From contig NZ_LAJB01000016.1 of assembly GCF_000970685.1 (NCBI RefSeq), forward strand, positions 1 through 47,628: 47,628 nt of DNA. The letters run 5' to 3'. The notes below the pieces were generated by a model. It had not been told where the DNA came from. It saw only the letters and a program-made list of their open reading frames with translations, and made no database searches. The stretch is from Domibacillus indicus. Lineage in GTDB: Bacteria > Bacillota > Bacilli > Bacillales > Domibacillaceae. Below, one piece after another: positions 1-47,628 of this stretch (its first letter is position 1; each line of letters begins with the position of its first letter). A program made the position numbers and the translations under genes.

Positions 1-51
1 AGAGAAGTTTTGGTTTTTTATTTGAAAGAAAATTCAGAAAGGGTTTGTAAA

Positions 52-105
52 ATGAAACAAAAATATTAGGAAAGAGTAAATTTTTTAAATAAGCTTGTCG
101 AAAAA
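52..105 (+). pseudogene. Remnant of cold-shock-domain gene start
   Basis: The start region (ATG at 52) and the bases around it closely match the start of the cold-shock-domain gene at 1427: both have a G-rich stretch, then ATG, then codons reading M-(K/E)-Q-K-Y-x-(E/G)-R-V-(N/K)-F. Here a TAG stop follows the fifth codon and the similarity ends by about 105. It looks like the stump of a second copy of the cold-shock-domain fusion gene, lying just past the stop of the SinI-type endonuclease gene. Seen directly: the sequence match and the stop. Inferred: that it is a duplication relic. Confidence 0.5.
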
Positions 106-135
106 ATAAAAATTAAACAATGTTCTTTTCTTCTA

Positions 136-891
136 TTAACTTTTGATAATAGCCGGATTATTAGAGACTACTTTTCTCAGAAATCTTTGATAATCTTCTT
201 CTGAAAATTGGCTTTTCTTATCAATTGCCATAATTTTATTTAAGTCTTGCCAATTAAAAACAGGAGATACTTCTCCTTGAAAAGATTTTTTTCCTAACCG
301 ATGCCATTTCTCAATGGCAGTACCCTTTCTTACCTTAGAACTTGAACTGTTCTCAGTATTGAATTTACTTTTAATTTGTAACAAAACAGTAGTTCCATCA
401 GATTGTATTTTGCAAAAATCGATTGCTCGAAGAATATTTCCAGCACACCATATCCATCCGAAATTTTTTGCCTTAGTGTTGATATACTCTTCCAATAAAT
501 TTCCCTGTACATTTTCGGCACTCATAAATAAATTATGGTATTTTTCCGCTTCATCAGCTTTGGAATTACTAAGGGATAATAAGGTTTGCACCATTTCTTT
601 TAAGCCTGGGTCAGATGGTGTTTGTTTTTTAGAGGCCAATCGCATACTTGGTAAATTTTTAATTGAATTAACGTAAGAATCAATCCATCTTGTAAGATAG
701 CTATCTATATTACTATTGTTAGCAGGTAAATTGTATGTAGGGAACAATTCAAGTTTAGGCTTATTTATTGCTATTTGAAAGACTAAGTCTAAATTAGAAA
801 AATCAAATTTATAATGATTTTTACATGATGAGTACTTGTTTTTGTACTCTTTATTGGTAGCTTCGAAATCAAACAGATTAACGTTAGCCAT
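136..891 (-). CDS. SinI-family type II restriction endonuclease
   Basis: A 251-residue protein that reads like the SinI/AvaII group of type II endonucleases, which cut GGWCC. The likely PD-(D/E)XK-type core is E134/E135 on a helix, D158 in RAIDFC, and Q172-x-K174 in LLQIKSKF, a D...QxK variant of the nuclease triad. The segment GWIWCAGNILRAIDFC is what I associate with this family. The ATG at 891 is preceded by AAAGGAGAGG, so this start is well supported. No methyltransferase of matching type is adjacent inside the window; a protective GGWCC methylase may lie beyond the left edge, since the gene reads toward it. The family call is from memory of the motif pattern. Function as a site-specific DNA-cleaving enzyme is inferred; exact specificity is not shown. 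Confidence 0.7.
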   Translation of the reverse strand: MANVNLFDFEATNKEYKNKYSSCKNHYKFDFSNLDLVFQIAINKPKLELFPTYNLPANNSNIDSYLTRWIDSYVNSIKNLPSMRLASKKQTPSDPGLKEMVQTLLSLSNSKADEAEKYHNLFMSAENVQGNLLEEYINTKAKNFGWIWCAGNILRAIDFCKIQSDGTTVLLQIKSKFNTENSSSSKVRKGTAIEKWHRLGKKSFQGEVSPVFNWQDLNKIMAIDKKSQFSEEDYQRFLRKVVSNNPAIIKS

Positions 892-1163
892 GATTTCCTC
901 TCCTTTTTACAATTGAACATACAGAAATTGCATCTATAAAATGCAGGAAGTGTAACTTTATCAGTAAAGATAAGCCCTCGCTGTCTTTATTATTTACATA
1001 TGTTTCCACTATGAAGCCTCCCAATCATTAATAATATACAGGATTATTACCCCATTTACACTTTATCATACTTTATTCACAATTAATTCTGTTATTTAGG
1101 ACTTATTAATTAAAATTTAAATAAATACATAGGAATTAAGCAATCTTTAGCGGTATATTATAT

Positions 1164-1318
1164 GGTCTTTCTGGCATTTTATAATTAGTTTCTACATATG
1201 GAAAAGAATTATCTCGTTTTAAAAATTTTGATTTATGGGTTTGAAAATAAATGAATTTTATAGGAAGTGTAAAAAGAATGGTATATACTTGAACCACAAG
1301 AAAACAGAACTATCGAAC
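1164..1318 (+). repeat. Duplicated leader segment, copy A
   Basis: About 150 bases here match 5562-5720 with perhaps 70 percent identity by eye. Shared blocks in order are CTTTCTG, GATTAGTTTCTAC or AATTAGTTTCTAC, GAAAAGAATT, TTTATGGGTTT, GAATTTTA, ATGGTATATA and TTGAA. Copy A lies upstream of the cold-shock nuclease/TdeIII pair and copy B directly upstream of the DrmAB-type operon. The AT-rich TATA-like blocks make a promoter or shared regulatory leader plausible, but I cannot assign a -35/-10 pair with good spacing. The rest of 892-1426 holds the promoter side of the minus-strand endonuclease gene and nothing else I recognise. Confidence 0.6.
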
Positions 1319-1426
1319 GAGGCTTCTCCTACACTGGGTGAAAGAAGTTCTATTTTTTTATCTTTTTAATAAATTTCCAAAAATGATTCGCAAAGACTTA
1401 ATCTAATTTTACGGGGGATTTGCAAA

Positions 1427-2141
1427 ATGGAGCAAAAATATAGGGGAAGAGTAAAGTTTTTTAAAGATGGTTGGGTATTCATTTCCAGCCAAAATGACCA
1501 AATCGGCGCTGTCTTTGTATCCTGGAGTGAAATTCAAAAAACTCGAAGCAAACGACACTGTAGAATTTAGTATAAAAGAAGGAGCCAGAGGGTGGGCAGC
1601 AACCAATGTAGTTGTTATCCAAAGAAATGCAGTAAAGCATCATACAGAAGACAAATTTGCATGGTGTCGAGAAGGAGAACAATTGGAAGAGGCATTTGTA
1701 AGGGAAATCGTGCCGAAGATTGGGCGGAATTTAATTATTCATCCTGACAAGATATCCAATCCCACTTCTATAGATTTATTTAACCCGCAAACTCAAGAAA
1801 TTTCTGATCTGAAAACTCAAAAGACTCCTTTTTTCACAGCGAATAAATATAATTACGAGCCAACCTACACTGTTACCTTTAACAGAAAAGATTATACAAG
1901 ATATAAGCAAATGTATCCTCGTGCAATTATTTATTGGTATGTAAAATGGGAACAGACAGAATGGAACGGTCTTTCTGTCGAGCCACTTGAAGGAGTATGG
2001 GAAGTTACATTCCACAATTTGGCACTGGAAATTGAAAAAGGGAAGGTTCCCTTGCACCCATATCAAAATAGGGTAAATGATGACCAAAATGCCAAGGATA
2101 GTTATTTGTTTGACTTAAGGAATTTCACTAGATTGTTATAA
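1427..2141 (+). pseudogene. Cold-shock domain fused to PD-(D/E)XK nuclease, frameshifted
   Basis: The ATG at 1427 follows a GGGGGA ribosome site. Its frame reads as a cold-shock (OB-fold) N-terminus with RGRVKFF, DGWVFI and AVFVSWSEIQ, then stops. The next frame carries on the same domain (LEANDTVEFSIKEGARGWAATNV) and continues to 2141. Skipping one base in the A6 tract near 1541 joins the two into a protein of about 237 residues. Its C-terminal part has E86/E88, D116 (SIDLF) and D127-L-K129 (ISDLKTQ), a PD-(D/E)XK-like triad. I infer a restriction-type nuclease with an N-terminal nucleic-acid-binding cold-shock domain. The gene ends 23 bases before the TdeIII-type gene, so they probably form one operon. 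The indel could be real decay, a sequencing error or a slippage site. The exact family is not recognised. Confidence 0.65.
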
Positions 2142-2164
2142 GAGTTATTTTTGGAGGTTAGACC

Positions 2165-2968
2165 ATGAATGCAGAAACCAAGGAAAGAGTACGTGTACAT
2201 ATTCAAGGCGTGATGGATCGTTTAATTGAAAGAAGGACGGTTACAGAACCTTTCTTAGAAGCTGAAGTTGCTCAGCGAAATCCTTTCGGGCTTGCTGTAG
2301 TACCGATTGAAGTATGGAAAGGAGCTAAATTTGAGCGTTCTTTCGTCACTACACTTGGCCAGGGTATTTTCGAACAACTAGGTAAAATCATTGCCGAGGG
2401 ATCAGGGGCTTTTGCACAGAATCAGTATGATAAAGCATTAACTATTAACACTTTTAAAACTGAATCGATTGATACAATTATCAAGAGTCAACGAGCCCGG
2501 GCTAAAAAAGGGGAACGCCCGGCACCTAACTTAACTGAAGAAATTGGAAAGCTTGCTGCTTTGGAAAATCCAAGATATGAAGATGTTTCAGTGAAATCGG
2601 ATCTTTATATTCGTCGTCCAGATGGGGGGGAAGAGTATTATTCATTTAAAACAGTGAAGCCAAATTTGGATCAGACAGCAGAAGCCAAACGTAACCTCTT
2701 GCTTTTAAGATTGGGCGATCCAGATTGTAAGGCTTATTTTGCCCTTCCTTACAATCCTGGTGGTGAAGGATACCCTTACAGCGCAGCTGGTCACAGCATT
2801 CCAAATAAATTATTTAATATGGCAGACGACGAATATGTTTTAATCGGTGCAACGCTTTGGAATAAGATCGGAAATGATGAAAATACATATTCTGAACTTT
2901 TAGATGTGTTTCGGCAAGTCGGCCAGCGTTCGTCTCAAAGAATTCGCCAAGAATATTTTGATTTGTAA
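2165..2968 (+). CDS. TdeIII-family type II restriction endonuclease
   Basis: 267 residues with a good ribosome site (GGAGG eight bases before the ATG). The middle and C-terminal blocks match what I remember of the TdeIII family (GGNCC cutters): FGT/LGQGIFEQ near 64-71, SDLYIRRP at 145-152, KTVKPN at 162-167, YFALPYNP, and VLIGATLWNKIG near the end. D146 and K162 would be the PD-(D/E)XK Asp and Lys. The position normally acidic before the Lys is S160 in SFKTVKPN, which is unusual and may mean a relocated acidic residue or lowered activity. It follows the cold-shock nuclease by 23 bases and ends at a terminator. No cognate methylase is adjacent. The C5 methylase at 15.4 kb or one outside the window could protect the host; this is not shown. 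Confidence 0.65.
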   Translation: MNAETKERVRVHIQGVMDRLIERRTVTEPFLEAEVAQRNPFGLAVVPIEVWKGAKFERSFVTTLGQGIFEQLGKIIAEGSGAFAQNQYDKALTINTFKTESIDTIIKSQRARAKKGERPAPNLTEEIGKLAALENPRYEDVSVKSDLYIRRPDGGEEYYSFKTVKPNLDQTAEAKRNLLLLRLGDPDCKAYFALPYNPGGEGYPYSAAGHSIPNKLFNMADDEYVLIGATLWNKIGNDENTYSELLDVFRQVGQRSSQRIRQEYFDL

Positions 2969-3005
2969 ACAAATTTCTTGTATGATTTTTTGATTTAAGC
3001 TAGCG

Positions 3006-3044
3006 GTAAGAAGGCCCGATCTCTTTGGGTTTTCTTACTTTTTT
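3006..3044 (+). terminator. Intrinsic terminator after TdeIII-type gene
   Basis: A GTAAGAAGGCCC / GGGTTTTCTTAC hairpin with small mismatches is followed by six T residues, 38 bases after the stop codon at 2968. It closes the cold-shock nuclease/TdeIII operon. Confidence 0.75.
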
Positions 3045-3127
3045 AGGTTGTACAAGTTCCAATTTAACTGTTTATGAAGGGCTTGGTGCGTTAACTTTCC
3101 CAAGGGTTACTGCCGTTAACAAAAGTG

Positions 3128-3559
3128 CTATTGGTAGCCGTTTTTTTCTTTTGAAACATTGATAAAATCTAAGATCTTGTCGATTGCTGAATCAAAATCT
3201 TGATTTAATTCGTGCTCCCAAATTCTTAGCAGGCACCATCCCTCTTCTTGGTAATAGCGGTTCACATCAAGATCTCGTTTCATATTTCTTCCTAATTTTT
3301 TAACCCAAAAGTCTTCATTAGTTTTTGGGATCTTCCCGTGTACGGGGCAACTATGCCAGAAACAAGAATCAATAAAAATTACAGTCTTGTACTTACTGAT
3401 GGAAATATCAGGTGTGCCGAAAAGTTTAGCGTTTTTTCGGAATCTGACACCCTTTTGCCACAAAGCTTTCGACACTTTATTTTCGAGTTTAGATTGCGAA
3501 CGAATATTTTTCATATGATTGGTGTTTTTAGTAGAAGTGTTTTTCTCCATTTTTTTCAC
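3128..3559 (-). CDS. vsr: Vsr-type very short patch repair endonuclease
   Basis: 143 residues with the Vsr fold signature: E26, D51 in GTPDIS, the CFWHSCPVH block with H69 and H74, a PKTNEDFW block, and a closing GWCLLRIWEHEL. Vsr enzymes nick next to T:G mismatches that arise when 5-methylcytosine deaminates, so they normally accompany a C5 cytosine methylase. The nearest C5 methylase in the window is at 15.4 kb and another may lie to the left. Two starts are possible: GTG at 3559, or ATG at 3550, which is better placed after the AAGGATGG ribosome site. The length is normal for the family. It is transcribed toward the TdeIII gene, and the 160-base gap between them holds that gene's terminator. 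Confidence 0.88.
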   Translation of the reverse strand: MKKMEKNTSTKNTNHMKNIRSQSKLENKVSKALWQKGVRFRKNAKLFGTPDISISKYKTVIFIDSCFWHSCPVHGKIPKTNEDFWVKKLGRNMKRDLDVNRYYQEEGWCLLRIWEHELNQDFDSAIDKILDFINVSKEKNGYQ

Positions 3560-3639
3560 CCATCCTTTTTATAATTATCTATACCCGTTAAACATAAGGA
3601 AGAAGATTAAATTGCTCTCAAATTGGTTAAGGAAATGAA

Positions 3640-4268
3640 ATGAACATTATTAAGTTAGTGATTCCTTTGGAAGATATTTTGAATGGATTGTCTACACTTA
3701 TCTGGACAGACAGATTAAGGTCACGTACACTAGGTCTAAAATAGATGAAGAATCTCGATATGACGAAGCGAGAACTCCGTATCTTTACGTCCGATTTCAA
3801 AAAGTAAATGGTGCAGCTGTGCCAGAATGGAAAAACGAGGCGATTGATTATTATGAAAAAAGAGGATTGACACTAATGAACATTTTTACCCCTCAAATGC
3901 GAATCTACACAGTTGGCTTTAACACAAAAAGGATGGAATACGAAGCTGAAATATTAGAAATCCCAAGTGAACGCGGTTCAAATCAATCCGAAGCTCTCAA
4001 TAAAATACTTGAGTGTGAAGGCATCGATATTGTTGATTATAATGACGATATTGCTGTGATAGTAGATGATCACGGAATGTTGAAATCCGGAAATCCCGTA
4101 TTTGAGATAATTACGGAAGACGGATATAAGCTTAAACTTTGCGGAAAGCTTATTTTCGCTCGCAATGATTACAAAGAGGATAGTGTAGATTTAGCGGGCT
4201 TAAGTTTAGGTGACATTGAAAAACTAAAAAATTCATTGAATATTAAATTGACTGGGCTATTGAAATAA
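3640..4268 (+). pseudogene. Unknown protein, N-terminal frameshift
   Basis: An ATG at 3640 after AAGGA opens MNIIKL and then runs into a different frame, ending soon after. A coherent frame with no ATG runs from about 3654 to 4268 and encodes roughly 205 residues, starting SDSFGRYFEW and ending LTGLLK. A single-base deletion near 3653-3660 would unite them. I do not recognise the family. The protein is acidic, with no membrane segment and no evident nuclease triad; a block reading IVDYNDDIAVIVDDHGML is prominent. It lies divergent from vsr in the restriction island, so a defence-linked role is possible but not supported by any motif. The truncated alternative begins at GTG 3819. Confidence 0.5.
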
Positions 4269-4572
4269 TGATATTAAGAGAAAACTAATTTCTGAAGTTG
4301 TAAATAGAAGTAGGTTAAACAGAGAGGAAGGCCTTTTTTATAATACACAGCTGGATGAGTTGATAATACGTGTACAAATTAAAAATTTTTAAAATGAATT
4401 ATACAGATAATTCTTTTTTTCGTATGCTAAAAAAATTCAACCTTGAAATTATAAATGTTTTGATGAAATAGATACCTATTTATGAATAATGTATGGCGGC
4501 ACCTGCACAGTTTATGAATAGGTATTTTAACCGGGACTGGCGACCTCTGAAACTACCGGAGAACGGAAAGGA
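4269..4572. other. Intergenic stretch, nothing recognised
   Basis: AT-rich sequence with no convincing ribosome site or long frame. A 43-codon frame on the plus strand (about 4493-4621) overlaps the decayed gene at 4573-5272 antisense, has no ribosome site, and is not called. Confidence 0.4.
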
Positions 4573-5272
4573 TTATGATCCCTCCAAGATTTCCAGCAGA
4601 GCTCGTGCTTCCTATAAATGACCGGCAAAACAGTTTAAGAGCTTCCTCTGCTTTCGTTTGCTTATTATTCTTGTTTCCGTCCATTTCAATAACTCCACAT
4701 AGCAGGAAAGTTCAATTGCAATAATATCCGGGTCGTTGAACTTGTACACTTCGGAAACTGTTTCATAATTTTTATTCGGATCATCACTTTTATTTGAAGG
4801 ACTTACCACTTTTTTTTGATATTTTGAATTTGCATTCGATTTAGCTTCCTCAAAAACCCCGGTGACATACTCCATAACAAAGCCATATGTGCTGAGCTGC
4901 GCCGCTGCTTCTGCTGTGTACTTTGTATAGTGGTTATATAGAACAGTTAGGCGAGTCTCAAGATCTGCAGGTTTTCTTTTGAATTGAAGAAAAAACAATT
5001 GCTGAACAAATTTTTCCTTCAATGTGTTATCGTTCATTCCTCTTAAAACATCATCGAAAAAACGCTTGGAAAAGTATCTCGAGGTATCGTGTGTTTTTGG
5101 GGTTAATTGGAAAAATGATCGATATTGGTCATCGTGTTTTGGAGATGCCGTGTTGCTGGTATTCCGAAACAAATGCGGCTACAGTTTGTGTGTATCTCTG
5201 GTCGAACCATTCTTCATCCAAATACTTCTTATCAACGCTGGCAAAATCCCAATCCAAATGTTCATCATACAT
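4573..5272 (-). pseudogene. Decayed paralogue of the protein at 25359-26057
   Basis: The original ATG at 5272 has a strong AGGAGG site and reads MYDEHLDWDF, then KKYLDEEWFDQRY and FVSEYQQHG, before a frameshift near 5150-5160. The next frame carries SKRFFDDVLRG, EKFVQQLFFLQF, YTKYTAEAAAQLS and FNDPDIIAIELSCYVELL, then meets TAG at 4612, after which EARALLEILE follows in frame to a TAA at 4573. The intact paralogue at 25359-26057 aligns along the whole length and has Tyr where TAG occurs. So this copy has one indel and one nonsense change. The family is not recognised. Both copies share similar upstream sequence, so a whole gene with its promoter was duplicated. Confidence 0.8.
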
Positions 5273-5561
5273 AAAAAAACCTCCTACTTATTTTGAGTAA
5301 ACAAACTCTTTACATGATTCAGCAGTATTAAAATAGTACCAATATTCCGGTTTTAATTTACATAATATTCTGCATTCTTAACATTTTTTTAATATAGCAC
5401 CACATGCACCTCAAAATGGCCATTGAGGATGTGTATGTCACTGGAAAACTGTCAAAAAAGAGCTGATTGCCATCATTAAAAGCTTGGTCTTGGTCATTGA
5501 ACAGCTGACAGACCGCGTAGAAGAACGCTTTACTTTAAAGTAAAAGAAAGGTCACAGAATA

Positions 5562-5720
5562 AGGCCTTTCTGACATGGGCTGATTAGTTTCTACGTTCGG
5601 GAAAAGAATTGTCTTATTTTGAACACTTCGGTTTATGGGTTTATCTATAAAGAATTGAATTTTACAGGAAAACAGAAAAATAATGGTATATAATTGAATC
5701 ACAGGAAAATAGAGCTATTG
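5562..5720 (+). repeat. Duplicated leader segment, copy B
   Basis: Partner of 1164-1318, with the same ordered blocks. It ends about 20 bases before the start codon of the first gene of the DrmAB-type operon, so it should contain that operon's promoter or leader. A TATATAAT string near 5684-5692 is a plausible -10 region, but no -35 at proper spacing is evident. The rest of 5273-5561 holds the upstream region of the decayed gene and a 28-codon open stretch ending at about 5543 that I cannot identify. Confidence 0.6.
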
Positions 5721-5741
5721 GATAAGAATTGAGGGACGCAA

Positions 5742-6746
5742 ATGAATTTATATAATTTGAAGATCTGGAATGCAGAAAAACCTGATTCTCTTCCAACTTG
5801 GATTAAGCTTGCCTTTACTCTAGGAGCTTATCTAGTCAAAGCAAATACCGAAAAGGGAAAAAGGGTTAATATTGCTATTACAGTCCCACGTGATGAATAT
5901 TTTTCTTTATTTGCAGCGATGGGAATTACTGACGGTATTTATTCATCCAATGACAACAATGATTCATTACGAGACCACGTACTGAAATTGAAAAAAGGAG
6001 ACAGGATCATTTATAAAAACGGTGATTTGGAAAGAAAGGTATCCGTGGTATCAGTTGGCAAAAGCCCAATGGATAAAACTGAAATGATGTTGTACATTCA
6101 AGACCGAAATTTTCATCAAGGAATCCCAGAGCGTCAATGGCAGCAGAGAATTTTTCTTTTAAATGAAAAGTATGAAAAAATAAAACGTACCAGGGTCTTA
6201 GGAGAAAGTGAAAAAATAGGAGTAGACAGCCCTTTACTTAGCCTTCTATATACGACAGAGAAGTTAAATAAAACGGCTTTTTCGCCAATAGAAGCATTCT
6301 ACTTAGTGGGGAAAAAAAATCAATTAATTAGCCAAATGAACGAAACTATTTTTTGTTCTGGTGAGGTTAAGGGTTCTATTAGCAATTTTCTTTTTGTAGA
6401 AGGGCTTAACAACAATAGCAGCTACAGTAATGGAAAATTTATGTCTTCCCTAACAAGAAAAGCGGAGGACAACCTTTCATCGAACACACCCGTGCTATAT
6501 TCAGATGCCACCAGTTTCAAAAAACAGGAGAGAAACTTTAAGAAAAACCCATTCCTGAGTATAATCAGTCGTTCTGACCATGAAGACCGATTGCATGAAG
6601 TCACATTTGAGATCACTAAGTCGATCATACAAGGTAGGAATATTGATTATCTTACCGAAAACCTTGTGGATTTTATAAATAATGAATGCGATTGCATAAT
6701 TCCAGATGGGGTGGAGCTGATTGCATGGAGGGAAGGAATAGGATGA
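5742..6746 (+). CDS. Unknown protein 1 of DrmAB-type operon
   Basis: 334 residues, with a GAGGG ribosome site before the ATG at 5742. No domain I can name. The N-terminus (PTWIKLAFTLGAYLV, then VNIAITVPRDEYFSLFAAMG) looks like the opening of a Rossmann-like or helicase-associated alpha/beta domain but has no Walker motif. The gene ends in an ATGA overlap with the next gene at 6743, so the two are translationally coupled. Class 2 DISARM carries DrmE, a large protein of unknown function next to drmA/drmB; this gene plus the next (334 + 506 residues) could be a two-gene version. That is inference from position and combined length only. The gene looks intact. Confidence 0.6.
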   Translation: MNLYNLKIWNAEKPDSLPTWIKLAFTLGAYLVKANTEKGKRVNIAITVPRDEYFSLFAAMGITDGIYSSNDNNDSLRDHVLKLKKGDRIIYKNGDLERKVSVVSVGKSPMDKTEMMLYIQDRNFHQGIPERQWQQRIFLLNEKYEKIKRTRVLGESEKIGVDSPLLSLLYTTEKLNKTAFSPIEAFYLVGKKNQLISQMNETIFCSGEVKGSISNFLFVEGLNNNSSYSNGKFMSSLTRKAEDNLSSNTPVLYSDATSFKKQERNFKKNPFLSIISRSDHEDRLHEVTFEITKSIIQGRNIDYLTENLVDFINNECDCIIPDGVELIAWREGIG

Positions 6747-8263
6747 ATGACATCACGTTTTTATATAACCTCGAAGAAAAAAAAAATACTTATCGGCATA
6801 TTGAACATAAAACAATAACTGAATTAGCGGAACAATTACAGAATTTCAAATTAAGCTTGGCAAGTGATTTTGCTGAAGAAGAAACCTTGTTAGATTTACA
6901 CAGTTATATTAACAGAATCCTTTTCAATCTCTGCCAAAGTACTAGGCCTTATTCCGATTCACTCGATCAGGATACCTCTGATCTATTGCTAAATAAGTTT
7001 CGACAAACGAAAATGGGTTATCCTGATGTATTTAATAATTTCCTAAAGCCCCTTGCAAAAACGATGCATGCTTTGATGGAAAACAAAGATAACGCTTTGT
7101 TTGATTTTATCTGCGCCCACCTAAATGCTAACCCTAACAATAGTAAGAATTTTTCAATTGTGACGAAACGATCTTTGCCATACTCAGAAAGGGATCTCAT
7201 CTTGGTCAAGGTAAATCCTGTATTGGATGTGAGCTTTTACACAGAAAATGGCTATAGAAAAACAAAGAGAACATTTGATGAAGCGCTGTTTTTAGGTAGC
7301 AGTAATTTCTTTGGATCTTATTCCAGTCGGGTACTTAAGGCTTTTCAAACCACCTTTGTTGCTTATGATTTCTTTCTGAATAAAAACCAAGTGACAAGCA
7401 ATTTTTCTCAATTGCCACAAAAACAGGTGGTAAATACTATTCAAAAAGGAATCATTTTTGAAAACACACTAGTTGACAAAAAAATCCTTGAGATAAAAGA
7501 AGAAAATGCTGCCCAACAAGTGGTTGAAAGAATAATACAGGAGCAAAAAAATATGGGCAAAGAGGAAGAACATCCACATATAATGGCTAGCATCGTATTT
7601 ATAGAGGATGATCGTTTCTTGTTCATTTCCAGAGAATCCAATGTTCGTATTTTATCACCCCACGATAAGAATGATTTTGTAAAACAAATCAATTTCAAAG
7701 ATTTAGAAGAAGATGATTATCTTATTATCCGAAACGATCGGGATACAAAACTGATTGCAGAAGTTGCAGACAAAGAGCTACTGAAAGACAAGGCTGTCCA
7801 ATACCGGAAGCTACAGGAACATTGGAAAAAAAGGTTGCGCACCCATGTTGGAAAATTAGGCCCCCAACGTGTAAGCGACATTCTCAGCCAGAAATATAAA
7901 ATGAAAACAGCTTCCAGCGTATCTGTCCGCAATTGGTGTACGGAGGAAAGCATTTGCCCAAAAGAGCTACCTTTATTATTAGAGGCATTAAAGTATAAAA
8001 AAAACGAAATTGGGAAAATACATCAAGCTATGAAGAAAACTCAGAATGCCCATAGGCAAGCAGGGAGGATTATTACACGTAGCTTAATGGATGAATTGAA
8101 AGAGGACGTATTCGAAAGGTTGAATGAACAAGGATATTATACATTTAACTCCAAGACCTTTAATGGAGCATCTTTCAATATTGAAAGAGTCGTCTCCATT
8201 GACAATAGAAAGTATTCTATCTTTTATCATGATTTGATGAAGCCTATTAATGCCACTAACTAG
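6743..8263 (+). CDS. Unknown protein 2 of DrmAB-type operon
   Basis: 506 residues from the ATG at 6743, chosen because GGAGGGAAGGA lies just upstream and it forms an ATGA overlap with the previous stop; an upstream ATG at 6686 has no ribosome site. The protein is mostly helical at the N-terminus, with a conserved-looking centre (IMASIVFIEDDRFLFIS, then LEEDDYLIIRNDRDTKLIAE). The basic C-terminal region from about residue 365 to 440 (RLRTHVGKLGPQRVSDILSQ, VSVRNWCTEESICPKELPLL) resembles a helix-turn-helix or DNA-contact module. There is no recognised catalytic motif. It lies 15 bases before drmA. It may correspond to the C-terminal part of DrmE, which needs a profile search to test. Confidence 0.6.
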   Translation: MNDITFLYNLEEKKNTYRHIEHKTITELAEQLQNFKLSLASDFAEEETLLDLHSYINRILFNLCQSTRPYSDSLDQDTSDLLLNKFRQTKMGYPDVFNNFLKPLAKTMHALMENKDNALFDFICAHLNANPNNSKNFSIVTKRSLPYSERDLILVKVNPVLDVSFYTENGYRKTKRTFDEALFLGSSNFFGSYSSRVLKAFQTTFVAYDFFLNKNQVTSNFSQLPQKQVVNTIQKGIIFENTLVDKKILEIKEENAAQQVVERIIQEQKNMGKEEEHPHIMASIVFIEDDRFLFISRESNVRILSPHDKNDFVKQINFKDLEEDDYLIIRNDRDTKLIAEVADKELLKDKAVQYRKLQEHWKKRLRTHVGKLGPQRVSDILSQKYKMKTASSVSVRNWCTEESICPKELPLLLEALKYKKNEIGKIHQAMKKTQNAHRQAGRIITRSLMDELKEDVFERLNEQGYYTFNSKTFNGASFNIERVVSIDNRKYSIFYHDLMKPINATN

Positions 8264-8278
8264 AAGGAGGGAACCAAT

Positions 8279-11200
8279 ATGGCAACTAAAAGTTCAATAC
8301 TAGAAGAATCGCTTAAGAATCGTGACCATGTAATAGCCTCGGTAAAAGAGGAGATGATAGGTCCTATGCGGATTAAAGAAAACTTTATGGAATTTAAGAT
8401 TCAAGGGCACACTGTTTTTGAAAAGAAAGAAGAGCTTTACCAGCCTTACTATTGGAGGGTTGGAAATGAGAAAGAAGAAATTCTTCAACGCCAAACACCA
8501 TCTCAGCGTTATGTGAGCGGCCAGCTTTTTCCTATTACATTTGATGGTGAAGAAGGAAGTGAGCCAGAGATCTTAGAAGTGTTGCCTTCTATCCTAGAAA
8601 CAGAAGAAACAGAGCGAACTGTGCCAGTAGATGCAGATGGGGATACAGATTTACTTCCTCAAGGAGATGATCGCAAAACCTCCACAATGGGATTAACCTT
8701 TTGTTTAGATGAGACAGTTCCAAGCTTAAACGTCACGGTTCGCGGCGGTATTTATACTCCCCACAAAGTAAGGCTTAAATTGGAAGAACATTCAAAAACA
8801 TGGTGGATGCGGGAATCCATAGAGGGCTGTATAACGATTAAAGTAAGCGATTTGCTTTCAGAGAAAAACTTTGCAACAAACCTAGACTTCAAAAACTCGA
8901 AAAATGAAAAAATCAGCCACCTTTCCATACAATTACAGGCTCGAATCCGCAAGATACAAGGATTTCATATCATTACAATCAGTATTACAAACCGCTCTTC
9001 TGACCTTTCATTTCCAAAGAACCAATTGACACTTTTTCAATCAGAACTTGAAATAGAAACAGGAGAAGGTTACGAGTTTTCAACTTATCCGAAACCCTAC
9101 CAACTCAAACGAAAGCTCAGCCTGAAAGAAGCTTCTACAGAACTGCTGTATCGAAATCAAGGGACGTTTGCATTTGGCCATAATTGTGCTGCAACTTGGG
9201 CGCAGCATTCAGCCGTCCAATCGATCAGATCTACTTTTCTTCCAGAATTTGAAACGCAAAGCATGACTCCTGACATTCATTTAGAAGATGGCTGCCCCTT
9301 ACAAATTAAAATGAGCGATCTTGCCGGCCTATCATCTCAAAACAATCCAAAGGAAATTCTTCAACCCTTGTTAGAAGGATACAAAAAGTGGATAGACAAA
9401 AAAGAAAGTGAAATCGAACAACTGCCTATTGCCCTTCAGCCAGCTGCGGAGAAACATATTTCTTTATGCCGGTCTAGCCTAACTAGAATGAAACATGGTC
9501 TTTTATTATTAGATAAAGAAAAAACAATGCGGGCATTCCGTTTAGCAAATTTGGCTATTTTGCTTCAACAAGAAAATGGAACAACCAAAAGGTCTGGAAT
9601 CATTCATGAAAAAGGAGGAAAAGTTGAAATTTCGTTTGACCAAAAATATAAAGAAATAATAAAGACAGAAGAAAACATTAGGGGCTCAAAAAATACTTGG
9701 CGTGGATTCCAAATCGCTTTTTTTCTAATGTCTATTAGTTCTTTTGTAGAGGAAACGGACGATTCAAGAGAGATTGTCGATTTAATTTTTTTCCCGACAG
9801 GTGGAGGAAAAACCGAAGCTTATTTAGGGGTAGCAGCCTTTCAAATGTTGCTACGGAGACTAAATGATCCTTCAGACGCTGGCGTAGACGTCATTATGCG
9901 TTACACATTAAGGCTGTTGACTGCTGATCAATTTCAGCGATCATCAAGGTTAATCTGCGCATTAGAATACCTTCGCAAGAATAATGAAACAGAATTAGGC
10001 TCAGTTCCCTATTCCATTGGCATATGGGTAGGCGGAAAAACAACACCAAACAAGAATTCAGAAGCTAATATACAGCTTCTTCACTTAACAAAAAACAAAC
10101 GTGATGCCAAGAACTTTGTAATCAGCAACTGCCCTTGGTGTGGCGCCAAACTAGGACATTATTCTAGTGAAAACGGCCAGAGGAAGAATAATAAAATTCA
10201 CCTTGGTTATAAAAATGAAAAAAACAGCTTGAAAATCTACTGTCCTGACATACAGTGTACCTTTCACGACGAACTTCCTATTTATATAGTAGATGAAACT
10301 ATCTACAAGAAAAGGCCAACTTTTTTAATTGGAACAGTTGATAAGTTTGTCCAGCTTGTGTGGCAACCCGAAGCTCGTAAGCTTTTTGGAATTGATACGG
10401 AGGGAGAACGCTTCGCAAGCCCCCCGACATTAATCATTCAAGATGAACTTCATCTCATATCAGGTCCGCTGGGGTCTTTATCAGGCCTTTTTGAGATTTT
10501 AATCGAAGAGCTGTGCACAAAGGAAAGAGGCAAACAAAGAATAAAACCTAAAATTATCGCAGCAACAGCAACCATTTCCCAATTTGAAGAACAAATTTTA
10601 GCCCTATTCGGGAGAGAAGAAGATAAAGCACGCCTTTTTCCTAGTCCAGGCCTGGATCATGACGATTCTTATTTCGCTAAACCTGCACGGGATGAAAAAG
10701 ACGGAGAGCTTATGCCGGGAAGAAAATACGTTGGTGTTTATACAAATTCTATTAAAATTATGATGAGCCAAGTTATAACATTTTCAGCCATTATTCAATC
10801 CGCAGCTGAAATTGAAAGGAAAGAACGTGATCCGTTTTGGACCCTTTTGGCATTTTATAATAGCCTTCGTGATTTAGGAGCAGCCTTGACATTAACGCAG
10901 ACGGATATTCCACAATATATGACTTCTATGACCCAGAGGAAAGGGACACAAAACTCTGTCCGCAATGTTGGCAGGGTTCTCGAGTTGACTTCAAGAAAGC
11001 AAAGCGATGAAATTTCTAAAACAATCGATGATTTGAAAGTGAAATTTGATCCTAATCAAAATAAGCAGGAAGCATTGGACTTGTGCTTGGCTTCAAACAT
11101 TATTGAAGTAGGCATCGACATTGACAGGCTCTCTGCCATGGCTATTGTCGGCCAGCCAAAAATGACTGCCCAATATATCCAGGTCAGCGGGCGTGTAGGC

Positions 11201-11785
11201 AGAAGATGGTGGGAACGGCCGGGAGTCATCTTTACTTTATACTCAAATACAAGGTCACGAGATAAATCCCATTTCGAGCATTTTCAAGAATACCATCAAA
11301 AACTATATGCTCAAGTAGAGCCAACCAGTGTTACCCCTTTTTCCGATTCTTGCCTAGACAGAGGACTCAAAGCAATAATAGTGGGGTTTTTGCGGCAAGC
11401 ACTAACGTCAGATGTTGCCCGCTCCCCGGATCCTGCATACATTAAAAAACATTTGGTTCCAAGAATCGTTCCTTTCTATGAGAGGATCATCCAACGTACC
11501 GAATTGATAGATCCAGAACAAGTAGAGTCGGTTAAAACTCATTTCAAGGGGCTGATGGAAAGCTTGAAGCATGGCAACTACACCACTTGGCAAGTAGAGG
11601 GGGACGCAGCTGGCTTCATGTACCCTGCAGGATCGCATATCCCGCAATATACGCATCCAAAACCGGAAGCCATGATAAATACGATGAGGAATGTGGATGT
11701 CGAGTGCCGAGGCATGATTTCAATGCTTTACGAAGGTGAAGACAAAAAAGAAGACGCAGGCAGCTGGGAAGGGTTATTTATATGA
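8279..11785 (+). CDS. drmA: DISARM helicase DrmA
   Basis: 1168 residues with a strong GGAGGG site. Superfamily 2 helicase motifs are visible: Walker A FFPTGGGKTEAYLG near 503-516, a DELH box in LIIQDELHLISGP near 720, AATATI (motif III), and the C-terminal lobe with NIIEVGIDIDRLSAMAIVGQ and QYIQVSGRVGRRWW near 965. Between the lobes, CPWCGAKL and a later CPDIQC form a likely zinc site near 618-660. A long N-terminal region of about 480 residues precedes the motor. In characterised DISARM, DrmA pairs with DrmB as the core complex that engages incoming DNA in a methylation-dependent way. Here drmB follows with a 4-base ATGA overlap. All motor motifs look intact. Confidence 0.9.
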   Translation: MATKSSILEESLKNRDHVIASVKEEMIGPMRIKENFMEFKIQGHTVFEKKEELYQPYYWRVGNEKEEILQRQTPSQRYVSGQLFPITFDGEEGSEPEILEVLPSILETEETERTVPVDADGDTDLLPQGDDRKTSTMGLTFCLDETVPSLNVTVRGGIYTPHKVRLKLEEHSKTWWMRESIEGCITIKVSDLLSEKNFATNLDFKNSKNEKISHLSIQLQARIRKIQGFHIITISITNRSSDLSFPKNQLTLFQSELEIETGEGYEFSTYPKPYQLKRKLSLKEASTELLYRNQGTFAFGHNCAATWAQHSAVQSIRSTFLPEFETQSMTPDIHLEDGCPLQIKMSDLAGLSSQNNPKEILQPLLEGYKKWIDKKESEIEQLPIALQPAAEKHISLCRSSLTRMKHGLLLLDKEKTMRAFRLANLAILLQQENGTTKRSGIIHEKGGKVEISFDQKYKEIIKTEENIRGSKNTWRGFQIAFFLMSISSFVEETDDSREIVDLIFFPTGGGKTEAYLGVAAFQMLLRRLNDPSDAGVDVIMRYTLRLLTADQFQRSSRLICALEYLRKNNETELGSVPYSIGIWVGGKTTPNKNSEANIQLLHLTKNKRDAKNFVISNCPWCGAKLGHYSSENGQRKNNKIHLGYKNEKNSLKIYCPDIQCTFHDELPIYIVDETIYKKRPTFLIGTVDKFVQLVWQPEARKLFGIDTEGERFASPPTLIIQDELHLISGPLGSLSGLFEILIEELCTKERGKQRIKPKIIAATATISQFEEQILALFGREEDKARLFPSPGLDHDDSYFAKPARDEKDGELMPGRKYVGVYTNSIKIMMSQVITFSAIIQSAAEIERKERDPFWTLLAFYNSLRDLGAALTLTQTDIPQYMTSMTQRKGTQNSVRNVGRVLELTSRKQSDEISKTIDDLKVKFDPNQNKQEALDLCLASNIIEVGIDIDRLSAMAIVGQPKMTAQYIQVSGRVGRRWWERPGVIFTLYSNTRSRDKSHFEHFQEYHQKLYAQVEPTSVTPFSDSCLDRGLKAIIVGFLRQALTSDVARSPDPAYIKKHLVPRIVPFYERIIQRTELIDPEQVESVKTHFKGLMESLKHGNYTTWQVEGDAAGFMYPAGSHIPQYTHPKPEAMINTMRNVDVECRGMISMLYEGEDKKEDAGSWEGLFI

Positions 11786-13722
11786 GAGATATACCGCTTA
11801 GAAGAAGCCAATTGATTACCACATTCGGGCCAGGGTCTCTTGTCGTCAGTCAAGATGGGGAGACGGCTTTGGTTGGGTCTTTAGACAAATGGTACCATGA
11901 TAAGGATGGTGTTCCTTTAAACTCGTTTGGAGAATACTTGGTTTTTGAGCCGAGGTTGCAATCTCTACTCGGGGTCAATAAACTGCTAGCCCCCCCAGAT
12001 TTCAGGGCTAGTTACAGCGCGCAATATAAAGGAAGCAGTGCGCCCCAAGATTATATGAATCTCTATATCCCTTTACTGAGGTATCCAACCTGGCATTACT
12101 GCCCGCATTGCCGCAATTTATATCAACGGTCATTATCATTAAAAACAAATAAAATTGACTGCAAAAAGTGTCAAAGAGCCATTAAAATGATCCAAGTTCC
12201 ATTTGTAATCATCTGTGAACAGGGGCACATCTCAGATTTCCCTTGGAGAGAATGGGTTCACCGAAATGAGCACGCAACCTGTGAGAAGGATATGTCATTA
12301 AGATCCACAGGTGGCTCCACGCTCGATTCGCTTAAAGTGGTTTGTGAATGCAAGGCAGAGCGAAGCTTGAAGGGCATTATGAGCAGGCGTCATACCAGTG
12401 GAGACGATAATGGAGTCAGCGAATTAAGCCGTTCATTAAACCAGCCTAAAGGAGGAACAGCAGAGAATTACTATACATGCCCAGGTACACGGCCATGGAT
12501 GGGATCTCTGGAAGAAAAAGAAAATTGCAACGTTTATCCAATAGCAGCTCTTAAGAATTCAATAAACGTCTACTATTCAAACACCATAAGCGCTATTTAT
12601 TTGCCTGGTGAAAACAAGGAGGTAGACGAAATCATCAACATGTTCGAAAAATACAAAATCACTAATGAGATTCTTGATACCCATGATACGTTGAAGGGAA
12701 AAATAAAATTAATTAGGTTAATTGCCCCTCCGAAAATTGTAGATTATACAGATGAGGATATCGAACAAGCCATCTTGTATTTAAAGTCAGGATCCGATTA
12801 CAAGGAAAGTCAAGAAAAGAATCAAAGCGTGGAGCTGGAACTTCGAAAAAAAGAATACGATACCCTGATTCATGAAATTGATAGAGAGGACTTGAAAGTT
12901 TTAAAAGAATGGGACCAAGTAAATGGGGCAAGGGAAGAAGTTGAAGAAATTATTTCTTCTTATTTTGGCCTGTTGCACCGCGTTACTAAATTAAAAGAAA
13001 CAATAGTTCTAGCAGGCTTCACCCGTTCCAAGCCTTTTTCTACTGATGCTAAGCATATCCAAGCACTGAGAAATGGGCGAGAGCTGCTTTTTAAGTCTTA
13101 TGAATCTCCTGAAAACAACTGGCTTCCAGCTTTTAAAGTGTTTGGCGAGGGGATCTTTTTCACGCTGGATATAGAAAAATTAAACGATTGGGAAAACCGG
13201 GCAGCAGTCCGAAATTATTTTAAGAAATACCTTAAAAGGTATAAAAAAGCAACAAATGACCAAGGTATGGAGTTAAAGCCGCGGTCTATCCTACTTCACA
13301 CCCTGTCACACCTTTTAATTGATCAATTAGCCTTAAAATGTGGTTATAATACAACGTCACTTAAAGAAAGGTTATACTTAGACCCTGAACAGTCCGGGGT
13401 GCTTATATATACGTCCTCTGGGGATTCCGAAGGAACGTTTGGCGGAGTCGTGCGAATGGGAAGGATGAAAAACTTTGTGCCGAATTTGTACGCAGCCCTT
13501 AACAAAGCGTTATGGTGCAGCTCGGATCCAGTATGCACTGAAATTGGCACAAAAGAAGGACAAGGCTTGGATAAGTTAAATGGAGCAGCCTGCCATAGTT
13601 GTTCGCATTTGCCCGAAACCTCCTGTGAGCATAACAACTTATTGTTGGATCGTACATTTTTAATGGACGAAGAAATAGGTTTTTTTAAAGATTTGAATGT
13701 TATTCTCAGGTCAGAAGCATAA
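11782..13722 (+). CDS. drmB: DISARM protein DrmB (DUF1998)
   Basis: 646 residues; its ATG overlaps the drmA stop (ATGA). The N-terminus RSQLITTFGPGSLVV is typical of DUF1998 proteins. Two zinc ribbons appear near 108-135 (YCPHCRNLY ... CKKC), then CEQGHISDFPWREW. A helical region spans 330-420. The DUF1998 core starts near 505 (LLHTLSHLLIDQLALKCGY, then YTSSGDSEGTFGGV). The C-terminal Cys cluster (CSSDPVC, CHSCSHLPETSC) is near 575-620. DrmB partners DrmA in the DISARM core. It is the last gene of the operon and is followed by a terminator. drmC (phospholipase-D type) and a DISARM methylase are absent from the operon. Confidence 0.88.
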   Translation: MRDIPLRRSQLITTFGPGSLVVSQDGETALVGSLDKWYHDKDGVPLNSFGEYLVFEPRLQSLLGVNKLLAPPDFRASYSAQYKGSSAPQDYMNLYIPLLRYPTWHYCPHCRNLYQRSLSLKTNKIDCKKCQRAIKMIQVPFVIICEQGHISDFPWREWVHRNEHATCEKDMSLRSTGGSTLDSLKVVCECKAERSLKGIMSRRHTSGDDNGVSELSRSLNQPKGGTAENYYTCPGTRPWMGSLEEKENCNVYPIAALKNSINVYYSNTISAIYLPGENKEVDEIINMFEKYKITNEILDTHDTLKGKIKLIRLIAPPKIVDYTDEDIEQAILYLKSGSDYKESQEKNQSVELELRKKEYDTLIHEIDREDLKVLKEWDQVNGAREEVEEIISSYFGLLHRVTKLKETIVLAGFTRSKPFSTDAKHIQALRNGRELLFKSYESPENNWLPAFKVFGEGIFFTLDIEKLNDWENRAAVRNYFKKYLKRYKKATNDQGMELKPRSILLHTLSHLLIDQLALKCGYNTTSLKERLYLDPEQSGVLIYTSSGDSEGTFGGVVRMGRMKNFVPNLYAALNKALWCSSDPVCTEIGTKEGQGLDKLNGAACHSCSHLPETSCEHNNLLLDRTFLMDEEIGFFKDLNVILRSEA

Positions 13723-13731
13723 TGTGAATAG

Positions 13732-13772
13732 AATAAGATACTGTCTAGCCTGTAAGCCTCATCTTATTTTTA
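13732..13772 (+). terminator. Intrinsic terminator after drmB
   Basis: AATAAGAT at 13732-13739 pairs with ATCTTATT at 13761-13768 and is followed by a short T run. It starts ten bases after the drmB stop. Confidence 0.6.
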
Positions 13773-13885
13773 AGTATGTTCTTACAATGTTTATGTGAAG
13801 CAGTTATACCAGTTGCTGTTTGAATTTAGGATTGAATTATAATGTGATATTATAGGAGAAATCTATATAAGTAATATTTAAAAAG

Positions 13886-13920
13886 AGAGCATCTAAAATT
13901 TAAAAAGTTTTAGATGCTCT
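13886..13920. terminator. Symmetric hairpin, probable terminator
   Basis: A perfect 13-base stem (AGAGCATCTAAAA / TTTTAGATGCTCT) with a 9-base loop and A-rich and T-rich flanks. It could stop transcription in either direction and isolates the DrmAB-type operon from the XRE/recombinase unit. Confidence 0.65.
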
Positions 13921-13959
13921 TCATATTTTAAAGAAAACCTACAATTTGTCTGAAATATA

Positions 13960-14027
13960 CAGTCTAAAAATCAGTCTAAAAACAATGTCTAGAATATCGT
14001 TAAAATAAAGATTTTTGGTGGTATAAT
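13960..14027 (+). promoter_or_regulatory. 12-base direct repeats and promoter of XRE gene
   Basis: CAGTCTAAAAAT (from 13960) and CAGTCTAAAAAC are adjacent 12-base repeats, followed by a weaker third unit AATGTCTAGAAT. A TATAAT hexamer follows at 14022-14027, about 107 bases before the XRE start. Tandem repeats just upstream of an XRE gene are typical of an operator for that repressor. The assignment is inference. Confidence 0.45.
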
Positions 14028-14133
14028 ATGGATGTTAAGAATGGTTGAAACACCTTTGTATTTCAAGAATAGTTTCCAGTTAAGAACTGAATTAAATTTG
14101 AATGCGATTAACAAAAAGGAGTTGAAACTTAGA

Positions 14134-14542
14134 ATGGCCAAATTTAAAAGTGGATATACTCTAGGGGATCAAAATAAGAAGGTAGCTGCTTTTTATAAAA
14201 GCTGAAAATTTTCATTCTGAATTTGGTAAAAGACTAAGAGCTGTTAGGAAAGAAAAAGGTTTATCTCAGACCGCAGTTTGCAAAGTGTTGAAATTACCTA
14301 CATCTGTTTTATCAGGGTATGAAACAGGACAAAGAAATCCTACCATAACAAGACTTAAAATATTAGCAGACTTTTATGGTGTAACTACAGACTGGCTTAT
14401 AGGACGGGATCGATATATGTATCATAAGAGTGACTTAATTATTCAAGAGCCAAGAACCAATTATTTTTTAAACGATCTTTTGGATGCGAGTGAAGAGGAT
14501 CTGCAAAAGCTCCAGCAGCTTTGGGAAATCATTAACGAATAA
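14134..14542 (+). pseudogene. XRE-family regulator, frameshifted
   Basis: The ATG at 14134 follows AAAAAGGAG and gives 23 codons (MAKFKSGYTL ... AFYKS) before TGA at 14203. From there the next frame is a clear lambda-repressor-like helix-turn-helix: FGKRLRAVRKEKGLSQ, VLSGYETGQRNPTITRLKIL, YGVTTDWLIGR, then an acidic tail. Skipping one A in the AAAA tract near 14197-14200 joins both. Without it, translation could only begin inside the HTH at GTG 14285, losing the first helices. The product would be a small DNA-binding repressor, possibly controlling the recombinase gene 35 bases downstream. A genuine indel and a sequencing error cannot be told apart here. Confidence 0.7.
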
Positions 14543-14577
14543 TAGTGTTCATACTCTAAAAAGAAAGGGTGTAAAAG

Positions 14578-15180
14578 GTGGAGCTTGGTTACGCAAGAGT
14601 GAGTACAATTGGTCAGGATTTAGACACTCAAGTTGAACGGCTAGAGGCAGCTGGAGTACAAAAAGATCACTTATTTATTGAAAAAGTAACCGGAACAAAA
14701 ATGGCAGCGCGAGAACAAATCCAAGCACTTTTAAAGCATGCCCGTTCTGGTGATCATATTTATGTAACCAAGATTGATCGTTTGGCCAGAAGCATTTTGG
14801 ATTTGAATAAGATTGTCAGTGGGTTAATAGAGAAGGAAATCAGTATTACTTTCATCGATCACAATATGACATTTAAAGCCGATGCAAAAGATGATCCGTT
14901 TCAGATGCTGCTGTTTAATACTCTTGGCAGCTTTGCGCAGTTTGAACGAGATATGATCGTTTCTCGAACAGGAGAAGGGAGAAAACGGGCTATAAAAAAC
15001 GGTAAAAAGATGGGACGTAAAGGACAGCCTGAACAGAACATTAAGCAAGCCATAAAACTATTTGAGGCCAGAGAAGAAAAGGGAATGACTATTTCCGATA
15101 TTTCAAAATTAACTGGTGTTCCTCGGTCTACAATTTATGCGGAATATAAAAAACTAAAGAACCAGATGATTAAAACTTGA
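14578..15180 (+). CDS. Serine recombinase, resolvase/invertase family
   Basis: 200 residues from a GTG preceded by GAAAGGGTG. The N-terminal catalytic domain reads LGYARVST, with the nucleophile Ser at residue 9, followed by GQDLDTQVERL, VTGTK, IDRLARSILDL and FAQFERDMIVSRT. A C-terminal helix-turn-helix ends the protein (TISDISKLTGVPRSTIYAEYK). This is the small resolvase/Pin type found in Tn3-like transposons, plasmids and inversion systems. No transposase is next to it, so the substrate is unclear; the 240-base region after it, or the repeats upstream of the XRE gene, could hold its sites. It is co-oriented with the XRE gene and may be co-transcribed. Confidence 0.9.
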   Translation: MELGYARVSTIGQDLDTQVERLEAAGVQKDHLFIEKVTGTKMAAREQIQALLKHARSGDHIYVTKIDRLARSILDLNKIVSGLIEKEISITFIDHNMTFKADAKDDPFQMLLFNTLGSFAQFERDMIVSRTGEGRKRAIKNGKKMGRKGQPEQNIKQAIKLFEAREEKGMTISDISKLTGVPRSTIYAEYKKLKNQMIKT

Positions 15181-15337
15181 TTCTGACTCGATAGCAATGT
15201 TTAGGATTAATTAAGGTGAACCGTATCACAAGTGATAGTAAAGCGGAAATATGAATTAGTGGTATAAAAGAAGATATTGAAATACAAATATCTTTTTGAA
15301 TAAAATAAAGTAAGCTGGGCTAGGGGGCTTATTTTGA

Positions 15338-15343
15338 TATAAT
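15338..15343 (+). promoter_or_regulatory. Putative -10 element for C5 methylase
   Basis: TATAAT at 15338-15343 lies 81 bases upstream of the methylase ATG, in an otherwise unassigned 243-base gap after the recombinase. A matching -35 is not obvious. Confidence 0.35.
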
Positions 15344-15423
15344 AGGTTGTGGGGAGTTTATTTCCGAGACTGAAAAGATAAACAACTCACCCTGGAATAA
15401 ACATTAAATAAAGTGGTGAATTT

Positions 15424-16680
15424 ATGAATTATAACGCGATTTCTCTATTTTCAGGAGCTATGGGGCTGGATTTAGGAATAGAGAAAGCTGGAATAGAAAT
15501 AAAGGTTTGTGTTGAAAAGGATAAATGGGCTAAAAGTACAATAGAAAGAAATACAAATATTCCAGTTATCCATAAGGACATAACGGCAGTTACTTCAGAG
15601 GAGATATTAGAGAAAGCGAACTTAAAAAAAGGAGAAGTTTTTTTAATTGCTGGTGGCCCGCCATGCCAATCTTTTAGCTCTGCAGGTAAACAACGAGGAC
15701 TAGCTGATTTTAGAGGAAATACTATCATCAGGTATTTAAATATCGTAGAGGAGATCGAACCTCAATACTTTATTATGGAAAATGTTAGAGGATTGATTTC
15801 TGCAAAACTAAATGAAGTGCCAGTAGAATTTAAAGAGTATGAGGATATAAAAGATGTTAAAGGAAGTGTAATGTACTTTTTGCAAAATGAATTTAAAAAG
15901 TATGGATACACGATAAGTTTTACTTTATTTAACGCTGCTAACTATGGAGTACCTCAAAAACGAGAAAGAATGATAATTTTCGGTTATAAAGGTAAGGAAA
16001 GAATCCCGTTACCAAGACCTACTCATAGTGAAAATGGAACTATAAGGGACACTCTTCCATGGGTTTCCATAGATAAAGTTATAGGAGATTTAGAACCGGC
16101 AACGGAAAAAGATTATATTCCTTTAGGAGAAAAGGCTAAAAAATACCTAAGTATGCTAAAACAAGGGCAGTATTGGAAGGATCTTCCTGAAGGGGTAGCG
16201 AAGGAAGCTATGGGTAATTCATACGAATTGGGTGGAGGAAAGACAGGTTTCTTTAGAAGGTTGAATATGAGTGAACCATCACCTACCTTAGTTACTTCTC
16301 CGTCCATGCCTGCTACAATGTTATGTCATCCAACCGATCTTAGACCTTTATCAATAAAAGAGTATGCAAGAATTCAACAATTTCCTGATCATTGGATTTT
16401 TGAAGGCGGAATAAGAGAAGTTTATAAGCAAATAGGAAATGCGGTTCCGGTAGGATTAGGATATATAGCGGCAAAAAATATTCTTAATTTCCATGAAGAA
16501 AGAAACTTATTAGTGCCCTATTCAAGATATAAAAATACAACTGATTTTGAATTTAATAACTTTTTTTTAACACAATTAGGAAAATCATCAATAGTTAAAA
16601 AACAGCAGAAAAAAGAGGAAGTTATTAATTTTGAAAGTAAAGATTTTGAAGAACAAGTAATATTAGATTTAGAAATTTAA
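15424..16680 (+). CDS. C5 cytosine DNA methyltransferase
   Basis: 418 residues with all main C5-methylase motifs: I (SLFSGAMGLDLG at 7-18), IV with the catalytic Cys (GGPPCQSFSSAGKQRG near 77-92), VI (ENVRGL near 119), VIII (PQKRERMIIFGY), IX (RPLSIKEYARIQQFPDHW) and X (QIGNAVPVGLG). A tail of about 70 residues follows motif X. It transfers a methyl group from SAM to cytosine in a specific site. It is convergent with a nuclease-like gene at 16726 across a shared terminator, the arrangement of many type II R-M pairs. It could also serve as the methylase for the DrmAB operon (class 2 DISARM uses a C5 enzyme), but it has its own promoter region and lies beyond two other genes. Confidence 0.93.
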   Translation: MNYNAISLFSGAMGLDLGIEKAGIEIKVCVEKDKWAKSTIERNTNIPVIHKDITAVTSEEILEKANLKKGEVFLIAGGPPCQSFSSAGKQRGLADFRGNTIIRYLNIVEEIEPQYFIMENVRGLISAKLNEVPVEFKEYEDIKDVKGSVMYFLQNEFKKYGYTISFTLFNAANYGVPQKRERMIIFGYKGKERIPLPRPTHSENGTIRDTLPWVSIDKVIGDLEPATEKDYIPLGEKAKKYLSMLKQGQYWKDLPEGVAKEAMGNSYELGGGKTGFFRRLNMSEPSPTLVTSPSMPATMLCHPTDLRPLSIKEYARIQQFPDHWIFEGGIREVYKQIGNAVPVGLGYIAAKNILNFHEERNLLVPYSRYKNTTDFEFNNFFLTQLGKSSIVKKQQKKEEVINFESKDFEEQVILDLEI

Positions 16681-16684
16681 TATG

Positions 16685-16727
16685 GAGAGAATAGGGACAA
16701 TTATCTTCCCTATTCTCTCTTTTTTTT
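16685..16727. terminator. Bidirectional terminator between methylase and nuclease
   Basis: GAGAGAATAGGG and CCCTATTCTCTC form a perfect 12-base stem with an 11-base loop, followed by eight T residues that run to the nuclease stop codon. It lies exactly between two convergent genes. Confidence 0.9.
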
Positions 16728-17412
16728 AGTCTTCTATTAAAAACTCTTCAACATTATCTAGTAGAACTTTTAAATGGGCTAGGATATCGTTATAAGCCAC
16801 ATCTGTTAAACTCCAATAGTCATGACCAACAACACGTTTAATTGGACCACTATATGTCCAACCACAATTTGTTTCTATACATGCGGCTAATAATGAATTT
16901 TCATAACGTGATAATTCTATTGTAAGACGAGGAGCTTGAGAGCCAGTTAAAGTATTTTTCTGTGTTTTCAATTGTGTAAAGTAAAGATTGTTATTTACAT
17001 ATGTAATGACATCTACACCTTGTAGCTTAATACCTAGTTCTTTTTCCAAAGAAAAAACATTAGAAGACAAATTAGCTATTTCTTCCCAAAACAGCCCTAA
17101 CTTTGTATTAATTCCACGAGTGATAGCATTAGATGCACTAAGAGTAGGCGCTCCAAGCAACTCATAGAGATTATTTCTTCGAGATAGTGCAGTAAGCTTT
17201 ATATTCTCTAAGTAAGGATAGAGATTCCTTTCAAATTCTTCAAATTTATCCTTAAGAAGATGCGCATTGTTAGGCTTGCTGGCTAAGTAATCAGGAAGTT
17301 CGATCTCTAAGGCTTTTTCCCATAATTTATACTCGTCTAGTGTAGGATCTTGAACCCGTAGTTTACTAATTGTTTCATAAAGGTCTGCTTGAAAGTTGGA
17401 AATATTAATCAC
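16726..17412 (-). CDS. Candidate type II restriction endonuclease
   Basis: 228 residues, not a family I recognise. A plausible PD-(D/E)XK core is E110/E111 on a helix, D134 in QGVDVITYV, and Q147-x-K149 in YFTQLKTQKN, with the spacing expected for a beta-hairpin carrying a D...QxK triad. The N-terminal half is helical. After the core come short helices and IETNCGWTYSGP. It is convergent with the C5 methylase and shares its terminator, so it is probably the cognate endonuclease. The start ATG at 17412 has a weak site (AGGAGT) upstream. The endonuclease role is inferred from the triad and from position. Confidence 0.65.
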   Translation of the reverse strand: MINISNFQADLYETISKLRVQDPTLDEYKLWEKALEIELPDYLASKPNNAHLLKDKFEEFERNLYPYLENIKLTALSRRNNLYELLGAPTLSASNAITRGINTKLGLFWEEIANLSSNVFSLEKELGIKLQGVDVITYVNNNLYFTQLKTQKNTLTGSQAPRLTIELSRYENSLLAACIETNCGWTYSGPIKRVVGHDYWSLTDVAYNDILAHLKVLLDNVEEFLIED

Positions 17413-17703
17413 TCCTTATTTTTATTTAGCTAAATTTTACACCGAAGGAGTAATTTAGTGAATAACTAATTAAAAGAAGTCTAGAAAGTAACTTAATAAG
17501 CGGAGTCATTGGTTATCTGTTAAGTTACGTTGTCATAGAAAAAATTCAAATTTCTTAGTATTAATGATGTTTTGGATTATTTTCTTTTTTTTATTTTTAA
17601 TAAGAGTATGGAGTTCTCTCGGTAAAAAAAGAAGATTAATAAAATATTAATTGGGCGAAACCCATCTCATCTACTTCGTAGATGTGGAGTTAGTATAGTT
17701 TCA
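17413..17703. other. Intergenic stretch before the IS
   Basis: AT-rich and without a gene. A short hairpin (CATCTAC-TTC-GTAGATG, about 17669-17685) sits about 20 bases before the left end of the insertion sequence. Confidence 0.4.
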
Positions 17704-17747
17704 TGGACACAGTTTAATTAAGTCCTTACAATTATTTTTGAGAGGAT

Positions 17748-18032
17748 GTGTCCGAATTGGAACGTAAACCTGCAGGCAAAAAATACAACCTTGATTTTAA
17801 GAAAACGATTGTGGATTTGTATCATTCTGGCAGCTCAGTTAAAGAATTAAACAGCGAATATGGCGTATCAGAAGTAACGATTTATAAATGGGTGAAAGAC
17901 TTTACCCCTATCGGTTCAGAGAAAGAGGCACTGACACCAAAAGAGTTAGCCGAGATTCAGAAAGAAAACCTTCGGTTAAAACAGGAGGTAGAAATCCTAA
18001 AAAAGGCTATGGCCATATTCGCGAAAAAGTAA
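17748..18032 (+). CDS. IS3-family transposase OrfA
   Basis: 94 residues from a GTG start. It contains an HTH_Tnp_1 domain (YNLDFKKTIVDLYHSGSS, YGVSEVTIYKWVKDF) and a C-terminal leucine-zipper-like helix (ENLRLKQEVEILKKAMAIF). OrfA binds the element's ends; the full transposase is made by -1 frameshifting into orfB at the CTAAAAAAGG run near 17997-18006. Confidence 0.92.
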   Translation: MSELERKPAGKKYNLDFKKTIVDLYHSGSSVKELNSEYGVSEVTIYKWVKDFTPIGSEKEALTPKELAEIQKENLRLKQEVEILKKAMAIFAKK

Positions 18033-18908
18033 CTGAAGCAGAGCTAACCCATTTTATCGAAGAACACAAGGATCAATACCCTGTTCAGAAGATGTGCGAA
18101 GTACTGGCCGTGCCAAGAAGCAGCTACTATGATTCCCTTGAAAAAACGATGTCAAAGCGTGAACATGAAAACCAGGAACTCACGAAGGAGATCCAACGGA
18201 TTCACCTGGAAAGTAAGGCGCGTTACGGCGCTCCGAAAATTCATAAAATCTTATTAAACAACGGGTTTTATTTAAGCCTAAAGCGTGTCCAGCGCCTAAT
18301 GAGAAAGGCAGGCCATTCGTTCGATTATCAAGAGAAAATACCGTCCCTGCCCCTCAAAAGAAAAGGTTGTGCAGCTGGATAATCTTTTAAAACGAGACTT
18401 CTCTACCTGCACGGTCAATGAGAAATGGGTGGCGGATATTACGTATATTCCTACGTTAAAAGACGGCTGGTGCTATCTGGCCTCTGTATTGGATCTGCAT
18501 TCGAAAAAAATCGTTGGCTATTCTTTTTCTCGTTCTATGACATCAGAATTGGTGATTGAAGCACTTCAAAACACCTGTTTTTCTCAAAAGCCCCAAAAGG
18601 GCTTAATTCTCCATACTGATCTTGGCTTACAATATACCAGCAGTGAGTTTACTCAGTATGTTCAAAAACACGATATTCAGCAGTCTTTCAGCCAGAAAGG
18701 CTGTCCTTATGACAATGCCTGTATAGAATCATTTCACGCCATACTAAAGAAAGAAGAAGTATATCATACGCAATACACAGACTATCGAGCTGCAAATCTG
18801 GCTATATTCCAGTTTATAGAAGGCTGGTATAACCGAAACAGAATCCATAGCAGTATTGGTTATCAGACACCTCAAGCCATTGAGGATGAAATTAGAAAAG
18901 CAGCTTAA
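17999..18908 (+). pseudogene. IS3-family transposase OrfB, frameshifted
   Basis: The first part reads PVQKMCEVLAVPRSSYYDSL and RYGAPKIHKILLNNG, typical of the IS150-type HTH_21 region. After MRKAGH the frame is lost; removing one C at 18313-18314 restores IRSIIKRKYRPCPSKEKVVQ and continues into the DDE integrase core. That core has WVADITYI with the first Asp, LHTDLGLQY with the second Asp, and the usual Glu in CIESFHAILKKEEVY. So a one-base insertion breaks an otherwise complete orfB. Transposition would need repair or a helper copy. Confidence 0.9.
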
Positions 18909-18929
18909 GGCTTAATTTTTTTGTGTCCA

Positions 18930-19402
18930 AATTATTGACTCAAATCCAAGATTTTGTTGGTCAAAAATCCGGTCAAGAAATTTAAATTTTTTATTTAACA
19001 GTTTTTCAGAGGGTATGAGTATTTAAGTGTTTAATGCCTTGGAGTAACTGATTTTTAAAAGGGGAAACAGACCTTCTCAGAATGAGGACACCATCTTGAC
19101 AGGGTAGAGGTCGCTAAACCGAGCTAGTTTATAATTAAGGTAGGAAGGAATTTGAAAATATTCCGAAGGTTTGTTATTCTAATTTCATAGCTTTACTTAT
19201 TCGTCACAGTAATGTGAAAGTCGATATACCCTTCCTCTTGCCAAGGGAGAATCGACCTAAAGTATTTGCCGCTATTCTTACTATGCACTGCATAGATCAG
19301 GGAAATAGCAGGCCGGTGGCTCAGCCATCCTAAAGCGATTATTGGATTTTTTAAAAGCAGGCATATGACCTTACTTCACTATGCCTTTATAGAGCAGACC
19401 TT
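18930..19402. other. Gene-free 470-base stretch between IS and terminator
   Basis: No gene seen. It ends in a strong intrinsic terminator at 19403-19442 that lies before, not after, a recognised gene. The stretch could therefore encode a short untranslated transcript or be the end of a gene cut off by the IS. Segments such as CAGGCCGGTGGCTCAGCC are more GC-rich than the flanks. I see no known riboswitch or ncRNA class in it. Confidence 0.35.
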
Positions 19403-19442
19403 AAAACCGGTGGATTCCGCATGAATCAAACCGGTTTTTTTT
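19403..19442 (+). terminator. Strong intrinsic terminator upstream of bet/recT-like gene
   Basis: AAAACCGG (19403) pairs with CCGGTTTT (19431), with an inner GATTC/GAATC pairing, and is followed by T residues to 19442. It sits about 100 bases before the recombinase gene, so it terminates something upstream or attenuates that gene. Confidence 0.75.
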
Positions 19443-19543
19443 GCGTTTACATGCTCATGATCCCGTTAAAAGAAGCGTATTTGCTCAAAGAGAGCAGTGC
19501 GCTTTTTTTATATAAAAATTTCTTGGAAAGGGTGTTTATCAAA

Positions 19544-20542
19544 ATGGAAAAAGGAATCGTTTTTTCTCAAGAACAGAAGTCATTGATCTGGAGCCGGCTT
19601 GTTGGGCCAAACGGCGGAACAAAAGAAGAAGCCAGGCATTTCATGGAAGTCTGCGAAACATTCGGGCTGAATCCGCTGCTTGGTGATGTTCTGTTTCAAA
19701 AATACGAAACAAGAGAGGGAACGCGTACCGATTTTATTACCACGCATGACGGACTGCTTCGTACAGCCGCCCAGCATCCTGATTATATCGGGCCGCCTTG
19801 TGCAGCAGAAGTAAGAGAAAGGGATGAGTTTGAAATCATTCCGTCTGAAGGGTACGTGCGGCATGTATTTGGCCAGAAGCGGGGCAAGATTATCGGCGCT
19901 TATGCGGTTATAAATCATAAGCGGTTCTGTCCCTGTGCTGTATTTGTGAATTTTGAAGAATGTCTGAAAGCCAACACATGCGCCCAACAGAGGAGTGAAA
20001 AGGAAAGTTCATCTGACTGGGATGAGTTCCCCGCTGCCATGATTATTAAAGCCGCAGAAGTGTTGGTTTTAAGAAAACAGTTTCCGCTGGGCGGCCTTCA
20101 CACAGCCGGGGAAGCAGAGTTGAAAAGTGAAAAAGCAGATACTGTGCTGGACCATCAAAAGGATCATGAAATGAATTTGCTTGCATCCGGGCAGCACGTT
20201 CATGGTCAAGTAACAGCGGAAAATCCGCCGCCAGGTAAAGAATCCAAAAGCAGTTCAAAAGAGGAAAGCTGTTCAAGCTCTTCTGAAGAAACAGATTCAA
20301 AAGGCTTTGTGCTAAAACACTACAATTCCGGTATCTCACCAAGCGGCATCCCGTATGTCAAACTGCAGGTAGTGGATCAGGGGTCGAAAGAAGAGAAGCT
20401 GGTTCTCGCAAAAGGAGAACAATCGGTTGAACTGACCCGGCAGATTCCAGAAGAAGAACCTTTTCTTATGGATACCCGGGAGGAAAACGGCTATCTCTTT
20501 TTAACATCAGTGAACCAGGTAAAAGCCGGATCAGCATCATGA
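19544..20542 (+). CDS. Phage-type recombination protein Bet/RecT-like
   Basis: 332 residues from the ATG at 19544, preceded by GGAAAGGGTG; an in-frame GTG/ATG further up lies inside the terminator and is not used. The first 200 residues match single-strand annealing proteins of the Bet type: EARHFMEVCETFGLNPLLGD, FITTHDGLLRTAAQHPDYIG, AYAVINHKRFCP, and EFPAAMIIKAAEVLVLRKQF. A serine-rich linker follows, then a C-terminal domain of about 90 residues (FVLKHYNSGISPSGIPYVKL onward) not present in simple RecT proteins. It would anneal complementary single strands during recombination or replication of a mobile element. Its stop overlaps the next gene's ATG (ATGA). It heads a more GC-rich, plasmid-like block. 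Confidence 0.82.
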   Translation: MEKGIVFSQEQKSLIWSRLVGPNGGTKEEARHFMEVCETFGLNPLLGDVLFQKYETREGTRTDFITTHDGLLRTAAQHPDYIGPPCAAEVRERDEFEIIPSEGYVRHVFGQKRGKIIGAYAVINHKRFCPCAVFVNFEECLKANTCAQQRSEKESSSDWDEFPAAMIIKAAEVLVLRKQFPLGGLHTAGEAELKSEKADTVLDHQKDHEMNLLASGQHVHGQVTAENPPPGKESKSSSKEESCSSSSEETDSKGFVLKHYNSGISPSGIPYVKLQVVDQGSKEEKLVLAKGEQSVELTRQIPEEEPFLMDTREENGYLFLTSVNQVKAGSAS

Positions 20543-20889
20543 TTACCGCTGCATTTACAGACGGTGAGATGCTGATATGCGCAATGCCATCTGAACGGAA
20601 GAACGGCCTGTATCTCGCAATGGTTCGTCCTGAAAGAGACGGCCTTCTTGTGACGCATTCAGTTTCCGGCAGTACAAAACAGCAGAGAACCTGTATTAAA
20701 GAAGCAGTCGCTTGTTATTACATGTGGCGGTGGTGGAAGCAGCGCACGAAGGTCACTGTAAAATCTGCATCCATTGTACTTCAGCCGCATTGGATTCAAA
20801 TTCCGGTGCCGGGTACGGTCCCAGACATCATACAGCAGATAGGAGAGGATGAGTGGCATGCTGCCGAATATTTTGGATGTCGCTTCTGA
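20539..20889 (+). CDS. Unknown small protein of recombination block
   Basis: 116 residues, coupled to the Bet/RecT-like gene by an ATGA overlap and overlapping the next gene by about 40 bases. No family recognised. It has a compact alpha/beta look (MITAAFTDGEMLICAMPSER, YLAMVRPERDGLLVTHS) and a Trp-rich centre YYMWRWWKQRTKV. Its place between an annealing protein and a zinc-finger primase-like protein suggests a role in DNA metabolism of the same element. Confidence 0.6.
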   Translation: MITAAFTDGEMLICAMPSERKNGLYLAMVRPERDGLLVTHSVSGSTKQQRTCIKEAVACYYMWRWWKQRTKVTVKSASIVLQPHWIQIPVPGTVPDIIQQIGEDEWHAAEYFGCRF

Positions 20890-21529
20890 ACATAAACTGA
20901 CATTCCAGCCCCGGTCACTCGGTAAAAAGCAGACACTCGCCAAGTGTCCGTTCTGCCGCGAAGACGACCAGCCCAGGAAGCGGAAAAAGTATTACCTTTC
21001 CTTAAACACACAGGAGCAAATTTTTAAATGCTGGTATTGTGGCGAGTCAGGCGGTGTTTTCCGGTTCATGGCTCTTCTGGAAGGTGTATCGGAAAATGAA
21101 GTCATCGACCGGTACCGTAAAAAAAGCCGCAGCACCTACAAACTGCATCCCGCTGAGAAACTAACCAGCAGCCAGTGTAGAATGATGGGTCTGGATAAAA
21201 AACCGGATTGGATGGGTATCCGCAAGTTCGACTATCCATCCTATAAAAAACTGAGGGAACTCGTCTGGAAAGCATGGAATCAGTTTCTGCAGAATGAAAA
21301 GCGGTTTGCCTATCAGCTGCTCGTAATAAGCATTGCTGGCAGAACCTATGGGAAAGCGGTAGAAGCGATTGGGAAAAGGGAGAAAGAGATTGGTGCACCG
21401 TTCCTGAAAGAAGTGCTGGATATCTATTCTCTCTCTGAACGGCCCAGGCAAATTAACCGCCTGGAAGCATTGGCGCTCCATATAGGCGATCCATTGAAAT
21501 ATCCCTATTCACCAATGGAGAAAGAATAA
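20849..21529 (+). CDS. CHC2-type zinc-finger protein, primase-like
   Basis: 226 residues. Near the N-terminus CPFCRED and KCWYCGESGGVFRFMALL form a four-Cys zinc ribbon like the DnaG CHC2 finger (F-x-C-x-x-C-G-x-x-G). No TOPRIM or polymerase domain follows, so it is not a full primase. The rest is helical and basic. Two starts are possible: ATG 20849, or ATG 20858, which is better spaced after AGGAGAGG. It overlaps the preceding gene. The likely role is DNA binding in replication or recombination of the former mobile element. Confidence 0.65.
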   Translation: MSGMLPNILDVASEHKLTFQPRSLGKKQTLAKCPFCREDDQPRKRKKYYLSLNTQEQIFKCWYCGESGGVFRFMALLEGVSENEVIDRYRKKSRSTYKLHPAEKLTSSQCRMMGLDKKPDWMGIRKFDYPSYKKLRELVWKAWNQFLQNEKRFAYQLLVISIAGRTYGKAVEAIGKREKEIGAPFLKEVLDIYSLSERPRQINRLEALALHIGDPLKYPYSPMEKE

Positions 21530-21610
21530 TATGCAGCCGCTATGATTGGTGTGCAAAAGAGTGCTAAAAAAATGGGATGCTGCCGGCATTCTCTCAAAGG
21601 AGGAATCATT

Positions 21611-21772
21611 GTGTTAGCAAGCATTAACAGGAAATTTTATCAATCACCCAAAACGGCCTGTTTCTTATTAAGCTTGAAGAAAAAACGCGCTGAGAAGGCA
21701 TTTATCTGCTTTCAAGATGCAGCGGAAAGCGGCAAAAGCCTGATAGGCGGGGATGGTGGAAGGTTATGCTGA
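21611..21772 (+). CDS. Small basic unknown protein
   Basis: 53 residues from a GTG directly behind AAAGGAGG, the best ribosome site in this block; an in-frame ATG at 21542 has none. It starts MLASINRKFYQ. No family recognised. Its stop overlaps the next gene's start region, so it belongs to the same transcript. Confidence 0.5.
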   Translation: MLASINRKFYQSPKTACFLLSLKKKRAEKAFICFQDAAESGKSLIGGDGGRLC

Positions 21773-22131
21773 TGGCTGTCCCGAAAATCAGGTCCAGGCA
21801 GGAAGCTTCAGAGCTGGCTATGGAAATTGAGCGCATGGAAGCCTCTTTAAAGACCCTGAAAGCGGAGTTAAAACGGTTTGTGGACCAGAATGGCGCCATT
21901 GAAACGGGCGAAAAAGTATGGAACTACAATACAGCGGTTTCATGGGAATTTCATGAATCCGGCCTGAAAGAAATGGCCACTCAGCTGGCGCTTGAAGGAA
22001 TCAACCCATGGGCAGTGATGACGATTTCAGCAGCGAATTTGAAGAAAATCGGCTGGAATGAAGACGTGCTGCGCCAATTTGGGCAAAAAAAAGAGACGAA
22101 GCGCTTTTCGTCTAAACAGAAAAAATCTTAA
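21772..22131 (+). CDS. Unknown coiled-coil protein
   Basis: 119 residues from the ATG at 21772, eight bases after GGAAGG; the ATG at 21766 is too close to that site. Residues 10-40 form a heptad-rich helix (ASELAMEIERMEASLKTLKA). A conserved-looking centre follows (WNYNTAVSWEFHESGLKEMA), then a very basic tail. No family is known to me. It lies between the zinc protein and the RadC-like gene. Confidence 0.65.
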   Translation: MAVPKIRSRQEASELAMEIERMEASLKTLKAELKRFVDQNGAIETGEKVWNYNTAVSWEFHESGLKEMATQLALEGINPWAVMTISAANLKKIGWNEDVLRQFGQKKETKRFSSKQKKS

Positions 22132-22242
22132 GTTAAACACAGTATACCATATCTAAAATAAGCCTTCCACCCCGGTCATAAAAAGCGGTGGCATGATTCC
22201 TCGTGCCGCTGCGGCGCGGGGACTCATGGAAAGGATAAAACA

Positions 22243-22890
22243 TTGAGAAAAACATATATTGAAACAGCGCGTGAAGTTCTTTCCATGTATGGTTCTGGAC
22301 AGGGAGTGGACTTGCAGCATCTGCTGGCGGTCTTAATCGGTCCGAAAGCCACCCCGGAGCTGTGCGGCCGCCTTTCGGCTAAAGGAATTCAGGATCTGGC
22401 GGATCTGACAGAGCGGGAATGGTGTGCAGAAGGGCTGACCCTTACGCAGGCTCAACGGGTCATGGCCGGATTTCAGGTCGGCCGGAAGTGGAGCTTTGTA
22501 TCGGCTGAGCAGCGTTTTACGGTTCGCAGTCCGGAAGATGCCTACAGCTACCTGCGCACAAAAATCGGGTATGAAAAGCAGGAAGTCTTCTATGTGCTGT
22601 ATTTAAATACAAAAAATCAGGTCATTTACGAGCGGGCTGTCTTCAAAGGAAGCCTGAACGCATCGATCGTGCATTCAAGGGAGGTCTTTCGCTTTGCGAT
22701 ACAGCATTCAGCTGCAAGCATTGTATGTTCGCACAATCACCCTTCCTTTGATCCTTCGCCAAGCCGTGAAGACATTGATGTCACCAGGCGTCTGGCGGAA
22801 GGCGGCAAAATGATCGGGATCGACCTGCTGGACCATATCGTGGTCTGCCCGCAAAAGTACTTTTCGATGAAAGAAAAAGGCTATCTGTAA
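22243..22890 (+). CDS. RadC-like JAMM-domain protein
   Basis: 215 residues from a TTG start behind GGAAAGGAT. An N-terminal helix-hairpin-helix-like part precedes the RadC/MPN domain. The JAMM metal motif is complete: E near 130 (VIYERAVFKGSLN), then SHNHPSFDPSPSREDID near 163-179 with both His and the Asp, and QVGRKWSFVS-type leader sequence. Plasmid and phage RadC-like proteins of this kind commonly travel with ArdC-type antirestriction genes, as here. The exact biochemical role of RadC proteins is unsettled. Confidence 0.88.
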   Translation: MRKTYIETAREVLSMYGSGQGVDLQHLLAVLIGPKATPELCGRLSAKGIQDLADLTEREWCAEGLTLTQAQRVMAGFQVGRKWSFVSAEQRFTVRSPEDAYSYLRTKIGYEKQEVFYVLYLNTKNQVIYERAVFKGSLNASIVHSREVFRFAIQHSAASIVCSHNHPSFDPSPSREDIDVTRRLAEGGKMIGIDLLDHIVVCPQKYFSMKEKGYL

Positions 22891-22995
22891 ACAGCCTTCT
22901 CGTTATAAAAATCCAAAGAGTGTTTCATAAAAGCCAAATCCATTTTCGGATTTGGCTTTTTGTGTTTTAAAATCTCGAACAGAGGAGCGTTTAAA

Positions 22996-23841
22996 ATGAG
23001 CGAAACGATTTACCGGATGGTTACCGACCGAATTATTGAACAGCTGGAAAAAGGAGTTGTGCCCTGGCGTCGTCCATGGAAAAACGGTGCGACGGTCAAC
23101 TGGGTGAGCCAAAAACCGTACCGGGGCATTAATTCTCTTCTTTTGGAGCCGGGCGAATATGCAACATTTAAGCAGATCAGGGAAGCTGGGGGCAAAGTCC
23201 GTAAAGGTGAAAAAGGACATATCGTCGTGTTCTGGAAATGGACAGAGCGTGAAAATGAAGAGACCGGCGAGAAAGAACAGATTCCGCTTCTTCGCTATTA
23301 CAAAGTGTTTCATGTGATCAAGCAGGCAGAGGGCCTTCAAAGCAAACGGGATAAGGAAACATTTGACCATAATCCAATTGAATCGGCCCAGCAGATCGTG
23401 GATGGATACGCCGATTCACCTGTTATCCACCATCAATCGGGACGTGCTGTTTACTTCCCCAAATTGGATCGTGTAAGCGTGCCGCCGCTGGAAGACTACA
23501 GGGAAGCAGAAGAGTATTATTCTGTCCTGCTTCACGAATTAATTCACAGCACCGGCCATCAAAAGCGGCTTGCCCGCAAAGGGATCACTCAAAGCAGCGT
23601 ATCATTTGGAGATGAGGTTTATTCCAAAGAAGAGCTGGTTGCGGAAATCGGCGCGGCCATGCTGTGCGGAGTAGCAGGTATTGAAAATGCGACGATCGAA
23701 AACAGTGCCAGCTATATACAGTCCTGGCTTCGGGCATTGAAGGAAGATTCCAAGCTGATTGTTTATGCGGCAGCCCAGGCTCAAAAAGCAGCAGATTATA
23801 TCCAATCCGGCCTTGGAAAAGGTCTTTACAAAGAAGGATAA
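22996..23841 (+). CDS. ardC: ArdC-family antirestriction protein
   Basis: 281 residues from the ATG at 22996, preceded by AGAGGAGCG. The N-terminal ArdC single-strand DNA-binding domain reads VTDRIIEQLEKGVVPWRRPW, YRGINSLLL and GGKVRKGEKGHIVVFWKW. The C-terminal zincin peptidase has the HELIHSTGH motif near 179-187 and the third ligand region SKEELVAEIGAAMLCG. ArdC proteins protect incoming plasmid DNA from host restriction. It is striking that it lies beside several restriction systems; it likely came with the mobile block. A perfect CAAAnnnn-type terminator is not seen, but a hairpin follows at 23868. Confidence 0.9.
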   Translation: MSETIYRMVTDRIIEQLEKGVVPWRRPWKNGATVNWVSQKPYRGINSLLLEPGEYATFKQIREAGGKVRKGEKGHIVVFWKWTERENEETGEKEQIPLLRYYKVFHVIKQAEGLQSKRDKETFDHNPIESAQQIVDGYADSPVIHHQSGRAVYFPKLDRVSVPPLEDYREAEEYYSVLLHELIHSTGHQKRLARKGITQSSVSFGDEVYSKEELVAEIGAAMLCGVAGIENATIENSASYIQSWLRALKEDSKLIVYAAAQAQKAADYIQSGLGKGLYKEG

Positions 23842-23867
23842 AGAAAAAGTATTTTAAATTGGTTATG

Positions 23868-23914
23868 TGCCGTTCTGCGAGTTGGCTGTAGATTCTTAAA
23901 CTTGCGGAGCGGCA
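23868..23914. repeat. Long wobble hairpin after ardC
   Basis: TGCCGTTCTGCGAG and CTTGCGGAGCGGCA pair over 14 positions using several G-U pairs, with a 19-base loop. There is no T run. It could be an RNA structure or the mark where the plasmid-like block ends; base composition drops right after it. Confidence 0.45.
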
Positions 23915-24019
23915 AGAACAATATATTATTGTTATAACAGTAGTGGTATATAACTTATTAATTCAGTTTTTGATCTCTAATTAGAGGTGAAGAATAAAAT
24001 ATAAACGGTGGTGAAAGAA

Positions 24020-24274
24020 GTGGAACGGTAAATCATTAAGATCGGAAACAGCTTAGGTGTTACGTTGCCACAGGAAGTAGTGGAGCATTTAAAAGTAAAA
24101 CAAGGGGAATCTGTTGTATTCAATCTCAGCGAAAATAGAAAAGTGATCTTTAAAAAGCGGCCGCCTGTCAATATAGAAGGGTTTGATAACGATATCGATC
24201 AAGATTTCCTTGAGGGAATGAAAGAGATGTTTAATCAGTACGATAACACGCTTCGCAATCTGGCTGATAGGTAA
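24020..24274 (+). pseudogene. AbrB/MazE-type antitoxin with nonsense codon
   Basis: The reading frame from GTG 24020 is E-R-stop-I-I-K-I-G-N-S-L-G-V-T-L-P, then EVVEHLKVKQGESVVFNLSE and FKKRPPVNIEGFDNDIDQDF. Swapped-hairpin AbrB/MazE antitoxins begin with this pattern, normally with Lys where TAA stands (AAA to TAA). Translation could restart at TTG 24065 but would lose the first strand of the DNA-binding fold. The C-terminal acidic part would normally bind a toxin. The next gene is a Fic protein 235 bases downstream, beyond a large palindrome, so it may be a former toxin partner. Confidence 0.72.
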
Positions 24275-24342
24275 TCAAAAGGCCAAACAGTCGATCAAAT
24301 CAATAGAAGACTTTCATAAAGTTGTTGATAAGTATACTTAGT

Positions 24343-24390
24343 CAAAAGTGTATATGAGCAAAAGTATACTTTTGCTCATATACACTTTTG
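24343..24390. repeat. Perfect 48-base palindrome
   Basis: Each half is 24 bases and the other half is its exact complement, with no loop. The arms contain CAAAAGTGTAT and CAAAAGTATAC, centred on GTATAC. Related arms recur at 26337-26416 and 26912-26924. It separates the broken antitoxin from the Fic gene. It is too symmetric to be only a terminator and has no T run. Confidence 0.85.
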
Positions 24391-24509
24391 TTGTTCCTAA
24401 ATATTCGTCCTTAAAAGACAGAAATGTGCCTCGTACAACCCTGTATATACTGACTAATAAACATACGTTTCACACAATGAGATAGAATGAAAGTAGAGAG
24501 GAGGCGGCT

Positions 24510-25241
24510 GTGGTGTTTCAAGCAATTAACGAAAAAAAGCAACAGTTAGATGCGAAAAGCCCTTTGCCTGCTTATACACTAAAGAGCTTAAAAGAAAAAT
24601 TGCTGCTTGAATGGATATATCATTCCAATGCAATTGAAGGAAACACACTTACATTAAAGGAAACAAAGGTCGTTCTTGAAGGCATTGCGGTAGGCGGCAA
24701 AACCATACGGGAACATCTTGAAGTCATTAATCACCGGGAAGCCATCAAGTACGTTGAGGAAATTGTCACTAAGGATGAGCCACTGTCTGAATGGCAAATT
24801 AAAAATATTCACCGTCTTGTTTCAAAGGGAATTGATGAGGAGTACGCAGGTGTGTACCGTAATCAGCAAGTGTTTATTTCAGGGGCAGAACACACTCCGC
24901 CTGAGCCGTTTTCTTTAAAAGAGAAGATGAAGCAGCTTACTGCATGGCATGAAGGAGAAGCACAGCAGCTTCATCCGGTCGAACGGGCTGCCAAATTGCA
25001 TGCCATCTTTGTCGGGATTCACCCATTTATTGATGGGAATGGCCGCACGTCAAGGCTGTTGTTAAACCTGGATTTAATGAAGTCAGGATTTCCTCCAATC
25101 GTCATTAAAGCGGAGAATCGCCTAGCTTACTATAGCGCATTAGACAAGGCGCACACTACAAACGATTTTCAAGACTTTATCCAATTGGTAGAGCAGGAAG
25201 TGAATCACACGCTAGATTTGTATTTGTCTGCGGTAAATTAA
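24510..25241 (+). CDS. Fic-family AMP-transferase-type protein
   Basis: 243 residues from GTG 24510 (or GTG 24513), preceded by AGAGAGGAGG. The Fic core motif HPFIDGNGRTSR begins near residue 171 with the catalytic His. The N-terminal helix carries SNAIEGN near 39-45, matching the (S/T)xxxE(G/N) inhibitory motif, so this is an auto-inhibited class II type Fic protein. Such enzymes transfer AMP or similar groups to proteins. The activity may be regulatory or toxic; the broken antitoxin upstream suggests, but does not prove, a toxin-antitoxin origin. Confidence 0.9.
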   Translation: MVFQAINEKKQQLDAKSPLPAYTLKSLKEKLLLEWIYHSNAIEGNTLTLKETKVVLEGIAVGGKTIREHLEVINHREAIKYVEEIVTKDEPLSEWQIKNIHRLVSKGIDEEYAGVYRNQQVFISGAEHTPPEPFSLKEKMKQLTAWHEGEAQQLHPVERAAKLHAIFVGIHPFIDGNGRTSRLLLNLDLMKSGFPPIVIKAENRLAYYSALDKAHTTNDFQDFIQLVEQEVNHTLDLYLSAVN

Positions 25242-25300
25242 TCTTGGGGAAACAGCTGTTCAGATGCACAGAAACAATATGACGTTCCAAAAGACAAAAA

Positions 25301-25334
25301 AGCGCTGCTTTGTTTTGAAAGCAGGGCTTTTTTT
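25301..25334. terminator. Bidirectional terminator
   Basis: AGCGCTGCTTT (25301) pairs with AAAGCAGGGCT (25318) with one mismatch; A residues precede it and seven T residues follow. It serves the Fic gene and the convergent gene at 25359. Confidence 0.85.
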
Positions 25335-25358
25335 GTATTATGTTAGATGGAAAGAGGA

Positions 25359-26057
25359 TCAGTCTTCTAAAATCTCCAACAAAGTACGCGCTTCATATAA
25401 ATGACTGGCGAACTTATTTAGGAAATCTCGCCGCTTTTGTTTGCTTATGCTGCCTGCTGCTGATGTGTCTAATAATTCAATATAATAGGAAAGCTCAACC
25501 GCAATAATGTCCGGCTCATTAAACTTGTATTCTGCTGCTGCTTGTTCATGGTCTTTGTCCAAATCATCACCTTTATTAGCCGCAATTAATACTTTATGAA
25601 CCGTCCCTGCAACTGCATTTTCCTTGGCATCCTCAAACACTGCGGATACACATTCTATGACGGGTTCATAATGGCTAAGCTGAGCGGCTGCTTCCGCTAT
25701 ATATTTGGTAAAGGGCTTGTACAAAACAGCCAGTCTATCCTTAAAGTCTTGAGATTCTCCAGTGAACTGCAGCGCAAACGTTTCCTGAACAAATTTTCTT
25801 TTCCGAGTGATAGGACGGAGGTCTTTTAAGACATCATTGAAAAATCGCTTTTCAAAGTATTCAGATGCCCCAAGTGTTGTTGTTGCTTTTGTTAAAGACT
25901 CTTTAATCACGCCTGACGTATGATCAGTTAGGTTATGCTGCTGGTATTCAGATACAAATACGGCTATAGACTGTCTGTAGTTCTGATCAAAATATTCCTC
26001 ATCCAGGTACTTTTTTTGTGCAATGTCAGAACTCCAATCTGAATGCTTATTCAACAT
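25359..26057 (-). CDS. Unknown protein, intact copy of duplicated family
   Basis: 232 residues from the ATG at 26057, just after AAAGGAGG; longer frames upstream lack a site. It is helical and soluble with no catalytic motif I can name. Blocks shared with the decayed copy at 4573-5272 include KKYLDEEYFDQNY, FVSEYQQH, EKRFFNDVL, KFVQETFALQF, YTKYIAEAAAQLSHYE-like sequence, and FNEPDIIAVELSYYIELL. Conservation across 20 kb of separation suggests a real, selected protein. The upstream region is also similar between copies. Confidence 0.75.
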   Translation of the reverse strand: MLNKHSDWSSDIAQKKYLDEEYFDQNYRQSIAVFVSEYQQHNLTDHTSGVIKESLTKATTTLGASEYFEKRFFNDVLKDLRPITRKRKFVQETFALQFTGESQDFKDRLAVLYKPFTKYIAEAAAQLSHYEPVIECVSAVFEDAKENAVAGTVHKVLIAANKGDDLDKDHEQAAAEYKFNEPDIIAVELSYYIELLDTSAAGSISKQKRRDFLNKFASHLYEARTLLEILED

Positions 26058-26336
26058 AAAAAAAGCCTCCTTTGATCTTTTTGGAGAAACAGTTTTTTCC
26101 AATACGCTGCAACCTCTGAATAGTACCATCTAAGTGCCCTCATTTCCATAATTTTCTGTATTCTTAATATTTCTTTAATATAAATAATAAATATTGGGGA
26201 GTTTGTTGAAAGGAAAAGCAACTGACTTCTATACATCAAGTTGGTCCTCATAGAAAAACACCTCCGATTTGTTCTTAAGTATTACAAAATGGTTAATGAA
26301 TAAATTAAATTTATATAAGAGGCAATCAATAATAAG

Positions 26337-26416
26337 CAAAAGTATACCTATGCAAAAGTGTATGTTTGTATAGGTATACTTTTATATAGGTGTACTTATA
26401 TAAATATACACTTTTG
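26337..26416. repeat. Interleaved inverted repeats with GTATAC cores
   Basis: CAAAAGTATACCTAT (26337) pairs with ATAGGTATACTTTT (26370), and inside the first pair starts CAAAAGTGTAT (26353), which pairs with ATACACTTTTG (26406). The two pairings cross. The arms are the same as in the 48-base palindrome at 24343. The remainder of 26058-26506 is the promoter side of the minus-strand gene and has no gene. Confidence 0.75.
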
Positions 26417-26506
26417 TTAGGTTATTAAGAGAAGAGTCAACCGCTTATCTGCTTTTCTGGATTCTTTTAATAATGAGCTGCAGTAACTTCTTGATAAACA
26501 ACTTCC

Positions 26507-26766
26507 ATGCACCTTCATGACACGTGCGGCATGGCCTTTGCTAATGCAGTTGCGGCCTTGCAGCAGGGAGTAGTGATTCACTTTGACAGCTCCGTTGCAG
26601 TGTTTGGCGGCTGTCCGTATGCACTAGGGGCAACCGGTAACATTGCGACAGAAGGTCTTGTACACGGATTTGAGAAAATGAGTATAGAAACCGGTATAGA
26701 TCTAAAAAAAATCATTGCTGTGGCGAAGGAAGTCCACCACATGCTTAGAAAAACAAATCAGAAAAG
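26507..26766 (+). pseudogene. Fragment of HMG-CoA lyase gene
   Basis: About 80 codons match the C-terminal third of hydroxymethylglutaryl-CoA lyase: HLHDTCGMAFANAVAALQQG (normally HFHDTxG with the metal-binding His), FDSSVAVFGGCPYALGATGN and ATEGLVHGFEKM. Upstream in the same frame stop codons appear at once, so the N-terminal TIM-barrel part is missing. Past about 26766 the similarity ends. This is a dead remnant of a leucine or fatty acid catabolism gene. Confidence 0.82.
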
Positions 26767-26866
26767 CAGTTACATGCTTCAGATGGGGCTATGTTCTTCA
26801 TTCAGCCCCAAATCAGAAAAACAAAAAACCTCGGATAAAACGCTTATGAAAGATATATCATGCTTT

Positions 26867-26908
26867 CAAATTTCCACCTGCGAACAGATAATCATAGGTG
26901 GAAATTTG
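26867..26908. repeat. Hairpin with 13-base perfect stem
   Basis: CAAATTTCCACCT and AGGTGGAAATTTG pair around a 16-base loop. The next bases (26912-26924) are AGGTATACTTTTG, the same arm as in the GTATAC palindromes at 24.3 and 26.4 kb. It lies past the HMG-CoA lyase fragment. Confidence 0.7.
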
Positions 26909-27018
26909 ATTAGGTATACTTTTGTGATAAGCACTTTTTAAGTAAGGCATTTAAGAACCTCATTAAAGAAATAATGTTTAAGCGGCCAATCTAAATCAAA
27001 AACAACAATAATCACTAT

Positions 27019-27231
27019 ATGCAGAATTCAAATATAAACAATATAATAAACCACCTACTAATAAAAAACCAGAAAAGGTTTGCCGATTGTACTAATAGGT
27101 GCCTTGAGCTGAGCAGCAGAATTCAGGAAAAAGTTATGTTAGAGTCCGTATTAATGGATATCATAAAACAGGGCTTTCTTACAGGTATTCCATATTTGTC
27201 AGTCCTGGTTAGAAAAGATAGCTGTAGTTAA
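27019..27231 (+). CDS. Possible small protein, weak support
   Basis: 70 codons (starting MQNSNINNII) with no ribosome site upstream. The composition is protein-like, with amphipathic helices, but nothing is recognised. It may be spurious or a relic. Confidence 0.2.
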   Translation: MQNSNINNIINHLLIKNQKRFADCTNRCLELSSRIQEKVMLESVLMDIIKQGFLTGIPYLSVLVRKDSCS

Positions 27232-27336
27232 TAAAAATTGGAATAATTAAATATGATTAACTACAAAGCTTATTTCTAAATGAAAACGATGATATTTAGA
27301 GGAAGCGGACACTCAATATATAGATTAATTAGAAAT

Positions 27337-27370
27337 AAACTTTGCGCCAAATTTTCATTTTGCGAAAAGT
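27337..27370 (+). promoter_or_regulatory. Operator-like element upstream of DUF1173 gene
   Basis: AAACTTTGCGCCAAAT followed closely by ATTTTGCG. The same 16 bases occur in inverted orientation at 30697-30712 upstream of the cyclase operon. A TATAAT at about 27395 lies between this element and the gene start at 27476. Confidence 0.5.
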
Positions 27371-27475
27371 TTATAAGGTTGAATAATTTGGTATTATAAT
27401 GAAATAAAAATTTGAAGTAATTGCTTTGATTGTGGTACAGTCGCTTATTATTTTTTATATAGAGGATGATTTTAT

Positions 27476-28738
27476 ATGGAAGGTTTTTTTAAGGTGGAAT
27501 TTATAGATGGATCGTCACAATATCTAGCACATGATTTTTTGCTTCTGCAAGCTCGATTGAGAAAAAAAAGGTACTTCAGCCTCTTCGAGAACAGTACCGG
27601 GCAAAACAACTACGTGTAGGATGTGGGTGCTCTGAGCCAAAAGTAAGAATGAAATTGTGTTTCGAGAAGAAACAGATACATATTTTATACAATCATTCCC
27701 TGGTGAAGCAGAAACACATAATTCAGATTGTTACTTTAGAAGAGAGACGTCACTATCTATGGGTGGCAGTTCAACAAATGGTTTTCAGGAGAAGGAAGAT
27801 GGAACAATTGATTTGAAAATGGATAGTTTAGATTATAAAAGTCTCAATCAAAAGAATAATCGTTTAAAAACTAATAATATAAATAAACCTAGCAATTATA
27901 ATAACAGTGATGCAAGTTTAAGTATTTCAACAAAGAAAGTCACAATGAATCGGCTTCTAAAGCGTATAGTAACTGAAGCTTGGAATAACTCAATTATTTA
28001 TAGTGGGAAAACAAATTATCCATCATACAATGCAAGTACTGTATACAAACAACTAATCCGTTTTGTTTTAAAAAATATAAAAACAAAAATATACGTTTAG
28101 ATCACTTGCTGTATCAGGGTGCTTCCCCGGGACAGGTTTATATGATTGAAAAGAAGCATAGTTTTCAGAGTGCAGCGTTTACTATCCTCTATTTAGATAC
28201 GGATGGTATTGATCGGCAAGATGATAAAGTTTTGCTGACTCTATTAAATCCAGAGAAAAATCGCGAATGTCAAATCCAAGTTCAATCCATGTGGTTTGAT
28301 CGTGCTTTTGAAATGGTGAACAAGGTTTCTGGTCCATATTTCGCGGGCGGATTCGTTACAAGAGATGGATATAATGCTATGCCTGAGTTTACTAGTTTTG
28401 CATTGGTTCCAATTAGTAACTATGGGGCACCTGTAGAAAGTACTTATGAAAGAATACTCTATAATCATCTTTCTACACACCAGCGCCGAGTAACTCGTCC
28501 CTTTCATAAAGATGTTGACCACCGATGGAATGGTTTCATTCCAGATGGCCTTTTTATAGATACGTATCCTAAAACAATTCTTGAGGTATTCGGTATATCT
28601 GAAAGCGATACTACCTATCATGAGAGAAGAAAAGCAAAAATCGTCCAATTTTCATCACTGAAACCCAATTACTTATTTTGGTATTGGGATACATATTTAA
28701 AGACTAAGGTCCCTTCTCTGCCTCCTTCCTTTAAATAA
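27476..28738 (+). pseudogene. DUF1173-like protein gene with three frameshifts
   Basis: The ATG at 27476 follows GAGG. Three single-base deletions are implied. The first is in the T6 tract at 27535-27540, after which ASSIEKKKVLQPLREQYRAK and LRVGCGCSEPKVRM follow. The second is in TTTC near 27660, after which REETDTYFIQSFPGEAETHN and CYFRRE follow. The third is in the A-rich run near 28085-28100, after which RLDHLLYQGASPGQVYMIEK runs in frame to 28738. The C-terminal part has RWNGFIPDGLFIDTYPKTIL and EVFGISESDTTYHERRKAKI, a nuclease-like EVxG block typical of DUF1173 proteins found on plasmids and integrative elements. The reconstructed length is about 420 residues. It is not functional as read. 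Confidence 0.7.
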
Positions 28739-28826
28739 TAAAATACACAAGTAGTATAAATATTTTGCTTTATTAGATACCAAGACTAAGATTTAGTCTA
28801 AATTAAAATTTTATTGATCTTACTTA

Positions 28827-29666
28827 TCATTCGTTATGATCATTATCTAAACCAGGAATATTAAAAATTGCAGTGTATGAATAAATAGCTAAGGAAAGAA
28901 CAAATACATGAAGGGCATAAGGATCACTTATTACATCTACAATATTTTTGATTTTAGTGTTTACTAACCCAGATAAAATCGCATAGAAAAACAAAGTAAA
29001 GGTGGCTATTTTTTCAAGCAATGATCGCGCTTTTTGAAGATCAGATATTTCTTTAGAGCCACGCGTTTTCGGATCTAATAAATACTTTATTGGTCCTTGG
29101 TCTGTACGATTATTTAGAATATTATTAAAACGAAAATATACTTTTTTCATCAGAGTTCTAAGTACAATTTGAATAACTATGATATAGATAACCATACAGA
29201 TCACTGAGGAAACGGCTAATAAAGAAAGCTGAGCTAATGTGTTTGTCTGCTTATTACCAAAAAATACTGTAATTAGCCATTGTGCTGCTATCAAAGACCA
29301 TACGATCCAAAACATGAGCTGAGCAATACTAATAAATGCACTTCCAAGAACTGCAAAGGCATGTGTCAATGTAGTGTAAAGTGAAATTCTTATCATCTCT
29401 AAAAGAAAGCTTGCTAAAAGAACAATTAATAAAAAAACTAAAAATCCACTAATAAGGTTAAGATATTTTAAAAGGTTATAAATTAAAAAGCTGATAGAGG
29501 GAATACCCAATAAAAAAATGATAGTCCACATAATTGCGCTAAAATTAGGATGTTCTTCTAAGTATTTTTTTACACTTGCTATCAGGACCGACCTCTTTTC
29601 TATAATGGAAACCCAGACTTTGGAAATATAATGATACTTAATTGGTTTGATAAGTTTATAATTCAT
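28827..29666 (-). CDS. Polytopic membrane protein, candidate effector
   Basis: 279 residues with about six hydrophobic segments, near 44-66, 69-90, 100-135, 145-172, 218-238 and 250-270, a basic N-terminus and a charged loop at 175-215 (RFNNILNNRTDQGPIKYLL). I recognise no family; it is not the short two-helix PycTM (DUF5706) type. It directly follows a class III nucleotide cyclase gene on the same strand with a 50-base gap, the arrangement of Pycsar operons (cyclase plus membrane effector). It has no Shine-Dalgarno sequence: its ATG comes 5 bases after the T run of a terminator hairpin. The effector role is inferred from position alone. Confidence 0.65.
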   Translation of the reverse strand: MNYKLIKPIKYHYISKVWVSIIEKRSVLIASVKKYLEEHPNFSAIMWTIIFLLGIPSISFLIYNLLKYLNLISGFLVFLLIVLLASFLLEMIRISLYTTLTHAFAVLGSAFISIAQLMFWIVWSLIAAQWLITVFFGNKQTNTLAQLSLLAVSSVICMVIYIIVIQIVLRTLMKKVYFRFNNILNNRTDQGPIKYLLDPKTRGSKEISDLQKARSLLEKIATFTLFFYAILSGLVNTKIKNIVDVISDPYALHVFVLSLAIYSYTAIFNIPGLDNDHNE

Positions 29667-29671
29667 ATTTT

Positions 29672-29699
29672 AAAAAAACCAAGGAAGGGATTTCCTTGG
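29672..29699 (-). terminator. Intrinsic terminator between cyclase and membrane gene
   Basis: On the minus strand CCAAGGAA and TTCCTTGG form an 8-base stem with a 5-base loop, followed by seven T residues and then, five bases on, the ATG of the membrane protein. It would block or attenuate expression of the downstream gene. Confidence 0.8.
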
Positions 29700-29716
29700 C
29701 ATACTCTATTGATATA

Positions 29717-30532
29717 TTATGCTATTGTTGAAAAATTACCATTTGTGTGTTGTGGTATTAAAAGATTGTGAGTTCTTAAAAACTGTGATTTAAAGTTAAA
29801 ATTACAAAAGTAGTTATGATACTCTGCAGCCCATTGATATTTAGAAAAAATTCGTTGATTACCTTGATATTTTGCCAAATTGTCTGTTATAGCTTTTTTA
29901 TGTTTACTTAATCCAGATAGCGCTATAGCGTAATCACCATAATCCCGAACGTCAGACATAAAAGATTCCAGGTAATTTATAAACCATTCTCCATCTGTAG
30001 AATCAATTAAAACATCTTTAGATTGGGGTGAATGGCGGGGATCTGCATAGTATTGTAAATGAGATTTAACCATTCGCACTGCATCAGCGCTTAATATTAT
30101 TCGTGGATGAATTGCTCTATTTGCTTCTAAATCATGTGCTTCAATGATTGATGGTCCATAGGCAAATTCATCATCACCATAGTAGTCACCAATTGACACG
30201 CCTCCACGGACAAAAAAACCATTTAAAGATAAGGCAGTTTGGAAATCAGCAAACCCTAAAAAAATGCTGCCTAATTGTGACTCTCCATCGTCATATATAG
30301 GAAAACCAATTACAATATTATCTGTAAATGATTTAAGGATTCCTACGTAATCCTTGTCGGGTTTTAGCTTTTTATATTCAGTCGTCAAAATACGGTGAAG
30401 TTGCTTTAAAAGGGCATTTCCTTTTCCCTGTGCTTGAGCTTCAAGGACTAATTGAGAGAAGCCTAAAATATCTGCGAAACACACAGCAGATTTTAGTAGT
30501 TCTGGGTTTGCGGGATCATATCTCTTTAGCAA
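29717..30532 (-). CDS. Class III nucleotide cyclase, Pycsar-like (PycC-type)
   Basis: 271 residues from TTG 30532, preceded by AAAAAGGAG. Class III cyclase elements: metal-binding D21 in CFADILGFSQ, second Asp D71 in SFTDNIVIGFP, then VRGGVSIGDYYGDDEFAYGP at 108-127 and EAHDLEANRAIHPRI, which is the pattern I associate with phage-defence pyrimidine cyclases (PycC) and related stand-alone cyclases. PycC enzymes make cCMP or cUMP on infection and switch on a partner effector. The base specificity here cannot be read by eye. The next gene downstream encodes a membrane protein. Confidence 0.78.
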   Translation of the reverse strand: MLKRYDPANPELLKSAVCFADILGFSQLVLEAQAQGKGNALLKQLHRILTTEYKKLKPDKDYVGILKSFTDNIVIGFPIYDDGESQLGSIFLGFADFQTALSLNGFFVRGGVSIGDYYGDDEFAYGPSIIEAHDLEANRAIHPRIILSADAVRMVKSHLQYYADPRHSPQSKDVLIDSTDGEWFINYLESFMSDVRDYGDYAIALSGLSKHKKAITDNLAKYQGNQRIFSKYQWAAEYHNYFCNFNFKSQFLRTHNLLIPQHTNGNFSTIA

Positions 30533-30595
30533 AATTTATTCTCCTTTTTCTTCAAAGTTAAAAATGCCCTTATTTGGTTGGACGAGACAATGACT

Positions 30596-30624
30596 AGTAT
30601 ACTTTATTACCATTAACTTCACAA
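30596..30624 (-). promoter_or_regulatory. Promoter of cyclase gene
   Basis: On the minus strand TTGTGA (30619-30624) and TATACT (30596-30601) are separated by 17 bases, a good sigma-A spacing. They lie about 65 bases upstream of the TTG start. Confidence 0.65.
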
Positions 30625-30680
30625 TCTTTGCTTTTTAAATGGTTTTCTTAAGGCAAATAATTTTAAATTTTCTTGATAAA

Positions 30681-30712
30681 GTTACGCCAAAATTTGATTT
30701 GGCGCAAAGTTT
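30681..30712 (-). promoter_or_regulatory. Operator-like palindrome upstream of cyclase promoter
   Basis: CGCCAAA and TTTGGCG form a 7-base inverted repeat around six bases (30685-30704). On the minus strand it includes the same AAACTTTGCGCCAAAT string as at 27337 before the DUF1173 gene. It lies about 57 bases upstream of the -35. The remainder of 30533-30866 holds no gene. Confidence 0.55.
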
Positions 30713-30866
30713 GTTTGTTTTTGACTAATTGAAAAACTGCCTTTCCGATAAATGTCTCTAAAGAGCGTCTTGTAACAAAGCAGGTTATAGTTTTACCGCT
30801 GGTATTGCTCGTCTGCAGTTATATACACGCCGAAAATGTAGTAGAGTTTTAAAAATTATTTTCTAT

Positions 30867-30898
30867 AAAAAAAGCGCAACTAGGAAAGCTGCGCTTTC
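30867..30898 (-). terminator. Intrinsic terminator of rsfA
   Basis: On the minus strand AAAGCGCA and TGCGCTTT pair around an 11-base loop, followed by a T run, immediately after the rsfA stop codon. Confidence 0.85.
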
Positions 30899-31507
30899 TT
30901 ATTCTGCAATTTTCTCTAAGTTTCCGTTCCGGTCCATCTTGAAGGAACTTCTTTTCTCTTCTTCCCCGCCGAATATCACCATTTTTCTTGCTCGGTCCAT
31001 AATTTTCACTAGTGCTTTATAGTCTTGCTCAATGGTAAGCGTTCTTTTTTCAAGTTCTTCATATTTTACTTCCAAATCTGTTTTCGCATGTTTGACAGCT
31101 TCCAGTTCTTTTTGAAGACTTTCAACATCCTGGCTAGACGTATGAAGGTTTTCCAAGAAGGCAATTATGCTGCTCATTGTGAGGTTTTCTTTTCCAGTAT
31201 CTTCATTCGTATTTTTTGATAGCTCATTACTTTTTAACAGAATATGCAGCTCTTTTGGTTTTTCTTTGTTTTGAAGAAGGCGGAACGACTGCTTTCGATG
31301 TTTGCGGGCCAGCCTAAGTGCCTGCTCATACTGTTTTCGTATAACGGCATTCCAGCGGAAGCCGCATGCTGCTGACGTTCGATCAAGGCTGTCTCCTACT
31401 TCTTCGAATGCTTTCAACTGTGTACTACCCTCCCGAACATGCCGCAGTACTGTTTCCGCAAGTAACAAATCATTTTCCTCTGACCAGGCATCCTGTCTTA
31501 CTTTCAT
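30899..31507 (-). CDS. rsfA: RsfA-family prespore transcription regulator
   Basis: 202 residues. The N-terminal Myb-like/SANT region (RQDAWSEENDLLLAETVLRH, GSTQLKAFEEVGDSLDRTS, CGFRWNAVIRKQYEQAL) is diagnostic of RsfA and its paralogues in Bacillus. A coiled-coil C-terminal half follows (LQKELEAVKHAKTDLEVKYE). RsfA acts in the forespore to tune sigma-F dependent genes. Spore formers often have several paralogues, and this one lies among accessory genes, so it may be an extra copy. The length is typical. It indicates an endospore-forming host. Confidence 0.88.
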   Translation of the reverse strand: MKVRQDAWSEENDLLLAETVLRHVREGSTQLKAFEEVGDSLDRTSAACGFRWNAVIRKQYEQALRLARKHRKQSFRLLQNKEKPKELHILLKSNELSKNTNEDTGKENLTMSSIIAFLENLHTSSQDVESLQKELEAVKHAKTDLEVKYEELEKRTLTIEQDYKALVKIMDRARKMVIFGGEEEKRSSFKMDRNGNLEKIAE

Positions 31508-31900
31508 CTAAAAATCACTCCCTGTATTTAGTTTAGCTTTCTATAACATAACCTCTACCTCTCTCTTTTATACAAAAGAGTAAAAAGTGTGATGCATACT
31601 ATTTATATTCTGGTTAACTTCATATTATTAAAAGAAAGTAAAAAGGTGGTTTAGCGATTCTGAATAGGCATTGATTGTCGCTCATAATAGCTACCTATCA
31701 TTCACCGTCACTCCATAAAAGCCCTTTTAAAAAGCAAAAGAAAAAAGGAACAGCCCAGCTATAAAGCAAAGCCGATTCCTTCCTCCAGATAGCCTTGTTA
31801 ACGAGATTATCAAAGATAATAAATACAGAGAGATTCTACTAACATTATTTGTGGTAGAAGCGAAGAGAAATCAGATGCATAAACTTTCACTCCAGGCAGG
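31508..31900. other. Intergenic stretch, nothing recognised
   Basis: About 390 bases with no gene or clear terminator. It contains A-rich and pyrimidine-rich tracts and the upstream region of rsfA. Confidence 0.35.
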
Positions 31901-32395
31901 TTACACACCTTCAGCAACCAGGGATTTTTTTTGCTGCATCATATCACGAACTTCTTGGAGGTATTCTTCATTTGTAAAGATCTCCTTAGTCGTTGCATTA
32001 TGCTGTCTGGCGTGCCTTGCAAAGTTACTGGAGCCGACCCAAGAACCGCAAATCGGACATGGCAGTTCTCCCTCAACCTCCCACTGTTTTACGGTGAATC
32101 GCTTTGTATTCACGGTTCCTCTACCTGTATGCTTTATGATAGGGTCTGTGTTTTTTACAACCGCATGATTGTTTTTCATATATTCATCATTGTATTCGGG
32201 AGAACCTTCTGTAAACTTCATATTTTCGGTTATTTCCCGCTGAACAAGAAGGTAAATGGCTTCGCTAATAGAAAGACCTAACTCATCACAGTGCTCTTTA
32301 AATTGCTCATAAAGGCTTTCTGGAAGACGGGCAGTCAGGACCGTGGAAGGCTCTTTTCTTCTTTTGTTTCTTGCGAATTTTTCCAAATAACTCAT
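31901..32395 (-). CDS. Ribbon-helix-helix plus C2H2 zinc-finger protein
   Basis: 164 residues. The N-terminal part is a ribbon-helix-helix DNA-binding domain (STVLTARLPESLYEQFKEHC, LGLSISEAIYLLVQRE). The C-terminal part has a C-x2-C...H-x3-H style finger (CPICGSWVGSSNFARHARQH) preceded by a short strand (FTVKQWEVEGELP). This combination suggests an autoregulated DNA-binding protein of plasmid-maintenance type. A GTATAC double site lies just upstream of its start. A decayed relative lies at 33340-33725. The start ATG at 32395 has GGTGAGGTAAT upstream. Confidence 0.75.
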   Translation of the reverse strand: MSYLEKFARNKRRKEPSTVLTARLPESLYEQFKEHCDELGLSISEAIYLLVQREITENMKFTEGSPEYNDEYMKNNHAVVKNTDPIIKHTGRGTVNTKRFTVKQWEVEGELPCPICGSWVGSSNFARHARQHNATTKEIFTNEEYLQEVRDMMQQKKSLVAEGV

Positions 32396-32420
32396 TTTAT
32401 TACCTCACCCTTTTCCATTT

Positions 32421-32438
32421 TGTATACTTACTGTATAC
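32421..32438 (-). promoter_or_regulatory. Putative autoregulatory operator
   Basis: TGTATAC occurs twice, 11 bases apart, giving two palindromic GTATAC cores (32422-32427 and 32433-32438) about 30 bases upstream of the ribbon-helix-helix gene. One-turn spacing of short palindromes is what ribbon-helix-helix dimers bind. The rest of 32396-32744 has no gene I can support. Confidence 0.5.
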
Positions 32439-32744
32439 ATATGAAGGTAGCTAATCGTTTATGTATGCGAAAATAATCACTAGCAAATACATCATCATCA
32501 TTGAACATCAATTAGGACTAAAATTGGCACTGAACAAACTCTGTGTTTGGTTAGACGTGTAGTATTAAATAAAGTATCGTTTAATTGTGAATTCGAAACC
32601 TTTTACAATATGTATGGAATGGTATCTGACAAGTTACCTGAAAGTGAAAATAGGTTGTGAATGACTTAGGGCGGACAAATAGAAAGTGAAACTGGATTTC
32701 TTTTTATACCTAGGCAATGGTCTTTCTTATAAGGAGGCAAAACC

Positions 32745-32948
32745 ATGAGCATAAATAAGACGATAAATTCAAGCGAGTTTAAGCATATGACGAGTTATTC
32801 AGTCTATACCAAGGATGAAAAGGAGTTAAATAAAATTAAACAAAATCTAGTAAAAGGGATAAAAAACACGTATGGGGAAGACACTTATGTGCGGCTAAAA
32901 GAAGGTACACGCAATGCCATAGAGAGAATGTGTAGAGTGGCTGCTTAG
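32745..32948 (+). CDS. Small unknown protein
   Basis: 67 residues with an excellent site (AAGGAGG seven bases before the ATG). It starts MSINKTINSSEFKHMT and ends EGTRNAIERMCRVAA. It is charged and helical, with no family recognised. The strong ribosome site is the main support. Confidence 0.6.
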   Translation: MSINKTINSSEFKHMTSYSVYTKDEKELNKIKQNLVKGIKNTYGEDTYVRLKEGTRNAIERMCRVAA

Positions 32949-33339
32949 CGCGGTTTCTTTTACATCAAGCGAAGTGATTTTGCTGATCGAAATAATATTT
33001 CTGAGAAGACTTTTAGAAACCTGCTTTCTCATCTTCGCAGGGAAAGAATAATAGTGACTGTTTATCAAAAAATGGAAACGCAAAATGGGCTTGGCAAACC
33101 GGTTCATCTCTTTGTCGATCATCCTTATTTTCCTTATTGGTCAGACACGTTAAATTTAAGGGACTTGAATAAGACATAAAAGGACTGCTAAACAAATAAA
33201 AATGACCAAAAAAGGTAACATTTTACTATATACCATTTCATCTTTTTTATGACTTGTTGAAAGACATACCTGTTTCAAACTTGCTCTCATCCCACTTCTA
33301 AAGGAGTGAGCTTTCCCGATCGGAAAGTCTGTAATGGTA
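32949..33339. other. Intergenic stretch, nothing recognised
   Basis: No supported gene. Short minus-strand frames here lack ribosome sites and do not look like protein. Confidence 0.3.
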
Positions 33340-33725
33340 TATATGCTTTCTTCGCACCTTGAAAAGTTGGCGGCACTGGATTATGAACCGGGTACACGGC
33401 AGATCCCTGTCCACTTCCCATTGTTTGATGGTGAATCGTTTTGTAGCACCTTTGCTTTGACTGTATGTTTGATAGCAGTTTTTGTATTCAATACGACTAC
33501 ATCTTCTTCTTTGGCGTATTCACTTATGTATGCTATGCTGCAAGCTCTTTTGTCGCTTTTAAATTAACAGTAATTTCAAGATCCGCAAGAGGATAAATGG
33601 GCTTGGCCTAAGGTGGTAAAATTATTGCACAGGCTGTTTATAAGGCGGGCAGTCAAGAACGTTGAAGATTATTTCTTTTTTTGTTTCTTGCGAGTTGGCT
33701 CAAGCAGTTCAGGTTATCGCCTTTT
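33340..33725 (-). pseudogene. Decayed copy of the RHH/zinc-finger gene
   Basis: The plus-strand bases align with 31960-32390 (the intact gene): CACTTCCCATTG, GATGGTGAATCG, CTTTGACTGTATG near the middle, and GGCGGGCAGTCAAGAACG and TTTGTTTCTTGCGA near the start of the gene. Deletions and stops abolish any long frame. It is a relic of a tandem or independently acquired copy. Confidence 0.7.
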
Positions 33726-33926
33726 CATTCTTCTTTTTATATTCGTTTATCATACATTCGAAGACAAGCGAAGCTTTCTGTATACAAGCACAGTTAGGGC
33801 GAATACAACAGAAGAAAAAAGCGAATACACAGGTAAGTGAAATGATTCAAGAATGCTTTTTTGTGTATCAGGCTGTTTTATGATCCGATTCTGTATTTTG
33901 ACGCAGCTGTGATTCTTCCAAATAAA

Positions 33927-34163
33927 CTAAATCATTTCTATTGGTTCCAGCAGCTGTTCATCTGTGTCGCAATAGGCTGCACCCACTCCATGGATGGTCC
34001 ACGTCCTGGTGTGTTGATTGAACATCAGCGTCCACTGCCCGTTCCGCTGCCTGTCTTCAAAACAAAGTAATTTTTGTTTCCTTGTTCATCGTAAAAAGCA
34101 ATCTGAGGAAAATCCATTAGAAATTGTTCAATATCTTTTTTTTGATTTTAATACTTTAGACAT
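33927..34163 (-). pseudogene. Frameshifted small protein gene
   Basis: The ATG at 34163 follows AAAGGAGAGG and reads MSKVLKSKK. One surplus A in the A8 tract shifts the frame; corrected, it reads DIEQFLMDFPQIAFYDEQGN and KNYFVLKTGSGTG. A second shift then gives QWTLMFNQHTRTWTIHGVGA and ends at 33927. The original product was about 79 residues. I do not recognise the family. Confidence 0.55.
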
Positions 34164-34402
34164 GATGACCTCTCCTTTAAAAATGATTTGAAAAACATAA
34201 GAAATATTTTGTTTTTTAGACAGTTATTTTTATCATAATACATAATTTGGTAAAATGATGTATGATCTCCTCTTTTTTCATATCCCTGTTCCTGTTAACC
34301 ATCCATACTGCATTTATAAAACCAAACTGAAATAAAAAGAATGGCACTCCTAGCAGCTTTCAATGCATACTGCTTAATAACTCTTCAAATTTTATCGGAG
34401 AT

Positions 34403-34690
34403 TAGGAAGAAGCGCCTTTATGCCCGGCTCGTTGAAGATACATATGGCCCTTCATCAGACTTTACGCATGAAAAATTGCTTTTTTCTAAAATGGTCAGGT
34501 ATTAAATCCATTTGTTCATGTGTGGCAAGCTGTAAAAGTGGATCTGGCGCACCAGCTGTCCATCCCAATACTGTTTAAACAGCCGCACAAAGTGTTCATA
34601 CAGCTCAACTGTCTTATTTGTGTTCCTCAGAAGGAGTATTTGATGCCTGAAGCCGCGATCCTTAATGTCCCGGCTGTGCGAGAAGTTAGA
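34403..34690 (-). pseudogene. C-terminal relic of a uvrX-type polymerase gene
   Basis: Matches the 3' part of the uvrX gene at 44020-44380: shared codons include RGFRHQILL, NKTVELYEHFVRLFKQYWDG and the closing region with ATGCCCGGCTCG (34421). About 65 bases in the middle are missing and stops are present. It is a second, degraded Y-family polymerase copy. Confidence 0.82.
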
Positions 34691-34849
34691 CCTTATTCTC
34701 CATTTTCTCTGTAGTAATTTACAAATTTTCGAAAAAAGGGGGGACAACTGATATTAACCTGCTTTGTATTTTCTTAAAATGTCGCCTTCCTCTCTAAATA
34801 AATCAGGACAGCTTGTAATTTCAACTTAAATGAATACTTTTCCATTAAA

Positions 34850-34897
34850 GAACTGCACCCCAATTGTTAAGTGTGACTAACAATTGGGGTGCAGTTC
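34850..34897. repeat. Perfect hairpin with 20-base stem
   Basis: The arms GAACTGCACCCCAATTGTTA and its exact complement surround an 8-base loop (AGTGTGAC). It lies 54 bases beyond the 3' end of the DUF4353-type gene. It may serve as terminator, but there is no proper T run; its arms resemble insertion-sequence ends, so a small mobile remnant is possible. Confidence 0.75.
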
Positions 34898-34951
34898 GAA
34901 TCGAGAGGCCTTTTTCTTTTATGAATACTTCCTGCCTGCCTTATCCTCTTA

Positions 34952-37033
34952 TTACTGATTTTGTTCCTGCATTCCCCGTCCCTGAGGCATTTCCACTCCC
35001 AGATCTGCCAACTGTTGTTGGGCTTCCTCACTGGTAATAGTGCCGCTTCTTTCTTTTTCCATGATACTTTGAACTTTCTCTCTTGTTTCTTCATTCAAAT
35101 CGGCAAACATACCGCCTTTTCCTTCGCCTCTGCCAACCCCAGGTTCAACACCAGGACCTCCACCAGTGCTTCCCGCTTCTGTAACCCCTGATTCATTGAC
35201 CCATGTAACAGCATCGGAAATCGTAAATTCGACTACTTTTGTTCCGTCTTGGTAGTCTCCATCTTCAAAAAGGCCATCACTTTCCGTCCCAGTCGATGTT
35301 CCTCCAGTATAAAGAGTATAAGAAGCATCTTTTGTGAGTTCAGGTGAACTGATCACGACCGACTGATAATCTTTTTCCGGTGCAACGGTCGCAACTGTAT
35401 TTCCTTCGCTGTCTTCAAGATGAAGGAGAGTGCCTGCCGATTGTGTTTCCGAATAAGTCATCATGATGCCATTTTGTGTAGATTCTTCAGAAATGGCCTG
35501 AGCCATTCCTGAGCTTCCAGCACCGATCAAGAAGCCACCGCTCATTTCAAAACTTTGGTCATAATCCAGTGTTCCGTTTCCACCATTGGTTGGTCCGCTA
35601 ACAATAACCGTCCCATCTGTCATCGAGATAGAACCATTGGAATCCAGTCCATCGCCATCGCTGTCAACATACACATAGCCGCCATTGATGGAAAGGAGGT
35701 TATCTTCAGCATCTGTCTGTGCCATATCCATGCCTGAACCATCATTGCCGCCGCCGATGTTGATACCGTCATCACTCGCTTTTACGTGAATTTTGCCATC
35801 TGCAATCGTAATGGTTTTACTTTCCATTCCCTCGTAGCTTTTTGTAATATTGATGTTTCCGCCCTTCGTGAGAATGGAGGTATCCGCATGGATTCCATCG
35901 TCACCCGAGGCTACTTTTATGTCTCCACCTGTAATGGTAATGGAATTATTGCTGTGAATGGCATCATCAGATGAATTCAGGTTAAAGCTTCCACCTCCGA
36001 TGGCCACTTCCACAGCCGCTTTCAATCCTTTCGTGCTTTCTGTCTCAGTTGCAGAGCTAGCTGTGCTTGTACTTGTTTCTCCCGGAGCCTGCTTACTTTC
36101 TTCCTTGGTGGCTATGCTTTCCGGGCTTCCTCCGCCGGATGAAACAGTAAAATTTCCATCTGCGACCAATAGCGAAGTCTCCGCCTGGATTCCGTCGTTA
36201 GCTGCCGTGATGTTGAAGGTCCCTCCTTCAATGGCAATGACTGCCTTTGAAGTATCTTCGTCATTTGTGGATTTCATACCGTCTCCGCCCGCTTTAATGC
36301 TGATATTTCCTTCTTTAACGGCTAGAAGGTCCCGGCCTATCACTCCATCATCAACAGCTTCAATCTCGATCGTTCCGCCTGTAATTTTCAGTTCGTCTTT
36401 AGAGGCAATCCCGTCATTATAATTACCGCGAATCACTAACTTCCCGCTGCCGTTGATCGTCAGGTTGCCTTTACTGAACAAGGCAGCACTCGGTTCATCT
36501 TCCTCTGAATCCTCATAAACATATTTTTCTCCATCTGTTAAAAGGTTTTCTGTACCTTCCTCAAGAGACACAATTGTTTTTTCAGCTTTCTTTACATAGA
36601 CAGGTGAACTGGAAGAAGAGTTAATTTCTGCTCCATTCAAAATGAGCCTGACAGCCCCTTCATCTTCTGCATCTACGATAATTTGTCCATCATCCAGTTT
36701 CCCGCTGATCGTGTACACACCAGAAGTTCTGATCGTGATGATATTTCCATCAATCACCACACCGCCATCGCCCTCAAAGCTTGCGCTGCTCCCATCTAAT
36801 TTAATGGATGTGGCATTGTCCCATTTGCTGTAAAGATCCTCATCAGAGTAGGTTACCTTCTCACTGATTACACTGGCTATATCCTGATTGCCAATCGTAC
36901 TTAAGCTCTCGGCTTTTGCGAGTGAGTCATTGGTTGGAGTCGCCTTGTCTTCTCCATTGCTGCAGGCAAATAAAATTGCCGTACACATAAGAGAAGCTGT
37001 TACTTTTATAAATTTAGAATCACGTTTCTTCAT
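34952..37033 (-). CDS. DUF4353-type carbohydrate-binding lipoprotein
   Basis: 693 residues. The N-terminus is a lipoprotein signal (basic start, hydrophobic stretch, LFAC lipobox near residue 24), so it should be anchored outside the membrane. Many repeats of the form (I/L)xIxGGxxxIxxxxDGI (TINGSGKLVIRGNYNDGIAS, TITGGDIKVASGDDGIHADT, GGNINITKSYEGMESK) suggest a right-handed beta-helix with Ca-binding-like Asp/Asn turns. The C-terminus has LNEETREKVQSIMEKERSG and a Gly/Gln-rich tail. Such proteins usually sit with VTC-domain and DUF4956 proteins, as here. It is divergent from the two-component genes and has the same response-regulator box upstream as the VTC gene. Confidence 0.85.
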   Translation of the reverse strand: MKKRDSKFIKVTASLMCTAILFACSNGEDKATPTNDSLAKAESLSTIGNQDIASVISEKVTYSDEDLYSKWDNATSIKLDGSSASFEGDGGVVIDGNIITIRTSGVYTISGKLDDGQIIVDAEDEGAVRLILNGAEINSSSSSPVYVKKAEKTIVSLEEGTENLLTDGEKYVYEDSEEDEPSAALFSKGNLTINGSGKLVIRGNYNDGIASKDELKITGGTIEIEAVDDGVIGRDLLAVKEGNISIKAGGDGMKSTNDEDTSKAVIAIEGGTFNITAANDGIQAETSLLVADGNFTVSSGGGSPESIATKEESKQAPGETSTSTASSATETESTKGLKAAVEVAIGGGSFNLNSSDDAIHSNNSITITGGDIKVASGDDGIHADTSILTKGGNINITKSYEGMESKTITIADGKIHVKASDDGINIGGGNDGSGMDMAQTDAEDNLLSINGGYVYVDSDGDGLDSNGSISMTDGTVIVSGPTNGGNGTLDYDQSFEMSGGFLIGAGSSGMAQAISEESTQNGIMMTYSETQSAGTLLHLEDSEGNTVATVAPEKDYQSVVISSPELTKDASYTLYTGGTSTGTESDGLFEDGDYQDGTKVVEFTISDAVTWVNESGVTEAGSTGGGPGVEPGVGRGEGKGGMFADLNEETREKVQSIMEKERSGTITSEEAQQQLADLGVEMPQGRGMQEQNQ

Positions 37034-37102
37034 GGGTAGCTCCTTTTTTAAATAAACATTTTGGCTAATGTTTTTTAAGTTTGTAATGGTCTTGTGAGTC
37101 CC

Positions 37103-37135
37103 ATTATTGAGAATGAACCTTAAACAAACCTTAAA
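37103..37135 (-). promoter_or_regulatory. Response-regulator box of DUF4353-type gene
   Basis: AACCTTAAA occurs at 37116-37124 and 37127-37135, an 11-base spacing, followed on the minus strand by an AATAAT -10 (37103-37108). On the minus strand it reads TTTAAGGTTTGTTTAAGGTT, identical to the box at 39241 before the VTC gene. The geometry fits a tandem OmpR/PhoB dimer replacing the -35. Confidence 0.7.
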
Positions 37136-37230
37136 AAAGGGCAGAAAAAGAAATAGTTGCTTTTGTTTGAATTGACTCTATAATCTAACGTATCTGTTTA
37201 ACAGGAGATAGATAAAAAGGAGAACAGAAT

Positions 37231-37917
37231 ATGAAATTATTAATTATTGAAGATGACAAGTATCTCTCCCAGTCCATTTGTGAAACAACGAAAGAAATAT
37301 TCGAAACGGAGCAGGCATTTGATGGCGAAGAAGGGTTATTTCTTGCAGAGCAGAATATCTTCGATGTCATTATTTTAGATATCATGCTGCCACATATGAA
37401 CGGCTATGACGTACTGAAGGCATTAAGAAAACAAAACATTACGACTCCTGTCATTATGCTGACAGCAAAGGATGGGATTGATGATAAAATTCAGGGCTTT
37501 AAAGTTGGTGCCGATGACTATTTAGTAAAGCCGTTCCACCGGGAAGAGCTGCTGCTGCGTCTCGAGGCCATGGTGAGGAGATCCGGCGGGTTTCTGAAAG
37601 AGAATGTTATTACTTTTAAAGACTTAAAATTAAATATTAAAAACAAGAAGGCAGAATTGGGCGGGGAACCAATTAAGTTAAACGGAAAACAATTCGACCT
37701 GCTGGAGTATTTGATCAACAATAAAAATACAATTTTAACAAAAGAGCAGATTTTTGATAGGATTTGGGGCTTTGAATCCGATACTTCTACCACCGTGGTC
37801 GAAGTGTATGCCAGCAATTTACGAAAAAGCCTTAAAACGTTTGGATATGATCAATATATCAAAACATTTCGCGGCCTGGGGTATATGCTGACCGACACTG
37901 GTGAAGGAAATGTTTAA
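37231..37917 (+). CDS. OmpR/PhoB-family response regulator
   Basis: 228 residues with AAAAAGGAG upstream. The receiver domain has EDD at 7-9, phospho-acceptor D50 in VIILDIMLP, T at LTAKDG, and K near 99 in DDYLVKPFHREEL. The C-terminal winged helix reads IKLNGKQFDLLEYLI, TKEQIFDRIWGFESDTSTTV and KTFRGLGYML. It is partnered with the kinase that overlaps its 3' end. Boxes of repeated TTTAAGGT nearby are its probable targets. Confidence 0.93.
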   Translation: MKLLIIEDDKYLSQSICETTKEIFETEQAFDGEEGLFLAEQNIFDVIILDIMLPHMNGYDVLKALRKQNITTPVIMLTAKDGIDDKIQGFKVGADDYLVKPFHREELLLRLEAMVRRSGGFLKENVITFKDLKLNIKNKKAELGGEPIKLNGKQFDLLEYLINNKNTILTKEQIFDRIWGFESDTSTTVVEVYASNLRKSLKTFGYDQYIKTFRGLGYMLTDTGEGNV

Positions 37918-39196
37918 TAAAACCATTTTCAAAAAACAGCAGCTAAAATTCATGCTATTCAACTTGATGGCTTTTACTGTTATTTTTACGATTTTTAGCA
38001 TTATCATTTTCAGCGAGGTTCAAAGCACCTTATTCTCTAAAACAGACGAAGAGCTGTTGTTGCTTAAAGAAAGGATGACGGACGATACTGTTACCGGCTT
38101 TAAGCCTGCTGTGAGAAAAGAAGAGCCCGGCTTCAATGAAAGACAAAGAGGTAATCTCAATCCCAGAATCATCACGATTCATTGGGATCGTGATGGAAAT
38201 ATTCTAAATGAAAATGAACTCGGAACATTGTTTTATGAAAACTATCTTCAAGACTATACATTAGACAAAACAACAATAGACAACATCACGATGACGACCA
38301 TTCATAACCTTTATCCTTTCCGGTATCTTCTTTTTAAGGATAACAATGAGGGGGATGACATTGCTTATACACAGCTTATGATCAATGTGGACGCCGAACA
38401 GACCATCATTTCTAATTTCGAAAGATTGATCACGATCTGCTCAATCGTCTTTATTGTTCTCTCTATCTTAGCCAGTTTTATTTTATCAGGGAAGATGATA
38501 AAGCCAATCATTCAATCATGGAATAAGCAGGCAGAATTTGTTGAAAATGCTTCGCATGAACTGAGGACTCCGCTCACAATCATTCAAAATAAGCTGGAAC
38601 TGCTGCTGACTGCCCCGCAGGAAAGAATCGCAGACAAATTTGAAAATATCGCCTTAAGCCTGTCTGAAACAAGGCGATTGTCAAAACTTACTTCAGACCT
38701 GTTAACCCTGGCACGAGCTGATTCAGCGGAAACGCAGCTTGTGAAGCAGCCGGTTGAAGTGGATTCTTTTGTGGAGAAGGTATGTGCTCCTTATAGGGAA
38801 ATTGCCGAGTCTCAGGACAAGCATTTTTGGCTGAATTTAAATTGCCCTTCTACTATAGAAGCTGATGAAACACGGCTTCATCAGCTGCTGGTTATTTTAC
38901 TGGATAATGCTTTAAAATACACAAGTGAAAGCGACAGTATTGGTGTGAAGACATACAGAGAAGATCATAAGGTTATCGTTGAAGTCAGTGATACAGGAAT
39001 GGGAATCAAAGAAGAGAATATTCCCTATATTTTTGAACGGTTTTACCGTGAAGACAAGGCCAGATCCAGAGAAACCGGCGGTATGGGGCTGGGATTATCG
39101 ATTGCCCAATGGATTGTAACCAAGCACAACGGGAGTATTAAAGTGATAAAGAATCAAAACAAGGGAACCACCTTTAAAGTTAAGCTTCCAAAGTAG
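37901..39196 (+). CDS. Sensor histidine kinase
   Basis: 431 residues from GTG 37901 (or ATG 37910), overlapping the response-regulator stop. Two membrane segments, near 16-38 and 176-198, bracket an extracellular domain of about 135 residues. The H-box NASHELRTPLTIIQN has the phospho-His near 219, the N-box is LLDNALKY, and the G boxes are VSDTGMGIKEENIPYIFERF and GGMGLGLSIAQWIV. It probably senses an envelope signal and controls the DUF4353-type and VTC/DUF4956 genes that flank it. Confidence 0.92.
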   Translation: MKEMFNKTIFKKQQLKFMLFNLMAFTVIFTIFSIIIFSEVQSTLFSKTDEELLLLKERMTDDTVTGFKPAVRKEEPGFNERQRGNLNPRIITIHWDRDGNILNENELGTLFYENYLQDYTLDKTTIDNITMTTIHNLYPFRYLLFKDNNEGDDIAYTQLMINVDAEQTIISNFERLITICSIVFIVLSILASFILSGKMIKPIIQSWNKQAEFVENASHELRTPLTIIQNKLELLLTAPQERIADKFENIALSLSETRRLSKLTSDLLTLARADSAETQLVKQPVEVDSFVEKVCAPYREIAESQDKHFWLNLNCPSTIEADETRLHQLLVILLDNALKYTSESDSIGVKTYREDHKVIVEVSDTGMGIKEENIPYIFERFYREDKARSRETGGMGLGLSIAQWIVTKHNGSIKVIKNQNKGTTFKVKLPK

Positions 39197-39225
39197 GAGA
39201 TCACCGATGTGTGATCTCTTTTTTT
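39197..39225 (+). terminator. Intrinsic terminator of two-component operon
   Basis: GAGATCAC and GTGATCTC form an 8-base stem around CGATGT, followed by seven T residues; it starts at the kinase stop. Confidence 0.88.
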
Positions 39226-39240
39226 ATTTTAATTAACTAT

Positions 39241-39274
39241 TTTAAGGTTTGTTTAAGGTTCTTCTCGAATAATA
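39241..39274 (+). promoter_or_regulatory. Response-regulator box of VTC operon
   Basis: TTTAAGGTTTG and TTTAAGGTTCT are 11-base tandem repeats, followed by AATAAT at 39269-39274. The same array in opposite orientation precedes the DUF4353-type gene at 37103-37135, including bases beyond the repeats (TTCTC, AATAAT). Confidence 0.7.
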
Positions 39275-39312
39275 GGCTTCAAGGAAGTTGAACAGCAAAG
39301 GAGAACAGGCAT

Positions 39313-40011
39313 ATGGAAGCGATGAGTTTGAACAATGTAAAGGGACGAAGGGAATTAAAGCATGAGATGTCAAAAGCAGACTGCTACCTTCTTCGCAATA
39401 AATTAAAGCATTACATGGAAGTGGATCCTCACGCCGGGGAAAATGGGACCTATTTAATCCGCAGTGTGTATTTTGACAACCTTGATAATAAAGTGTTGAT
39501 CCAAAAAAAAGAAGGATTATTTGAACGTGATAAATTCCGGGTCAGGCTGTATGACTTCAATACGGATTACTTAAATTTAGAAAAAAAGAGCAAGCGCAAT
39601 AACCTGACGTACAAACAAAAATGCCCAATCACCGCCGAAGAGTATGAGCAAATCAGGCATGGGGACATCTCCTGGATGGAAAATGACGCAAGATCTTTGA
39701 TCCGCGACCTTTACTGGCAAATGAACCTGCTTCAATTAAAGCCCATTACCGTCGTAGATTATGAGAGAGAAGTATTTATATACAAATACGGCAACGTCCG
39801 GGTCACTTTTGACAGTTCCATTAAAACGAGCCTTCGGAATAACGATGTTTTAAATTCGGATATTGTGATGGTGGAAACCAATCCAGACGTTGTGGTCCTT
39901 GAAGTCAAATTTGATGAGTTTCTGCCCACTGTCATTAAGCAGCTGCTGCAAGTAAGCGACATGAAAGCAGGCGCTTATTCAAAATATCAAATCAGCAGAA
40001 TGTACGGGTAA
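39313..40011 (+). CDS. VTC-domain (polyphosphate polymerase-like) protein
   Basis: 232 residues with AAAGGAGAACAGG upstream. It has the triphosphate-tunnel VTC signature: RRELKHEMSKADCYLLRNKL, YLIRSVYFDNLDN, KFRVRLYDFNTDYLNLEKKS, VVDYEREVF and the closing VVVLEVKFDEFLP with SKYQISRMYG. Family members bind nucleotide or polyphosphate in a beta-barrel. In bacteria the gene usually sits next to DUF4956 and surface-protein genes, as here. It is probably cytoplasmic and acts with the membrane protein that follows 41 bases downstream. Confidence 0.9.
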   Translation: MEAMSLNNVKGRRELKHEMSKADCYLLRNKLKHYMEVDPHAGENGTYLIRSVYFDNLDNKVLIQKKEGLFERDKFRVRLYDFNTDYLNLEKKSKRNNLTYKQKCPITAEEYEQIRHGDISWMENDARSLIRDLYWQMNLLQLKPITVVDYEREVFIYKYGNVRVTFDSSIKTSLRNNDVLNSDIVMVETNPDVVVLEVKFDEFLPTVIKQLLQVSDMKAGAYSKYQISRMYG

Positions 40012-40052
40012 CCTGCCCGATCAAGCAATTTACATTATTGGAGGAATAAAAA

Positions 40053-40736
40053 ATGGAAACCACTAATTTTAGTGATATTTTTAAATCTAAGTTTTTGGAG
40101 AATACAAGCAGCTTTTCCCTTGTCGATTCACTGATCGGCTTGCTGGCAGCATTCAGCATTGGGCTGTTTATTTACTTTGTTTACAAAAAAACCTTCTCGG
40201 GTGTTATTTACTCACATACATTTAATATTTCACTGATTGTCATGTCCATGGCCACAGCTTTAATTATTATCGGGATTTCTTCAAATGTTCTTCTGTCGCT
40301 TGGTATGGTTGGCGCATTATCGATTGTACGGTTTCGGACGCCTATTAAAGACCCTATGGATATTGTGTATCTTTTTTGGACAATCGTTGCGGGGATATTA
40401 TGCGGAGCAGGCTTTATTCTTCTAGCCGTATTCGGTTCTCTTTTAATTGGATTGGTATTAGTTATCTTTATTAATCGGATCAAGATTGAGAATCCTTATT
40501 TATTAATCGTAAAGTATCAAGACAATGCCATTGAAAAATCACTGGATCATGTTATTTCTGCCAGTGTAAAAAAATATTTTGTTAAGTCAAAATCCGTCAT
40601 CAACGGATATGATTATGAAATTACTTATGAAGTGCGCGTAAAGGAAACCGATATGAATTTTATTACCAGCATCTCAGACATGGCTGGAGTAAAGTCCGCC
40701 GTGATGTTAAGTTATGATGGAAACTTTACAGCGTAA
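40053..40736 (+). CDS. DUF4956 membrane protein
   Basis: 227 residues with TGGAGGAATA upstream. Four hydrophobic segments lie near 23-43, 52-76, 79-88/100-125 and 127-146, including the family block LGMVGALSIVRFRTPIKDPM with IVYLFWTIVAGI. A soluble C-terminal domain of about 75 residues follows (ISASVKKYFVKSKSVINGYD). It is the usual partner of VTC-domain proteins; its function is unknown. It is the last gene of the operon. Confidence 0.9.
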   Translation: METTNFSDIFKSKFLENTSSFSLVDSLIGLLAAFSIGLFIYFVYKKTFSGVIYSHTFNISLIVMSMATALIIIGISSNVLLSLGMVGALSIVRFRTPIKDPMDIVYLFWTIVAGILCGAGFILLAVFGSLLIGLVLVIFINRIKIENPYLLIVKYQDNAIEKSLDHVISASVKKYFVKSKSVINGYDYEITYEVRVKETDMNFITSISDMAGVKSAVMLSYDGNFTA

Positions 40737-40772
40737 TCAAAGAGAAAAATAAGTGTTTCAAAAAAGGTGTGT

Positions 40773-40815
40773 ATTTGAGTCAATAATTTGGACACGAAAA
40801 ATTATTGACTCAAAT
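40773..40815. repeat. Perfect 17-base-stem hairpin matching IS end
   Basis: ATTTGAGTCAATAATTT and its exact complement flank GGACACGAA. Bases 40773-40795 are the exact inverse of 18923-18945, which covers the right IS end and its flank. It is nested inside a weaker AAGGTGT / ACACCTT pairing that looks like the original terminator between the DUF4956 and MFS genes, as if something had inserted in its loop. Confidence 0.85.
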
Positions 40816-40862
40816 CTACTTTACTCTAAAAACACCTTGGATTTTCAGCTTTCCTTATTTTA

Positions 40863-42170
40863 TTAAACTTTATTCTGATTGTTAGAGGCCCAAACAACAA
40901 TTGGAATGAGCAGTAATGAAAGAGCAGCGCCAGTAATCGAGAGGATTGCATAACTAGAATGTGCTACAACCATGCCAGATAAGCCGCCTCCCAATGCTCC
41001 TGACAAAGCAATCCAAACATCTACAGAACCCTGTGTTTTAGCCCGGGTAGATAGCGGGGTTGCGTCTACAAGAATGGCTGTGCCACTAATTAAACCAAAA
41101 TTCCAGCCAAGACCAAGCAAAGCAAGTGCTGCAATGAGTACTGCTATCGAATCAGCAGGGCCCATAGCGGCTAGAATGCCAGAAACAAGCAGTGTAATGG
41201 CAGAAGCAACAGCCATAACAACACGGCCAATTTTATCAACAAGATAACCCGTTACTAACGAAGGTAAAAACATGGCCCCTATATGAAATCCAATGACAAG
41301 TCCTGCTTCATTCAAACCATGTCCATGGTGCCTCATATGTATAGGTGTCATCGTCATAATGGCAGTCATCACAAATTGAGTTAGAATCATGACTGCAGCT
41401 CCTGCAAAAATGCCTCGCTTGTTTATCGATGCCAAATGAGAGTTTTCCTCTGAAAGTACATTACGGGTTATTCTTTGAGCATCTGCTATAGCTTTTGCTA
41501 CTATATAGGGATCAGGACGAAGGAAAATGAATAGAACCAAACCAGCAAGTATATAAGCTGCAGCAGCTAATATAAATGGACCCGCTAAAGCAGGAATTCC
41601 TATGGATACAGCAAACTCACCCATTACACCCACCAGGTTTGGCCCTGCAACAGCACCGAATGTAGTGGAAACCATGGCTATACTCACAGCCTTTGCCCTT
41701 TGTGTGGAGCTGGCCAAGTCAGTTCCTGCATATCGTGCTTGTAAGTTTGTAGCCGATCCAGCCCCATAGATAAGAAGTGAAATAAATAAAAGCAAAATGC
41801 TATTTGTTAATGCTGAAACGACTACTCCAATGGCACCGATCCCTCCAGCCAAAAATCCAGCCGCAAGTCCAGAACGGCGTCCAAATCGCTGAGAAAGTCT
41901 TCCCACAATCAGTGCGGCCGCTGCAGATCCTAAAGTAAACAACGCCGTTGGAATACCGGTTACACTATCTGTCCCTAACATGTCCTGGGCTAGAAGTGCT
42001 CCCACTGTTATTCCTGCTGCGAGTCCTGCTCCTCCAAAAATTTGGGATATGATCACAACCATTAATGTTCTTTTATATAATTGTTGTTGTTTTTCTGAAG
42101 AGCCAATGTAGCTTTGTAGCCAAGCTGATTGAGCGTCTACTGCTTTTACATTCTCTTTATGCAACATCAT
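40863..42170 (-). CDS. MFS transporter
   Basis: 435 residues with 12 predicted membrane segments and the loop 2-3 motif (GRLSQRFGRRSGLAAG). GGGAGG lies just before the ATG. The C-terminal half has the matching motif (GYLVDKIGRVVMAVAS). It belongs to the major facilitator superfamily; the substrate is unknown, and drug or metabolite efflux is likely. It follows the MocR-type gene on the same strand with a terminator between them, so it may be controlled by that regulator through its own promoter. Confidence 0.9.
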   Translation of the reverse strand: MMLHKENVKAVDAQSAWLQSYIGSSEKQQQLYKRTLMVVIISQIFGGAGLAAGITVGALLAQDMLGTDSVTGIPTALFTLGSAAAALIVGRLSQRFGRRSGLAAGFLAGGIGAIGVVVSALTNSILLLFISLLIYGAGSATNLQARYAGTDLASSTQRAKAVSIAMVSTTFGAVAGPNLVGVMGEFAVSIGIPALAGPFILAAAAYILAGLVLFIFLRPDPYIVAKAIADAQRITRNVLSEENSHLASINKRGIFAGAAVMILTQFVMTAIMTMTPIHMRHHGHGLNEAGLVIGFHIGAMFLPSLVTGYLVDKIGRVVMAVASAITLLVSGILAAMGPADSIAVLIAALALLGLGWNFGLISGTAILVDATPLSTRAKTQGSVDVWIALSGALGGGLSGMVVAHSSYAILSITGAALSLLLIPIVVWASNNQNKV

Positions 42171-42244
42171 TTAACCTCCCTTTTTAAAAGCTAATCCTAT
42201 TTCTTATACTCCTTCAACTAGATTTGAATCATCATAACACGCAC

Positions 42245-42276
42245 AAAAAAGCCATACAATATTATAATTGTATGGC
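42245..42276 (-). terminator. Terminator of MocR-type gene
   Basis: On the minus strand GCCATACAAT and ATTGTATGGC form a 10-base perfect stem with loop TATAAT, followed by six T residues, just after the regulator's stop. Confidence 0.88.
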
Positions 42277-42284
42277 AAACAATA

Positions 42285-43673
42285 TCAGGTAAGATCGTTC
42301 AGCAAACGTTTAAGGATCATCAGTCCCTGCTCAAGCTCTTCGAGCGTTTTTGGTGCACAGACAGCAACCCTTACCGCCCGCTCTGGACAACTATTTCCAA
42401 CTACAAAACGTTCAGCTGCGTAAACTTGCACCCCCTGCTGTGCAGCTAACCTTTCAAATTCAGCACCTGTAATCCTGCCCGGTAATAACAGCCAGCGAAA
42501 GATACCTGTTTCAATACCTAAACACGTATAGTCACCCAAATATCGATTTACGACTTGGTTTCTGCGAATGGTTTGTTCCCGATGACCCTTAATTAAGGCT
42601 TCAAATTGATTTGATACAATCGTGCGCGCTGTCAGTTCAGCTAATAATGGAGACACTGTTATATTTAAGTTATAAAGTGCCTTTGAAATGGGCTCCTTGA
42701 ATTGACTCGGCACTACTACATAGGCTAGTCGTAAGCCCGGCGCTAATGATTTAGATAAACTTGCGATGTAGATAACCTGTTCCGGTGCAAACGATGCGAC
42801 TGCTGGCATTGGTTTTTCGCTCAGAAGGTGGTACGACCCATCTTCAATAATGAACTGATTATACTTTTTGGCAATGGCTGCCACCATCTTGCGATTCTCG
42901 ACCGACATAAAGGAAGCTGTCGGATTATGATAATCTGGAATCAAGTAAATACCTTTAATATTTTCATTTTTACACGCATATTCAAAAGACGTTGGACTCA
43001 TTTCATAGTTCTCTGATTTTATCGGTACTATTTGAACATTAAGCATCGCCGCAACAGTTTTCAGGCCTGGATACGTATGCTGGTCAACAACAATGCGGTC
43101 TCCAGGCTTACAAAGACTTGCCAGTGTGGCAGCAATCGCATTTTGACCCCCATTTGCAAATAAAATGTGATCAACAGTTGTTTCAAATCCACCTCTTCGG
43201 ATTAGCTTTATCGCTGCATCCTTTTGCCAAAGGCTTTCGCCTGCCCGGTCATAACCAAACCATTTTTCATAATCTGTCTCCTGCAGCATACTTTTTAGCT
43301 GGAGTAATAGTGGCTCGTAAGAACCATTATCTGGCAGTGTGGCTCCCATTTCAATTAAATGCTTCGGCTTTGTATCTTCAAGTAAATACGCATTCGATAG
43401 CGCATCATACGATACAAATGTGCCACTTCCAACAGTTGCACTTAATAAGCCCTTTAACTCACACACTTTAAACGCTTTTGAAATGGTACTCAAATTTAAA
43501 TCTAAATAATCGGCCAATTCTCGCTGTGGAGGAAGTTTTGTTCCAGGTAATAAAACCCCGTTTATAATATCTTGTTCCAAATGCCTTGCGAGTACTTGAT
43601 AAATTGGCTTTTTGGTTTTATCAATGGATGGCTTCCAGCTCATCGGATAGTTTTCAAAAGAATTAATCGGCAT
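42285..43673 (-). CDS. MocR-type GntR regulator with aminotransferase domain
   Basis: 462 residues from the ATG at 43673, behind AAAAAAGGTG; a GTG three codons earlier overlaps that site. The N-terminal winged helix reads PIYQVLARHLEQDIINGVLL, LPPQRELADYLDLNLSTISK and GSGTFVS. A fold-type I aminotransferase domain follows, with PDYHNPTASFMS and the PLP-binding Lys near 308 in IASLSKSLAPGLRL. MocR regulators sense amino-acid-like ligands through PLP and usually control a neighbouring gene, here the MFS transporter. The length is typical. Confidence 0.92.
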   Translation of the reverse strand: MPINSFENYPMSWKPSIDKTKKPIYQVLARHLEQDIINGVLLPGTKLPPQRELADYLDLNLSTISKAFKVCELKGLLSATVGSGTFVSYDALSNAYLLEDTKPKHLIEMGATLPDNGSYEPLLLQLKSMLQETDYEKWFGYDRAGESLWQKDAAIKLIRRGGFETTVDHILFANGGQNAIAATLASLCKPGDRIVVDQHTYPGLKTVAAMLNVQIVPIKSENYEMSPTSFEYACKNENIKGIYLIPDYHNPTASFMSVENRKMVAAIAKKYNQFIIEDGSYHLLSEKPMPAVASFAPEQVIYIASLSKSLAPGLRLAYVVVPSQFKEPISKALYNLNITVSPLLAELTARTIVSNQFEALIKGHREQTIRRNQVVNRYLGDYTCLGIETGIFRWLLLPGRITGAEFERLAAQQGVQVYAAERFVVGNSCPERAVRVAVCAPKTLEELEQGLMILKRLLNDLT

Positions 43674-43982
43674 AGATAACACCTTTTTTAAACAAATTAT
43701 ATGATTACTTTATTTATAAAAGCAATTATGATTCTCGCGTAGTATATAGATGTTGCTAATTACTCTTATTGAACAAACCCGCCCGTTCGTTTAAGTGTAT
43801 TTCTTCACAAGTTTTTCACTCTTTAGTACAAAATCCCTCAGTTTCTTTAAAGACTAGTAAAAAAGTGTCTCGGCTACTTAATAACGATACATCATTTTTT
43901 CTAGGAATTGTTTTTTTATCAATAAATTTTTAACAAGGCGTTTAAACAGCAAATGTAAGTATATATGTAACGACCAAAAGAA
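43674..43982. other. Intergenic stretch
   Basis: About 300 AT-rich bases holding the promoter side of the MocR-type gene; nothing else recognised. Confidence 0.35.
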
Positions 43983-44005
43983 GGTGCTAGCTAAATGCTA
44001 GTACC
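43983..44005 (-). terminator. Terminator of uvrX
   Basis: GGTGCTAGC and GCTAGTACC pair with one mismatch around TAAAT; on the minus strand a pyrimidine-rich TTCTTTT follows. It lies 12 bases past the uvrX stop. Confidence 0.6.
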
Positions 44006-44016
44006 CTTATGTGGAA

Positions 44017-45231
44017 TTAAGTAGAAACTCCTTTATGCCCTCCAATATGCCCGGCTCGCTGAAGATACGTACCGCCTTTCATCAGGCTGTACGCATGAAA
44101 AATCGCTTTTTTGCCAAAACGGCCACGTATTTGATCGATGGTTTCATCTAGAATGTAGCGCCTTTCATCGAGTTCAGGGCGTGTAAATAAATCCATTTGT
44201 TCATGTGCGGCAGGCTGCAATTTACTGCACACGACATGGATTTGGCGCACCGGCTGCCCGTCCCAATACCGTTTAAACAGCCGCACAAAGTGTTCACACA
44301 GCTCAGCTGTCTTATTTGTGCTCCTCGGAAGGAGTATTTGATGCCTGAAGCCACGTTCCTCGATATCCCGGCTATACGATATGTCAAGCGCAATCCCCGC
44401 TGCAGCAGTCCCATGCTGGCGCAGACGCATCGCTACATCCTCTGTCATTTCTTTAATGACAATGATAAGCTCCTCTTCCCTTTCGTAATCCCGCAGCAGA
44501 ATCTGCCCCTTGGAAAAGGATTTTTCACGTGCTCCCACTTTTTCAGAAATAATACTGTAATCAATTCCCCAGGCATGATAATAGAGCTGCTCCCCAAGCA
44601 CACCAAATTTCCGCTTGAGTTTCCACTTGTCTGCGTGGGCAAGGTCTTTTACCGATTCAATTCCGATATTGTAAAGGGCCCTGGCGTAGCCGTTGGAAAT
44701 TCCCCACATATCTGTTATCGGGTCAATCGCCCACACCTTCGTTGAGACATCATCATACGATCAGTACGAAATCCCATTAGGGGCATTTTTCCCTTCGTTA
44801 TCAAGAGCCAGCTTCGCAAGCAGGGGATTGTCACCAATCCCTATGGTGACAACCAGGCGCAGCTCCTGCCAGACTGTACGCTGAATGGTTCGGGCAATCG
44901 TGAATTTGTCTCCAAAGAGCCTTTTTGAAGCCGTTACATCTAGAAACGCTTCATCGATGGAATAGCAATGCAGATCTTCTTCGGCTACAAAGCGGCGAAA
45001 AATATCCAGGATCATTTTATTTACTTTTAGATAAAGCGCCATTGAAGGTTCGACAATGAGTAAGCGTGGATCTTTGGGTATTTCATAATTCCGTGATCCC
45101 GTCTGAATGCCGAATTCTTTTTTTACCCGCGGTGAGGCAGCCAATACAACAGAGCCGGACCGTTCTTTATGGGCGATCACAATGACATAGGCATGCAGCG
45201 GGTGGATCCTGCGGCGCACCGCCTCTACACT
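44017..45231 (-). pseudogene. uvrX: uvrX-type Y-family polymerase, 3' exon with nonsense codon
   Basis: Reads in frame SVEAVRRRIHPLHAYVIVIA, SGSVVLAASPRVKKEFGIQT, the catalytic block CYSIDEAFLDVTASKRLFGD and VVTIGIGDNPLLAKLALDNE, then TGA at 44761-44763 where Trp is expected (ISY-stop-SYDDVSTKVWAID). The rest (DPITDMWGISNGYARALYNI onward) continues in the same frame to 44017. The N-terminal finger/palm start is missing because a group II intron is inserted at 45231/45232; the 5' exon lies beyond the right edge. So the gene is interrupted twice. UvrX/YqjW proteins are lesion-bypass polymerases, common on Bacillus prophages and plasmids. Confidence 0.88.
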
Positions 45232-45292
45232 GTAGGGTAAGCACCCAGCGCCTTACTAAATTTCGTTAGCAGGTTTCTGTGAACTCCCCTCC

Positions 45293-45325
45293 AAACCGTA
45301 CGTACACTTTTCAATGTATACGGCT
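45293..45325 (-). ncRNA. Group II intron domain V
   Basis: A 33-base hairpin containing the catalytic AGC triad, the GAAA tetraloop and the closing GTACGGTTT strand; the most conserved part of the ribozyme. Confidence 0.9.
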
Positions 45326-45335
45326 TTCCAGCTAT

Positions 45336-47156
45336 TTATTTGGGAAACTTTTTTTTCAAAGTGCCATTGTGTATTTTCTTATGGCATTCTTCACAAACTA
45401 CAAGAGTTTTTCTATTAATAACGCTCATGAGCAATACCCAATCCGGTACTCTTTTCCCATGTTTTGAATACTTACGCTTTATATCTTTTAACTTCTTAAT
45501 ATGGTGCACTTCTAACCTTTCGGTTTTTGTTCCGCATAATTCACAACAATCACTTGCAAGCTTCTGTAATAATTGCCCGCTTTTAAAATGGTTCCCAAAG
45601 GTGTCAGACATATCGGAGATAGGCCGGTCAACTTTTTTTAATCCACCATTGTAATAGGTGATAGTACGTTTACCTTTGTAAGTAGGGTACGTGTATCCAA
45701 TGATTTTCCTTGTTCCGGTTCTGTCTTTTCGTTCTATCTCGACGCCATATTTATCATGTACCTTTTTTACGCTAATATTTTCCTTGCCAGCTATCGTTTT
45801 GGCCAAGCTATAGTAGTGATAATATTGAAATCTGGCAAGCTCCCTAGATACATTTGTCGCGAGACAGTAGTATTGATATAGACCTCTAATTTCCGCATTA
45901 TAGGTTTGTATGATATCAAGGACAGGTAAATTTCTTCTGGCTGGAAATCCTATGGCTTTTTTTCCTTTTTTGAAGGGCTTTAATTTATCTGTAATTACTT
46001 GCCATGGAACCAGAAGTTGTATAGACCCGTTTATATGTCTCTTTTTCCGACCTGTAACATCACGTGTTTGCAAGGAATTTTCCTGACTTTTAGTTATCTC
46101 GTATCCAAGGAATTTAACTTTTTCGTTTTTAAGGTTCGTAATAAACGTTTTTTGTTGGTTTAACTCCAGTTTTAGATTATTTTTTAGGTATTCTGTGATT
46201 CTGAGCTTAATCTCTTCTGCTAGTTTCTTGCTTCCTATGATACATACCAAAAAATCATCGGCATAACGAACATACTTTACCCGGATGTAGTTAGTATCAA
46301 AGCTGTCAGCAGGATTGGTCTGGAGTATCTTTCTATGCAATCTTTTTGCTTCTTTCTTCTTACCTCGTTTGAGGTAATTGTGTCTATTACAAACCATCCT
46401 ATGGTATTCGAGACTTTGTTTTCGCCTTGCTCCCTTGTTATATTGTGTGCACACTTTATTCATATATATATCTAGTTCGTTAAGATAGATATTAGCCAAT
46501 AATGGGCTGAGTATTCCGCCTTGTGGGGTTCCAGATATTGAATTTCTTTTTTTCTGAAACTCAAAATAACCTGCTTTTAAGAATCGTCGTATTAATTCCA
46601 AAAACCTGCCATCCTTGATTCTTTTTGAAAGGATTTTCATGAGTATTTCATGGTCGATATTATCAAAGCAGCCTGTGATGTCACCTTCTATAATCCAGTT
46701 TGTACCTTTACATGATTTTTTAATTTGGTAAAGGGCTGTATGGCAACTACGTTTTGGTCGAAAACCATGAGAATTAGCATCGAAAGTCGGCTCATAAATT
46801 TTTTCAAGTATCATGCGCAGTACTTCTTGTACTAATTTATCCATGAAGGTAGGAATACCTAACGGTCTTTTTCCACCATTCTTTTTTGGAATATATACTC
46901 TTCTAGCAGGCAACGGATAGTATTTTTCTTCTTTGAGGAGATTTATTGTATCTTCTATCCATTGCATTTTGAACCCATCTATAGTCTTGTTATCTACCCC
47001 AGGTGTCATATTTCCTGGTTTAGATTGAATATTGCCATAGGCACTAACAAAAAGGTCTGCATTAAATAAGTTTCGATATAAGCGTTTGTATTCAAAATCC
47101 TTGTTATTAATTGTTTGTTTCTCCAATATCGATAAAATTGTATCGGCGTTCTGCAT
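45336..47156 (-). CDS. ltrA: Group II intron reverse transcriptase/maturase (LtrA-type)
   Basis: 606 residues from the ATG at 47156, eight bases after GGAGG; upstream in-frame starts lack a site. RT blocks: PARRVYIPKKNGGKRPLGIP, SHGFRPKRSCHTALYQIKKS, WIIEGDITGCFDNIDHEILM, GTPQGGILSPLLANIYLNEL, and the active site RYADDFLV near 296-303. The maturase domain X follows, and a C-terminal HNH endonuclease domain (CELCGTKTERLEVHHIKKLK ... CEECHKKIH). All domains look intact, so the intron should be mobile. Confidence 0.95.
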   Translation of the reverse strand: MQNADTILSILEKQTINNKDFEYKRLYRNLFNADLFVSAYGNIQSKPGNMTPGVDNKTIDGFKMQWIEDTINLLKEEKYYPLPARRVYIPKKNGGKRPLGIPTFMDKLVQEVLRMILEKIYEPTFDANSHGFRPKRSCHTALYQIKKSCKGTNWIIEGDITGCFDNIDHEILMKILSKRIKDGRFLELIRRFLKAGYFEFQKKRNSISGTPQGGILSPLLANIYLNELDIYMNKVCTQYNKGARRKQSLEYHRMVCNRHNYLKRGKKKEAKRLHRKILQTNPADSFDTNYIRVKYVRYADDFLVCIIGSKKLAEEIKLRITEYLKNNLKLELNQQKTFITNLKNEKVKFLGYEITKSQENSLQTRDVTGRKKRHINGSIQLLVPWQVITDKLKPFKKGKKAIGFPARRNLPVLDIIQTYNAEIRGLYQYYCLATNVSRELARFQYYHYYSLAKTIAGKENISVKKVHDKYGVEIERKDRTGTRKIIGYTYPTYKGKRTITYYNGGLKKVDRPISDMSDTFGNHFKSGQLLQKLASDCCELCGTKTERLEVHHIKKLKDIKRKYSKHGKRVPDWVLLMSVINRKTLVVCEECHKKIHNGTLKKKFPK

Positions 47157-47628
47157 TTCGCATACCTCCATTCTTTTATCAATCAAATAGCCTGTTATCC
47201 TTCACCATGTACAAGGCTTTCCCTTGCTCAGATTACTACGATAACTCCGTTACCATACTGGATATTCAGTGCCATCTTTCTTGGGAGTCCTTCCCTTGAA
47301 ATTTCTCACCTTGCGGCATTGCACATAGCTTATTAAGCATTCCAGCTTAGGTAATCCCCATTTAGTTAAATTAGTACTATTATTGTGATTTAGGTTTCCG
47401 TTCGTTTCTTTAACGTACTATCTAGTACGCAGGAAAGTTATAAAGAGTAGAAAAGTCTTCGCCTCTAACTTTTCTAATACCTTTCGTATACGCGTCAATT
47501 AGCCTTTAATCACATAATTTCTGCAATTCCGTATACCTCACCTTATCAAGCTAAGAAACTGGATTTAAAGCAGTTTAGCCTTGACCATGTCACAAATGAC
47601 CTTGCTGGTCTGTAACCGTCAAGTGAAA

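Follow-up and report, generated by a model that had tools for sequence, protein, structure and literature searches.

A recurrent four-gene DrmAB operon of Domibacillus indicus, probably a DISARM variant with DrmE made as two proteins

What kind of system is formed when two genes of unfamiliar sequence directly precede drmA and drmB, in an operon that holds neither drmC nor a methylase gene? The question is raised by a stretch of 47,628 nucleotides from Domibacillus indicus (contig NZ_LAJB01000016.1; hereafter, the window), for which the first-pass annotation had proposed either a DISARM variant with DrmE divided into two proteins or a new DrmAB-based system. We denote the two front genes X and Y (Table 1). 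Our best reading is that the operon represents a conserved DISARM variant, with a function that we infer, distinct from canonical class 2 DISARM, ARMADA and Druantia; DrmE is probably made here as two proteins, X being the N-terminal and Y the C-terminal part. The open reading frame coordinates confirm a tight four-gene operon: X overlaps Y, and DrmA overlaps DrmB, by 4 bases each, and 15 bases separate Y from DrmA. The terminator annotated after drmB is weaker than proposed: a strong hairpin exists, but at some distance from the gene, and the AT-rich hairpin directly after drmB folds no better than shuffled sequences (z -0.04).

Table 1. Coordinates of the operon, its domains and nearby features in the window
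Feature	Positions	Strand	Description
Vsr mismatch endonuclease	3128-3559	-	PF03852 E 4.8e-19
X	5742-6746	+	334 aa; intact ORF
Tudor/SH3-like barrel inserted in X (predicted)	5991-6167	+	~residues 84-142; AlphaFold2 model; barrel-only matches to Mfd, TraI and Tudor domains
Y	6743-8263	+	506 aa; intact ORF
SF2 RecA2-like domain of Y with helical insert (predicted fold)	6755-7471	+	residues 5-243
DrmE_C domain of Y (PF24957)	7595-8092	+	residues 285-450; Pfam match
DrmA	8279-11785	+	1168 aa; intact ORF; YprA-family SF2 helicase
Acidic segment of DrmA	8501-8695	+	residues 75-139; aligns with Serratia DrmA trigger loop; 16 D/E vs 4 K/R
DrmB	11782-13722	+	646 aa; intact ORF; DUF1998/MZB zinc-binding partner of DrmA
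Strong hairpin, possible terminator	13885-13921	+	z -5.9; ~160 bases past drmB; T-poor tail
C5-cytosine DNA methyltransferase, outside operon	15424-16680	+	PF00145 E 2.5e-64; same strand; 1,710 bases from drmB
Possible restriction endonuclease, convergent with methylase	16726-17412	-	weak Eco47II-like PF09553 match, E 0.016, under cut-off

The identification of the last two genes as drmA and drmB holds. Their products match the corresponding PADLOC families (E 1.4e-203 and 9.1e-79), the closest solved structure to DrmA is Serratia DrmA (7s9v, E 6.8e-134), and DrmB exceeds the NCBIfam cut-off; the score of DrmA on the NCBIfam DISARM_DrmAS model, 868.8 bits, lies under the model cut-off of 950. 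The motifs GGGKT, DELH, TAT and GRVGR are all found in DrmA, in line with the intact motifs noted in the first-pass annotation. In the Serratia protein, the trigger loop is placed at residues 176-232 (PMC9142583); in the alignment to 7s9v, the window DrmA is shorter by about 100 N-terminal residues. A DrmA helicase adjoining a separate DrmB/DUF1998 protein, the arrangement that we used to recognize DISARM of any class, is thus present. In the DrmA tree, all 17 rows with X-Y fall on one side of a branch (93/81), and the class 2 rows stand apart.

Sequence comparison gives good support for homology of Y to the C-terminal part of DrmE. In hhalign, nearly the whole of Y aligned with the DrmE family (probability 99.35, E 5.4e-21). 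On PF24957, the window Y scored 25.5 bits in hmmscan (E 1.2e-5; cut-off 27) and 28 bits in the genome search, Y homologues pass the cut-off, and 12 of 17 alignment members, the window Y among them, match at E <=0.1. The NCBIfam DrmE_fam model (NF038316) does not match the window Y; the homologues from genome G158 and Nostoc cover positions 323-833 of 838 (E 2.1e-10) and 393-802 (E 3.6e-18), respectively, both under the curated cut-off.

The gene set is not unique to this genome. X-Y occurs next to DrmA-DrmB in a total of 24 loci, 20 of them from Bacillales-type genomes and the others on plasmids of Priestia, Nostoc, Rhodococcus and Deinococcus; this recurrence places the arrangement beyond chance, and the split form spans Bacillota as well as cyanobacteriotal, actinomycetotal and deinococcotal plasmids. 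All four frames are intact in the window and in 20 of the 24 loci; in the imperfect copies, drmA (Scopulibacillus) or Y (Priestia) consists of two frames, a transposase gene lies between X and Y (Nostoc), or the contig end cuts drmA (G399). No internal stop was found in any of 15 Y matches, and the X-Y spacing is -38 to +6 bases (16 loci). Gene order is mostly conserved; as exceptions, a NERD helicase separates Y from DrmA in two loci, and G392 has the order A-B-X-Y. X and Y stay together, also when relocated behind DrmB. Two outcomes that would have spoken against the first-pass proposal, a single occurrence of the set and genes X and Y as broken parts of one longer gene, are therefore not borne out, and a broken-gene artefact is ruled out by the conserved, mostly intact split across phyla. 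The distribution is patchy (14 of 397 genomes of the order), and the operon neighbours include McrBC, GmrSD, AIPR and type II restriction genes. It should be noted that the genome scan with Y alone as query gave no match, and that with the alignment gave 13 loci; viral contigs and phage records contained no relative of Y, and a plasmid search with a fused DrmE (from locus L055) returned none. On a second Nostoc plasmid, AP018322, matches to Y and DrmA lie close to the record ends. The annotated lack of drmC is likewise upheld: a PF13091 search of 17 operons (16 genomes) found no PLD nuclease in or adjoining the operon, genes with a PLD domain coming closest in two genomes, at a distance of about 2 kb (808 and 815 aa), and the same search found DrmC in both class 2 controls; in the other seven loci, drmC was checked only by blastp with one DrmC or by annotation.

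The case for X is of another kind. X is conserved in relatives, but it matches nothing in Pfam (PF24957 included), PADLOC or NCBIfam (NF038316 included), and comparison to DrmE N-termini was negative in hhalign and in hmmsearch run in both directions with reversed controls. Sequence methods thus did not show homology of X to the DrmE N-terminus, and the proposed correspondence, that X may supply the RecA1-like half of DrmE, draws on position, length and predicted fold class. X occupies the place of the N-terminal third of DrmE in the gene order, X and Y together (840 aa) are as long as fused DrmE (796-898 aa), and the start of the G158 Y at DrmE_fam position 323 leaves room almost exactly for X. 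Prediction gives X a RecA1-like fold into which a Tudor-like barrel is inserted; structural matches along the full length of X include SF2 RecA1-type domains. No PDB structure matched X or Y at E 0.001 in Foldseek; a BFVD search, made with X only, reached 2.5e-3 at best, and VIA-align only re-ranks the Foldseek candidates. The division of DrmE in two thus stands by sequence for Y, and for X as a prediction from position, length and fold.

If only Y derives from DrmE, X would be an unrelated protein acquired separately, e.g., a DNA- or ligand-sensing subunit, and the pair a new two-subunit sensor rather than a split DrmE. The missing sequence link, the Tudor-like barrel and the lack of a Pfam family above chance are in line with this explanation; conversely, the room left by the G158 Y, the position of X, the RecA1-type matches over its full length and the joint movement of X and Y, seen also in G392, make it unlikely. 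A functionless, decaying remnant of class 2 DISARM, with drmC and the methylase lost and drmE broken, would be in line with the absence of drmC and drmMII from the operon and with drmE being single in class 2. However, the intact frames here and in most loci, Y matches free of internal stops, the narrow range of X-Y gaps and the separate position of DrmA in the tree leave this explanation largely refuted and highly improbable. Equally improbable is a housekeeping or DNA-repair helicase complex of the MrfAB type, rather than defence: YprA-family helicases do include the repair protein MrfA (PMC12458937), whereas the patchy distribution, the plasmid copies and the restriction-type neighbours point away from housekeeping.

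The first-pass statement that there is no methylase is correct for the operon itself but not for its surroundings, as a C5 gene lies 1.7 kb downstream in the window and one is usually nearby in relatives. Vsr endonucleases, one of which is encoded upstream, are the usual companions of C5 methylases. A C5 methylase lies within 12 kb in 15 of the 17 operons examined first, compared to 0.23 expected, a limit that was picked after the distances were seen; with a 5 kb limit, the numbers are 11 of 17 and 0.13. Linkage is also seen in all three later genomes and in two of four plasmids. G399 and G797, the two operons with no linked methylase, are cut by the contig end on the drmB side, and their X side showed none. 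This linkage could simply reflect a general defence-island effect, with no functional tie to X-Y-DrmAB, a quite possible explanation that we rate somewhat short of even and that is compatible with a split DrmE. The methylases vary in family, orientation and distance, several have a likely nuclease partner of their own (NgoFVII-, EcoRII-, NaeI- or AIPR-type), and some of these islands contain clustered AIPR genes. Conversely, the linkage is specific: in the same 17 operons, PF02384 is linked in none and PF01555 in one, none of 19 HsdR genes has a C5 methylase within 12 kb, and type I restriction genes lack a linkage of this kind.

On the reading of X and Y as a split DrmE, what could the two proteins do? 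Walker A is absent from all 17 X, from all 17 Y (GxxxxGK[ST]) and from seven fused DrmE proteins; a DExx string occurs in no X and in two of 17 Y, the window Y not being one of them. Thus, Walker A and DExH, expected together in X or Y of an active SF2 helicase, were not found, and X:Y has the look of a two-part pseudo-helicase that accompanies DrmA, the active helicase. Judging from the predicted folds, X:Y may be an SF2 helicase without catalytic activity, with a role in DNA binding or in regulating how DrmAB is loaded. By analogy with Serratia DISARM, the trigger loop would keep DrmAB inactive until phage DNA bearing a 5' single-stranded overhang pushes the loop aside; DrmAB might then translocate and block or unwind the phage DNA, and degradation, if any, would be performed by a nuclease encoded elsewhere. 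DNA structure could keep host DNA safe, as could, more tentatively, the linked C5 methylase. A more far-reaching, doubtful proposal sees in DrmE, whether split or fused, a RIG-I/Hef/XPF-like pseudo-helicase, with an inserted Tudor-like barrel, which would inspect DNA and license DrmAB. Nuclease-free X-Y-DrmAB would be a modular helicase effector relying on any C5-type restriction-modification module that happens to be adjacent, whose methylase would protect host DNA and whose restriction enzyme would produce the 5'-overhang ends that evict the DrmA trigger loop. If so, DISARM would be a processor of restriction products, not a self-contained restriction system. DrmE is a DISARM component, and the roles of DrmD and DrmE are named as future work in the Discussion of Bravo et al. 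2022 (PMC9142583); a limited literature search found no printed account of a split DrmE or of the DrmE fold. The fold reading offers a concrete hypothesis, DrmE as a dead helicase partner of DrmA; the natural split into two smaller proteins makes the roles separable genetically, and the methylase linkage makes it possible to test whether DISARM relies on nearby restriction-modification genes for self-marking and perhaps for DNA ends.

Compared to known systems, the operon resembles class 2 DISARM (DrmE-DrmA-DrmB-DrmC-DrmMII) in its DrmA and DrmB (about 33% and 29% identity to those of class 2 control L029), in a DrmE-related product before DrmA and in the C5 methylase often found in the neighbourhood. 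It differs in that DrmE is two genes, Y matching the C-terminal part only, in lacking both DrmC and a DrmMII C5 methylase, the methylase being detached and of varying family, and in its DrmA lineage; class 2 controls have one DrmE frame each (L029, 804 aa; L030, 796 aa). Class 1 DISARM (DrmD-DrmMI-DrmA-DrmB-DrmC, e.g., L073 and L075) has the DrmA-DrmB core in common with the operon, as well as the segment that aligns with the Serratia trigger loop, whereas the operon contains neither the SNF2 helicase DrmD nor the PglX-like adenine methylase DrmMI, and the window contig has no PF02384 match. ARMADA and Druantia likewise have a YprA-family helicase as core; typically, the helicase of these systems carries the OB-DUF1998 region as a fusion (OB-CON-DUF1998 in DruE, the YprA helicase of Druantia), and BrxHII-like and PglX-like genes are part of ARMADA (PMC12458937). 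Both were rejected on gene content: here DrmB is a separate gene carrying DUF1998/MZB, the operon has no BrxHII-like helicase or PglX-like methylase, and the DruE models match DrmA weakly (best E 1.8e-5). Fused DrmE lies directly before DrmA in L029, L030 and L067, and in L055, L057 and L068 a NERD helicase stands between the two; the contig of L056 ends after the NERD helicase. Uncharacterised operons of the DrmE family that carry a NERD/UvrD helicase (L055, L057, L068; NF038316) are similar in having a DrmE-type protein before DrmA-DrmB, no DrmC in the stretches fetched and a C5 methylase nearby (L068 also Vsr), and differ in that DrmE is one protein of 832-870 aa and the window operon has no NERD helicase. 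In Lactiplantibacillus (L072), a C5 methylase, an 801 aa protein, DrmA and DrmB follow each other; this locus was not counted, because none of the DrmE models matched its 801 aa protein. In the Rhodococcus and Deinococcus loci, X-Y precede a NERD helicase of the kind found in the fused DrmE operons.

The window is one entire contig of a 3.6 Mb genome. An earlier claim that it carries intact drmA and drmB genes in a tight operon is confirmed by PADLOC matches of both products, by the DrmA motor motifs, all of which are intact, and by four-base overlaps at X-Y and at DrmA-DrmB, with a gap of 15 bases between Y and DrmA. The mechanical ORF of Y opens upstream of the start used here, which lies near the starts in relatives. 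With the NCBIfam DrmAS model, the window DrmA scored 868.8 bits, under the cut-off of 950; among solved structures, Serratia DrmA (7s9v, E 6.8e-134) is the nearest.

Features of the window and of compared loci (L numbers, fetched loci)
Source	Feature	Position	Strand	Size	Basis
Window	Four intact ORFs: X, Y, DrmA, DrmB	5742-13722	+		ORF call
Window	X		+	334 aa	ORF
Window	Y	ATG at 6743	+	506 aa	Start chosen near relatives' starts
Window	DrmA		+	1168 aa	PADLOC family, E 1.4e-203
Window	DrmB		+	646 aa	PADLOC family, E 9.1e-79
Window	SinI-type type II restriction endonuclease	136-891	-		Pfam
Window	TdeIII-type type II restriction endonuclease	2165-2968	+		Pfam
Window	Eco47II-like type II restriction endonuclease	16726-17412	-		Pfam, weak
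Window	HTH regulator, resolvase, transposase	14285-15180, 17748-18908			
Window	RecT-like recombinase, ArdC-like protein	19421-23841			PF03837; PF08401/PF18818
L084 (Domibacillus contig C15)	Second C5 methylase	31-1143			
L055	UvrD-type helicase	9661-11457			
L056	UvrD-type helicase	8995-10758			
L057	UvrD-type helicase	6368-8131			
L068	UvrD-type helicase	7663-9399			
L059	UvrD-type helicase	10365-12059			NERD by Pfam
L099	UvrD-type helicase	4192-6099			NERD by Pfam
L072	Protein before DrmA	3895-6300		801 aa	
L032	AAA_5 protein and second protein	12873-15988		609, 423 aa	
L037	PLD-SF2 helicase	4649-7096			Pfam
L078	PLD-containing protein	2601-5048			
L080	PLD-containing protein	2531-4957			
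L082	PLD-containing protein	8660-11152			

The first-pass annotation had proposed, as one of two options, a DrmE divided into two proteins, and this is well supported for Y, whose profile matched the C-terminal part of seven fused (single-protein) DrmE with a probability of 99.35 and E 5.4e-21. Against Pfam DrmE_C (PF24957), the window Y scored 25.5 bits (E 1.2e-5; cut-off 27), and 12 of the 17 members of the Y alignment matched with E no higher than 0.1. A genome search placed this family over cut-off in 11 of 397 genomes; in two of these (L029, L030) the match is a fused DrmE of ~800 aa within a true class 2 DISARM operon, and the remainder carry Y proteins of ~505-525 aa. The NCBIfam DrmE_fam model gave no match to the window Y, and matched the Y of genome G158 from model position 323 and that of Nostoc from 393, both under cut-off. 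For X, position and size suggest the missing N-terminal part of DrmE, X and Y together having 840 aa, compared to 796-898 aa for the seven fused proteins. Sequence tests lend this assignment no support: hhalign of X against the DrmE N-terminus gave E 0.086, comparison scores fell inside the shuffled range, and hmmsearch did not exceed reversed controls; hence this part of the proposal is put forward as our inference. PADLOC, Pfam and NCBIfam searches found no family for X, and Pfam on 17 X members gave a single match (1/17), which is at chance level.

The four-gene set recurs, the point for which a genome survey had been proposed: X-Y adjoins DrmA-DrmB at 24 loci, each entered once, and the order X-Y-DrmA-DrmB is kept in 21. 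A Y query matched 7 of 150 related genomes, the window's own among them; a 17-row alignment query, run on 397 genomes of the order, gave 15 matches in 14 of them, none with internal stops; and a Y alignment found 13 loci in species genomes, several on contigs already found. Bacillales-type genomes hold 20 of the 24 loci (two in G069), and plasmids of Priestia, Nostoc, Rhodococcus and Deinococcus give one each. Departures from the common order are found in Rhodococcus and Deinococcus, where a NERD/UvrD helicase separates Y from DrmA, and in G392, where the order is DrmA-DrmB-X-Y and a NERD helicase lies upstream. Other irregularities are drmA divided over two ORFs in Scopulibacillus, Y divided likewise in Priestia, a transposase gene interrupting the X-Y pair in Nostoc, and a contig end inside drmA in G399, which places DrmB beyond view. 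The Deinococcus front end spans the plasmid record start and, read across it, yielded X at E 2.8e-12, Y at E 6.5e-19 and the NERD helicase at E 1e-32, all computed on small sets. The Rhodococcus X is the least certain of the X set, lying outside the X cluster at E 1e-8 and supported by a blastp match from the Deinococcus X (E 5.4e-4).

The absence of drmC, claimed at the outset together with that of a methylase, stands: a PF13091 search of 16 genomes found no PLD gene in any of 17 X-Y operons, and found one in the operon of both class 2 controls; for the other 7 loci, the check consisted only of annotation or of a blastp comparison with a single DrmC. DrmC is described as dispensable and often missing in the Discussion of Bravo et al. 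(PMC9142583). Larger PLD genes lie nearby in G069 (808 aa, contig C4) and Parageobacillus (815 aa, PLD-SF2 helicase), each ~2 kb from the operon, and a PLD gene is annotated ~7 kb downstream in Deinococcus. PLD-containing genes of 808-830 aa recur in or near the islands (that of L082 is on a different contig from its operon), and their products are possible nuclease partners of DrmAB.

The claimed lack of a methylase holds only within the operon: a C5 methylase lies within 12 kb of 15 of 17 operons (0.23 expected under uniform placement) and within 5 kb of 11 (0.13 expected), the 12 kb limit having been chosen after the data were seen. The 16 operon genomes hold 26 C5 methylase genes (PF00145) over cut-off after joining of split matches; at the two operons without a linked one, a contig end cuts the drmB side. 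The three later loci also have one (G244, 0.5 kb; G392, 10.7 kb; Ornithinibacillus, 6.7 kb), as do the plasmids of Rhodococcus (3.1 kb) and Priestia (~3 kb, across the record start); none is annotated near the Nostoc operon or, in a view extending 10 kb on the X side, for Deinococcus, the plasmid gene tables being incomplete. Among control families, PF02384 was near none and PF01555 near one of the 17 operons, and none of 19 HsdR genes had a C5 methylase within 12 kb; AIPR genes also cluster, three of five (G084, G356, G799) being within ~6 kb of a C5 methylase by coordinates. The linked methylases belong to several families and often have a restriction gene nearby, of the NgoFVII, EcoRII or NaeI type. 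AIPR abortive-infection genes share islands in G121, G084, G356 and G799, and at L045 and L079 adjoin a C5 methylase of ~580 aa. The AAA_5 protein of L032 and its 423 aa neighbor, of no known family, have homologues in L022, L026 and L036, recurring beside the operon, and may be a McrBC- or LlaJI-like pair.

In a midpoint-rooted DrmA tree of 31 rows, several of them long, the 17 X-Y rows form one side of a branch (support 93/81). The next to join are Deinococcus and Rhodococcus (99/95, 100/100), Deinococcus being placed between Rhodococcus and the X-Y rows, followed by L055 and L057 (99/98), which are same-phylum NERD operons with fused DrmE. A third NERD operon with fused DrmE, L068, groups instead with L067 and L072 (96/91), and the class 1 and class 2 DISARM rows lie beyond the midpoint, on its far side. 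Operons with a UvrD-type helicase by DrmA are a further DISARM-like variant; across more than one phylum, the helicase either separates DrmA from DrmE (or from X-Y) or lies upstream of DrmA. The L072 operon, on a Lactiplantibacillus plasmid, encodes a C5 methylase, an 801 aa protein with no match in Pfam or NCBIfam, DrmA and DrmB.

Judged by its sequence, the DrmAB core appears active, and a DrmA segment aligns with the trigger loop of Serratia DrmA; by analogy, gating by a 5' overhang as in Serratia is probable. We slightly favor X:Y as a dead helicase with a DNA-reading or regulatory role. The chances are even that a nuclease is supplied from elsewhere, and self-marking by the linked methylase is suggested tentatively. 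The literature compared comprised parts of PMC12458937, PMC9142583, PMC9252829, PMC8565338 and PMC11090510; DrmE is not mentioned in the main text of PMC12458937, and a literature search found no description of a split DrmE or of the DrmE fold in titles or abstract openings.

Three type II restriction endonuclease genes, the Eco47II-like one by a weak match, surround the operon, and the SinI, TdeIII and Eco47II types cut GGWCC or GGNCC. The methylase of L084, a second one in the same genome, at a contig end and 41% identical to that of the window, may be the partner of the SinI-type gene. The island looks rearranged because an HTH regulator, a resolvase and a transposase (HTH_Tnp_1 with an rve integrase core) lie around its methylase. 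The RecT-like recombinase and the ArdC-like anti-restriction protein are phage- or plasmid-like cargo.
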